Assembly: GCA_020072805.1 (NCBI GenBank)
Contig: JAIQGC010000023.1
Coordinates: 1-45,317, forward strand
Length of the DNA stretch: 45,317 nucleotides
Source: Terriglobia bacterium
GTDB lineage: Bacteria; Acidobacteriota; Terriglobia; Acidiferrales; UBA7541
Direction of reading: 5' to 3'
In this document: one piece after another, positions 1-45,317 of the stretch
Layout: the number at the start of each line of letters is the position of its first letter
Position numbering within the stretch: position 1 is the stretch's first letter
Program-made: the position numbers and the translations under genes
The notes under the pieces: generated by a model
What the model was told of the DNA's origin: nothing
Databases searched by the model: none
The model's input: the letters and a program-made list of their open reading frames with translations, nothing else

Positions 1-513
1 CTTGGCGATTTTGCCGATTTCCGCGATGGGGTTGATCACCCCGATTTCGTTGTTCGCGTACATGATGGTGATCAGGATGGTCTTCGGGGTAATGGCCTTG
101 CGCACATCCTCCGGGTCCACCCGCCCGTCCTTGCCCACCGGCAGGTAGGTCACCTCGTAGCCGTGCTTCTCCAGGCGCTTGCAGGTGTCCAGCACGGCCT
201 TGTGCTCGATCACCTGCGTGATGATGTGGTTGCCCTTTTCCCGGTACATCTCCGCGACACCCTTGATCATCAGGTTGTCGGACTCGGTCGCTCCGCTCGT
301 CCAGATGATCTCCTTCGGCGTGGCGTTGATCAGCGCGGCCACTTGCCCGCGCGCATTCTCCACCGCTTCCTCCGCGGCCCATCCAAAGGCATGGTTACGG
401 CTCGCCGCGTTGCCGAATTTCTCATGAAAATACGGCAGCATCGCTTCCACCACGCGCGGGTCCACCGGCGTGGTCGCATGATTGTCCAGATAAATCGGCA
501 GCTTCACTCCCAT
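1..513 (-). CDS. iscS: Cysteine desulfurase (IscS/NifS), C-terminus outside window
   Basis: A PLP-dependent class V aminotransferase-fold enzyme that takes sulfur from L-cysteine for Fe-S cluster and thiolation pathways in the cytoplasm. The first 171 residues are visible and begin [19 protein letters not shown], the classic IscS opening. They are followed by the conserved [11 protein letters not shown] stretch, the [11 protein letters not shown] motif and the HKAVLD region around the PLP-stacking histidine. The PLP lysine and catalytic Cys loop lie beyond position 1, so NifS and IscS subtypes cannot be separated. The ATG at 513 gives the expected N-terminus, 25 bp downstream of the Rrf2 gene on the same strand. 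This is the usual regulator-desulfurase operon. Family assignment is firm; the isc/suf/nif role is inferred from context. Confidence 0.95.
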
Positions 514-538
514 TTCCTTGCTCTCCTCTGATCCTGTC

Positions 539-976
539 CTAAGACCGCAACTCCACCAGCGACGTATCCTGCGTTTCCTCGCTCAACTGCGCGATCGTCA
601 CCGTGCTCAACACCTGCAAAATACTGTCATTCACCCGCCGCAACGGCTCCCGAATCGAGCATTTCGACGTCGTGTCGCAATTCCCGTGATTGGTCACGCA
701 CGAGGTAATCAGCACCGGCCCGTCAATCGCCGCGATCACGTCGAGCGCGCTAATCTGCCCCGGCTCCCGGTCCAACTGATACCCGCCCGCCGCTCCGTGC
801 CGCGCCTGGACCACTCCCTGCCGCGCCAGCTTTTGCAGCACCTTGGCCATCAGCGTCCCGGAAATCCCGTAAGCCTCCGCGATCTCCCCGGCGCTGCACG
901 CGTGCTTTTGGCTGTGCATGGCCAGATGCTTCACGGCAATCAGTGCGTAATCGGCCTTCTTGGATAACTTGAACAT
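539..976 (-). CDS. Rrf2-family (IscR-like) Fe-S-sensing transcriptional regulator
   Basis: A 145-residue winged-helix repressor of the Rrf2 family. The N-terminus ([12 protein letters not shown]) and the recognition region (about residues 27-65, ending in HGAAGGYQL) match the family. Cys93, Cys100 and Cys106 form a C-X6-C-X5-C cluster. IscR uses a similarly placed three-Cys set (Cys92/98/104 in E. coli) to bind [2Fe-2S], so this protein probably senses cluster status. It lies directly upstream of the cysteine desulfurase and likely controls it. A promoter with a palindrome over its start region lies just upstream (993-1048), which suggests autorepression. The C-terminus (residues 107-145) is variable. 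iscR is a reasonable name but orthology is not proven here. Confidence 0.93.
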
Positions 977-992
977 TGCTCGCGGTCACCTT

Positions 993-1019
993 TATATACG
1001 ACTGTTTAGGTCTGATATA
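993..1019. promoter_or_regulatory. Candidate Rrf2 operator (imperfect palindrome)
   Basis: TATATACGAC (993-1002), a 7-base spacer, then GTCTGATATA (1010-1019). The arms match at 8 of 10 positions when reverse-complemented. The site abuts the -10 element of the Rrf2 gene promoter on the - strand, so bound protein would cover the transcription start. Size and position fit a dimeric Rrf2/IscR operator; the binding protein is inferred. Confidence 0.6.
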
Positions 1020-1048
1020 AAAATACCCGCAAACTCTCCGTTCGTCAA
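1020..1048 (-). promoter_or_regulatory. Sigma70-type promoter of the rrf2-iscS operon
   Basis: Read on the - strand: TTGACG (-35, 1043-1048), a 17-base spacer, then TATTTT (-10, 1020-1025). It lies 44 bases upstream of the Rrf2 start codon and immediately upstream of the palindrome at 993-1019. Spacing is ideal and the -35 differs from consensus at one base. Confidence 0.65.
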
Positions 1049-1086
1049 GCGCAACTGCCACTTATTGCCTAGCTTTGCCCGCACAT

Positions 1087-1113
1087 ACGTATACGACCAT
1101 TCCGGTCCTGATT
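1087..1113. promoter_or_regulatory. Second copy of the Rrf2-type motif
   Basis: TATACGAC (1089-1096), a 7-base spacer, GTC (1104-1106), one extra base, then TGAT (1108-1111). The first site has TATACGAC, a 7-base spacer, GTC, then TGAT. The shared 8-mer and matching geometry make a related protein-binding site likely. It lies about 40 bp upstream of the -35 element and between the divergent Rrf2 and phosphoesterase genes. Confidence 0.4.
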
Positions 1114-1271
1114 CCACTCTTTTTCGTCCAAATGCCATTTCCTGCAGTGAGTTGCGCCGGGGTCACATTGAGCGGTCCGCCCCGCCTCCCGCATTCCCTT
1201 TGATTTTGACTTTCGTGGTAGTCTGGACAGGCATCGGGATCTAAATTCAAGACGCTGCCGGGGACCATCTC

Positions 1272-2279
1272 TTGCGGAACACATCCAATTCCAAAATTCG
1301 CGTTTCGCTTTCTTTCCTTTTGGCCTTTTCACTTCTGGGAGTGAATCCTGTCGCCGCAACTCCTCAGCAGCCCGCCCCCAAGCGCCATTCGCGCACCAAG
1401 CCCAAGCAAAAACCCGTCCCCCAGCCCGCCACGCTGGTCGGCGCCGGCGATATCGCCGATTGCGGGGAACTGGGCGGCGCCGAAATCACCGCCAAGCTGA
1501 TTGAATCCATTCCCGGAACCGTTTTCGCGGCCGGGGATCTGGCCTACGAACACGGCTCGGCCCGCGAATTTGCCGACTGCTACGGAAAGACCTGGGGCCG
1601 CTTCAAGGACCGCACCCGTCCCGCGCTCGGCAATCATGAGTACGGGTCGTGGAAGGCCGCTCCGTATTTCGCCTACTGGGGCCAGGCCGCCGGCCCCGTG
1701 GATGCGGGCTACTACAGCTACGACTTGGGCGCGTGGCACATCATCGTCCTGAACACGAACTGCAGCGAGCCTCGCCTGGGCGGTTGCTTCCCCGGCTCTC
1801 CGCAGGAGCACTGGCTGCGCCAGGACCTTGCCGCGCATCCCGCCGCTTGCACCCTGGCCTACGGCCATTACGCGCTTTTCAGCAGCGGTATTTTCTCCCG
1901 CCACGCCCTTCACCCCGAACTCCGCCCGCTTTGGCAAGCTCTCTATGAAGCCCACGCCGAACTCATTCTGGCCGGCCATGAACACAGCTACGAGCGCTTC
2001 GCCCCCCAGGACCCCCTTGGCAATCCCGACCCGGCCAACGGCATCCGCGAGATTGTGGTAGGCACCGGAGGGGGCAGCCACACGCCGCTGGGGAGCGCCA
2101 TTGCCAACAGTGAACTTCGCAATACCAACACCTTCGGCGTCCTCAAATTGACCCTCGGCGCCTCCAGCTACTCTTGGGAATTCATCCCCGAACCCGGCGA
2201 GTCCTTCCGCGATTCAGGCTCCGCCATCTGCCATCCCCGCGCCGCCGGCCCGGTAGAGAAGAAACCCGCGAAACCCTGA
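1272..2279 (+). CDS. Secreted calcineurin-like metallophosphoesterase
   Basis: A 335-residue exported phosphoesterase. Residues 1-29 form a signal peptide (basic start, hydrophobic SLSFLLAFSLLGV, cleavage near VAA), followed by a Pro/Lys-rich linker to about 52. The dinuclear metal site is complete: Asp60 in GAGDIADC, Asp89 in AAGDLAYE, Asn121-His122 in GNHEYG, His199 in YGHYALF, and His236/His238 in AGHEHSYE. This order matches calcineurin-like/purple-acid-phosphatase-type domains. The start is TTG with a G-rich stretch about 8 bases upstream; no ATG gives the whole signal peptide. Substrate is unknown; phosphate monoester or diester scavenging outside the cytoplasm is likely. It diverges from the Rrf2 gene and is probably transcribed alone. 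Confidence 0.87.
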   Translation: MRNTSNSKIRVSLSFLLAFSLLGVNPVAATPQQPAPKRHSRTKPKQKPVPQPATLVGAGDIADCGELGGAEITAKLIESIPGTVFAAGDLAYEHGSAREFADCYGKTWGRFKDRTRPALGNHEYGSWKAAPYFAYWGQAAGPVDAGYYSYDLGAWHIIVLNTNCSEPRLGGCFPGSPQEHWLRQDLAAHPAACTLAYGHYALFSSGIFSRHALHPELRPLWQALYEAHAELILAGHEHSYERFAPQDPLGNPDPANGIREIVVGTGGGSHTPLGSAIANSELRNTNTFGVLKLTLGASSYSWEFIPEPGESFRDSGSAICHPRAAGPVEKKPAKP

Positions 2280-2376
2280 CGGCCCCCAACCAAATTTTGC
2301 GGCCCGCGAAAGCGCCCCGCTGGGTTAAAATACGGCGTTCTTTGCGGACGGTCCGCTGCTCGCTCCTGGAGCCCTG

Positions 2377-2865
2377 ATGAAGACATCCACCGCCATCTAT
2401 CCCGGCTCCTTCGACCCCGTCACCAACGGACATCTCGACCTCATCGAGCGCGGCGCAAAAATGTTTGACCGCCTGATCGTCGCCGTGCTCCACAACGCCG
2501 AAAAGCAGCCGCTGTTCACCGTTCCCGAACGCCTGGAAATGCTGCGCGAAGTCACCCGCGCCTGGCCCTCGGTCGAAATCGATGTCTTTGAAGGCCTGCT
2601 CGTGGATTACGCGCAAAAGCGCCAGGCCTCCGTGATCCTCCGCGGCATCCGCGCCATCTCCGACTACGAATACGAACTGCAAATGGCCCTCATGAACCGC
2701 AAGCTCCAGCCCAAGCTGGAAACCGTTTTCATGATGCCCGCGGAAACCTACAGCTATTTGAGCGCGCGCCTGGTTCGGGAAATCGCCATGTTCAACGGGC
2801 CGCTGCAGGGCCTGGTGCCTCCTCTCATCGAGGCCCGCCTGCGCGCCAAGAACGCGAAGAAGTGA
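2377..2865 (+). CDS. coaD: Phosphopantetheine adenylyltransferase
   Basis: Catalyses the penultimate CoA step, 4'-phosphopantetheine + ATP to dephospho-CoA, in the cytoplasm. The 162 residues match the family length. The nucleotidyltransferase signature is YPGSFDPVTNGH (residues 8-19), with the T/HxGH-type motif ending at His19. The conserved RGIRAISDYEYE block and the YSYLSARLVRE C-terminal segment are present. The ATG at 2377 gives the standard MKTSTAIYPGSFDP start. A TAAAAT hexamer at 2326-2331 could be its -10 element, but no -35 at proper spacing is evident. A GC-rich hairpin follows its stop before the aminotransferase gene. Confidence 0.97.
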   Translation: MKTSTAIYPGSFDPVTNGHLDLIERGAKMFDRLIVAVLHNAEKQPLFTVPERLEMLREVTRAWPSVEIDVFEGLLVDYAQKRQASVILRGIRAISDYEYELQMALMNRKLQPKLETVFMMPAETYSYLSARLVREIAMFNGPLQGLVPPLIEARLRAKNAKK

Positions 2866-2893
2866 ACGGTGAATTTTCAACGATTTGGCTTTC

Positions 2894-2910
2894 CTCCGCC
2901 GCCGGCGGAG
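2894..2910. repeat. GC-rich inverted repeat after coaD
   Basis: CTCCGCC (2894-2900), a 3-base loop, GGCGGAG (2904-2910): perfect 7-bp arms in the coaD/aminotransferase gap. There is no T-run on either side, so it is not a standard intrinsic terminator. It may attenuate or protect the upstream transcript. Confidence 0.5.
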
Positions 2911-2958
2911 AATTGAAATTCCGGCACACTGCCGCCGATTCCAAGGAGAAACAGCAAC

Positions 2959-4161
2959 GTGCAAGTTAAACTGACCGACCGCATCAACCGCATCGCCGCT
3001 TCCCCGACCGCCGCCGTCGTCGCCGAAGCCGAGAAATACAAAGCCAAGGGCATCGACATCGCGGACATGGGCGTGGGCGAGCCGGACTTCCCCACCCCCG
3101 ATCACATCAAGCGGGCCGCCATCCGGGCCATCGAGGAGAACAAGACCAAGTACACCTCCACGCCCGGCATCATGCCCCTGCGCGAAGCCATCTGCTCCTG
3201 GCACAAGCGCGAATTGGGCTCCTCCTACGAGCCCAAGGAATCCGTCGTCAACGTCGGCGGCAAGCACTCCATCTTCAACGTCATCGGCGTGCTCATCCAG
3301 GCCGGCGATGAAGTCATCATCCCCGCCCCTTACTGGGTCACCTATCCCGACATCGTGAAGTATTCGGGCGGCACGCCCGTGCACGTCGCTACGCTGCCCG
3401 AAGACGGCTTCAGCGTCAAAGCCGCGGCCATCGAAAAAGCCATCACTCCGAAAACGAAGCTGATGATCATCAACTCGCCCTCGAATCCCTCCGGCGCCGT
3501 CGTGCCCACGCCCGAGTACGAAAAAATCCTGGCTCTCTGCAAAAAACACAACATCTGGCTGATGAGCGACGAATGCTATTCCCACTTCGTCTACGCGCCC
3601 CACAAGTCCTTCTCCATCTCCAGCGTTGCCGGCGCCAAGGACAACGTCATCGTCGTCGGCTCCGTCTCCAAAACCTTCGCCATGACCGGCTGGCGCATCG
3701 GATACGTCCTCGGCCCCGAGGCCCTCATCCAGGCCGTCAGCAAGCTGCAAACCCAGTCCACCTCCAACCCCACTTCCATCGCCCAATACGCCGCTCTCGC
3801 CGCCATGACCGGAACCATGGACACCGTCCCGGTCATGCTCGCCGAGTACGCCAAGCGCCGCAAGCGCATCCTCGAACTTCTCCGCGCCATTCCCGGCGTC
3901 ACCTGCGTGGAGCCCGGCGGCGCCTTCTACGCCTACCCCAACGTCTCCGCGCATCTCGGCACGGGCCCCAGCCACCGCGCCAAGGATGATATCGAACTGG
4001 CCAAGCTGCTCCTGGAAAAGGCCCACGTGGCCGTCGTCCCCGGCGCGGCTTTCGGCACGCCCGGCTACCTGCGCCTCTCCTACGCCACCTCCATCGAACG
4101 CATCGAGGAAGGCCTCCGGCGCATCGAGCGCTTCCTCGTCCGCGCCGAATCGGCATCGTGA
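2959..4161 (+). CDS. aspC: Class I aminotransferase, aspartate aminotransferase type
   Basis: A 400-residue PLP enzyme that probably transfers the amino group between aspartate and 2-oxoglutarate. Visible landmarks are GVGEPDF (39-44), GGKHSIF (100-106) binding the PLP phosphate, Trp126, NSPSNPSG (172-179), Asp204 in MSDECYSHF, the PLP lysine Lys238 in SVSKTFAMTGWR, and Arg246. Length and motifs fit the Ib aspartate/prephenate aminotransferase group. The GTG start at 2959 is supported by AAGGAG at 2942-2947; no ATG gives a full N-terminus. The stop overlaps the next gene (GTGA at 4158-4161), so translation is coupled to manA. Whether it also acts on prephenate cannot be told from sequence. 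Confidence 0.9.
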   Translation: MQVKLTDRINRIAASPTAAVVAEAEKYKAKGIDIADMGVGEPDFPTPDHIKRAAIRAIEENKTKYTSTPGIMPLREAICSWHKRELGSSYEPKESVVNVGGKHSIFNVIGVLIQAGDEVIIPAPYWVTYPDIVKYSGGTPVHVATLPEDGFSVKAAAIEKAITPKTKLMIINSPSNPSGAVVPTPEYEKILALCKKHNIWLMSDECYSHFVYAPHKSFSISSVAGAKDNVIVVGSVSKTFAMTGWRIGYVLGPEALIQAVSKLQTQSTSNPTSIAQYAALAAMTGTMDTVPVMLAEYAKRRKRILELLRAIPGVTCVEPGGAFYAYPNVSAHLGTGPSHRAKDDIELAKLLLEKAHVAVVPGAAFGTPGYLRLSYATSIERIEEGLRRIERFLVRAESAS

Positions 4162-5231
4162 ACCCGGAACCATTTCGCCTCGTTCCCCAATTCGTTCCTC
4201 GCATCTGGGGCGCGCGTTCCCTTGCTCCACTCTATCCGGACCAATCGAACTTGGCTGAGCCGATCGGCGAAGCCTGGCTCACCAGCGTCGATTGCCGCAT
4301 CGCCACCGGCCCCTTCGCCGGCAAAGCGCTGGGCGCCGCCTGGAAGGAAATGCCCGCCGCGTGGCGCGGCTCGCTCTTCGCGCAGGCAGGCAACTTTCCC
4401 CTGCTCCTCAAATTCCTCTTCCCCGCGGAGAAACTTTCCATCCAGGTCCATCCCGGTGACGCCTACGCTGCCCGCCACGAGCAGGCCGCCGGCGGCCGCG
4501 GCAAAACCGAAATGTGGCACGTCCTCTCCGCCGAACCGGACGCTTCCGTCCTCATCGGCCTGAAGCCCGGCGTCACCCCCGGCCAATTCCGCTCCGCTCT
4601 CGCTTCCGAAAAAGTGGAAGACCTCTTCACAAAATATTCCGTTCAACCCGGCTCCACTTTTTTCATCCCCGCCGGAACCCCGCACACCATCGGCCCCGGC
4701 ATGGTCCTCTGCGAAGTGCAGGAATATTCCGACATCACCTACCGCGTCTACGATTACGGCCGCCTGGACTCCGCGGGAAAGCCCCGCGAGCTGCACATCG
4801 AAAAAGCCCTCGACGTCATGAAGTTCAGCCCCGCCGCATCCTCCCAACCCTCTCCCCTGCGCTTCCCCGCCCCGGACCCGGAGACCGATTTCCTGCGCTC
4901 CATCCTCGTCGCCTGCCGCTACTTCGCCATCGAACGTCTCGACACATCTCACCCCACGCTGCTCCCCGGTTACGGAGATCAATTCAGCCTGTGCGTATTT
5001 CTCTCCGGTTCCGGCCATCTCGAATTCCCCGGTGGCGAATTGCCATATCGCAACGGCGAATGCTGGTTCATCCCCGCTTCGCAGGAACAGGCTCAGGAAG
5101 AGTTCATCCTTCTCCCCGCCGAAAAGACGGCCATGCTCAGCGTCCATGTCCCAGACCTCCCCGGCCTGCGCGCGGTGCTGAAAGAGGTGGGCTTTTCCGA
5201 AGAAGCCCTCTCCCGCGCCATTTTCGATTAG
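4158..5231 (+). CDS. manA: Mannose-6-phosphate isomerase, class I
   Basis: Interconverts fructose-6-phosphate and mannose-6-phosphate, the entry to GDP-mannose synthesis. The 357-residue protein is of the short, Bacillus-type class. Zinc ligands are visible: Gln96 and His98 in IQVHPGD, Glu118 in KTEMWHVL and His176 in PAGTPHTIG. The conserved EVQEYSDITYRVYDYGR segment follows. A second cupin-like half runs from about 210 to the C-terminus. The GTG start overlaps the aminotransferase stop by four bases. It heads a GDP-mannose set with the guanylyltransferase (12 bp downstream) and the mutase. Confidence 0.94.
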   Translation: MNPEPFRLVPQFVPRIWGARSLAPLYPDQSNLAEPIGEAWLTSVDCRIATGPFAGKALGAAWKEMPAAWRGSLFAQAGNFPLLLKFLFPAEKLSIQVHPGDAYAARHEQAAGGRGKTEMWHVLSAEPDASVLIGLKPGVTPGQFRSALASEKVEDLFTKYSVQPGSTFFIPAGTPHTIGPGMVLCEVQEYSDITYRVYDYGRLDSAGKPRELHIEKALDVMKFSPAASSQPSPLRFPAPDPETDFLRSILVACRYFAIERLDTSHPTLLPGYGDQFSLCVFLSGSGHLEFPGGELPYRNGECWFIPASQEQAQEEFILLPAEKTAMLSVHVPDLPGLRAVLKEVGFSEEALSRAIFD

Positions 5232-5243
5232 GATGGAATCCTC

Positions 5244-6362
5244 ATGCCCGCCGAAAACGAAAAACTCACCGCCCACGCCGTGATCCTCGCCGGAGGCCGC
5301 GGCACGCGCTTCTGGCCGCGCAGCAGCATGCGAACGCCCAAGCAGCTCCTCAACATCACCGGCCACGAAACCATGCTCGAGCAGACCGCCGCGCGGCTCC
5401 TTCCCCTCTTCCCCGCCGCGCGCCTCTGGACCGTCACCAACTCCGCCCAGTCCGCCGCCGTGAAAAAACAGCTCCCCGCCGCCGCCCGCTCCCGCGTCCT
5501 TATCGAGCCCACAGGCCGCAACACCGCCGCGGCCATCGCTCTCGCCGCCATTCACGTCCGCCACGCCTCCAAAGGCGACGCCCTCCTCGCCGTCCTCCCC
5601 GCCGACCACTTCATCGCCCGCCCCGCTCCCTACCGCCAGATCGTCAAGGCCGCTCTCTCCCTTGCGCGCGAACAGGGCCGCATGATCGTCCTCGGCATTC
5701 CTCCCACTCGCCCGGACACCGGATTCGGCTACATCGAGCGCATGGGCGACGCCATCGCCGCCAACTCCTGCTCCGCCTTCGCCGTCCGCCGCTTCACCGA
5801 AAAGCCCGAACTCGCCGCTGCTCAGGCCTATCTCGCCTCGGGAAACTACCACTGGAACGCCGGCATGTTCTTCTGGCGCGTTTCCACCTTCCTCGACAAC
5901 CTCCGCCGCTTCCTCCCCAAGACCCACGCCGCGCTCGAATCCCTCGCCACAACCATCGGCACGCGCCGCTACGATTCGCTCCTGCGCAAAATCTATCCCC
6001 GCCTCGAATCCATCTCCGTGGACTACGCCATCCTCGAACCCGCCACGCAGCAGCCCGGCCCGCCGCAAGTCTTCGTCATTCCCGCCGAAGTCGGCTGGAG
6101 CGACATCGGCTCCTGGGCCGCCGTCCACGAACTCCTCGCCGCCCATCCCGGCGACAACGTCTCCCCCGGCCCCTTCCACGCCCTCGACGCCGAAGGCAAT
6201 TTCCTCTGGAGCCCGGGGAAATTCGTCGCCGCCATCGGCGTTAAAAATCTCGTCGTCGTTGAAACCGATGACGCCCTGCTCATCGTCCCCCGCGAGCGCG
6301 CCCAGGACGTCGGCAAACTCGTCAAATGGCTGGAATCCCGCGGCATGAAAAAACTTCTCTAG
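5244..6362 (+). CDS. manC: Mannose-1-phosphate guanylyltransferase
   Basis: Makes GDP-mannose from mannose-1-phosphate and GTP. The N-terminal nucleotidyltransferase signature VILAGGRGTRFWP (residues 13-25) with following KQLL is typical, as are the PADHFI segment (about 116-121), FTEKPE and the NAGMFFWR motif. At 372 residues it has the nucleotidyltransferase domain plus a short C-terminal region. It lacks the fused isomerase cupin of long bifunctional ManC/AlgA proteins, which agrees with a separate manA just upstream. The start ATG at 5244 lies 12 bases after the manA stop. The product would feed glycan, exopolysaccharide or glycolipid assembly. Confidence 0.94.
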   Translation: MPAENEKLTAHAVILAGGRGTRFWPRSSMRTPKQLLNITGHETMLEQTAARLLPLFPAARLWTVTNSAQSAAVKKQLPAAARSRVLIEPTGRNTAAAIALAAIHVRHASKGDALLAVLPADHFIARPAPYRQIVKAALSLAREQGRMIVLGIPPTRPDTGFGYIERMGDAIAANSCSAFAVRRFTEKPELAAAQAYLASGNYHWNAGMFFWRVSTFLDNLRRFLPKTHAALESLATTIGTRRYDSLLRKIYPRLESISVDYAILEPATQQPGPPQVFVIPAEVGWSDIGSWAAVHELLAAHPGDNVSPGPFHALDAEGNFLWSPGKFVAAIGVKNLVVVETDDALLIVPRERAQDVGKLVKWLESRGMKKLL

Positions 6363-6415
6363 AAGCCGCCTCGCAAATACCAGCGCCCCCGCCCTTTCGC
6401 GTATACTGCTCCTTT

Positions 6416-7825
6416 ATGACTGACCTTCGCTTTGGCACCGACGGCTGGCGCGGCATCATCGCCGACGATTTCACTATGGAAAACGTCCGCAAAGTCGCCG
6501 CCGCCATCTCCCGCTACGTGGTCCGCTGCGAGGATCCCCGCAAAGGCGTCCTCGTCGGCTACGACCACCGCTATGCCGCCGACCGCGCCGCCGCCGTCGT
6601 CGCCGAAGTCATCAGCTCGACTGGCACGCCCGTGTGGCTCGCCGACAAGCCCTGCCCCACTCCGGCCATCTCTCTGCTCGTCCGCCAGCGCGGCGCCGCC
6701 GGCGGCGTCGTGGTCACCGCTAGCCACAATCCCGCGCGCTGGAACGGCATCAAGTACAAAGCCACCTACGGCAGCTCCGCCCTTCCTTCGATCGTCGCGC
6801 AAATCGAAAAAGAACTGGAGCACGTCCTCGATTCGAACCTCCCCGCGCTGCCGCCGCGCCCCGACCTCATCCACTCCTTCGACCCCCGCGCTCCCTATCT
6901 CGCCACCATCGAAAAGCTGGTCGACTGGGACCGCCTGCGCGCCGCCAACTTCCGTTTCCTCGCCGACCCCATGCACGGCTCCGCCGCCGGCCTCCTCCTC
7001 GAACTTTTCTCCCGCAATGGCGTCCACTGCGACGAAATCCGCGGCTCGCGCGATCCGCTCTTCGGCGGCGTCCATCCCGAACCCATCGAACCGCACATCG
7101 AAGCCCTGCGCTTGGCTGTCCTCGCCGGCTCCTACGACGCCGGCTTCGCCGCCGACGGCGACGGCGACCGCATCGGCGCCGTGGACCGCGATGGCTCCTT
7201 CATCAACCCTCACCAGATCTTCGCCCTGCTCTTCCAGCATCTCGCCGGCACCCGCAACCTCCCCGGCGACGTCGCCAAAACTTTTTCCGTCACCAAGCTC
7301 ATCGACAAAATCGCCGTCAAACTCGGCCGCAAGCTCCATGAAATTCCCATCGGCTTCAAATATGTTTGTGAACTCATGCTCGAGCAGAACATTCTCATCG
7401 GCGGCGAGGAAAGCGGCGGCATCGGCACCAGCCTCTATCTCCCCGAGCGCGACGCCACCGTCTCCGCACTGCTCCTCGCCGAACTCATGGCCTGGCGCCG
7501 CCAATCCCTCGGCGAAATGGTCCGCGCGCTGCACGCCGAATTCGGCGAGCATCATTACGGCCGCCTGGACCTCGAACTCCAGCCCGGCCAGAAGGAAAAA
7601 ACCCTGGCCCATTTCGCGAATGCCAAATTGGCGAAATTCCTCGACTGGCCCGTCCTTCGCCGCGAGGACATGGACGGCATCAAGGTGTATCTTGGGGACA
7701 CCGGCTGGGTCATGGTGCGCGCCTCCGGCACCGAACGCATTCTGCGCGCGTACGCCGAAACGGCCCGCCCGGAAACGACCCGCCGCGTGCTCGAGGAAGT
7801 CGGCCGCCTCGTCCGCAGCCTGTAG
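6416..7825 (+). CDS. Phosphomannomutase/phosphoglucomutase
   Basis: An alpha-D-phosphohexomutase that interconverts 6- and 1-phosphates of mannose or glucose. The chosen ATG (6416) gives the family N-terminus MTDLRFGTDGWRG; a longer reading from 6326 adds 30 unconserved residues and overlaps manC, so it is not used. Domains in order are Ser103 in TASHNPARWNG (phosphoserine loop), DGDGDR at 247-252 (metal loop), the GGEESGG sugar loop, and RASGTERILR near the C-terminus (phosphate loop). All catalytic loops are intact over 469 residues. Position after manA and the guanylyltransferase argues for mannose-1-phosphate production. Glucose specificity cannot be excluded. Confidence 0.92.
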   Translation: MTDLRFGTDGWRGIIADDFTMENVRKVAAAISRYVVRCEDPRKGVLVGYDHRYAADRAAAVVAEVISSTGTPVWLADKPCPTPAISLLVRQRGAAGGVVVTASHNPARWNGIKYKATYGSSALPSIVAQIEKELEHVLDSNLPALPPRPDLIHSFDPRAPYLATIEKLVDWDRLRAANFRFLADPMHGSAAGLLLELFSRNGVHCDEIRGSRDPLFGGVHPEPIEPHIEALRLAVLAGSYDAGFAADGDGDRIGAVDRDGSFINPHQIFALLFQHLAGTRNLPGDVAKTFSVTKLIDKIAVKLGRKLHEIPIGFKYVCELMLEQNILIGGEESGGIGTSLYLPERDATVSALLLAELMAWRRQSLGEMVRALHAEFGEHHYGRLDLELQPGQKEKTLAHFANAKLAKFLDWPVLRREDMDGIKVYLGDTGWVMVRASGTERILRAYAETARPETTRRVLEEVGRLVRSL

Positions 7826-7835
7826 GAAGTGACCG

Positions 7836-8195
7836 ATGGACACCGTCAACTTGCGCGAAAAATTCCAGCTCTTCACCGAATACTGGAAGCCCAAAATCAT
7901 CGGCGAACTAAATGACAGCTACGTCAAAGCCGTGAAGTTCAAGGGCGAATTCGTCTGGCACCATCACGCGCACGAAGATGAATTGTTTCTCGTCGTCAAA
8001 GGCACGCTCAAAATGAAATTCCGCGATCGTGAAACCATCGTCCGCGAAGGCGAATTCCTCATCGTTCCCCGCGGCGTCGAGCACCTGCCCGTCGCCGATG
8101 AGGAAACCCACGTCGTACTGCTCGAACCGAAATCCACCCTGAATACGGGCAACCTCACCAATGAAAGGACTGTCGCCACCCTGCAGCGAATTTGA
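7836..8195 (+). CDS. Small cupin-domain protein
   Basis: A 119-residue single-domain cupin, 10 bp after the mutase and probably co-transcribed. Cupin motif 1 is WHHHAHEDELFLVVKG (residues 41-56), with metal-ligand candidates His42/44/46 and Glu47/49. Motif 2 carries GEFLIVPRGVEHLPVA with the second His. Such proteins bind a metal and act as isomerases, dioxygenases or sensors; substrate cannot be assigned. The neighbourhood suggests a sugar-related role, but this is weak. Its 3' end is followed closely by the PhzF gene. Confidence 0.85.
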   Translation: MDTVNLREKFQLFTEYWKPKIIGELNDSYVKAVKFKGEFVWHHHAHEDELFLVVKGTLKMKFRDRETIVREGEFLIVPRGVEHLPVADEETHVVLLEPKSTLNTGNLTNERTVATLQRI

Positions 8196-8241
8196 AACAT
8201 TTTCGCGCGGTTTCGCGCGGGGCCCGGCGCACACAACCACC

Positions 8242-9126
8242 ATGGAACGCCGCTTTTACACTCTCGATGTCTTCACCAACACCCGCTTCGAGGGCAATCC
8301 CCTCGCCGTCATCACCGACGGCGACGGCCTCTCCACAACGCACATGCAGGCCATCGCCCGAGAAATGAATCTCGCCGAAACCGTCTTCGTCCAGAAACCT
8401 ACCAACAACCGCGCCCTGGCCCGCCTGCGCATCTTTACCACTCTCGAAGAACTCAAGCTCGCCGGACACCCCGTCATCGGCACCTGGTTCCTCCTTGCCG
8501 AACTCGGCGTGGTCCCCGCCCAGGAAGGCCCCGTGCACATCCTCCAGCAGACCGGCGCCGGCGTCCTCCCCGTCGAAATTTCCTTCCACGACGGCCGCCC
8601 CCAGCGCGTCACCATGACCCAGAAGGAAGCCGCCTTCCGCCCCGCGAAAATTTCCAAGCCCGCCCTCGCCGCCGCCCTGGGTATCTCCGCAAAAGATTTC
8701 CACCCGGATCTCCCGCTCGAATCCGTCTCCACCGGCATCTTCAATCTCATGGTCCCGCTGCGCAACCGCTCCGCTCTCGCCAAAATCGAAACCAACATGA
8801 TCGGCCTGAGAAAATCTCTCCGCGGCTACGGCACCGTGGCCTACTGCTTCGTCCTCGGTCCCGCGAACAATGTCTTCGCCCGCAGCATGGCTCCCTGGGA
8901 ACTCTACGAAGACCCCGCTACCGGCTCCGCCGGCGGCTCCCTCGGCGCCTACCTCGTCCGCCACGGCAAACTCGCTCCCGGCAATTCCCTGCGCATTCTC
9001 CAGGGCGCCGAAATGGGCCGCCCCAGCCACATCTCCGTCGAGGTCGCTCTCAAGGGCAAAAAACTCGTCCCCCGCGTCAGCGGCGCCGCCGTGCGCGTCT
9101 TCGCAGGCACGATCCACACCGCCTGA
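8242..9126 (+). CDS. PhzF-family isomerase/epimerase
   Basis: A 294-residue diaminopimelate-epimerase-fold protein. The start ATG at 8242 gives MERRFYTLDVFTNTRFEGNPLAV, the canonical PhzF N-terminus; the longer reading from 8161 would overlap the cupin and adds an unconserved segment. Glu46 in MNLAETVFV matches the catalytic glutamate of PhzF. The C-terminal EDPATGSAGG motif (substrate carboxylate loop) is intact. The family includes trans-2,3-dihydro-3-hydroxyanthranilate isomerase, but most members act outside phenazine synthesis, and no other phz genes are present. Function here is unknown. A perfect hairpin repeat lies 34 bases after the stop. Confidence 0.9.
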   Translation: MERRFYTLDVFTNTRFEGNPLAVITDGDGLSTTHMQAIAREMNLAETVFVQKPTNNRALARLRIFTTLEELKLAGHPVIGTWFLLAELGVVPAQEGPVHILQQTGAGVLPVEISFHDGRPQRVTMTQKEAAFRPAKISKPALAAALGISAKDFHPDLPLESVSTGIFNLMVPLRNRSALAKIETNMIGLRKSLRGYGTVAYCFVLGPANNVFARSMAPWELYEDPATGSAGGSLGAYLVRHGKLAPGNSLRILQGAEMGRPSHISVEVALKGKKLVPRVSGAAVRVFAGTIHTA

Positions 9127-9160
9127 CCCCGTTTGAATTTTGCGGCGGCCCTATTCCGTG

Positions 9161-9182
9161 GCACAGCCATTCCTGGCTGTGC
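9161..9182. repeat. Dispersed hairpin repeat, copy 1
   Basis: GCACAGCCA (9161-9169), TTCC, TGGCTGTGC (9174-9182): perfect 9-bp arms with a 4-base loop, 34 bases after the PhzF stop. The same arms recur at 18552-18573, also just after a gene end. There is no T-run, so it looks like a REP-type element rather than an intrinsic terminator. Confidence 0.75.
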
Positions 9183-9222
9183 GCCTTTCTTCCCCGCCTG
9201 CTACCACCGGCCCGCACGCACC

Positions 9223-9258
9223 AAAAAAAAGGGCCGCCCCGGTTCCCCGGAACGGTCC
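9223..9258 (-). terminator. Intrinsic terminator of the charged-repeat protein gene
   Basis: On the - strand the stem pairs 9253-9258 with 9231-9236 (6 bp including one G-U), then a 2x2 internal loop, then 4 bp (9247-9250 with 9239-9242) closed by a four-base loop. Eight consecutive T residues (9230-9223) follow directly. It sits 33 bases after the stop of the gene at 9291-9749. Confidence 0.8.
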
Positions 9259-9290
9259 TCCTCGTTTCTCGATCTTCTTCTTCCCGGATC

Positions 9291-9749
9291 TTAGTGTTTG
9301 TCCTCTTCCTTCTTCTCCTGCCGAACCTCGCGCCGGTCCTTGTTCACGTCCCGCTGCGCCCCGTTCCGCTTGCGCCGGTCCTGCCGCAGCCCTTTCTTGT
9401 CCTGGTGCAAATCCTTCACGTCCGCACGGCGCTCGCGCTGATCCTTATGCAGTTCCCTGCGCTCCTGCTGCACGCCCTTCTTGTCTCCCTCGCGCCGCTC
9501 TTTTCGAATCTCTTTCCTGTCGTTGCGCACTTCGCGGTTATCCTGCCGGACTTCGCGCCGGTCCTGGCGCACCTCGCGCTTATCCTGGTTCACCGTCCGC
9601 TGGTCCGCGTTGCGCTCCTTCCGGTCCTGGTGGAGATCCTGCTTTGCCTCCCCGGGCTTCTCCGGTTCCTGCGCCGCGGCTCCGCAGGCCAGCAGGCCCG
9701 CCAGCGCGATTCCCAATAGGCTCCCACGTGCGATTTTTTCGAAAGTCAT
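9291..9749 (-). CDS. Secreted protein of charged (R/K)-(Q/N/D) heptad repeats
   Basis: I do not recognise a family. The 152-residue protein has a signal peptide (residues 1 to about 26, hydrophobic LLGIALAGLLACGAAAQ). A Cys at 22 could be a lipidation site, since LLAC fits a lipobox. The rest is almost entirely Arg, Lys, Asp, Glu, Gln and Asn, in an approximate seven-residue repeat resembling RQDRREV. At least five good copies lie between about residues 50 and 85, with weaker ones beyond. No hydrophobic heptad core is visible, so it may be a single charged helix rather than a coiled coil. The start ATG has AAGGAG about 9 bases upstream. It has its own intrinsic terminator and is probably monocistronic. 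An envelope-associated nucleic-acid, phosphate or metal interaction is possible but unproven. Confidence 0.75.
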   Translation of the reverse strand: MTFEKIARGSLLGIALAGLLACGAAAQEPEKPGEAKQDLHQDRKERNADQRTVNQDKREVRQDRREVRQDNREVRNDRKEIRKERREGDKKGVQQERRELHKDQRERRADVKDLHQDKKGLRQDRRKRNGAQRDVNKDRREVRQEKKEEDKH

Positions 9750-9837
9750 CTCATCTCTCCTTTATCGTTCCTGGGCTTTTACCACTCTAGGAAATAGAAA
9801 CACGGGGAGGAACGAAAAGTTTCTGCCTTGTTTATAG

Positions 9838-9861
9838 AAAAAAACCTGTACGGACGTACAG
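9838..9861 (-). terminator. Intrinsic terminator of the thiolase-ribH-nusB operon
   Basis: On the - strand: CCTGTACG, a 2-base loop region, CGTACAGG (9861-9844), then six T residues (9843-9838). The 8-bp arms are perfect. It begins 18 bases past the nusB stop. Confidence 0.85.
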
Positions 9862-9878
9862 GGAGAAAACCAGCCGCT

Positions 9879-10289
9879 TTACCGCGCCCCCGGCAGGGCC
9901 TTGCGCACCGCGTCCAGAATCCCGTTGATAAACGGCGCCGATTCTTCTCCGGAAAATTTCTTGGCCATCTCGATGGCCTCATTCAGCACCACTTTCGGCG
10001 GCGTTTCCGGCCTGCGCAACTCATAAATCGCCAGCCGCAGAATCGCCCGGTCAATCGCCGCCAGCCGCTCGATTCGCCAGTTTTCCGCGTGCTTCCCGAT
10101 CAGCTCGTCCAGCTCCTTCGCTTCCTTCACCGCGCCTTCGAACAGTTCGTTGGCAAACTTCCTCGTATTGGGCGCCGCCTTGGCCTCGCGCCAGAAAAGC
10201 TCTTCCAGCCGGCTCGGTTCCGCCGGGCTCATGTCCCACTGAAACAGCATCTGCATGGCGAATTCCCGGCTCTTGCTGCGCAGGGACAT
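9879..10289 (-). CDS. nusB: Transcription antitermination factor NusB
   Basis: A 136-residue all-helical RNA-binding protein that, with NusE (S10), binds boxA RNA and supports rRNA antitermination. The N-terminus (SLRSKSREFAMQMLFQWD) matches the conserved Arg-rich first helix of NusB. The WRIERLAAIDRAILRLAIYEL core and the PKVVLNEAIEMAKKF and FINGILDAV segments are diagnostic. The ATG at 10289 lies one base after the ribH stop. The ribH-nusB pair is widespread in bacteria. It is the last gene before the terminator at 9838-9861. Confidence 0.96.
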   Translation of the reverse strand: MSLRSKSREFAMQMLFQWDMSPAEPSRLEELFWREAKAAPNTRKFANELFEGAVKEAKELDELIGKHAENWRIERLAAIDRAILRLAIYELRRPETPPKVVLNEAIEMAKKFSGEESAPFINGILDAVRKALPGAR

Positions 10290-10290
10290 A

Positions 10291-10818
10291 TCAGCGCCGG
10301 GCTTTCTTCGCCGCGCCGCGCTGGCCCGATTGCTTGCCCGCCAGTTTATGGGACAGATGGGCCATCTCGATCGCCGCCAGCCCCGCCTCGAATCCCTTGT
10401 TTCCGCCCTTCAGCCCCGCGCGGTCAATGGCCTGCTCCAGCGTATCGCACGTCAGCACGCAGAAAATCACCGGCACCCCCGTATCCATCTGCGCCAGTTG
10501 CAAGCCCCGCGCCGTTTCCGAGCACACGTAGTCATAGTGCGAAGTCTCTCCGCGCAGCACGCACCCGATCGCGATCACCGCGTCCGTCTGCCCCGCCTGC
10601 GCCAGCTTCTTCGCCGCCAAAGGCAATTCAAACGCTCCTGGCACGTGCAGCACTCGCACCTGCTTGTCCGTGGCGCCCGCGCGCTCCAGCGCATCCAGCG
10701 CTCCCGCCAGCAGCCGCTCCGTAATGAAACTGTTGAAGCGGCTCACCACCACGGCAAAGCGCAGTCCTTCCGCTTTCAGCTCGCCGCTCAATTTTCCCGG
10801 TTGCAACTTGGTGGACAT
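10291..10818 (-). CDS. ribH: 6,7-dimethyl-8-ribityllumazine synthase
   Basis: Catalyses the penultimate riboflavin step, condensing 5-amino-6-ribitylamino-uracil with 3,4-dihydroxy-2-butanone 4-phosphate. The 175-residue protein contains VSRFNSFITERLLAGAL (substrate Phe-Asn), VPGAFELPLAAKK, GCVLRGETSHYDYVC with the catalytic His, and GLKGGNKGFEAG. A roughly 15-residue basic C-terminal tail (KQSGQRGAAKKARR) extends past the usual end. It lies 12 bp after the crotonase and directly precedes nusB. No other riboflavin gene is in the window. Confidence 0.96.
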   Translation of the reverse strand: MSTKLQPGKLSGELKAEGLRFAVVVSRFNSFITERLLAGALDALERAGATDKQVRVLHVPGAFELPLAAKKLAQAGQTDAVIAIGCVLRGETSHYDYVCSETARGLQLAQMDTGVPVIFCVLTCDTLEQAIDRAGLKGGNKGFEAGLAAIEMAHLSHKLAGKQSGQRGAAKKARR

Positions 10819-10830
10819 AAAGAAAAAACT

Positions 10831-11613
10831 TCAGCGCCCCTTGAATTCCGCCGCGCGCTTCTCCAAAAACGCCTTGGTCCCCTCGCGCATGTCTTCGGTC
10901 GCGCAGCACAGCCCGAACAGCGTCGCCTCCAGGAACAGCCCTTCTTCCTGCGGCATCTCCAGACCGCGCTCGGTCGCTTCCATCGTGTATTTCACCGCCA
11001 GCGGCGCCTTCTCGATGATTTTCTTGGCCATCGCTTCCGCCGCCGGCAGCAGTTCCGCCGCCTCGTATACGTGATTCACCAGCCCGATTCGCAGCGCCTC
11101 TTCCGCCGTGATCATCTCCCCCGTCAGATTCAGCTCGTGGGCCATGCCTTTTCCGCACAGTCGCGCCAGCCGCTGCGTCCCGCCATAGCCCGGAATAATC
11201 CCCAGCTTCACTTCCGGCTGCCCCATCTTCGCGTTCTTGCTGGCCAGGCGGATCGAGCAGGCCATCGCCAGTTCGCACCCGCCGCCCAGCGCGAATCCGT
11301 TGATCGCGCAGATCGATGGCTTGCCCATCGTCTCCAACAGGCGCACGACCGCCTGCCCGTTGCGCGAAAACTCCTTGCCGGCGACCGGCGTCTGCGTGGC
11401 CAGTACGCTGATGTCCGCCCCGGCCACGAACGCCTTTTCACCCGCGCCCGTCAGGATCAGCACCCGCACCGCGGCGTCTTCCCGCGCATCCACAAACGCC
11501 GCGCGCAGTTCTGCCACTGTCTGCGGGTTCAGTGAGTTCAGCACTTTCGGCCGGTTCACCGTGATCCAGCAGATCCCGTCCTTCTTCTCCACCAGCAAAT
11601 TTTCGTAAGCCAT
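10831..11613 (-). CDS. Enoyl-CoA hydratase (crotonase type)
   Basis: A 260-residue crotonase-fold enzyme, likely hydrating or dehydrating short-chain enoyl/3-hydroxyacyl-CoA. The oxyanion-hole motifs are intact: FVAGADISVL and INGFALGGGCELAMAC, with the first catalytic Glu in GGCELA and the second in GQPEVKLGIIPGYGGTQRL. With the adjacent 3-hydroxyacyl-CoA dehydrogenase and thiolase it completes a three-step acetoacetyl-CoA/crotonyl-CoA module. It could run towards butanoyl-CoA or as beta-oxidation. No acyl-CoA dehydrogenase is adjacent, so direction is not decided. The start ATG at 11613 has a purine-rich AGGGAGAG upstream. Confidence 0.92.
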   Translation of the reverse strand: MAYENLLVEKKDGICWITVNRPKVLNSLNPQTVAELRAAFVDAREDAAVRVLILTGAGEKAFVAGADISVLATQTPVAGKEFSRNGQAVVRLLETMGKPSICAINGFALGGGCELAMACSIRLASKNAKMGQPEVKLGIIPGYGGTQRLARLCGKGMAHELNLTGEMITAEEALRIGLVNHVYEAAELLPAAEAMAKKIIEKAPLAVKYTMEATERGLEMPQEEGLFLEATLFGLCCATEDMREGTKAFLEKRAAEFKGR

Positions 11614-11643
11614 GGCGCTCTCCCTTTCCCCCGCATTTGTAGG

Positions 11644-11663
11644 GGCCAGGCTTTAGCCTGGCC
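11644..11663. repeat. Intergenic hairpin GGCCAGGCT/AGCCTGGCC
   Basis: GGCCAGGCT (11644-11652), TT, AGCCTGGCC (11655-11663): perfect 9-bp arms in the dehydrogenase/crotonase gap inside an operon. The sequence (preceded by TGTAGG) resembles a repeat type I recall from Acidobacteriota intergenic regions. Only this copy was found in the window. Confidence 0.6.
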
Positions 11664-11693
11664 ATTCTTCTGCTCTTATAAATTTCACTCCCG

Positions 11694-12575
11694 CTACAAA
11701 TTCGACGCCTTCGGATTCGTCGGGTCCGCATAATCATAAAATCCCCGCCCCGACTTCCTTCCATTCCATCCCGCCAGCACCATCCGCTTCAACAGCGGCG
11801 GCGGCGCAAAGCGCCTCTCGCGGAACTCGTTGAACATGATGTCGGCGATGTAATACGTCGTATCCAGCCCCACGAAATCCAGCAGCGTGAACGGCCCCAT
11901 CGGATAGCCGCAGCCCAGCTTCATCGAATTATCAATGTCCGTGATGGACCCCGCGCCCTCTTCCAGCGCGCGAATCGCATCCAGCAGATAGGGCACCAGC
12001 AGCCGGTTCACGATGAACCCCGTGCTGTCGCTGGCGCGCACCGGCGTCTTCCCCAGTTTGGCCCCGAATTCCACCATCTCTTCGTACACCGCATCGTCCG
12101 TCGCGATGCTCTTGACCACTTCCACCAGCTTCATCACCGGCACCGGATTGAAAAAGTGCAGCCCCACGAAGCGCTGCGGCCTCTTCGTCGCCGTGGCCAT
12201 CTCGATGATCGTCAGCGAAGAAGTGTTGCTCGCGAAAATCGTCGCCGGCTTGCAGATCCCGTCCAGCGCCGCATACAGCTCCCTCTTCACCGGCAACTGC
12301 TCGATGATGGCCTCGACCACCACGTCGCAGTCCTTGAAATCCTCCAGCTTGGTCGTCCCCGTCAGCCGCCCGCGAATCTCCCCCCGCGCCGCCTCCGTGA
12401 TCGTTCCCTTCTCCACGAGGCGCGCCAGGTTCTTCTCGATCCCCTTCAGCCCCTTGTCCAGCACTTCCTGGCTGACCTCGCGCACCACCGTGGCAAAGCC
12501 CGACTGCGCCGCCACCTGCGCGATGCCCGAGCCCATCAGTCCACAACCCACGACTCCTACCTTTTGTATCGGCAT
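11694..12575 (-). CDS. 3-hydroxybutyryl-CoA dehydrogenase
   Basis: A 293-residue NAD(P)-dependent dehydrogenase converting 3-hydroxyacyl-CoA to 3-oxoacyl-CoA. The Rossmann motif GVVGCGLMGSGIAQVAA starts at residue 7. The catalytic region SNTSSLTI...FVGLHFFNPVPVMKLVEV contains the conserved His-Phe-Phe-Asn-Pro block. The C-terminal domain (FIVNRLLVPYLLDA and GCGYPMGPFTLLDFVGLD) is typical. Length fits the stand-alone Hbd class, without a hydratase fusion. It lies between thiolase (75 bp upstream) and crotonase. Confidence 0.94.
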   Translation of the reverse strand: MPIQKVGVVGCGLMGSGIAQVAAQSGFATVVREVSQEVLDKGLKGIEKNLARLVEKGTITEAARGEIRGRLTGTTKLEDFKDCDVVVEAIIEQLPVKRELYAALDGICKPATIFASNTSSLTIIEMATATKRPQRFVGLHFFNPVPVMKLVEVVKSIATDDAVYEEMVEFGAKLGKTPVRASDSTGFIVNRLLVPYLLDAIRALEEGAGSITDIDNSMKLGCGYPMGPFTLLDFVGLDTTYYIADIMFNEFRERRFAPPPLLKRMVLAGWNGRKSGRGFYDYADPTNPKASNL

Positions 12576-12650
12576 GGGAACCCCCCGAGATTTGAACAGC
12601 CGTTCGAATCCGGCTGCAATGCTAAAGAGTTTAGCAGAATTTGCTGGCCG

Positions 12651-13841
12651 TTAGCTTCCCATCGCTTCCACAATCATGGCGATGCCCTGCCCGCCCCCGA
12701 TGCACGCCGTGGCCAGCCCGTAGCGCATATTGTTGCGCCGCAGCTCATTCAAAACCGTGATCACCAGCCGCGTCCCCGACGCCGCCAGCGGATGCCCCAG
12801 CGCAATCGCCCCGCCGTTCACGTTGGTCTTCTCCCGGTTGAGCCCCAGCACCTTCTCCACCGCCAGGTACTGCGCCGCGAATGCTTCGTTCACTTCCACG
12901 CGGTCTATCTGCCCGATCGTCAATCCCGCCGCTTTCAACGCCGCCTGCGACGACGGCACCGGCCCGATCCCCATGATGCTCGGCTCCACTCCCGCCACTC
13001 CCCAAGACACAATTCTCCCCACCGGCTTCAGCCCCCGCTCCTTCGCCGTCTTCTCCCTCGTCACCACCACCGCCGCCGCTCCGTCCACGATTCCGCTGGC
13101 GTTCCCCGCGGTCACGATCCCGTCCTTGCGAAACGACGGCGGCTGCTTTTCCAGCGACTCCATCGTCGTTTCCGGCCTGCGGTGATCGTCCTCGCTCACC
13201 GTCACCGTCTTCTTCCCTTCCTTCACTTCCACGCTGAATAGCTCTTCCGCAAACCGCCCCGCCTTGTACCCCGCCTCCGCCGCCTGCTGGCTCCGCAGCG
13301 CAAACGCATCCGCATCCTTCCGCGTGATCCCGTGCTGCTGCGCCAGATTCTCCGCCGTGATGGCCATGGGCGCGTTGCAATAGGAATCTGTCAGCCCCGC
13401 CATCAGCGAATCTTCCATCGGGCTGCTTCCCAGCCGCAGTCCGCTCCTCCCTCCGCGCAACACAAACGGCGCCTGCGTCATGTTCTCCATCCCGCCCGCC
13501 AGCACCATCTGCGCTTCGCCCAGCAGCAACCTCTGCGCCGCTTCCACGATCGACTCGATTCCCGACCCGCACAGCCGATTCACCGTCAGCGCCGGCGTCT
13601 CGATCCTCAGGCCCGCCTTCAATCCCACGTGCCGCGCCCCATAAATCGCGTCCGCGCTCGTCTGCATCACGTTGCCCATGATCACGTGATCGAACTCCGC
13701 CGGATTCACACCCGACCGCCGGATCGCTTCCTTCGCCGCGTGCGCCCCCAAATCAATCGCCGAGACGTCCTTGAACGCTCCCGTATACCGCGCCATTGGC
13801 GTGCGCGCTCCGGCAACAATCACTATGTCTGTAGGAAACAT
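12651..13841 (-). CDS. Acetyl-CoA acetyltransferase (thiolase)
   Basis: A 396-residue type II thiolase, probably interconverting acetoacetyl-CoA and two acetyl-CoA. The acyl-enzyme Cys lies in TVNRLCGSGIESI. The second active-site His is in GGAIALGHPLAASGTR, and the second catalytic Cys in TACIGGGQGIAM. All three are intact. AAGAGAGGA precedes the ATG at 13841, and the TPR-protein gene ends 34 bp upstream. It is the second gene of the six-gene - strand operon. Longer-chain 3-ketoacyl-CoA specificity remains possible. Confidence 0.94.
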   Translation of the reverse strand: MFPTDIVIVAGARTPMARYTGAFKDVSAIDLGAHAAKEAIRRSGVNPAEFDHVIMGNVMQTSADAIYGARHVGLKAGLRIETPALTVNRLCGSGIESIVEAAQRLLLGEAQMVLAGGMENMTQAPFVLRGGRSGLRLGSSPMEDSLMAGLTDSYCNAPMAITAENLAQQHGITRKDADAFALRSQQAAEAGYKAGRFAEELFSVEVKEGKKTVTVSEDDHRRPETTMESLEKQPPSFRKDGIVTAGNASGIVDGAAAVVVTREKTAKERGLKPVGRIVSWGVAGVEPSIMGIGPVPSSQAALKAAGLTIGQIDRVEVNEAFAAQYLAVEKVLGLNREKTNVNGGAIALGHPLAASGTRLVITVLNELRRNNMRYGLATACIGGGQGIAMIVEAMGS

Positions 13842-13875
13842 GGGTCCTCTCTTCTCTTTCCAGTTTGATTTTCGA

Positions 13876-16452
13876 TCAAGCCTTTGCGGTTTCCGGCGTC
13901 ACCATCACGTTCCCGCCCTTCTTCCGTGCTTCTTCCAGATACCCCTCCGCGCGGTTGATCAGCTCCGTCACGATGTCCTCGCTCTCGAATTCCAGCCGCG
14001 CCGCCGCCTCCGTGATGGCCGCGCTCACCGTCAGCGCCGCTCCATCCCACGGCGGCTTCACCGTCTGCGCCGTCCTGCGCAGCTTGTCCGCCAGATTCTG
14101 CGCCCCCGCCAGCGTCGTGTCCGGCAGGATGAACGCCAGCGCCCACGCCGTATATTTCACCGCTACGTCGTTCTGCCGAACGATCGGCTGCAGCGTCTTG
14201 GCCAGCTGCTCCAGGTATTTCTCCAGCGTGCCCTCGCCCTGCTGCCGCAGCAGTTCCGCTCCCTTGTCAATCTGCAGGATGGCCATGGACAGCGGCGTCC
14301 CCTGCGTCCGCGCACGGTCCGCTTCCGTCAGCAGGCAGCTCTGGTACGAGCCCCTCCCCAGCAGCCCGCTGCGCTCATCCGCAACTCCCATCCGCCGCAC
14401 CAGCGAGCGCAGCCGCGTATGGCTCACGCTCATCAGCATCTGGTCGCCCACCGCCTGCAAAAAATAAATCTCGTTCGGCTTCCATTCATGCGCCGCCTCG
14501 TGCGCCACCAGCAGCATCGCCGCCGGCTGCTGCGTCTCCCGGTCCGTCAGCGACACTCCCATCGCCGTCGTCAGCCCCAATTCCTTCAGGATTGGGCTCA
14601 CTGCCGCCTCGATGATCAGCCCTCCCAGCCCGTCCGGCGTCGCCTTCTCCACCTGCGAAATCAAAAATACCACCTGCGCCCCGGGCGCCGGCTTCACTCC
14701 CGCCGCGCAGTATTCCGCCGCCATCTCCGGCGCCCGCCCCGGCGCTCCGATCACCGCCAGCGACCTCGTCCCCTTCAGATATTGCCCGATCTCGTTCACC
14801 GCCGTATTCAGCATCGCCCGCGGCGTCTGCTGCCGGAAAATCTTCTGGGTGATCTCCGAAATCTTGCTCAAATCCCGCAGCGTGTCCGCGCTGTACGCTC
14901 CCGCCTTGGCCGCCGGCGCTTCCGCCGCGGCCACCGGCGTCGCCGCGATGGCCACCGCCTCGCCCTTCGCCTTGGGCGCTCCCGCCGGCCACCAGTGCGC
15001 CGCCTCGTACAGATTTCTCAGCCGCTCGCTTCTCTCTTCCTCGCCAGGAAACATCTCCGCAATCCTCTGCAGCCTCTCCATGGCCTTGTTCTGCAGCGAA
15101 TACTGCAGAAAGATCTCCGTCTGCACGATCAGATCCTCGAGCGCCTGCTGCGACGCCGCCGCCGACCCCGGCGCCGGCTTGCTCCCTGTTCCTCGTCCCC
15201 CGCCGCTGCGATCCGGCGACGGCGCCGACACCACCGACCCCTGGCCCAGCCGCGCCGACAGATTCTTGTATTGCCCGTCGTCGATCTTCCCCTTCAGTTG
15301 CGCGAACCGCTCCTGATTCCGGTGATCGTACGCGTCAATATCGATCATCCGCTCCAGGCATTCCTGCGCCTTCTTCGCGTCGCCGCTTTTCAGCGCCAGA
15401 TCAAACAGCACCACCAGCGCTTCAAAATATTTTGATTCCCGGTTCAGCTCGTTATATAGCCCCACCCAGTACTCGATGATCGGCAGCGCTTCCTTGTGCC
15501 CGGCAGCCAGCGCATCCACCCGCGCCGCAAAATCGTTCTGCCTCTTTTCCGCGAACATCTTCTTCTTCATCATCTGCAGCATGTCTACCGTCTTCCCGTA
15601 TTCCTTCCCCGCTGCATACTGCTCCGCCAATTCAAACAGCCGCTCCTCGCCCGCGTTCTTCTCCTTGAATAATTTCTCCAGCACCGCCCGCGCCGTATCC
15701 AGATTTCCCGCTTTCGTCAGCGCGTCCGCGTACGTCTCCAGAAATGCCGCGTCGCTTTCCGCGCTGGCAAAGGACTCCAGCAATTTCGCCGCCTCCACCG
15801 CGTTCCCCGCCTTCAGTTGCGCGTCGGCGTACAGCATCGTCACGCTGCGCTCGCCCGGCGTCAGCTCGTGCGCCCTCCCCAGCAGCCGCACCGCGTCCCC
15901 ATACGCTCCCGCCGTCGAGGACAATTGCCCCGCTCGCAGATACGCTCGCGCCGCGATGGGCTGTTTCCCCAGCCGCTCCGCCACCTCCGCCAGCCGCAGT
16001 TGCCGCGGCAAATCGTCCGGAGCCAGTTGCGCCACGCGCTCCCAGCAGAACATCGCATCCTGCTCGCGCTTTCCCGCCGTGAACGCATCCCCGGCGATTG
16101 TGAACTGCTCGATTGCCTGCGGGATCTTGTTCTGCTTCTGCAATAGATACGCGTACCGCGCCACGCGCTCCGGCGCCTGCAGCCCCGTCCCTTGCAAAAA
16201 CCTCGTATATAACGCCAGCGCCTTGCTCTCGTCCTTCCCCTCCACGAACATATCGAACAGCGCCCCGTAGTAAATCGCCGCATTCCCGGGCTGATTGATG
16301 CGAATGTACAAATCCCCCAGCGCCTGCGTCACTTCCAGGTTTCCCGGAGCGTCCCGCAGCACCTGCTTATACGCCTCGATGGCCTCCTCGGGGCGGTTCT
16401 TCTCCATCGCCTTCTTCGCTTTTTCCAGGTTTTTGCTGATGTCCACGGCCAT
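13876..16452 (-). CDS. TPR-GAF protein with degenerate GGDEF domain
   Basis: An 858-residue cytoplasmic protein; no signal peptide or membrane segment is seen. Residues 1 to about 400 are tetratricopeptide-like helical pairs ([18 protein letters not shown] type). A Ser/Gly/Pro-rich linker follows, then further helices, a GAF-like region (about 540-700), and a C-terminal domain that follows the GGDEF fold. Its [20 protein letters not shown] aligns with the D-x-LTGL-NR start, [11 protein letters not shown] with the metal-binding DxD strand, and [14 protein letters not shown] with the strand after the active site. The GG(D/E)EF signature itself is replaced by YTAWA (about 767-771), so cyclase activity is unlikely. 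It may be a scaffold or nucleotide sensor. It leads the operon containing thiolase, ribH and nusB. Confidence 0.85.
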
Positions 16453-16522
16453 GGAAGATGCTTACCTTTGCTGGTCTTTTCCAGCCAAATTCTCGTCTGC
16501 GGCTCTGCCAATACCCCTCAAC

Positions 16523-16550
16523 TATATACCTCCGCCCGCGGCCCGGCCAA
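16523..16550 (-). promoter_or_regulatory. Candidate promoter of the TPR-thiolase operon
   Basis: On the - strand: TTGGCC (16545-16550), a 16-base spacer, TATATA (16523-16528), about 70 bases upstream of the TPR-protein ATG. The -10 stands out in an otherwise GC-rich spacer. The -35 match is moderate. Confidence 0.4.
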
Positions 16551-16720
16551 ATCGCCTCTTTTCTACGTTGGTCTATCCGCCAAGCCTTCCCTTCCTCTCT
16601 TTGCAAATCGAATTTCGCTCCCCGCTCCGGATATGGCAAACTGGACTATTGCAGCTTGCGGTTTCTCCCGGCTGGCCTCTTTCCTGGCCTTCTGGCAGTC
16701 CCGCCCGGCGGAAAGTTTCG

Positions 16721-18532
16721 ATGGACCCACGTTTCATACGCAATTTCTGCATCATCGCGCACATCGACCACGGCAAGTCCACACTCGCCGACCGTCTGCT
16801 CGAGATGACCGGCGCCCTCACCCAGCGCGAAATGCACGAGCAGGTCCTCGACTCCATGGACCTCGAGCGCGAGCGCGGCATCACCATCAAGGCCAAAAGC
16901 ATCCGCCTCCATTACAAAGCGAAAGACGGCCACACCTACCGCCTCAATCTCATCGACACTCCCGGCCACGTGGACTTCTCCTACGAAGTCTCCCGCGCCC
17001 TCTCCGCCTGCGAAGGCGCCCTCCTCGTCGTGGACGCCAGCCAGGGCGTCGAGGCCCAAACCGTCGCCAACACTTTTCTCGCCGCCGGCAATAACCTCAC
17101 CATCGTTCCCGTCATCAACAAAATCGATCTCCCCGCCGCTCAGCCCGACTTCGTCAAAGAGCAAATCGAAAGCGTCCTGGCCATTCCCGCCGGCGACGCC
17201 CTGCTCATCTCCGCCAAGAGCGGCATCGGCGTCGAAGACGTTCTCGAAGCCATCGTCAAGCGCGTCCCTCCCCCCAAAGGCTCCGCGGAAAATCCTCCCC
17301 AGGCCCTCATCTTCGATTCCTGGTTCGACCCCTACCGCGGCGCCGTCGTCCTCGTCCGCGTCATGGAAGGCCGCTTCACCAATCACATGAAGGTCCGCCT
17401 CTGCCACAGCAACGACACCTACGAAATCGAGCAGCTTGGCACGCTCACTCCCAAGCCCGTCGCCCTCCAGGAACTCGAAGCCGGCGACGTCGGCTTCATC
17501 GTCGCCAATATCAAGCGCGTCGCCGACGCCCGCATGGGCGACACCGTCACCGACGCCTCCCGCCCCGCTCCCCCGCTGCCCGGCTTCGAAGCCATCAAGC
17601 CCATGGTCTTCGCAGGACTCTTCCCCGTCCTTGCCGACGATTACGAGCCTCTCCGCGACGCCTTGGGAAAACTCCAGCTCAATGACGCCGCCTTTTTCTA
17701 CGAACCGGAAAACTCCGTGGCCCTCGGCTTCGGCTTCCGCTGCGGCTTCCTCGGCCTCCTGCACATGGAAATCGTTCAGGAGCGCCTCGAGCGCGAATTC
17801 GGCATCAACCTCATCACCACCGCCCCCAGCGTGCGCTACCGCATCACCCGCGTCGGCGGCGAAGCCATCGAAGTGGACAGCCCCGCCAAATTCCCCACTC
17901 CCAGCGACATCGCCAAGATCGAAGAGCCCATCATCAAGGCCATGATCATCACCTCCGACGATTCCGTCGGCGGTATCCTCCAGCTCTGCCAGGAAAAACG
18001 CGGCGTCCAGAAAAATTTCGAATACCTCTCCCCCACCCGCGTCATGCTCACCTACGAGCTGCCCCTCAACGAAATCGTCCTCGATTTCTACGACCGCCTC
18101 AAAAGCGTATCCCGCGGCTACGCCTCGCTCGATTACCAGCTCGCCGGCTACCAGGAGTCCGACCTCGTCAAACTCGACGTGCTCATCGCCGGCGAGCCCG
18201 TCGACGCCCTGGCCCTCATCATCCACCGCGATTTCGCCTTCGAGCGCGGCCGCGAACTCGTCACCCGCCTCAGGAAACTCATTCCCCGGCAGATGTTCGA
18301 CGTCCCCATCCAGGCCGCCATCGGCAGCCGCGTCATCGCCCGCGAAACCGTCTCCGCCATCCGCAAGAACGTCCTCGCCAAATGCTACGGCGGCGACATC
18401 TCCCGCAAACGCAAACTCCTCGAAAAACAAAAAGAGGGTAAGCGCCGCATGAAACGCGTCGGCCAGGTCGATATCCCCCAGGAAGCTTTCCTGGCCGTCC
18501 TCAAAGTCGCCTCCTCCTCCGACGACGAATGA
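16721..18532 (+). CDS. lepA: Elongation factor 4 (LepA)
   Basis: A ribosome-dependent GTPase that can back-translocate ribosomes and aids initiation. The 603 residues match the family. G-domain motifs are [14 protein letters not shown] (P-loop), [10 protein letters not shown] (switch I), [11 protein letters not shown] (G3), NKIDLP (G4) and SAKSG (G5). The LepA-specific C-terminus [17 protein letters not shown] is intact. The ATG at 16721 gives the standard [18 protein letters not shown] start; the open frame runs 426 bases further upstream but without family similarity. It diverges from the TPR-protein gene and is followed 19 bases later by a hairpin repeat. Confidence 0.97.
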
Positions 18533-18551
18533 TCCACTCTTGGTCTTGGTG

Positions 18552-18573
18552 GCACAGCCAGTCCTGGCTGTGC
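18552..18573. repeat. Dispersed hairpin repeat, copy 2
   Basis: GCACAGCCA (18552-18560), GTCC, TGGCTGTGC (18565-18573). The arms are identical to the copy at 9161-9182 and the flanks are similar (GTG before, G after). It lies 19 bases after the lepA stop. There is no T-run. Confidence 0.75.
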
Positions 18574-18723
18574 GGCCCTGCCCCAGCCACCCCCAGACAA
18601 CAGCCGGACCCATACCCACTCTTCCCCTCGCAAATCCCCCCGCGTTTGCCGAAAGCCGCCGCGCTGGTGTAGTCTTTCCAAGAACCAAACAGACCGCGAA
18701 CACCGGGGCAAACGGCACAGCGC

Positions 18724-19341
18724 ATGGCAACCTTTACCGGCATCATCGGCACCGGCAGCAAATGGCTGCTGGACAAAATCGTCGGCGCGCTGGCCGCCAC
18801 CGGCATCAACCCCAACTTCCTCACCTTCCTCGGACTGGTCGTCAATTTCGGCGCGGCCGCCATGTTCGCCACGGGACGCTTCCGCAGCGGCGCCGCCATC
18901 ATCTTCTTCGCAGGTTTTCTGGACATGCTCGACGGACAAGTAGCCCGCCGGCAGAATCGCGTCACCGCGTTCGGCGCCTTCTACGATTCCACGCTCGACC
19001 GCTACGCCGATATGGCTCTCTACATGGGCCTTCTGGTCTATTACTCGGTGAGCGGCCGCACTCCCTACGTGGTGCTCGCGGCGGTGGCCACCGCGGGATC
19101 GGTGATGGTCAGCTACGCGCGCGCCCGCGCCGAATCCCTCATTCCCCTCTGCAAGGTCGGTTTCATGGAGCGGCCCGAACGCCTGGTTCTGCTGATCATC
19201 GGCGGCGCGTTCAACCGCATGGGGCCGGTGCTGTGGGTCATCGCGGTAATTTCCACGCTGACCGTCATTCACCGCATCGTCTTCACCTGGCAGGAAACCC
19301 GCGCCGGCCGCACTATTCCCGGCATCAAGCTGAGCGTCTGA
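18724..19341 (+). CDS. CDP-alcohol phosphatidyltransferase
   Basis: A 205-residue integral membrane enzyme that displaces CMP from a CDP-activated lipid (or alcohol) with an alcohol phosphate or alcohol. The full signature D-x2-D-G-x2-A-R-x8-G-x3-D-x3-D is present, reading DMLDGQVARRQN and then GAFYDSTLDRYAD (about residues 62-95). About five to six hydrophobic segments surround it. It could be a phosphatidylglycerophosphate or phosphatidylinositol-phosphate synthase type; the acceptor cannot be read from sequence. It converges on the lipid operon at 19395-33083 with a 53-base gap. A shared lipid role is plausible but not shown. Confidence 0.9.
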   Translation: MATFTGIIGTGSKWLLDKIVGALAATGINPNFLTFLGLVVNFGAAAMFATGRFRSGAAIIFFAGFLDMLDGQVARRQNRVTAFGAFYDSTLDRYADMALYMGLLVYYSVSGRTPYVVLAAVATAGSVMVSYARARAESLIPLCKVGFMERPERLVLLIIGGAFNRMGPVLWVIAVISTLTVIHRIVFTWQETRAGRTIPGIKLSV

Positions 19342-19394
19342 CCGTTCCCGCGCCCGCCCGGCGCTCCCCAAGCAAACCGCAAGAAAGTAATCCT

Positions 19395-20114
19395 TCAGCC
19401 TTTCAGTGGGCCGGCGATGATGGCACGCACGCGGTCGCGCAGCGCGGGAACGTCTTCTTTCGTCAATTCCCTGGTCTCAATCAGGTCGTGGAGATGCACG
19501 ACGATCCGCGCGGGATGCAGCATCCAGCCGCCGGTGCGGTGATGTTCGAACGAGCCCACCACGGTGACCGGAACGATGGGCACGCCCAGCGTCTGGGCCA
19601 CGCGGAATCCTCCGTCCTGAAATTCGCAGAGCTGGCCATCGCGGGTGCGCTTGGCCTCCGGAAAAATAATCAGGCTGGTGCCGCCGTCAATCGCGTCGCG
19701 GGTCAGCCGCCACATGCGCTTGAGATCGGAGGGGCGGCGGATATCGGGAACCGGGACGTTGCCAAAGCGGCGCATCAGCCAGCCATACACCGGAATCTTG
19801 AAATGCGATTCGAGTTCCCATCCGCGCACAAACTGCGGCACGGCTGAATACAGCACGAAGGGATCGAAGAGATTGACGTGATTGACCATGAAGAAGCAGG
19901 TGCGCTGCGGATCAAAACCGGGCGCGCGCCGCACCTCCAGCCTCGCTCCGGCGAGAAAAAGAATGCGGCGGCAAAGCCCGCGCTGCAGCCAGTCGTGCTT
20001 GCGCATATCGAGGAAGACGCCAAGAAGAATAAGCAGCGGAACGAGAATGAAGAAATGCAGCCCGCTGACCAGCCACAGCAGCAGGCTGCGCAGCACAGCC
20101 CACGCGTTTCTCAT
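19395..20114 (-). CDS. PlsC-type 1-acylglycerol-phosphate acyltransferase
   Basis: A 239-residue membrane-anchored acyltransferase, probably acylating a lysophospholipid-like acceptor. An N-terminal hydrophobic helix (about 8-35) is followed by the catalytic H-x4-D motif in NHVNLFDPF (about residue 79). The third PlsC motif is IIFPEAKRTRDG; the usual FPEGTRS has become FPEAKRT, a shift in the phosphate-binding loop that hints at an unusual acceptor. A conserved VPIVPVTVVGS segment follows. Its start overlaps the lipid kinase stop by four bases (ATGA, 20111-20114). It is the last gene of the eleven-gene lipid operon. Confidence 0.9.
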   Translation of the reverse strand: MRNAWAVLRSLLLWLVSGLHFFILVPLLILLGVFLDMRKHDWLQRGLCRRILFLAGARLEVRRAPGFDPQRTCFFMVNHVNLFDPFVLYSAVPQFVRGWELESHFKIPVYGWLMRRFGNVPVPDIRRPSDLKRMWRLTRDAIDGGTSLIIFPEAKRTRDGQLCEFQDGGFRVAQTLGVPIVPVTVVGSFEHHRTGGWMLHPARIVVHLHDLIETRELTKEDVPALRDRVRAIIAGPLKG

Positions 20115-21031
20115 ACGAAGCAGTCCAGCGCGGCGGGAATCACTTCCACCGAGCGCAGGTCAAGTTCGAGAACTTCGCCGTCCACTAGTACATTGACGGG
20201 ACCGGGCAGGCGAAACTCGATGCGGCGCGCCGCGCGGCGGCTGGCCAGCGGATGCGTGACGTGTGTGCCGTCATACAGCCGCGGAAGCATGCGGATCAGC
20301 CCGAGGCGTCCGATGGGGCCCCAGCGGACTACTTCGATCAGCCCGTCGGTGGGATCGGCTTGCGGAGCGATCATCATGGTTCCGCCGGTGTATTTGCTGT
20401 TGCTGAAGGCATAGAAGAGGCAGCGGCCCTCGTCCCACTCCTTGTCGGCGTCGCAGCGCAGGGGAAAAGGGCGGCGGGACAGCGAGGCCACGCGGGCAAA
20501 AACGCCGAGGAGATAGCCGAGAGTGCCCAGACGTTTGAAATAGCGGTTGGCGGTCATGCCCACGTCGGCCGGAAAACCGATGCTGATGATGTTGAAGGAA
20601 TAGACCGCGCCGGTGGAATGGGTCAGACGAATGACGTCGCAAGGGCGGCTGCGGCCGGCGAGCAGGGCGTCCATGGCGGCCTTTTCGCCGTCGGCGGAGA
20701 AATCGCGAAGAAAGGAGTTTCCCGTGCCGAGGGGAAGGAAGCCCAGCGCGATGCGTCCGGGAGAGGGATTTTCCGTGAAAATGCCGTTGATGATTTCATG
20801 CGCGGTGCCGTCGCCGCCCACGGCCAGAAACTTGCGGTAGCCCTGCTGGTAGGCCTCCTGCGCCAGGTGCATGACGTGGCCCTGTCCGGTGGAGGCGATG
20901 ACGTCCACGGACAGGCCAGCCGAACGCAGGCGCATCAGGGCGGGGCCGGCCAGTTTGGCGGAGCGCCCGCCGCCGGCGGCGGGATTGACGATGGCGAAAA
21001 AACGCTCTCTCATGGCCGCTTCACGCAGCAT
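20111..21031 (-). CDS. Diacylglycerol/lipid kinase (DagK/YegS family)
   Basis: A 306-residue soluble lipid kinase. The N-terminal catalytic domain has IVNPAAGGGRSAK and the nucleotide-binding VGGDGTAHEIINGI (about 70-84), followed by LPLGTGNSFLRDF (about 98-110). The C-terminal beta-sandwich includes GGTMMIAPQADPTDG and VLVDGEVLE. It would phosphorylate diacylglycerol, a sphingoid-like base or an alkylglycerol with ATP. Substrate is unknown. ATG 21031 has AGGA about 10 bases upstream; ATG 21013 is an alternative six residues shorter. It is spaced 12 bases from the ligase upstream and overlaps the PlsC gene, so the two are translationally coupled. Confidence 0.93.
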   Translation of the reverse strand: MLREAAMRERFFAIVNPAAGGGRSAKLAGPALMRLRSAGLSVDVIASTGQGHVMHLAQEAYQQGYRKFLAVGGDGTAHEIINGIFTENPSPGRIALGFLPLGTGNSFLRDFSADGEKAAMDALLAGRSRPCDVIRLTHSTGAVYSFNIISIGFPADVGMTANRYFKRLGTLGYLLGVFARVASLSRRPFPLRCDADKEWDEGRCLFYAFSNSKYTGGTMMIAPQADPTDGLIEVVRWGPIGRLGLIRMLPRLYDGTHVTHPLASRRAARRIEFRLPGPVNVLVDGEVLELDLRSVEVIPAALDCFV

Positions 21032-21043
21032 GCGCAGGATTCC

Positions 21044-22777
21044 TCATAGGGATCTTACCGCCGATTCACGCTCCAGCCGGGCCAGTTGCTCCGCAAGAAC
21101 ATTGCGCTTGATCTTGAGCGAAGCGGTCAGCGGAAAATCTTCCTTCCAGAAGACCACGCCATGAATGCGCTTATAGTTCAGCAGACGGCTGTTGCGCGCG
21201 TTAATCTCGCGCAGCAGATCCTCTTCGGAGGGACCCCCGCTGTCCGGATGAACGACGAGGACCAACTGCTCGCCGGTCATGGAGCGGCGCGGCCAGACGA
21301 AATTGGCCGCGAAGACACAGAATTCCTTCACGGGAAGGCCCGCGAAAACATTCTCGATGTCCTCGGGGTAGATGTTCTTCCCTTCCTCGGTGACGATCAT
21401 ATTTTTTTTGCGGCCGAAAAGCTGCAAATGCCCGGAAGAATCCAGCCGGCCAATATCTCCGGTCATCAGCCAGCCGTCCACGATGGTTTCTGCGGTCAAT
21501 TCCGGCTCGTTGAGATAGCCGGACATGATGGTGCGGCCGCGCGCGGCGACTTCACCAATGCCATCTTGGCCGGGGTTGACGATGCGGACTTCGACACCGG
21601 GCAAAGGTTTACCCACGGTGTCGGCGCGAAAAGGCTTCAGGTCGTTCACGGTAATGACCGTGCAGGCTTCGGTGAGACCGTAACCGTTGGCGACGGGAAT
21701 GCCGAGATCGTAGAAGAACTGCAAATTTTGGGGTTCGGAAAACGCGCCGCCCACGACGATGGCCAGCAATTCGCCGCCGAAGGCCTTGTGCACCTGCGGG
21801 AGCAGGCGGCGGCTGATCCACAGGCGCGGGCGTCCGCGCGTGAGCAGTTTATTCAGCGCGATCATGGCGTTGAGCAGGGCGCGCTTGGCCGGGGGCAGCG
21901 CGGCGAAGCGCTCCTGAAGGCCCTTCTGCAGATTTTTCAGGACGGCGGGAACGAGAGTGACGTAGGTGATCTTGTAGCGCGTGAAGGCTTCGCGCACAAA
22001 TTCCGGGCGCAGCGTGCGCAGATGCACGACGGCGGCGCCGCAAGTGAAGGGCCCGATGAATCCGACCATGAAATCCACGGCGTGATTGGTAGGAAGAATG
22101 CTGAGGTAGCGGACGCCGGGCCAGAAGGGATAAAGGGAGGTGAGCGCGACGCACTGCGAAAGATAGCACTCGTGGGCCATCATGCAGCCCTTGGGGCGGC
22201 CGCCGGTGCCGGAAGAGTAGACGATGCAGGCGGTGTCCGTGCGCTGGCGGGGAATTAAATCGGGATCGGCGGCTCCGCGGAACTCCTCCCAGCGCAAGGC
22301 GCCGTGGAGGTCCGCGCTGGGCGGGGCTTCGGTGACCAGGATGATGCCCACGGCGCTACCCGCGCGGCCAGGATCGGCGGCCAGCTGGCGCCAGATGTGA
22401 TACTCGGTGATCAGCACGGTCGCGCCGGAATGTTTGAGAAGCTGCCAGTGCTCGGGAGGAGTAAGTTTGTAATCGAGCGGAACCAGGACGCCGCCGCGGA
22501 AGAAAATGGCATAGGCGGAGATCAGCCACTTGGACTGATTGGTCATGATGATGGAAGCGCGATGGCCGGCGGCGAATCCGGAGTCCTGCAGTCCGCGCGC
22601 GAGGGGATGGGCGCGCCGCTGAAAATCCAGGTAAGTGAGGCGCTCTTTTTCTTTTTCGCGATCGGCTTCGATCAGGCAGACTTCGCCGGCGAAGCGGGCG
22701 AGCGCGTCACGCAGCGCCGCTCCCAGAGAATCATACCCGGTGAGATCCAGCATCGAAGTTGAAGACGAGCGGCTCAC
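21044..22777 (-). CDS. Acyl-AMP ligase / acyl-CoA synthetase, paired with ACP
   Basis: A 577-residue ANL-superfamily adenylating enzyme. Its P-loop motif [13 protein letters not shown] (about 185-197), the [14 protein letters not shown] motif, the [14 protein letters not shown] block, the [20 protein letters not shown] hinge region and the C-terminal catalytic Lys in [10 protein letters not shown] are all intact. It should activate a carboxylic, probably fatty, acid. The start overlaps the acyl carrier protein stop by four bases (GTGA, 22774-22777), a strong hint that the acyl chain is loaded on that ACP. ATG 22753 is an alternative start. Chain length and acceptor (CoA or ACP) are inferred, not read. 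Confidence 0.92.
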
Positions 22778-23016
22778 AGGCGTGACTGGATGCGCTCGGC
22801 GAGGGTACGGAAATCGCTGACGCCCTGCACTTCGTAATCGGGGAGTTCGATGCCGAAATGATTTTCCAGGCGGGTGAGCAGTTCGAGGGCTTGCAGGCTA
22901 TTGATGCCCAGCTTCTTGAAGAAATCGTCGGCGGGAGAAAGGCTTCCGATCAGCACATTAAAGTGCTGGGCCGCGAGGGTCAGGACTTCCTGCGTGGTTT
23001 GTTCCAATGTGCGCAT
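22774..23016 (-). CDS. Stand-alone acyl carrier protein
   Basis: An 80-residue ACP fold. The phosphopantetheine attachment Ser is in [16 protein letters not shown] (Ser40 from ATG 23016); the usual DSL is NSL here, as in several specialised ACPs. Four-helix spacing and length fit. The ATG at 23016 is preferred over a TTG two codons upstream. It overlaps the adjacent ligase by four bases and lies inside the lipid operon, away from any fab genes. A dedicated carrier role, not general fatty acid synthesis, is therefore likely. A 95-base gap separates it from the hydrolase gene upstream. Confidence 0.92.
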
Positions 23017-23111
23017 GGTCAATCAAATTTATCATCCCTGCCGGGCGGAACAAAGCGGAAGGAGCAATTTCGCGCCCTGCTTTTCACCCGCAAAACGCCC
23101 CGGAGCATCCG

Positions 23112-24944
23112 CTAGGGAATGACCGGGAGGAGGATGTAGGAGACCTGGGCGCCGGAATGGTGCACAGTCTGGCGGGCGATGCGCCAGGAGTTTTCGTCGT
23201 AATTACTGCCGCCGGTGTTGAGGTTGCGGTCAAAGCGCGGGAAATTGCTGGAGGAGATCTCCAGGCGCATGCGGTGGCCGGGCGCGAAGAAATTGCTGGT
23301 GACATTGAGGTTGATATGAACCTCGTAGGTTTCGCCGGGTTTCATGGTCACTTGTTTATCCAAACCTTCGCGATAGCGCATGCGCTGAATGCCCTCTTGA
23401 ACATTGAAGGCCGTGCCATCGGGATAAACGTCCACCAGCTTGGCGGTAAAGTCCGTATCCGGAACGTCGGAGGAAACGAAGAGCACCACCTCGACGGGGC
23501 CGGTGACTTCGGCGCCTTTGGCTAGGACCGGGGAGGTATAAACCAGAACGTCGTGGCGCATTTCGACGTCGGACTGGTCCTGCGCGCCGGATTTCAAATC
23601 GCCGGGAGCGGCGCCCCAGTCCGGGCCGCCCACGCTGGGAACGGGAGTCTTGGGGTCATAGACGAAATGGTCGGGGGGCTCCTCGGAGGGGCGGTCGGTG
23701 GAAAGAAGACCGTCGCCGAAGCGGCTGTTGGCGTGGCCGGAACTGCGCAGATAGACCTGCGTGGGCAGGGCGCGCGCCGGGGGCCATTCGTCTTCACCGC
23801 GCCACTGATTGCGGCCCATGACGTAGTACTGAACTTTGGGCATTTTTTCCACGCCGTTGTCCACGTCCCGGAGCCAGTGATCGAACCAGGCGAGATACAG
23901 GCCGAAATAGTCGTAGCGGGCATCGCCTAAATCGCGCGCGCCGACGAGCGTATGTTCGCTGGACTGTTCATAGGCGCAGTGGGTGGTGGGGGCGATAATC
24001 ACAAATTGATTGTTGCGGCCAATGTCGCCTTCGCTGTTCTTGCGGATGAGTTCGGCCAGGCGAAAGGTATCCGCGGGGCCGTAGTCGTACCAGGAGTCCA
24101 CGAAGAGACTGGGAATGTCGAAACGGTCTCTCTCGGTAATGTAACCGCGCGAGCGCCACCAGGGATCGCCCTCGGCATGGGAGACGAATTCGTCCCAGTC
24201 GGTGGCGGGCATGCCGGCGCGGTCCATCATGCCCTTGAGGGGCAGGCTGCGCCAGAGCGAGGGCCAGTCCACCTTGGGGGGAATGAAATCGGGGGGGCGA
24301 GCGGCGCCGGGGGCCGCGTAGGGGCGTTCCTTGGCGCCGTGCGAAAGGAACCAGTTCGCGTCTGCAGCGAGTTCAAAAGCGCCGCCGCGCCAGGAGCCGA
24401 AATACTGGAGGCTGCCGCTGGCGGCCTGGGGAATCATGGCCAGATGGTGAGGCTTGCGGTTGCGCGCCAGTTCAACCTGGTTTTCGCCGGAATAGGAGCA
24501 GCCGGTGGTGCCGATTCTTCCGTTGGACCAGGATTGCGAGAGGATCCAATCCACGGTGTCGGAGCCGTCCTCGGTGTCGTCCGCGGAAACGGTGAAGGCG
24601 CCGCCCGATTCAAATTTTCCGCGAACATCCTGCACGACGACGACGTAGCCATGAGAGGCAAAGCGACGGGCGTCCGCGGCAATCCCTTCGGAACTTTTGT
24701 TATAGGGCGTGCGGATGAGGATGGCGGGCAGGCGCTGCCTAGCGCGCGTGCCCACGGGAACATAGATGTCGGCGGAGAGCGGGGCCATGTCGCGCATGGG
24801 GACGCGCACGCTTTTCTGGACGGTGATCTGGTATTTGGGGGGAGGTTCGGGAAAGCGGGCGATGGGGGATTGCGCGAACGCCACAGGGGCGAAGCAGTAC
24901 GCCAGTGCCATGGCGGCCAACACGCGGGGAAGGGTGTTGCGCAT
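23112..24944 (-). CDS. Secreted CocE/NonD-family hydrolase
   Basis: A 610-residue exported alpha/beta hydrolase with a C-terminal jelly-roll domain, related to cocaine esterase and X-Pro dipeptidyl peptidase. A signal peptide covers residues 1 to about 24 (cleavage near AFAQ). The nucleophile Ser150 is in TTGCSYSGEN (G-x-S-Y-x-G type). The oxyanion/acid region and a late His (PTTHCAYEQ) are visible, and the C-terminal domain contains typical FVSSDVPDTDF and GHRMRLEISSSNFPRFDRN segments. It is an ester- or amide-bond hydrolase; substrate is unknown. It is embedded between acyl-activating genes, so a lipid ester outside the cytoplasm is one possibility. Confidence 0.9.
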   Translation of the reverse strand: MRNTLPRVLAAMALAYCFAPVAFAQSPIARFPEPPPKYQITVQKSVRVPMRDMAPLSADIYVPVGTRARQRLPAILIRTPYNKSSEGIAADARRFASHGYVVVVQDVRGKFESGGAFTVSADDTEDGSDTVDWILSQSWSNGRIGTTGCSYSGENQVELARNRKPHHLAMIPQAASGSLQYFGSWRGGAFELAADANWFLSHGAKERPYAAPGAARPPDFIPPKVDWPSLWRSLPLKGMMDRAGMPATDWDEFVSHAEGDPWWRSRGYITERDRFDIPSLFVDSWYDYGPADTFRLAELIRKNSEGDIGRNNQFVIIAPTTHCAYEQSSEHTLVGARDLGDARYDYFGLYLAWFDHWLRDVDNGVEKMPKVQYYVMGRNQWRGEDEWPPARALPTQVYLRSSGHANSRFGDGLLSTDRPSEEPPDHFVYDPKTPVPSVGGPDWGAAPGDLKSGAQDQSDVEMRHDVLVYTSPVLAKGAEVTGPVEVVLFVSSDVPDTDFTAKLVDVYPDGTAFNVQEGIQRMRYREGLDKQVTMKPGETYEVHINLNVTSNFFAPGHRMRLEISSSNFPRFDRNLNTGGSNYDENSWRIARQTVHHSGAQVSYILLPVIP

Positions 24945-24988
24945 GAGTGCTCCTTGCCGATGCGGACAGGGGGATGACGGAACGGCGC

Positions 24989-25546
24989 TTACGGCCGGAA
25001 ATCCCTGTCCTTACAGTTCGGTTCAACATCATAGCCGAGGTAGTAATAACGATGCCATTTTCTGGGGCCCTCGAGGGGCGGACCATCCCAAACAGTAACG
25101 TGCAAGCCTTCGGAGCTGGCGCAGATGCGGAAGGAGTCGGGCCGGCCGTTTCCATTGAGGTCAGGACGGAGGAGATCGCCCTCTTTCGGGAATTTTCCGT
25201 CAAACCCCACAACGGCAATTCCCAGATCGCCCGGCGCGAATTCCTTTTCGCTGACCTGAAGGGAATAGAAGGAGTCCCGCGGGCCGGTTTCCGGATTGCG
25301 CGAGCAGCTCGCTTCGAGGCGGGCGAGAATGCGCGCCACAGAGAGCGTCTGCGGAGAGCGAGAGACGATGTGCAAAACCGCGTCCACGGGGAGCGAGGAA
25401 TTTTCGATGGTCAGGCAGGGCTGGCCCTTGGGGCTGAAGTCCACGAGGCCCAGTTGCGAGGAATAATCGAATGGCTGGGGCTGCTGCCGGCCGGCGGAAA
25501 CCACGGCCAGAGCGAACCCCGCAAGAATCATGGCCAGAAGCCGCAT
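24989..25546 (-). CDS. Secreted hypothetical protein with a Ca-binding-like loop
   Basis: I do not recognise this 185-residue protein. It has a short signal peptide (residues 1 to about 19, hydrophobic LLAMILAGFALAVVSA). A DLNGNGRPD segment (129-137) resembles a calcium-binding dockerin/EF-hand loop (D-x-N-x-N-G-x-x-D). Four cysteines (44, 81, 142, 178) could form two disulfides. The mature part is probably beta-rich. The gene lies 44 bases upstream of the CocE-type hydrolase gene on the same strand, so the two may be exported together. Confidence 0.75.
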   Translation of the reverse strand: MRLLAMILAGFALAVVSAGRQQPQPFDYSSQLGLVDFSPKGQPCLTIENSSLPVDAVLHIVSRSPQTLSVARILARLEASCSRNPETGPRDSFYSLQVSEKEFAPGDLGIAVVGFDGKFPKEGDLLRPDLNGNGRPDSFRICASSEGLHVTVWDGPPLEGPRKWHRYYYLGYDVEPNCKDRDFRP

Positions 25547-25603
25547 CCTTCCTCCTTCCGCGCTCCCGGAAAAATCAGCCGGGGGTCGCGGTGTGTCTTT
25601 CGC

Positions 25604-26407
25604 TTACGGCAGATAGGGCATGGCGTCGGTGGACTCGTCGAATTTTTTGAGAGCGGCCATGACCGCCGGGCGCTGGAAAAGGTCGCAGAAGATATCGATT
25701 TCCAGGCGCAGTTCGTCGTGGGGGATGGGCTTGATGAAATGCTTGGCGGCAGAGCGCGCGGCGGGATCGAATTTGGCGATTTGCGCGGCCGTCGAGCGGG
25801 CCACTTGGAGGGCCTGGCCTTCGCCGGCCAGTTGCGAGACGAGTCCCACAGCCTGGGCGCGGGCGGCGTTAACGCTGCGGCCGGTGAGCAGAATATCGCG
25901 CACAAAGGCATTGCCCAGGTCGCGCTTGAGACGGGGAATGCCGCCGAAGCCGGGGATGAGGCCGAGGCGCAGTTCGGGGAAGGCGAAGCGGGCCATTTTG
26001 TCGGCGATGATGAGGTCGCAGGCCAGGGCCAATTCAAAACCGCCGCCGAAACAAGCGCCGTGGACGGCGGCGATGGTGACGACGGGAGTGGCGTCGATGG
26101 TGTTGAGCACTTTGTGAATGCGCTCGAGGAATTCGCGCACGCCGGCCAGGCGCTCTTTTTCGGGGAGCGGCGCGGCGGCGTGATACAACTCGCGCAGGTC
26201 GGCGCCGGCGGAAAAACCTTTGGGTTGCGCGCTCGAGAGAATGCATACGCTGGTCTGCGCCGCCATGGAGTGCAAAGCGGAGACGAACTGTTCAAGTTCG
26301 CCGAGCATGGTCCGGCCAATCTCGTTAGCCGGAGCGCGGTCGAGGGTCAATTCGAAAATGCCGTCGCGCCATTCCCAGCGCAGGGTATTGCCGCTAAAGG
26401 ACTTCAT
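25604..26407 (-). CDS. Enoyl-CoA hydratase/isomerase family protein
   Basis: A 267-residue crotonase-fold protein. Oxyanion-hole segments FSAGADLRELY and VHGACFGGGFELALACDL are visible, with Glu in GGFELA and a second Glu in FAFPELRLGLIPGFGG, so hydratase-type acid/base residues are retained. It differs from the crotonase at 10831-11613 in being within the lipid operon. Its start overlaps the acyl ligase stop by four bases (ATGA, 26404-26407), which implies coupled synthesis. It could process enoyl- or 3-hydroxyacyl thioesters made by that ligase. Exact reaction is unknown; the family also includes isomerases and hydrolases. Confidence 0.9.
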   Translation of the reverse strand: MKSFSGNTLRWEWRDGIFELTLDRAPANEIGRTMLGELEQFVSALHSMAAQTSVCILSSAQPKGFSAGADLRELYHAAAPLPEKERLAGVREFLERIHKVLNTIDATPVVTIAAVHGACFGGGFELALACDLIIADKMARFAFPELRLGLIPGFGGIPRLKRDLGNAFVRDILLTGRSVNAARAQAVGLVSQLAGEGQALQVARSTAAQIAKFDPAARSAAKHFIKPIPHDELRLEIDIFCDLFQRPAVMAALKKFDESTDAMPYLP

Positions 26408-28110
26408 ATCTGCCGCCTATCGTACATGGCGTTGATTTGATTTGCGAAGCGGGAATTGATGGCCTCACGGCGAAGCTTGCCGTTGGCGGTGAGCAGACCG
26501 GCTTCCGGAGTAAAAGGCTCGGCAAGGACGGTGAAATGATGCAACTGGCGGTAATGCGGCAATTCCGGATTGAGCGCGTCGAGCGCGGCTTGCACCGAAG
26601 AGTCCCCGACGGGGCCGGTAATCAGTGCGCAGAGATAGCCGCGTCCATTGCCCACGACGACGACTTGTTGCGCGCCGGGGATGAGCAACTGCAATTTTTC
26701 CTCGATGGGTTCGGGGGCGATCTTGTGGCCGGAATTCAGGACAAGGAGATTCTTGACCCGGCCGATGATGCGCAGATGGCCATCCGGGCCGAACTCGGCC
26801 TGATCGCCGGTATGGAACCAGTCGCTGCGCAGGACCTGGGCGGTTTCCTCCGGGCGGCGCCAGTAGCCCGGGAAAATATGCGGGCCGCGAACCAGCAGCT
26901 CCTGATTTTCGCCGATCTTCATCTGGATGCCGGGAATGGAGACGCCGACGAAGCCGGGGAGGGGCGGGCGCGTGGGGTCGTCGAGGGTGCAGATGCCAGT
27001 GGTTTCGGTGAGGCCGTAAGCCTGAAGAACAGGAATGCCCAGCATGAGGAAAAAATACTGCGTTTCCGGGGCGAGGGGAGCGGAGCCACAGATGAGCGCG
27101 CGAAGATGCGGGCCGAAGCGCTGGCGGATCTTGCTGAAGATGAGTTTTCCCGCAAGGGCCAGGAAGAAAGAATCGAGAAAGCGGGGCTGATTATCGGCGC
27201 GGCGCTGCCAAGCCTCGCGTGCGCGGGAGAAGAGCGCGCGGACGAGAGCGCCGCGCTTGCCGAGGGCGTCTTCGACGCCGCGGCGGACGCGTTCGAGCAG
27301 CGTGGGGACATTGAGGAAATAATGCGGCTCGGCGGCGCGAATTTCGTCGGCAAGTTTATTGAGGTCGGTGGAGAGAGTGAGCGTGCTCTCGCGGCTGAGG
27401 CAACTGAGCAGGAGCAGCCAGGAGGCCGCGAAATTGAAAGGGAGATAGTGGAAGACTCGGTCGCTGGCCGTGGCGGGGGGCTGATGCATCAGTTGATCGA
27501 GGCGGCCGGTGGTGCAGCCGAGCATGAAGCTGACGTTGGCAAGATTCAAGCACACGCCCTTGGCTTCGCCGGATGTGCCGGAGGTATAGATGATGGTGAC
27601 CAAGGCGGAGTCCGCAAGGGGAATGGGGCGGTTAGGAATATCGCCTTGGGCTGGCGCTTGGCCGAGCATGATCTGGCCGAGGAAAACTTCCTGAAAGGTG
27701 ACGCGAGCGGTAGGCGCCATCGCTCCCGCAGGCCAGGCGGCGGCAATGGATTTGCCGAGCGCGGCGTCGGCGCAGAAGAGAAAGCGGGGCTGGGCGTCGA
27801 GAACCATGGCGGCGAGCTCCGCGGGCGCCTGGCGGGAATAGAGCGGGACGACGACGACGCCCTCGGCCATGAGGGCGAGATCGAGGGCCACCCAGAGGAT
27901 GGAATTGGCGCCGACGAGGGCGCAGCGGTCGCCGGGCCGCAGGCCGGATTTGCGGAGCCAGGCGCGGGCGCGGCGTACTTCATCGAGCAGTTCACCGCCG
28001 GTGACGGAGACGGGAGAGGGGGAGCGCAGTTCGGCAAGGACGGGGCGGTTCGCCGCGCTTTCAAGACGGGCAAAAATGTGTTCGAGGAAATTGGGCATGG
28101 GCGTCAGCAC
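26404..28110 (-). CDS. Long-chain acyl-CoA synthetase-like ligase
   Basis: A 568-residue ANL-superfamily enzyme, the second one in the operon. It carries TIIYTSGTSGEAKG (P-loop), the RALICGSAPLAPET region, LQAYGLTETTGICTL, HTGDQAEFGPDGHLRIIGR and C-terminal TANGKLRRE with the catalytic Lys. The long-chain acyl-CoA synthetase (FadD15/FAA-like) branch fits best, whereas the ligase at 21044-22777 belongs to a different branch. Having two distinct activators suggests two acyl inputs or two carriers. A GTG at 28110 or ATG at 28098 could start translation; neither has a strong ribosome site. It lies 19 bases after the pyruvyl transferase gene. Confidence 0.9.
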   Translation of the reverse strand: MLTPMPNFLEHIFARLESAANRPVLAELRSPSPVSVTGGELLDEVRRARAWLRKSGLRPGDRCALVGANSILWVALDLALMAEGVVVVPLYSRQAPAELAAMVLDAQPRFLFCADAALGKSIAAAWPAGAMAPTARVTFQEVFLGQIMLGQAPAQGDIPNRPIPLADSALVTIIYTSGTSGEAKGVCLNLANVSFMLGCTTGRLDQLMHQPPATASDRVFHYLPFNFAASWLLLLSCLSRESTLTLSTDLNKLADEIRAAEPHYFLNVPTLLERVRRGVEDALGKRGALVRALFSRAREAWQRRADNQPRFLDSFFLALAGKLIFSKIRQRFGPHLRALICGSAPLAPETQYFFLMLGIPVLQAYGLTETTGICTLDDPTRPPLPGFVGVSIPGIQMKIGENQELLVRGPHIFPGYWRRPEETAQVLRSDWFHTGDQAEFGPDGHLRIIGRVKNLLVLNSGHKIAPEPIEEKLQLLIPGAQQVVVVGNGRGYLCALITGPVGDSSVQAALDALNPELPHYRQLHHFTVLAEPFTPEAGLLTANGKLRREAINSRFANQINAMYDRRQI

Positions 28111-28129
28111 AAACAGAAAAGATTGTGGT

Positions 28130-29578
28130 TCATGCGGATTTGCCCGCGGCGGCGCGCGGCTCCGGTGAAGTGTCGTAACGTTCGATAAGGCCGCGCAAGG
28201 TGGGGCTGAGCGGGGGAAGATAATCCTCCCAGCCGAGCAGGCCGGAGCGCAGCGGAAATTCGGGATACTGGCGGCGGACGGAGTCTTCGAGGAAGACGCC
28301 CATGCGAGCCATGACTCGGAGATTGCGCACGACGGTGCGGCCGATGCCGTCGCGGACGGCGTCCTGCTCGGCGTGCAACTGTTCCATCACGGCGAGGAGG
28401 CGCGGTTCGAGGTCGGGGTCGTCCACGGTGAGGAGGAGGTGCTGGTGGCCGCGCTCGGTCATGAGGTTGCGGATGCGCTCGTCCATGGTGACGCCGGCGG
28501 AGGCCACCAGGCCGGGCATGCAGGTGACGATGCCGTGATAGCGCGAGGAGACCATGAGCGAGCACTGGCGAAGGATGCTGACCAACTGGAACATGTCGTA
28601 GTCGTCGGAGGTGAGCACGGGCGTGCCGGGGAGAAGGGCGGCGACGTCGCGGCAGGCGCGGGCGTCCAGGCGCTCCATGCCGACCAGCACGGGAAAAACA
28701 TTATGGCGCTGGTGGAAGGCGGCGGTGGCGCGGGCGATGGAGGAGATGTAGTGATGGTACTTGGCGTCGACGGCGGCGCCGGATTCGTGAAAATAGACGG
28801 TGCGGTACTGGCTGTCGCGCCAGGCGCCGGTGGTGACGCGGGCGAGATATTTGGCGATGGAGGCTTTTACGGGCCACCAGAAGGGATGGATCGGGCAAAT
28901 GGCGAGGACGGGAGTCTTTTCGTCCCAGCCGGCCTCGCGGAGAGCCTTTCGGCCATATTCGGGCGGGTGCGGCTCGAAGGTCCAGGCGGTGTCGGTGCCA
29001 AGTTCAGTGGAGATGCCCAGTTTTCCGAGGACGCCCTGGGATTCCGGATTGCGCGTGATGATCATCGAATCGCGGACGTAGCGGGCGCACATGCGCTCGA
29101 TGAGGAGATCCATGTGGCCGGCTTCGGCGCCGTAGCCGACGGAGAGTTTATTTTCGGCGGAGGCGATGCCCAGCGAGCCGATCATCATGGTGGTAAGGGC
29201 GTTGGCGAATTTGCTCTTGAACATTGAGCCTTCGCAGGCGATCACGCCGTGATTGGCGCGGACTTCGCGGAAGAGGAAGGGCGGGTAAACGTCGGGGAGA
29301 TGAACCTGCCGGGTGGATTCGAAATAGCCGCGGGTTCGCTCGAAATTCTGGGTCATCACGCTGAAGTCCACGTGCTCGGCGCCGAGGACGTGGCGCACCT
29401 GGCGGAGCATTTCTTCGACGCGCACGTCGGCGCCGGTGTTGCGCGTGCCGTTGTAGCCGGCGAAGAGCAGCTTCAGTTTTTCGCCGGGGCTCCAGCGGCG
29501 GCCGTAGCCGAGCATCCAGCCGATGCGGCTGATCTCAATGAGCGCGCTGACCCAGGCGACCAGGAGGAAATCGGTCAT
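28130..29578 (-). CDS. Polysaccharide pyruvyl transferase family protein
   Basis: A 482-residue member of the CsaB/WcaK-type pyruvyl transferase fold. The N-terminal half has [20 protein letters not shown], matching the N-(T/A)-G-D/A start. The C-terminal half has the nucleotide/PEP-site-type motif [13 protein letters not shown], and [12 protein letters not shown] precedes it. An N-terminal hydrophobic stretch (residues 3-24) may anchor it to the membrane. Family members move pyruvate from PEP to a sugar hydroxyl. Its presence inside a lipid operon, overlapping the reductase gene by four bases (29575-29578), is unexpected. It could decorate a glycolipid head group. Acceptor unknown. Confidence 0.87.
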
Positions 29579-30723
29579 GGGCGCGGGCTCCCTGTGGCGT
29601 CTTTCGCAGTGCTCTCGGGCCAGGGCTGCGCGGGGTAGCGGAAATTATTTTTGCGGCTGAACTGGAGCAGCGGATAGGCGTAGGTAGAAAATTTCGCGGG
29701 GGCTTCGCCCAATTCGGCAACCACGCGGGAATTGTCGAAGGCCGTGTTCCAGACCAGGTAGGGCCAGAAAACCTTGAGCAGCCAGGCGGCCTGGCTGAGT
29801 TTGCCGCTGCGGCGGGCGAGCCAGTCAATCGTGGAAGAAAACGGTTTGCCCAGGCGCGGAGTGTAGAACGGCGTGCTGCGGCCGCTGGCGGCGGCCAGAG
29901 CGTCTGTGAGTTCGCGATAGGTCTGCGAACCGGCGCCGGAAGAAAGATGGTAGATGCCGTGGGCGGCGTGGTCTTTCTGGTGAATGGTGACGATGGCTTT
30001 GCCGACGTAGTCCGCCGGGACGATATCAATGCGGTCGGTGGGGCGCAGGGGGAGCACGGGCAGGCCAGCCAGAATGTGGAAGGCGCGGACCATATCGAAC
30101 TGCGTGGTTTCCGGGCGGCGGCTGTCGCCCAGGACGATGGCGGGGCGGAAGATGGTGCGGGGAACGTCGGGAAGAAGCTGGGCCACCATGTGCTCGCAGA
30201 ATTTCTTGGTGCGCGCGTAGGGGTCGTAATCGGAGCGGTTCCAGTCGATGGCCGAATCTTCCTGGACGATTTCGTCCTGGCGGTGACCGGCGACGGCGAC
30301 GGTGCTGACGTGGGAATAGCGGCGCAGTCCGTGGTGGTTCTGCGCGCGGCGGGCGAGCTGGATGATTTCGAGCGAGCCGCGAAGATTGACGTTGAGGCAC
30401 TGCTTTTCCGATTTGCGGTTGAGCGAAGCGGCGCAGTGGATGAGCGAATCGGTGGAGTCCACCAGGTCGCGATATTCCTGCTCGTCCAGGCCGAAGTGGT
30501 CGCTGGTGAGATCGCCGAGGAAGATGCGCACGCGGCCGCTGAGGCGGTCGAGAAATTCGGGGAAAGCGTAATGGAGTTGGAGAGATTGCCAGAGGCGCGC
30601 GCGGGCCTCCTGCTGCGATTTGGCGCGCACGAGAAGATTGAGCGGCTCGCGGTGCCCAGTGAGAAGACCGGAGACGATGTAGCTGCCGATGTAGCCTGTC
30701 GAACCGGTGACGAAGATGGCCAT
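29575..30723 (-). CDS. NAD(P)-dependent SDR, thioester-reductase-like
   Basis: A 382-residue extended short-chain dehydrogenase. The Rossmann motif [13 protein letters not shown] begins at residue 5. The catalytic Tyr-x3-Lys is in DPYARTKKF, preceded by [10 protein letters not shown] with the catalytic Ser/Thr. The [11 protein letters not shown] and [13 protein letters not shown] segments match the NAD_binding_4 (male-sterility / thioester-reductase) group, which reduces acyl thioesters to aldehydes or alcohols. A C-terminal 100-residue extension has no clear match. It lies 11 bases after the fatty acyl reductase fusion, so two acyl-reductase-type enzymes stand side by side. An epimerase role is the alternative. 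Confidence 0.85.
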
Positions 30724-30734
30724 AGGAATTCGGT

Positions 30735-33083
30735 TTATGCTCCGGAAGCGCCGGGCGCGGTGACCGCCGCCTCATTCGCCCAATCGAGCTGGCGCGCCGG
30801 ACGCGACTCGAGCGGCCGGCCCTCCATTAAGGGATAGCACCAGCGGCGCAGAGCCGGCACGTGGATGTTAATCCAGTATTCCCACCAGTCAATGCCTTCG
30901 GGAGCGAAATCAAAGCGCTCGCGTTCGGCGGGGCCGAGAGCCGCGGAGAGCATGCGGGCGTTTTCCGCCTCGAAGACGTGCTCGTTATGGAGGATGAAGG
31001 GCTCGTAGAGTTCGATGAGTTTTTCGGCGCGGATGAGGTCGCGCTCCTGGCGCCCCAAGGGAGGCTTTTTGCGGCCCAAAGCTTCGGCCAGGCGGTTGAT
31101 GCGGGAAACGACGGCCTTCTGCATGGGGATGGACATGCGCTCGTAGCGGGCTTTGGAGACCGAGATGGTCTCGAACTTCATCTTGAGCCAGTGCTCGAGG
31201 CCCTCGATGGTGAGGTAGTGTTTGCGATGGGCCAGAGCGGTCAGCTCGATCGAGCGGCCCATGTCACAGGGATTGGTAGCCGAAGTGGCCAGATGGTAGA
31301 GCCGCGCGTTGCGGCGGCTGACCACGGCGGCGGCGATCAGAATCATGCCGCGGCAGACCATGTCCACGGGAATGACGTCGAGGCATTTGCGCTCGTTCGA
31401 GGGCAGCTGGCGGAAGTTGGTGCCCAGAAGGTAGGAGAGCGGGCCGGAGGTGTTGATGCCCTCGTTCCAGCCGGAGAAGGGCGAGCGCGTGGAGCTTTCC
31501 ACGATGGAGGGGCGCACGACGGCGATGGGCAGGCCTTTGCCGTGGCGGGCCAGCAGGGATTCGCCGAGGCTCTTGGTGAAGGTGTAAGTGTTGGGCCAGC
31601 CGAGATGGCGTGCGCGGCGCATGCCGATGCGGGTGAGGCGGTTGCGCGCCCAGCGTGTGCGGTTGCGCTTGAGCATGCCGTCCAGATCGGCGGGCGGCGT
31701 TTGGGCATTTTCGGGGCGGCGGCCAAGGGCCTGGCGGTGGAGTGCGGCGGCCAGTTCGGGGCTTTCGGAGCGCTCTTCGACGCGGCGAACCGTCTCGCGG
31801 AGAGAGGCAATCTCTCTTTCGGAGTCGAAGGCGGGATCGTGGGTGGGATTGTAGTTTTCCTGCAGCTCCTCGTTGACGCGGCCGTCGCGCGCGCCGATGA
31901 CATAGCAGGTGGAGAGGTGCATCAGGCCGGCGTGATCGCACTGGCGGAGGAACTCGAGCAGGTGCGCGGCCGAATCCACGTTGGAGGAAAGGGCGTCGCG
32001 CAGATCGGGATTGAAATCGGTGAGACCGGCGCTGTTGACGATCAGGTCGAGCGAGCGCACCAGGCGGGCGCGCACGGCTTCGTCCAGGCCGAGGCCGGGC
32101 TGGCTGACGTCGCCTTCCACCACGTCCACTTTTTCCTTCAGAAAAGCCAGCAGGCCGGAGCCGTGGCGGCGCGCCAGAGTGTCAAAGCAAGGGGACTCCT
32201 CGACGATTTTTTCGTAGCGGCGCTGCCCGCTGGTGGTGCGGTTGCGGCGGATGAGCAGGGTGATTTTGCCGATCTGGGGAATCTCTTCGAGGAGATTAAC
32301 CAGCCAGACCTTGCCGATGAAGCCGGTGACGCCGATGAGCAGGATGTGCTTTCCGGCGAGCGTCTCGCCGACGGAAAGCTGGGCCACGCGCGGGGCGCTG
32401 CCGGAGAGGACCACTGGGCGCGGCGCGATGGAGAAGATGCGCGCGGCGGGCTGCAGCGCCGCGCAAAGGTTTTCCGGCTTACCCGGCCAGCCCAACTGGC
32501 GCAGCAGGCGGTCCTGATCCACATAGCCGTCCACCGAGCCGCCGGCCAGAAGAGCAAAGGGGCCGCGGGGCAGGATGACGGGGTCGAGCAGACGGCCGGT
32601 GGCGCGGCCGGCGCGAAATTCGAGGCGGTTGGCGATGATCCATTCGACGCCGAGATGCTGGGCGAGGGGGCGGAGGAGGTGATCAAGGCCCTGGCTGACC
32701 AGCACGATGCGTTCGCCGCGCTTTTGCGCTTCGCGGAGTTTGGCGACGGCCGCCGGGCGAAGCTGAGGTTTCAGAACGTAGCGGAAATACTCCTCGCCGA
32801 GGGAATCGAGGCGGTCGCGGGAAACGCCACGCAACAGGAGATGCAGCAGCCGCGTGGCGCCGATGCGGCTGGCGGCAAAGACGAAGGGACGCAGGAGGGC
32901 CATGAGAGCCATGCCGGCGCGGCGGGCCCAGCGCTCGGAAAAACTCTGCGTATTCCAGGTGAAGAAGCGGATGGGGCGCAGGGGGCCCAATTCGAGCAGG
33001 CTGCCGTCCACGCGCCAATAGGTGCGCTGGCCCGGAGCGGGCGGTGCGGGAGCGGTCAATTTTGGCTCAGGCGATGGAGACAT
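30735..33083 (-). CDS. Pseudo-HAD / fatty acyl reductase fusion protein
   Basis: A 782-residue two-domain protein. Residues about 20-205 follow the HAD subfamily IB (PSPase-like) fold, but motif I reads [10 protein letters not shown]: the nucleophilic first Asp is Arg24, and only the second Asp (26) remains. Motif II Ser130 (IVLVSQG) is present, while the late acidic motif is not recognisable, so phosphatase activity is unlikely. Residues about 245-780 form a fatty acyl reductase: [11 protein letters not shown] (251-261), [26 protein letters not shown] and the catalytic YTFTKSLGE (Tyr500, Lys504), then a C-terminal sterile-like domain. It should reduce fatty acyl thioesters to alcohols or aldehydes with NADPH. 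It is the first gene of the lipid operon. Confidence 0.88.
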
Positions 33084-33286
33084 GGCGCAATCACGCGGCG
33101 ACGGTCCTGGCGGCTGGCCCGGAGAACGGGAGAGAGCCGTCTGGCTGCAAATCGTTTTCTGGTCCTCGACGAAGACACTCGACAGGAATCGCTATCCGCC
33201 ACATGGGAAACGTAAAAGTAACATTCTTGGGGGGTTCCCGCAAGGCGCGGGGGAGGTGCGTTGACTCGCGAGGGACGAGCAAAGAC

Positions 33287-33892
33287 TCATTGCGCCGCAC
33301 GGTGTTCGAGCATGGGGAGCAGAAGCGCCTTTAAGACCGTGGAAGGGTATTTCTTGGCGTATTCGAGCAGCTTGGGCTGGTCCAGCTTGCGGAACTGGAT
33401 TTCATCGAGGGGCACAGGCAGGCCGTCCTGAAGATGGAAATAGACCCAGTCGAGCAGGGCCTTTTCCGGTTCGGCGATTTTGTAGGTGGTGTAGCGGGTC
33501 TTTTTTTCGAGAAAGCCCCAGAAAAGATCGGTTTTGATTTTGCGATAGGTGATGTGCACGGATTCGGACCGGATGGTGCGCGCGTTGGAGGTGCTGACGC
33601 AGGTCAGGGCCACGGGGCTTTGCGTGGAAAGACCCCATTCGGCCAGGGCGGTATCCAGGGAGATATAGGAGTCGGGGCGCAGTTCGTTGACGAGGTCCCG
33701 CGCCGTGTAGCCGGCCGTGAGTTTATTCAGATAGACGCCATCGGCCAGGGGTTCGAGCAATCCCGATTTTTCCTGCCGTTTGAACGCCTTGCTGACAGCC
33801 GAAGGGGAAAGGCCGTACTTCGACGCAATGGGGCGAATGCGCAGGATCGCGCCCGTTTTGGCTTCGTTGGCTAATGCCGCTATCCAGTCCAT
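33287..33892 (-). CDS. AbiEi-family antitoxin (type IV toxin-antitoxin)
   Basis: A 201-residue protein with an N-terminal winged-helix region (GLSPSAVSKAFKRQEKSGLL, about 27-46). The C-terminal AbiEi domain carries YISLDTALAEWGL and the YTTYKIAEPEKALLDWVYF block (about residues 132-150), which is the usual family hallmark. AbiEi proteins repress their own operon and counter the AbiEii nucleotidyltransferase without direct complex formation. Here the antitoxin gene lies downstream of the toxin gene, the reverse of the common order, with 12 bases between. It lies between the lipid operon and leuB and is probably a separate acquisition. Confidence 0.85.
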   Translation of the reverse strand: MDWIAALANEAKTGAILRIRPIASKYGLSPSAVSKAFKRQEKSGLLEPLADGVYLNKLTAGYTARDLVNELRPDSYISLDTALAEWGLSTQSPVALTCVSTSNARTIRSESVHITYRKIKTDLFWGFLEKKTRYTTYKIAEPEKALLDWVYFHLQDGLPVPLDEIQFRKLDQPKLLEYAKKYPSTVLKALLLPMLEHRAAQ

Positions 33893-33904
33893 GATTTCCG
33901 CACC

Positions 33905-34696
33905 CTAGAGCCACTTCCGGAAGAGCGTACGCAACGAAGCCCGCAAGGGCTCGAAGCCGACTGCTTCCAGAGGCCGATAAATTTCCACTGGCAGAACGCT
34001 TTGCAGCTCCGCCGCGCATTTTTTCGCGTCGATTGTGGCAATGAGCGCCGCGAGATCTTCGCCATCGAGTTCCCTCATGGCCAGACTATCCGCCAGACCG
34101 TCTTCCAATTCCGCAGCCAGCACCGCGCCCGCGCCGAGCAGGAGATTGATGTCGTAAGCATCTCTGGCTTTGACTCTGGCCCGCCCCACAAAGGCTTCGG
34201 CCTTCTGCAGCAGGAGGTGATTCTTCGAGACCACTTGTACGGCGGCCGTGGCGCTGCGCGAGACCGCTTCGAGTGAATGTTCCTCGATTCCCGATGCGGC
34301 CACCGCTCCCAATCCTCCCATGTCGATGGTAAAGAGCGTGGCTCCCTCGCCGCTGAACAGTTCAAGCTTGCAGGGCATGGTCCGGCTATGAACGATTTCC
34401 ACGGTCAGCGGGGCGTAACCGAGCAGTCCCGCCAGTTCCTGGAGTTCCACGGACAAAACCTTGATGACTTCGTCCACGCTGGGACAGTCGAGAGCTTTGG
34501 GAATCAAATCCAAATCCCGCGATGTGCGCGCGCTGTCATGAAACAGGATGAGATTCGCGCCTCCGTAAAGCGAAAACGAGCCCGGGAAAGTGCTGGACAG
34601 GAGAATGGCCGCCTCGCGGATCAGGACGACTGTTTTTGCGCCCGCATCGTCGAAACCACGGGCTTTCAACCGATCGAGTTGTCGGGCAAGATGCAT
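33905..34696 (-). CDS. AbiEii-family nucleotidyltransferase toxin
   Basis: A 263-residue nucleotidyltransferase of the AbiEii/DUF1814 group. Motif I is YGGANLILF with RTSRDLDLI (Gly45-Gly46, Asp61, Asp63), the metal/NTP site. Later landmarks are IDMGGLGAV, the KNHLLLQKAEAFVGRARVKARDAYDI segment with the conserved Lys and the Asp of the second motif, and a helical C-terminus. ATG 34696 is chosen because the upstream extension is only hydrophobic promoter-like sequence. No ribosome site precedes it and a TATAAT lies 15 bases upstream, so the message may be leaderless or nearly so. In AbiE systems the toxin modifies cellular tRNA ends or similar targets; that detail is recalled from the family, not visible here. 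Confidence 0.85.
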   Translation of the reverse strand: MHLARQLDRLKARGFDDAGAKTVVLIREAAILLSSTFPGSFSLYGGANLILFHDSARTSRDLDLIPKALDCPSVDEVIKVLSVELQELAGLLGYAPLTVEIVHSRTMPCKLELFSGEGATLFTIDMGGLGAVAASGIEEHSLEAVSRSATAAVQVVSKNHLLLQKAEAFVGRARVKARDAYDINLLLGAGAVLAAELEDGLADSLAMRELDGEDLAALIATIDAKKCAAELQSVLPVEIYRPLEAVGFEPLRASLRTLFRKWL

Positions 34697-34711
34697 GACA
34701 AAGACAATGGT

Positions 34712-34735
34712 ATTATATACGCTTAACCATGTCAA
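34712..34735 (-). promoter_or_regulatory. Candidate promoter of the AbiE pair
   Basis: On the - strand TTGACA (34730-34735) is a perfect -35. TATAAT (34712-34717) is a perfect -10 hexamer, but only 12 bases apart. With the standard 17-base spacing the -10 would be TACCAT, 10 bases before the ATG. Either way transcription would start very near the start codon. Confidence 0.4.
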
Positions 34736-34868
34736 TTATTTCACATGACTTCGTATAGCGATATATATGTCGTTTTACGTTGTCATATTGTAAGTATAGA
34801 CACACAAATAGCAAATACTGTCTTTTATTGAATTTATGAATTATTTTAATAGCGCATTCGAATGTTGC
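34736..34868. other. AT-rich spacer between leuB and the AbiE pair
   Basis: This 133-base stretch is visibly AT-rich in a GC-rich window. It holds no convincing open frame. An imperfect inverted repeat, TGTCATA (34781-34787), a 7-base spacer, TATAGACA (34795-34802), may be an operator for the AbiEi antitoxin. A near-palindrome around ATATATAT lies at 34760-34773. The composition supports foreign origin of this segment. Confidence 0.5.
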
Positions 34869-35936
34869 TTAGACGCCCCAGCCGTAACGTTCTGCATGGG
34901 CCAGGGTGGACTGCATTTCCTGGCGGAGGTGGTCGATGAAGGCGGCGGTGCCGATGACCTGGGCGCCGGGTTCGGCGATGTCGGTGGTGCGGAAGCCGGA
35001 AGCGAGCACGCGGTCGAGGGAACGTTCGACCCAATCGGCTTCGATGCCCAGGCCGAGGGTGTCGCGCAGGAGCATGGTGACGCTGAGGATGGTGCCGATG
35101 GGGTTGGCCATATCCTTGCCGGCGATCTGCGGGGCGGAGCCGTGGATGGGCTCGAAGAGCGGCGCGCCGGTGCCAAAGCTGGCGGAAGGGAGCAGCCCGA
35201 TGGAGCCGACGAGAGCGGCGGATTCGTCGCTCAAAATATCGCCGAACATGTTGGAGGTGAGCATCACGTCGAACTGGGAGGGGCGCAGGACGAGCTGCAT
35301 GGCGGCATTATCCACGTACATGTGCTCGACCTGCACGGCCGGGTAGACCTGGCTCATGGTGTTGACGGTGCGGCGCCAGAGCTGCGAGCTGGCCAGGACG
35401 TTAGCCTTGTCCACCGAGCACAGGCGGCGTTCACGGCCCTCGGCGCGGGCAAAGGCGAAGGCGGCGATGCGCTCGATCTCCGGGACGGAGTACATTTCCG
35501 GGTTGCCGAAATACATGCCCCCGGAAAGTTCTCTAACGATTTCCAGGTCGAGTTCGCCGAGGCGCTCGGGCTTCAAGGGAGAGATTCCGCGCAGGGGAGC
35601 GCGCAGGCGCACCGGGCGGACATTGACGTAGAGGCCCAGGCCTTTCCTCAGGCCCAGCAGGCCGCTTTCGGGGCGCTTGCCCACCGGCAAGGCGTCCCAC
35701 TTGGGGCCGCCTACGGCGCCGAGCAGAACCGCGTCGGCCTTGCCGCAGGCCTCGAGCGTGGAGGGAGGCAAGGGGTCGCCCGCGGCGTCAATGGCCGCAC
35801 CGCCCACGGGATATTCCGGCAGGTCAAACTGGTGGCCAAACTCCTGCGCGCATTCGCGCAGGATGGCCGCGCCGGCGCGCAGGACTTCCGGTCCGATACC
35901 GTCGCCGGGGAGCAGCACTATGGTCTTCTTCAACAT
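34869..35936 (-). CDS. leuB: 3-isopropylmalate dehydrogenase
   Basis: Oxidatively decarboxylates 3-isopropylmalate with NAD in leucine synthesis. The 355 residues match the family. Landmarks are LLPGDGIGPEV (residues 8-18), LLGLRKGLGLYVNVRPVR, the CSVDKANVLASSQLWR active-site segment, and FDVMLTSNMFGDILSDESAALVGSIGLLPSAS. The last of these carries the metal-binding aspartates, followed by FEPIHGSAPQIAGK. The end of the usual RELTGGIYFG motif reads RELSGGMYFG. The gene ends beside the AT-rich AbiE spacer. leuA lies 162 bases upstream in the same direction, so leuA-leuB may be co-transcribed. No leuC or leuD is in the window. Confidence 0.96.
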   Translation of the reverse strand: MLKKTIVLLPGDGIGPEVLRAGAAILRECAQEFGHQFDLPEYPVGGAAIDAAGDPLPPSTLEACGKADAVLLGAVGGPKWDALPVGKRPESGLLGLRKGLGLYVNVRPVRLRAPLRGISPLKPERLGELDLEIVRELSGGMYFGNPEMYSVPEIERIAAFAFARAEGRERRLCSVDKANVLASSQLWRRTVNTMSQVYPAVQVEHMYVDNAAMQLVLRPSQFDVMLTSNMFGDILSDESAALVGSIGLLPSASFGTGAPLFEPIHGSAPQIAGKDMANPIGTILSVTMLLRDTLGLGIEADWVERSLDRVLASGFRTTDIAEPGAQVIGTAAFIDHLRQEMQSTLAHAERYGWGV

Positions 35937-36098
35937 GTTCGTTACGGGGTTCCCTTCGGGGTGCGCCCCGGTCCTCTCCTTCGTTATACACCCATCGCGG
36001 CCAATGCACGCTCCAGGGCGCTTGCAGCTTGAATCCGTGCCGGGTTGGCGGAGCGAAATCCGCCTTCGCGAGTCCTTCTCCGCCCGTGCGCCCGAGCT

Positions 36099-37199
36099 TC
36101 AGGCGGGAAACGGAGTGGCGGAAGGAGCGGTTGCGGCAATAGCCGCGGACTTGCGGCGCATGACTTCATGGGCAATGGCCACGAGGTCGCGCAGGGCGTT
36201 GCGGCCGGAATGCTTGCCCAGGACCAGGGAGCGCGCAGGCACGCCCACGGCCTGAGGAGAAATGATTTCGTAGGTGAGGGGGTTTTTGATGATGCCGTCC
36301 TGATGGATGCCGGCTTCGTGGGCAAAGGCGTTGGCGCCCACAACCGCTTTATTGGGAGGGACATGCACGCCGGTAATCTCCGAAAGCATGCGGCTGGAGG
36401 CGAAGAGCTCGGCCAAGCGGACGTTGGTCTTGAGGCCAAAGGAGGACTGGCGCACGGCCAGAGCCACGACGACTTCCTCGAGCGAGGCGTTGCCCGCGCG
36501 CTCGCCGATGCCGTTGATGGTGCATTCGATCTGGCGGGCGCCGGCGCGAACGGCGGCGAGAGAATTGGCCACGGCCATGCCCAGGTCGTTGTGGCAATGG
36601 GCGCTGAAGGTGACGCCCTGGGGATCGCCCAGGTAGTCGCGGACTTCGGTGAACATGGCGGCGTACTCTTCGGGGACGGCGTAGCCGACGGTGTCGGGGA
36701 GATTGAGCACGGTGGCGCCGGCGTCGATGGCCACTTTGCAGACCTGGCAAAGGAATTTGAGGTCGCTGCGGCTGGCGTCTTCGGCGGAAAACTCGACTTC
36801 GCCGACGTGCTGGCGGCCCAGACGGATCATGGAGCCGATGGCCTCGAGGGCCTGCTGGCGGGAGATATTGAGCTTGGCCTTGAGGTGCAGGTCCGAGGTT
36901 GCCAAAAACACGTGCAGGCGGGGGGATTCCGCGGGCTGCAGGGCTTCAATGGCCGCGTCCACGTCTTCCCGCTTGGCGCGGGCCAGGGCGGCGATCCGGG
37001 CGCCGCGGACTTCGCGGGCCACGGTCTTGACGGCTTCCAGATCGCCCTGGGAGGCGATGGGAAAGCCGGCTTCGATGACGTCCACGCCCAGGGAAGCCAG
37101 CTGCTGGGCCATGCGGATCTTCTCCTCGGTATTCATGGAGAAGCCGGGCGACTGCTCGCCGTCGCGCAGGGTAGTGTCAAAAATGCGAATGGCATCCAT
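36099..37199 (-). CDS. leuA: 2-isopropylmalate synthase, lacking regulatory domain
   Basis: The first committed step of leucine synthesis: acetyl-CoA plus 2-oxoisovalerate. The catalytic TIM barrel is intact: [16 protein letters not shown] (residues 7-22), [36 protein letters not shown] with the metal-binding His pair, and [14 protein letters not shown]. After [12 protein letters not shown] the protein stops at residue 366 with an Ala/Pro-rich tail. Typical LeuA proteins exceed 500 residues with a C-terminal leucine-sensing domain, absent here. A homocitrate- or citramalate-synthase-like specificity is possible, but the leuB neighbour favours LeuA. In another frame, 35984-36100 encodes a coding-like tail ending ALERALAAMGV, so a frameshift cannot be excluded. 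Confidence 0.85.
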
Positions 37200-37274
37200 A
37201 GGGTAGACTCCCTCGTCCGTACCATTAGAGCAGAAGGGTGCTCCCCAGCCTAATTTATCTTTATTCTAGTTTTG

Positions 37275-37289
37275 ATAATTACGGCTTAT
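37275..37289. promoter_or_regulatory. Candidate LysR-type binding box (T-N11-A)
   Basis: ATAA (37275-37278), TTACGGC, TTAT (37286-37289): dyad symmetric and fits the T-N11-A rule. It lies in the 123-base, AT-rich divergent gap between leuA and the LysR gene, where autoregulation and leuA control would both be possible. Confidence 0.5.
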
Positions 37290-37322
37290 ACTTAAACATG
37301 CTCGGACAGGAGGCCTGAACCC

Positions 37323-38207
37323 ATGGATTTCGGCGAATTGCAGATGTTTCTGGCGGTGGCCCGGGAAGGCAGCTTTTCGCGGGCGGCGGAAAAACTCTAC
37401 CGCACGCAGCCGGCGGTGAGCCTTTCGGTGCGCAAGCTGGAAGAGTCCATCGGGCAGTCGCTGTTCGTGCGCGGCTCGCGGCCCATCCGCCTGACCGACG
37501 CGGGGAAGCTGCTGCAGGAGTACGCGGACCGGCTGATCAACCTGCGCGATGAAGTGACCAAAGGGCTGTCGGAGCTGGAAGGCCTGAAGCGGGGGGAGCT
37601 GTCGCTGGGAGTGAACGAAAGCTCGATTCACGCACTGATCCCGGCGCTGGCGAAATTCCGCAGGCTGCACCCCGGAGTGCAGGTGCGCGTGCACCGGGTC
37701 TATTCGCGAGACATTCCCCACGAAGTGCTGAATTACCGCCTGGACCTGGGGGCGGTTTCGTTCATCCCGCGCGAGGCGCAACTGCATTCGACGGAGATTT
37801 TGCGGGACGAGCTGACGCTGGTGGTGCCGCCGGGGCATGCGCTGGCGCGGAGGAAAGTGGTCAACATCACGGACCTGGGCCAGGAGAACTTCGTCGCGCA
37901 CATCGTGGAATCGCCGTTCCGCCGGCGGGTGATCGAGCTGTTCGCGCGGCACGAAACGCCGCTGAACATGGAAGTGGAGATGCCCACCATCGAGAGCATG
38001 AAGCGGTTCGTGCAGATGGGCATGGGCGTGGCGATCGTGCCGCGCATGTGCGTGCAATGGGAAGTGGCCCAGGGGCTGCTGAAGGAAGTGCGGGTGAAAC
38101 AGCTAAACTTGCCGCGACACCTGTACATGATTTCGCGGCGGGGAGCGAAGCTGCCGCACGCGGCTTCGGAGTTTATGCGGCTGTTGAAGGAGGGAGCGGG
38201 AGACTGA
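37323..38207 (+). CDS. LysR-family transcriptional regulator
   Basis: A 294-residue LTTR. The N-terminal winged helix (residues 1-60) reads FLAVAREGSFSRAAEKLY then QPAVSLSVRKLEESIG, the textbook LysR HTH. A linker helix follows (DRLINLRDEVTKGLSELEG). The co-inducer-binding domain runs from about 90 to 294 (GELSLGVNESS, PGHALARRKV, MGMGVAIVPRM). AGGAGG (37308-37313) lies nine bases before the ATG. It diverges from leuA across a T-N11-A box, so leuA is a natural target and a branched-chain intermediate a plausible co-inducer. That link is positional only. Confidence 0.94.
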   Translation: MDFGELQMFLAVAREGSFSRAAEKLYRTQPAVSLSVRKLEESIGQSLFVRGSRPIRLTDAGKLLQEYADRLINLRDEVTKGLSELEGLKRGELSLGVNESSIHALIPALAKFRRLHPGVQVRVHRVYSRDIPHEVLNYRLDLGAVSFIPREAQLHSTEILRDELTLVVPPGHALARRKVVNITDLGQENFVAHIVESPFRRRVIELFARHETPLNMEVEMPTIESMKRFVQMGMGVAIVPRMCVQWEVAQGLLKEVRVKQLNLPRHLYMISRRGAKLPHAASEFMRLLKEGAGD

Positions 38208-38319
38208 AGCGGGCGGAGCGGGAAGCGGCGCGGAAATCCACAGGAGGCGGGACGGGGAAAGCGTGCGCGGGCCGGGCGCTTCGGGTATGCTGGCGTTCAC
38301 GGGACCGGACTCCGAACGT

Positions 38320-39129
38320 ATGAACAGCCTGATTGTCATTCTCGGTATCGGATTTTTTCTGGGGATGCGCCACGCCACGGACCCGGATCACGTGGTGGCC
38401 GTCTCGACGATTGTCAGCCGGCAGCGTTCGCTGGCGCAGGCCGCGCTGATTGGCGCTCTATGGGGACTGGGACACACGCTGACCATCGTGGCCGTGGGCT
38501 GCCCCATTCTGCTCTTCCATATGGCCATACCGGCGCGGGCCGGCCTGGCCATGGAATTTTCCGTGGGGATCATGCTGGTGGCGCTGGGAGCGCTGAATCT
38601 GAGCGGGGCGCTGCAGTGGATCAGCGAGAAATTCGCGCCGACGCATCCTCCGCACCGGGGCGAACACGCCCACGTGCACAGCAGCGGCGGAAGCCTGCAT
38701 TTCCACGCGCATACGCACGGGCCCGCGGCGGCGGGTCACGGGGAGAGCTTGGAGCCGCCGGCCTGGATTCGGCGGGCGTTTGCGCGGCTCGGTCTCTACC
38801 AGTCGCTGCGGCCGCTGCTGGTGGGCGTGGTGCATGGGTTGGCGGGCTCGGCGGCGGTGGCGCTGCTGGTGCTGAGCACGATTCGAGAGCCGCGCTGGGG
38901 CATTTTTTATCTTCTGGTGTTCGGGGGCGGGACGATTGCCGGGATGATGCTGATCACTGCGGCGATTTCCCTGCCGGTGGTTTTCGCAGGCGGGAAATTT
39001 TCCTGGATGCAGCGCGGACTGGCCATCGCCTCCGGAGTGGTGAGCATCGCCTTCGGGCTGTTTCTTTCCTACCAGATTGGAATTGTGGGCGGGCTCTTCA
39101 GCAGCCATCCGCACTGGACGCCGCGGTAG
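38320..39129 (+). CDS. NiCoT/RcnA-type nickel or cobalt transporter
   Basis: A 269-residue integral membrane protein with about six hydrophobic segments. The signature H-x4-D-H type motif is MRHATDPDHVVAV (His18, Asp21, Asp23, His24) in the first or second helix, characteristic of the NiCoT/NicO superfamily. GHTLTIV (51-57) is the second conserved segment. A cytoplasmic or periplasmic loop (about 107-142) is strongly His-rich (HAHVHSS, HFHAHTHG), fitting metal capture. Uptake versus efflux is not decidable. ATG 38320 gives the family N-terminus; no strong ribosome site precedes it, and a longer reading from 38263 adds an unconserved segment. Confidence 0.88.
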   Translation: MNSLIVILGIGFFLGMRHATDPDHVVAVSTIVSRQRSLAQAALIGALWGLGHTLTIVAVGCPILLFHMAIPARAGLAMEFSVGIMLVALGALNLSGALQWISEKFAPTHPPHRGEHAHVHSSGGSLHFHAHTHGPAAAGHGESLEPPAWIRRAFARLGLYQSLRPLLVGVVHGLAGSAAVALLVLSTIREPRWGIFYLLVFGGGTIAGMMLITAAISLPVVFAGGKFSWMQRGLAIASGVVSIAFGLFLSYQIGIVGGLFSSHPHWTPR

Positions 39130-39140
39130 CGCAAGCGGCC

Positions 39141-39626
39141 CTAGCGCCGCGGTGCGGGATCAGCCGCGGGGCGATCCGGCTTTCCCGGCAGGCACATGAT
39201 GGTGGAGAGCACGGTGGCGCAATGCGTCTCGCGTCCGCCCTTGAGCACATAGACGTCGGCGGCGCAGATCTTCAGCGTTTTGCCGGAGCGCAGAACGCGG
39301 GCGCGCGCGATGAGTTCTTCCCCGTCGGCGGGGGCCAGCAGGTTCATCTTGTATTCCACCGTCAGCACCGAAGAGTCCGCGGGCATCAGGGTGTAGGCCG
39401 CATAGCCGCAGGCATTGTCGGCAATGGCGCCGGAAACGCCGGCGTGAAAATAAGCATGCTGCTGTGTGAGGTCGGGGCTGAAGGGCACGCGGATTTCGCA
39501 CTCCCCCGGATCGAGGCCGGTCAGGCGCGCGCCGAGATGCTTCATCAGGCCCTGGCGGGCGAAGCTATCACGCACGCGGCGTTCGTAGTCCTCATCCAGC
39601 GCTTCGTGTTTCTTCCGGTCCGGCAT
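39141..39626 (-). CDS. PaaI-family hotdog thioesterase
   Basis: A 161-residue hotdog-fold protein, likely hydrolysing acyl-CoA thioesters. The family motif is HAYFHAGVSGAIADNACGYAAYTLM (about 57-81; the HAGVSGAIADN part corresponds to HGG-x5-D in PaaI, with Asp as catalytic residue). LTVEYKMNLLAPADGEELIARARVLRSGKTL follows as the central helix-to-strand segment. An approximately 16-residue Pro/Arg tail is unusual. It converges with the metal transporter gene (11-base gap). Substrate may be aromatic or short-chain acyl-CoA. Confidence 0.87.
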   Translation of the reverse strand: MPDRKKHEALDEDYERRVRDSFARQGLMKHLGARLTGLDPGECEIRVPFSPDLTQQHAYFHAGVSGAIADNACGYAAYTLMPADSSVLTVEYKMNLLAPADGEELIARARVLRSGKTLKICAADVYVLKGGRETHCATVLSTIMCLPGKPDRPAADPAPRR

Positions 39627-39671
39627 TGCCGAAGAGTATACTCGCGGACTCGCGTTACGGCGAGCCTCGCG

Positions 39672-40871
39672 TCAGCGCACCGCGGAAATGCGCCAGATCA
39701 CTCCTGCGCCATCATCCGAAACAAGCAAAGCGCCATCGGCGGCGACAGCGATGCCCACCGGGCGGCCGTAAACCTCCGTGCCCGCCGGATCGGGAGCGAA
39801 GCCGCTGAGAATGGTGACCGGACCAGCCACCGGTTTGCCATTCTGAAAAGGCACAAAAACCACCTGATAGCCGGCGAGTTTCGAGCGGTTCCAGGAGCCA
39901 TGCTCGGCCAGAAAAATGCCGCCGCGATATTTTTCGGGGAACTGCGTTCCGGTGTAAAAAGCGAATTGCAGGGGAGCGCGATGCGCGCCAAGAAGCACGT
40001 CGGGAACGATGGCCCGGGCGGTCAGGTCGGGCCGCTGGGGCTTGACGCGCGGGTCGAGATTGTCGCCGATGTAGCTGTAGGGCCAGCCGTAGAAGCCGCC
40101 TTCGCGCACGGAGGTGAGGTAGTCGGGGGGAAGATCGTCGCCTAGCATGTCGCGTTCGTTGACGCCGGTCCAGAGCTGGCCGGTGGAAGGCTCGAGGGCC
40201 AGGCCGACCGGGTTGCGCAGGCCGCTGGCGTAGATGCGCGCGTTTTTGCCGTCGGGATCGCAGACGGTGATGGCCGCGCGGCGTTCGTCCGCTTCAATGG
40301 AGACATTCGTCTCCGAGCCCACGGAGATGAAGAGTTGCTTGCCGTCGGGGCTGAAGGCCAGGGAGCGGGTGGAGTGGCCTTTCTTGGGCAGGTCGAGAAG
40401 GTGTTCAGCGGCGCCCGTGCGCTTGGAGGTCTTGGGGTCATAGGGGAAGCGAACCAACTCGCCGGTGTTGCCCACATAGACGTAGTTCCCGCGGAAGGCG
40501 ATGCCGAAGGGAGAATCCATCCCGGCGGCGAAGACCTCGCGCTCCTGCGCACTTCCGGTGTTCTTGGGGTCGCGCAGGACGAGCACTTCGCCGCTGCCGG
40601 TCCCGGCCACGAAAATGTCCCCGTTGGGCGCGACGGCAAGCCAGCGCGGGCCCTTGAATCCGCGGGCAAACTCATTCACGCGAAATCCTTCGGCGGCTTG
40701 CGGTAGAAAGCCGGCGGGAGCGGGAACGACATGCGTTCCGTTGACCGCGCCTTTGGTGGCGAAGGGCGGAGGCAGGTCCGGTTTTTTCCCGCCGGTCACC
40801 TGGGCGGGGGCGCTGGCGGAGCAAGCCACGCTGAAGAAAGCGACGAGCCACAGCTTGGAATTTGCGTGCAT
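39672..40871 (-). CDS. Secreted sorbosone-dehydrogenase-like PQQ propeller protein
   Basis: A 399-residue exported six-bladed beta-propeller of the glucose/sorbosone dehydrogenase (GSDH) family. The signal peptide is residues 1 to about 23; a Cys near 17 could be lipidated, though the site fits lipobox rules poorly. The propeller includes FARGFKGPRWLAVAPNGDIFVA, SPFGIAFRGNYVYVGN, RSLAFSPDGKQLFISVGS, YASGLRNPVGLALEPSTGQLW, GWPYSYIGDN, FAEHGSWNR-like and GRPVGIAVAADGALLVSDD. These match soluble aldose sugar dehydrogenases. PQQ dependence is inferred from the family. The gene is upstream-separate from the hotdog gene (45-base gap). Confidence 0.86.
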   Translation of the reverse strand: MHANSKLWLVAFFSVACSASAPAQVTGGKKPDLPPPFATKGAVNGTHVVPAPAGFLPQAAEGFRVNEFARGFKGPRWLAVAPNGDIFVAGTGSGEVLVLRDPKNTGSAQEREVFAAGMDSPFGIAFRGNYVYVGNTGELVRFPYDPKTSKRTGAAEHLLDLPKKGHSTRSLAFSPDGKQLFISVGSETNVSIEADERRAAITVCDPDGKNARIYASGLRNPVGLALEPSTGQLWTGVNERDMLGDDLPPDYLTSVREGGFYGWPYSYIGDNLDPRVKPQRPDLTARAIVPDVLLGAHRAPLQFAFYTGTQFPEKYRGGIFLAEHGSWNRSKLAGYQVVFVPFQNGKPVAGPVTILSGFAPDPAGTEVYGRPVGIAVAADGALLVSDDGAGVIWRISAVR

Positions 40872-40982
40872 GGATGGAGTGCCTTTCGCTTAAGTGATTC
40901 CTGCCGGGGCATTCCCGGCGATCAAAGCGTGATTATCTTACCGCGTTCCGGACGCCGGGAATAATTCTGCCAAAGAGGTGTT

Positions 40983-42488
40983 CTAAGGTTTGGGAAGGCT
41001 GGGGATGGTCCAGACGTTGCTGTTGGAATTGACGGCGCCAAAGGCGAGGAAGCGGCCGTCGGGAGAAGCGGTGGGTAGGAAGGCATCCCAGGCGGCGCGG
41101 GTGAGCACTTGCGATTCTCCGCTGAGGTCCACGTGGAGGAGGATGCCGCCCTTCGAGGAGTTGCGGATGGTGAAGAGGCTGTTGCCGTCGGCGGCCCAGC
41201 CCACAGAGACAAGTTCCGTCGCGCCCTTCACGGCAATATCATGCGGAGTTGCGCCGTCGAGCGGCACAATGCGAATGGTGGCGGCTTTGGTATCGAAGAA
41301 TGTGATGGCGATGCGCGAGCCATCCGGAGAAAGCGCCCAGGTACTGTCTTCCGAGGATTGCACGCTAACCGGCTGGCCTTTTTTCCCCTGTGCGGGATCG
41401 AACGGAGTGAAGACGATGCGCTTATTTTTTTCGTCCGGCTCCGCCAGGACGCAGGATGCCTTGGAGGAAGAGGGGCAGTGGAAACCGGGGACATCGCCCA
41501 GGTTACGCATGACATCTCCGGGCCAGCCCCAGGTGGCGTAACCCTTCACCTCAAAAAGCGGCTCGGCGGGACCTCCGCTCACGGGGATGCGCATGAGGTG
41601 GCCGGAGGACGCCTGGGCCTCATGGGGCATGCGCGGCCAGGAAATATAAACGATCCACTGGCCATCCGGACTCATCTGCGGGGTGCGCTTTTCTTCCTGG
41701 GCCGTGCCGATGGCTTCTGCGGAGCGTTCAGCAACTTTTTGGCGGTAGAGGTCGAAATTTCCGCTGCGGTTGGAATAAAACAAAATCGATTTACTGTCGG
41801 CAGTCCACCCGCCGGGCCAGTCGTTCCTGTCGGAGAGGGTCAGCCGAACGGGCGTTTTGATTTGCTTGCCGCTTTTTTCAAGCTCGCCGATGTAGACATC
41901 GCCCTGATCATGATCATTCACAAAGATCAGACGCTTGCCATCGGCAGTCGCGCTCAACCTCTCGAACACAAAGCCGGACCAGTCGGTGATCTTGTGGGGC
42001 TTGCCGCGCGGCGCGCCGCTCCTGGAATCCAGGCTCAGCTCCCAGAGGTTCATGTCCTCGCGATGCGGGGAATCCTCCTGCAATGAATAGACCAGGCGAT
42101 TTCCGGGCAGCCAGAGGAAATACCGCAGGTTGGGATTCGAAAGCAAAGTGACCGGAGTGCCCCCATTGGCATCCCGGCTCTCGAGAATGAAATCCGGATC
42201 TTGCGCCGCCCGGCGAATCCGCAGGAACAGAATGCGCTGGCCGTCCGGGGACCAGCTCGGCAACTGGATGCCATCGCCCTCCACGCCCGGAACAATGGTA
42301 TGGGCCTGCTCGCCATCCGCGGTCATGACCATGACTTGCGCGGGATGACCGGTCACAAAGAGAATGCGCGAGCCGTCGGGAGAGACGGCCGCTCGCCGGG
42401 CGTCATCGCGCAGCTTGCGGATGGTCCCCCCAATGACGTTGATCACGTAAATGCCCACGTGATCTTCCGCGCCGACCGGCCCGCTCAC
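40983..42488 (-). CDS. TolB/WD40-type propeller, C-terminal part of an interrupted kinase gene
   Basis: A 501-residue beta-propeller segment read from GTG 42488. Repeats such as ARRAAVSPDGSRILFV, PSWSPDGQRILFL, LSATADGKRLIFVND, GWTADSKSILFYSNR, PQMSPDGQWIVYISW and ALSPDGSRIAITFF are typical TolB/WD40-like blades. It is in the same frame as the Ser/Thr kinase gene upstream, separated only by one TGA at 42528-42530 and 13 sense codons. Kinase plus propeller would be 932 residues, the arrangement seen in many Acidobacteriota kinases. No ribosome site precedes the GTG, so it is probably translated only by readthrough, or not at all. It may be the broken half of a pseudogene. Confidence 0.7.
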   Translation of the reverse strand: MSGPVGAEDHVGIYVINVIGGTIRKLRDDARRAAVSPDGSRILFVTGHPAQVMVMTADGEQAHTIVPGVEGDGIQLPSWSPDGQRILFLRIRRAAQDPDFILESRDANGGTPVTLLSNPNLRYFLWLPGNRLVYSLQEDSPHREDMNLWELSLDSRSGAPRGKPHKITDWSGFVFERLSATADGKRLIFVNDHDQGDVYIGELEKSGKQIKTPVRLTLSDRNDWPGGWTADSKSILFYSNRSGNFDLYRQKVAERSAEAIGTAQEEKRTPQMSPDGQWIVYISWPRMPHEAQASSGHLMRIPVSGGPAEPLFEVKGYATWGWPGDVMRNLGDVPGFHCPSSSKASCVLAEPDEKNKRIVFTPFDPAQGKKGQPVSVQSSEDSTWALSPDGSRIAITFFDTKAATIRIVPLDGATPHDIAVKGATELVSVGWAADGNSLFTIRNSSKGGILLHVDLSGESQVLTRAAWDAFLPTASPDGRFLAFGAVNSNSNVWTIPSLPKP

Positions 42489-42496
42489 CAGAAGTT

Positions 42497-42515
42497 TGGT
42501 TCCATCCTGGAACCA
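42497..42515 (-). other. Hairpin just downstream of the in-frame TGA
   Basis: TGGTTCC, loop AGGAT, GGAACCA on the - strand: a perfect 7-bp stem starting 12 bases after TGA 42528-42530, loop beginning about 20 bases after it. The position lies in the range used by bacterial selenocysteine insertion elements. The stem arms encode the Trp-Phe and Gly-Thr of a WFxDGT-type blade, so coincidence is quite possible. Confidence 0.4.
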
Positions 42516-42527
42516 GTCGAAGCGCGC

Positions 42528-43781
42528 TCAACGGAAGCAGAATTCATTGGGAATGGGCAGAGACTGCGTTTCGCCGCTGGTCACCGTCTTCAGGTGCAGT
42601 CCTTCGAGGTCGGCGAAGGCCAGATATTTTCCGTCCGGGGAGATGGCCGCGGTAAAGACAGGATCTTCCGCGGAATTGGTAGTGACCTGAGCGGGATTGA
42701 GTTCCGCCTGGGTATAGGGCTTGCGGGATTCGAACCAGCCGCTCTTGTAACCGGCAAACCCAACGGCGGCAAGGACGATGGCGCCGATCGCGCCGGCCAT
42801 GAACGGCATGCGGCCCGGCACGGCGGGAATGGAAGCGGAGGAAGCAGCCGTTGCGGCGGCGGAAACGGCGGCGGTGCGCGAGGATTCGCTGTCGCGCTTC
42901 AGGCGCTGCAAGTCGGACTGCAGGTCGGAGGCGGTCTGATAGCGCAGCTTGCGGTCTTTCTCGAGGGACTTGTTGATGATGCGTTCAAGCTCGGCGGGAA
43001 GCTCGGGATTGAGGCGCACCGGAGCGACTGGAGCTTTATTGAGGATGGAGTCAAAGACAGCGGCGGAAGTGGCTCCGGAAAAGGCCTGGCGGCCCGTGGC
43101 CATTTCGTAGAAAACCACGCCGAGAGAAAAAAGATCGGAGCGCTGGTCAAGCTCTTCGCCGAGCGCCTGCTCGGGCGACATGTAGGCGACCGTGCCAATC
43201 GCCGTGCCCGGACTGGTAAGCAAATCTTCGCCGGGTCCGAGCGTGGGGAGTTCGGCCGCGGCCGCGCCGCCGGAGGCGTGAGCGCTTGCGGAGACTTTGG
43301 CGAGGCCAAAGTCGAGAACCTTGGCCTGGCCGCGCTGCGTGACGAAAATATTGGCGGGCTTGATGTCGCGATGAACGATGCCTTTGGCATGCGCGGTTTG
43401 CAGAGCGTCGGCCACTTGAATGGCCAGTTCGACAAGGAAAGCGGTCTTGATGGGTTTGCCGTCAATGCTATCGCGCAGGGTCCGCCCTTCCATCACTTCC
43501 ATGACGATGAAGGGCTGGCCATCGAATTCGTCGATGTCATAGACGGTGCAGATATTGGGGTGGTTCAGGGCGGAGGCGGCGCGGGCTTCGCGCTGAAAGC
43601 GTTCGAGGGACTGGCGATCGCGGGCCAGGTCCGGGGGAAGAAATTTCAGGGCCACGGAGCGGCCCAGGCGGTCGTCTTCGGCGCGGTAGACCACGCCCAT
43701 GCCCCCGCCGCCGAGTTTTTCGACGATGCGGTAGTGCGAGACGGTGCGGCCGAGGAGGGGCTGGCTATCCACGACGGGCAA
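42528..43781 (-). CDS. Membrane Ser/Thr protein kinase (PknB type), N-terminal part
   Basis: A 417-residue Hanks-type kinase up to the in-frame TGA. The kinase domain covers about residues 15-290: [13 protein letters not shown] glycine loop (24-36), Lys46 in SVALKFLP, catalytic HRDIKPANI (138-146), DFGLAKV (158-164) and [11 protein letters not shown] Ser/Ala-rich linker leads to one membrane helix (326-344). About 70 extracytoplasmic residues then begin the propeller ([13 protein letters not shown]) before TGA after residue 417 (NEFCFR). ATG 43781 has purine-rich upstream sequence. Reading the TGA as sense continues straight into the blades at 42488. The kinase half is intact and could act alone. 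Confidence 0.88.
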
Positions 43782-43921
43782 GGTATATCAGGCCGGAGCG
43801 AAGCGCAAGAGGGGGAAAGAATCAGCTATCCAGCGCGAAACGTACTTTTTTCAGCAGGGCGCTGTTGCAAAATGACTTCACCACGGCGCGCGTGCCACAC
43901 AAACGAAAACTGCGGTAATTC

Positions 43922-43930
43922 TGCTAGAAT
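43922..43930 (+). promoter_or_regulatory. Extended -10 promoter of tRNA-Arg
   Basis: TGC-TAGAAT (43922-43930) fits an extended -10 (TGn plus TAGAAT) eight bases before the tRNA start. No good -35 is visible, which extended -10 promoters tolerate. Confidence 0.5.
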
Positions 43931-43938
43931 CCCTTTGA

Positions 43939-44015
43939 GGGCCTGTAGCTCAGATGGATAGAGCAACGGTTTCCTAAACCGTTTGTCGGGAGTTCGACTC
44001 TCCCCAGGCCCACCA
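43939..44015 (+). tRNA. tRNA-Arg, anticodon CCT
   Basis: A 77-base cloverleaf. The acceptor stem GGGCCTG (43939-43945) pairs with CAGGCCC (44005-44011), discriminator A 44012 and encoded CCA 44013-44015. The D-arm starts TAGCTCAG. The anticodon stem ACGGT/ACCGT closes loop TTCCTAA with anticodon CCT at 43973-43975, reading AGG. The T-arm contains GTTCGAC. All stems pair as drawn by eye. Confidence 0.95.
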
Positions 44016-44107
44016 TATTTTCACGCTCCTGGAGAGGCTCTCTTGCGCGGCGGAAAGATTGCGCGGCAAGGTGACCCTTCCCTCTCGCGGCGATTTCACC
44101 TACACTC

Positions 44108-45317
44108 GTGGAACAGTATCGCGAGGGCATCCCCGGGCGGAATCGACCTAGCACCTGGCTGCTCGCGCAATCCCGCGAAACCTACATTGCCCTGCTGACC
44201 CTTGCCGGTCTTATCCTCCATTTGGCGCTGCGCCATGCGCCGGGCCTGCGTCCCTCCGCCGCTCTTTTCCCGCTCTACGCTGTTCTTCTGCTGGGGGGCG
44301 TGCCCCTGGTGATCGCTCTGGGGCGCAACCTCTTCGCCGGAAAATTCGGCTCGGACCTGCTCGCCGGCGTCTCCATTCTCAGCGCGGTGCTGCTGGGTGA
44401 ATATCTGGTCGCCTGCATCATCGTGCTGATGCTTTCCGGAGGAGCGGCGCTCGAGGAGTACGCCACGCGCCGGGCCTCCTCGGTGCTGGAGGCGCTGGCC
44501 AAACGCATGCCGCAAGCGGCCCACCGCAAAACGGACGGCGGCATCGCCGACGTGCCGCTCACCGACATTGCCATTGGCGATTTCCTGATCGTCTTTCCTC
44601 ACGAAATTTGTCCGGTGGACGGCGTGGTCAGCGAAGGCCACGGAGTGATGGACGAATCCTACCTGACCGGCGAGCCGTTCCAGCTTTCGAAAACGCCCGG
44701 GGCCAAAGTGCTCTCCGGAAGCATCAACGGAGAGACCGCACTGACGATCCGGGCGGAAAAACTGGCGGTGGATTCGCGCTACGCGAAAATCATGCAGGTG
44801 ATGCGCGCCACCGAAGAGCATCAGCCGCGCCTGCGCCGCCTGGGCGACGTTCTGGGCGCGTGGTACACACCGCTGGCCGTGGGCCTGGCCGCGCTCACCT
44901 GGGCGGCCACCCGCGACCCCCTGCGCTTTCTCGCGGTGGTGGTCATCGCCACACCCTGCCCGCTGCTGCTGGCCATTCCCGTGGCGGTGATCGGGGCCAT
45001 CTCGCTCAGCGCGCGTCACGGCATCATCATCAAAAATCCGGTGGTCCTCGAGCAGATTGCCCGCTGCACCACGCTGGTGCTGGACAAGACCGGTACGCTC
45101 ACCTACGGGCAGCCCGCGCTGACCGAAATTGTTTGCGCCCCCGGATTCCAGCGCGAGGAGGTCTTGCAGTTTGCCGCGGCGCTGGAGCGCTACTCGCGCC
45201 ATCCGCTGGCCGGAGCGGTGCGCGAAGCGGCGCAGGCCGCCTCCGTGCCGCCGGGCGCAGTTAGCGAAATGGCGGAAAAGCCCGGCGAGGGACTCGAAGG
45301 GCGCGTCGGCGGAAGAA
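44108..45317 (+). CDS. Heavy-metal P1B-type ATPase, N-terminal two thirds
   Basis: A cation-exporting P-type ATPase truncated by the window end after 403 residues. The GTG start at 44108 is the only usable one, because an in-frame TGA lies 36 bases upstream. No N-terminal metal-binding domain (CxxC) is present: only about 15 residues precede the first membrane helix. The A-domain has SYLTGEPF (TGE). The metal-site helix reads VVIATPCPLLLAIP, that is TPC instead of the usual CPC/CPH/SPC. The phosphorylation motif is LDKTGTLT (Asp about 326), followed by the HP-type RHPLAGAV. A transition-metal cargo is likely but the ion is not assignable. It lies 92 bases after the tRNA. Confidence 0.88.
   Translation, partial: MEQYREGIPGRNRPSTWLLAQSRETYIALLTLAGLILHLALRHAPGLRPSAALFPLYAVLLLGGVPLVIALGRNLFAGKFGSDLLAGVSILSAVLLGEYLVACIIVLMLSGGAALEEYATRRASSVLEALAKRMPQAAHRKTDGGIADVPLTDIAIGDFLIVFPHEICPVDGVVSEGHGVMDESYLTGEPFQLSKTPGAKVLSGSINGETALTIRAEKLAVDSRYAKIMQVMRATEEHQPRLRRLGDVLGAWYTPLAVGLAALTWAATRDPLRFLAVVVIATPCPLLLAIPVAVIGAISLSARHGIIIKNPVVLEQIARCTTLVLDKTGTLTYGQPALTEIVCAPGFQREEVLQFAAALERYSRHPLAGAVREAAQAASVPPGAVSEMAEKPGEGLEGRVGGR

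Follow-up and report, generated by a model that had tools for sequence, protein, structure and literature searches.

A conserved gene block of Acidobacteriota as a candidate line from fatty acid through fatty alcohol to a special membrane lipid

The formation of alkyl ether bonds in bacteria and the identity of the Acidobacteriota behind the temperature-proxy branched ether lipids are standing questions (discussed in PMC11868695 and PMC10087280). The window analysed here, a stretch of 45,317 nucleotides, carries eleven genes for fatty acid activation, reduction, acyl transfer and phosphorylation together with a pyruvyltransferase-family protein, which raises the question of whether they form one pathway and what lipid it could make. 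No published description of this block was found in the open-access literature searched, as judged by title and abstract opening.

Operon layout and conserved core

All eleven open reading frames at 19395-33083 are present on the - strand (Table 1), and in each of them G+C peaks at the third codon position (0.71-0.84), which bears out the operon proposed by the initial annotation. Overlaps had been announced at five junctions and listed at four; exactly four exist, each of 4 bases (29575/29578, 26404/26407, 22774/22777 and 20111/20114), and there is no fifth. The remaining gaps of 11, 19, 57, 44, 89 and 12 bases agree with the description of gaps mostly under 60 bases, with 89 as the single exception. 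The Pfam and NCBIfam profile matches likewise agree with the activities named for the operon genes, g6 being without a family. Promoter and terminator scans (4 versus 3.1 and 16 versus 13.7 in shuffles, respectively) are at shuffle level. Of 45 loci that reach 12.5 kb or more downstream, 32 have the neighbouring CDP-alcohol phosphatidyltransferase gene on the opposite strand.

Table 1. Genes of the block and the adjoining gene, with their positions in the window
Gene	Predicted product	Length (aa)	Coordinates	Strand	Family or remark
g1	HAD-FAR fusion (HADFAR)	782	30735..33083	-	HAD + NAD_binding_4 + Sterile
g2	SDR, thioester-reductase type	382	29575..30723	-	NAD_binding_4
g3	PyrT	482	28130..29578	-	PS_pyruv_trans/CsaB-like, predicted GT-B fold
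g4	acyl-AMP/CoA ligase AMPa	568	26404..28110	-	AMP-binding
g5	crotonase/enoyl-CoA hydratase (ECH)	267	25604..26407	-	ECH_1
g6	small predicted secreted protein	185	24989..25546	-	no family
g7	secreted CocE/NonD (S15)-type alpha/beta hydrolase		23112..24944	-	profile match
g8	ACP	82	22774..23022	-	PP-binding
g9	acyl-AMP ligase AMPb	577	21044..22777	-	AMP-binding; directly after ACP
g10	DAGK/YegS-type lipid kinase	306	20111..21031	-	DAGK_cat + YegS_C
g11	PlsC-type acyltransferase	239	19395..20114	-	Acyltransferase
neighbour	CDP-alcohol phosphatidyltransferase		18724..19341	+	tail-to-tail with g11; profile match

Regarding conservation, 92 distinct loci, each with at least 9.9 kb downstream, were compared. 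The order HADFAR-SDR-PyrT-AMPa is preserved in all of them, and it continues through crotonase, ACP, AMP-ligase and DAGK, eight genes in all, in 83. PlsC is found within the block in 42 of the 92 loci, many of whose sequences reach only ~10 kb. The strict gene order spans several families, and catalytic residues are conserved in FAR, SDR, ECH, ACP, both ligases and DAGK. Furthermore, PyrT (at least 62% identity) and the crotonase (E <= 1e-40) co-occur in the same 16 of 395 Acidobacteriota genomes, 15 of which hold a full-length HADFAR; the G433 contig stops 12 bases past the SDR start, at the expected beginning of g1. The crotonase lies on a different contig from PyrT in G205, G374, G380, G451 and G433, and ~31 kb away from it in G421. 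Within family f2 the distribution of PyrT is patchy (68 of 248 genomes, 25 of 62 genera). The best 80 of 267 relatives are all MAGs or environmental bins, 79 of them acidobacterial by title (L129, Bacterium HR10, has a title without a phylum), and record titles place the Acidobacteriota bearers among these 80 in soil, peat and groundwater. Nine of the eleven genes, g6 and g7 being outside, form the conserved core, so that the expectation of a gene set kept together held for these nine and failed for the two secreted proteins. This gene-order conservation supports the proposal of a single, dedicated and conserved lipid pathway, and the nine core genes almost certainly constitute one.

For g6 and g7, signal peptides were called by eye from the N-termini. 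In a tblastn search of the 92 loci (E <= 1e-5), g6 was detected in the window only, though short, fast-changing homologues could escape such a search, and g7 in three loci, namely the window and two genus mates (L039 and L040). On this near-absence both were rejected as pathway members; g6 is probably a local insertion outside the core, and g7 looks like another.

Two occasional neighbours were also considered. A 338-aa 2Fe-2S-like protein (cysteine pattern recognised by eye, no Pfam match) adjoins the ECH/ACP module in G421, G374 and G433. Its homologues occur in 7 of 19 genomes, all from f60, f71 or f80, on another contig than the block in f71 and G205, and none was detected in the f1, f2 or f38 genomes tried; it was therefore rejected as a core member. 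A KAS III gene lies between ECH and ACP in L082, L087 and L112, with a more distant copy in the elb-type locus L095; it is not counted as core.

Features of the core proteins

The N-terminal half of g1 is a HAD-like domain lacking the Asp nucleophile: motif I reads W-R-V-(E/D)-G-S, and all 133 copies carry Arg in place of the nucleophile. The C-terminal half is a fatty acyl reductase. Alcohol-forming FARs combine NAD_binding_4 and Sterile/FAR_C domains with GxxGxxG and YxxxK motifs; g1, a predicted member of this class, has this architecture, and its YxxxK is present in all 133 copies. In the PDB the FAR domain is closest to 7eoz, a fatty acyl-CoA reductase, and the next relatives within the phylum are the FAR modules of ElbD, from the elb operon (ElbA-E of Myxococcus xanthus; acidobacterial elb-type loci L091-L098 and L209-L212). 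In a quick tree the HADFAR clade (SH-aLRT 99) joins seven ElbD FARs and three standalone FARs at 100; the latter two groups share their own node (93), with two more ElbD-like rows outside. By this tree, the g1 FAR domain is sister to the ElbD FARs, as one lineage. The 7eoz and ElbD relatives make the fatty-alcohol-forming step of the initial annotation probable, and g1 would probably yield a fatty alcohol intermediate. For g2, the closest PDB relative is MxaA (4u7w), and T141, Y169 and K173 are present in 131 of 131 copies.

The top NCBIfam match of g4 is FadD11, under its cut-off, and its top PDB matches are a malonyl-CoA synthetase and 6oz1, labelled 'Oxidoreductase', which we take to be a carboxylic acid reductase A domain. 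In the quick tree AMPa forms its own clade, separate from the ElbD A domains, and AMPb also forms a clade of its own. In g5, E125 (98 of 98 aligned copies) and E145 (97 of 97) presumably match the pair of catalytic Glu residues carried by hydratases of the crotonase family, with positions taken from rat ECH. The listed start of g8 is TTG, with a Met codon two codons further downstream; its phosphopantetheine Ser is kept in 101 of 101 copies. The GGDGT motif of g10 is conserved, and so is NHxxxxD in 48 of 48 aligned copies of g11.

PyrT matches PF04230 with E 4.8e-7 (30.4 bits, over the gathering threshold of 25.3) and the CsaB equivalog TIGR03609 with E 1.1e-15 (57.8 bits, under the curated cut-off of 213.1); sequence search found no PDB relative. 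The structural matches of its AlphaFold2 model (mean pLDDT 85) are GT-B. This predicted structure is nearest to UDP-GlcNAc 2-epimerases and PimA-like mannosyltransferases, and no pyruvyltransferase appears among the matches listed (best 50 each from VIA-align and Foldseek). CsaB residues R148, R306, H308 and K328 are given as PEP-binding in PMC10435577. In PyrT, R176, R346, H348 and R368 are invariant among the copies, where aligned; the last three correspond to CsaB R306, H308 and K328 through a canonical-member alignment, with Lys replaced by Arg at the final position, and R176 was matched to R148 by motif position, by eye. Genome G000 showed no PS_pyruv_trans gene besides PyrT. An amphipathic membrane helix, expected at the N-terminus as a sign of lipid acceptors, found no support (median shuffle p 0.42).

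Candidate pathway and rival readings

From the observed gene content, order, co-occurrence and catalytic residues, we infer substrates, an order of steps and a product. The block looks like an undescribed line from fatty acid through fatty alcohol to a special membrane lipid, probably with a pyruvate-derived piece. AMPb would put a fatty acid onto the ACP, and the FAR half of g1 would convert the acyl thioester into a fatty alcohol, with the HAD half as a putative non-catalytic docking or regulatory domain. PyrT may attach a PEP-derived three-carbon acid to the hydroxyl of the alcohol or of an alkyl-lipid; AMPa would activate this acid, the crotonase hydrate it and the thioester reductase g2 reduce it. 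The kinase g10 would phosphorylate an alkyl-glycerol-like alcohol, and PlsC, either g11 or a genomic one, would then acylate it for phospholipid synthesis. A fatty-alcohol-derived, probably ether-type membrane glycerolipid is our leading, if tentative, candidate for the product, whose ether-lipid nature we infer. Counting against it are the remoteness of PyrT within its family, a PlsC inside the block in fewer than half of the 92 loci, the failure to recognise an ether-bond-forming enzyme in the block, the PlsA/Ger-type protein of G000 and the unsupported PyrT helix; moreover, according to PMC11868695, ElbD is no guarantee of ether lipids in the case of Pontiella.

In an extended version of this scheme, PEP would supply the glycerol part of the ether lipid, assembled on the alkyl chain; this undescribed route is unlikely to hold in full. 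Fatty alcohol and PEP would be joined by g3 to an O-alkyl enolpyruvate, which AMPa would turn into its CoA ester, an enoyl-CoA; hydration by the crotonase would give 2-alkoxy-3-hydroxypropanoyl-CoA, reduction by the SDR 2-O-alkylglycerol, and the lipid kinase followed by PlsC 1-acyl-2-O-alkyl-glycerol phosphate. Such a route uses every core gene, only the HAD half of g1 being without a catalytic role. If this holds, elb, whose ElbC is LarA-like (2-hydroxy-acid type), might be a parallel C3-acid route.

Other products have to be weighed against the membrane glycerolipid. Characterised PS_pyruv_trans enzymes are described in PMC6801904 as placing ketals on lipid-linked saccharides and, since the PyrT fold is closest to GT-B epimerases and glycosyltransferases, sugar chemistry is still conceivable; the product could then be an alkyl or acyl glycolipid: g3 would set a pyruvate ketal on its sugar, and the glycosyltransferases would be encoded outside the block. 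We regard this as rather doubtful: inspection by eye of the conserved block and of those inserted genes that were read revealed no glycosyltransferase, so the 'sugar-linked' part of the original proposal finds no backing, and AMPa, ECH and the thioester reductase would be left without a role, though ECH shares the distribution of PyrT. A specialised metabolite or a free fatty-alcohol or wax-type storage product, to which the CAR-like split of ligase, ACP and reductase domains and the patchiness of PyrT in f2 might point, is the least probable reading, because the lipid kinase and PlsC suggest glycerolipid chemistry, profile searches reported no wax synthase, PKS or NRPS condensation domain in the block, and the gene order is strict across several families.

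Were the block an elb operon in a new arrangement, with the alkyl-ether phospholipids of Myxococcus ElbD as its products, this would account for the sister position of the FAR, the common domain types and the finding that, by our own reading of the search results, none of the 395 genomes holds both the cluster and the elb form. The FAR tree, together with a DAGK homologue beside 3 of 12 elb-type loci (the FAR operons L209 and L210 and the elb locus L093), does back the elb link suggested at the outset. Furthermore, among the rows compared AMPb scores best outside its own group with ElbD A domains (reaching 262 bits, versus 212 for the best G000 paralogue), and a remote common origin is therefore still conceivable. 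However, AMPb falls outside the ElbD A-domain clade in the quick tree, which has a weak backbone and long branches; an ElbC (LarA-like, Lar_N) orthologue is absent from 16 of 16 cluster genomes, five of which give distant matches of at most 32%, whereas 8 of the 9 elb genomes used for comparison carry one; and the HAD active-site Asp is kept in 10 of 10 elb HADs versus 0 of 133 g1 copies. The SDR is of another type, that of L094 being best matched by Epimerase and g2 by NAD_binding_4/thioester reductase, and no PyrT or ECH counterpart was found in the elb-type loci scanned. In both ElbD-type chains examined (L091 and L094, ~1475-1511 aa), FAR, AMP, ACP and acyltransferase form one chain, an architecture not encountered here, where these functions are divided over g1, g9, g8 and g11. 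On the trees and the ElbC search, an ElbD simply cut into genes, as had been suggested, was rejected, and identity with the elb pathway is improbable. Given the thioester-reductase SDR, the absence of ElbC and the loss of the HAD nucleophile, the block is a different pathway with shared parts.

As a pathway candidate of Acidobacteriota the block is concrete and widely conserved, and it supplies genes that can be tested along with a definite chemical prediction. ElbC is missing from the cluster genomes as above, and PlsA/Ger-type PF09989 was not matched in 22 of the 25 congeners searched, all 22 of which carry g1. G000, G028 and G029 each have a PlsA/Ger-type protein, in G000 elsewhere in the genome.

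Comparison with known systems

With the elb operon the block has in common the FAR lineage, AMP-ligase, ACP, acyltransferase, HAD and SDR, with DAGK nearby in some elb-type loci. The block differs in lacking ElbC, in a HAD without nucleophile that is fused to the FAR, in separate genes for ACP, ligase and PlsC, in its thioester-reductase SDR, and in the additional PyrT, second ligase and crotonase. The PlsA/Ger glycerol-ester reductases are presented in PMC13274423 as an alternative bacterial route to alkyl ethers; these proteins are unrelated to those of the block, where neither AGPS nor PlsA/Ger, the known types of ether-bond-forming enzyme, was seen. CsaB and Pvg1p (PF04230) share with PyrT the predicted GT-B fold and the PEP-binding Arg, Arg and His, with Lys as Arg; PyrT is very remote from them in sequence and sits in a fatty acid/alcohol block without recognised glycosyltransferases. 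Compared with carboxylic acid reductases and NRPS thioester reductases, g2 resembles MxaA and the CAR reductase domains and g4 the CAR ligase domains, whereas here they are separate proteins beside a FAR.

Operon layout and gene order

As the initial annotation had claimed, g1–g11 form one minus-strand run in the window from 33083 to 19395, with all eleven genes present. Four junctions, rather than the five proposed, are overlaps of 4 bases; the remaining gaps measure 11, 19, 57, 44, 89 and 12 bases and are thus mostly below 60, with a single gap of 89. A CDP-alcohol phosphatidyltransferase gene stands tail to tail with g11. Directly upstream of the operon, a DUF6088-like gene, just below the Pfam cut-off, and an AbiEii nucleotidyltransferase gene are likely a type IV toxin-antitoxin-like pair.

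Features of the operon (families from Pfam/NCBIfam, short names in brackets) and of related loci
Feature	Family or setting	Coordinates
g1 (HADFAR)	HAD + NAD_binding_4 + Sterile	
g2 (SDR)	NAD_binding_4 SDR	
g3 (PyrT)	PS_pyruv_trans	
g4 (AMPa)	AMP-ligase	
g5 (ECH)	crotonase	
g6	no family	
g7	CocE/NonD hydrolase	
g8 (ACP)	ACP	
g9 (AMPb)	AMP-ligase	
g10 (DAGK)	DAGK/YegS	
g11 (PlsC)	PlsC	
DUF6088-like gene	pair with the AbiEii gene upstream of it	window 33287-34735 (-)
Two proteases, response regulator	between crotonase and ACP	L043 10472-12934
Second PyrT homologue	beside patatin-like gene (by eye)	L191 (G144:C148) 8485-10074
~340-aa 2Fe-2S-like protein	near ECH or ACP/AMPb	L184 4707-5723; L190 4534-5562; also L149, L167, L181

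Gene order was compared over 133 loci with HAD-FAR, an N-terminal HAD-like domain fused to fatty acyl reductase: 52 stretches of phylum genomes (60 collected, minus L091-L098, eight that are elb-type or have a separate FAR), 80 loci of GTDB species genomes (the best 80 of 267 relatives) and the window. Removal of loci with an identical FAR segment left 125; 33 of these stop too early, and the other 92 extend 9.9 kb or more downstream. The order HADFAR-SDR-PyrT-AMPa is kept in all 92, and in 83 of them ECH, ACP, AMPb and DAGK follow in series. The complete nine-gene series is found in 42 of the 92, many loci ending before PlsC, and in 34 of the 45 with at least 12.5 kb downstream. Some of the nine exceptions to the eight-gene series (L065, L079, L082, L085, L086, L090, L167, L170 and L171) show the block as two movable modules: in L085, L086 and L167 the second module has its ACP end upstream of g1 in divergent orientation, the ECH-to-DAGK segment is inverted in L170, and ECH, AMPb and DAGK lie elsewhere on the same contig in G042 (L065/L187).

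Since the eight-gene order is conserved in 83 of the 92 loci and g7 and g6 occur in only 3 and 1 of the 92, the operon is described as a nine-gene core with two insertions; the proposed joint conservation of eleven genes thus stands for the core and fails for g6 and g7. In L043, from a genus mate, the position of g6 and g7 is filled by what, judged by eye, are a response regulator gene and a pair of genes for trypsin/PDZ-like proteases, and L048 and L078 have ORFs of similar size.

Distribution and conserved residues

Matches to g1 occur in 81 of the 89 genomes of the window's family, some as fragments; the one in G052 is weak and confined to the HAD part. Of the 395 phylum genomes with a completeness of 90% or higher, 15 contain a full-length HAD-FAR and 16, from six families, a PyrT of at least 62% identity; weak PyrT matches are seen in G204 (28%) and G395 (25%). 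The crotonase at E ≤ 1e-40, with at most six candidates scored per genome, marks the identical 16; the chance of an identical random set is 8e-29, which is no true p-value because the genomes are related. Crotonase and PyrT lie on different contigs in G374, G380, G451, G205 and G433 and ~31 kb apart in G421, so that their co-occurrence is not explained by tight linkage. In G433, g1 is missing because the contig ends 12 bases past the SDR start. PyrT also occurs in two genomes (L194, L199) of a seventh family, f86, of the window's order. Family f2 has it in 68 of 248 genomes, from 25 of 62 genera, and f71 in 9 of 10 genomes, one copy being a fragment. The named HAD-FAR records (best 80 of 267 relatives) are MAGs or environmental bins by title. 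The second PyrT homologue, 38% identical, comes from a genome that also bears the cluster. Near block genes in families f60 and f80, a ~340-aa protein without a Pfam match has a C-terminal cysteine pattern like plant-type 2Fe-2S ferredoxins (by eye).

Residues were checked in 134 supplied loci, some genomes appearing twice, with copies counted where aligned. Arg occupies the position of the HAD nucleophile in 133/133 and the FAR YxxxK is present in 133/133, followed by SDR T/Y/K (131/131), the ACP serine (101/101), the crotonase glutamates (98/98 and 97/97) and DAGK GGDGT (all 95-96 aligned copies). PyrT R176 (122/122), R346 and H348 (both 120/120) and R368 (118/118) are invariant and correspond to R148, R306, H308 and K328, the PEP residues of CsaB according to the available part of PMC10435577; R346, H348 and R368 were positioned via a canonical family member and R176 by eye from the motif.

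Proposed pathway

The gene set fits a series in which a fatty acid would be activated on the ACP and reduced to a fatty alcohol, a C3 acid from PEP would be added, that acid would in turn be activated, hydrated and reduced, and the product would be phosphorylated and then acylated; all chemistry from PEP onward is what we infer. The appeal of this route is that the second ligase, the crotonase and the second reductase all find a function in it, whereas a glycolipid or an elb product would leave all three without one. The nearest solved relative of g2 is MxaA, a type that we take to perform a 4-electron reduction, and such a reduction by g2 would fit the PEP route. Against this route, PyrT is a remote family member, and its predicted model, a GT-B fold with mean pLDDT 85, is closest to epimerases and glycosyltransferases, so that the fold search favours sugar enzymes. 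Furthermore, the amphipathic helix expected at the PyrT N-terminus was tested and failed. A search of the window's genome found no PF04230 gene besides PyrT.

Comparison with elb-type loci

The nine-gene block is not described in the available parts of PMC9131029, PMC10087280, PMC13274423, PMC10435577, PMC9426513, PMC11868695 and PMC6801904, nor in the titles and abstract openings of the open-access literature searched. For the elb operon of Myxococcus, the accessible text of PMC9131029 gives ElbD as FAR-ACS-ACP-AT, ElbB as a HAD protein, ElbC as unknown and ElbA/E as SDRs; ElbD-type clusters of Acidobacteriota are already published for sponge symbionts (PMC9426513, in part) and subdivision 4 (cited in the portion seen of PMC10087280). 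Most annotated elb-type loci of the phylum combine HAD, a Lar_N protein, a ~1500-aa chain and an epimerase-type SDR; the chain alone is seen in L096 and L097, and L212 has no SDR within its stretch. A DAGK gene lies beside elb genes in 3 of 12 such loci: in L209 and L210 it comes directly after HAD, ElbC, FAR and SDR, and in L093 it adjoins ElbE on the opposite strand. L209 and L210 are compact elb-type operons with a LarA-like ElbC, a standalone FAR and an ElbE-type SDR, and no AMP-ligase, ACP or acyltransferase was recognised in their 10-kb stretches. The window's genome also holds a 947-aa chain (L002, contig C48) that combines an AMP-ligase part, a PlsC-like part and an ElbD-like tail, without a FAR match, and, on contig C142 (L179), a PF09989 (PlsA/Ger-type) protein in a ~1100-aa open frame, a family without a match in 22 of the 25 genus members searched.

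The initial annotation had likened the operon to a split ElbD. Open frames of 1440 aa or more that contain a FAR module occur in 45 of the 395 genomes, counted among the matches listed, and none of the 15 HAD-FAR genomes is among them. In the FAR tree, the HAD-FAR clade (99) joins a group of seven ElbD FARs and three standalone FARs (93) at 100, with two further ElbD-like rows outside. The top outside matches of AMPb by score, among the rows compared, are ElbD A domains, and in the AMP-ligase tree, with its weak backbone and several long-branch rows, AMPb forms a separate clade outside ElbD. ElbC orthologues are found in 0 of 16 cluster genomes versus 8 of 9 elb genomes. Collectively, these trees, scores and the ElbC absence indicate that the likeness to ElbD holds for the parts, which are related to those of elb, and not for the pathway, which is different.
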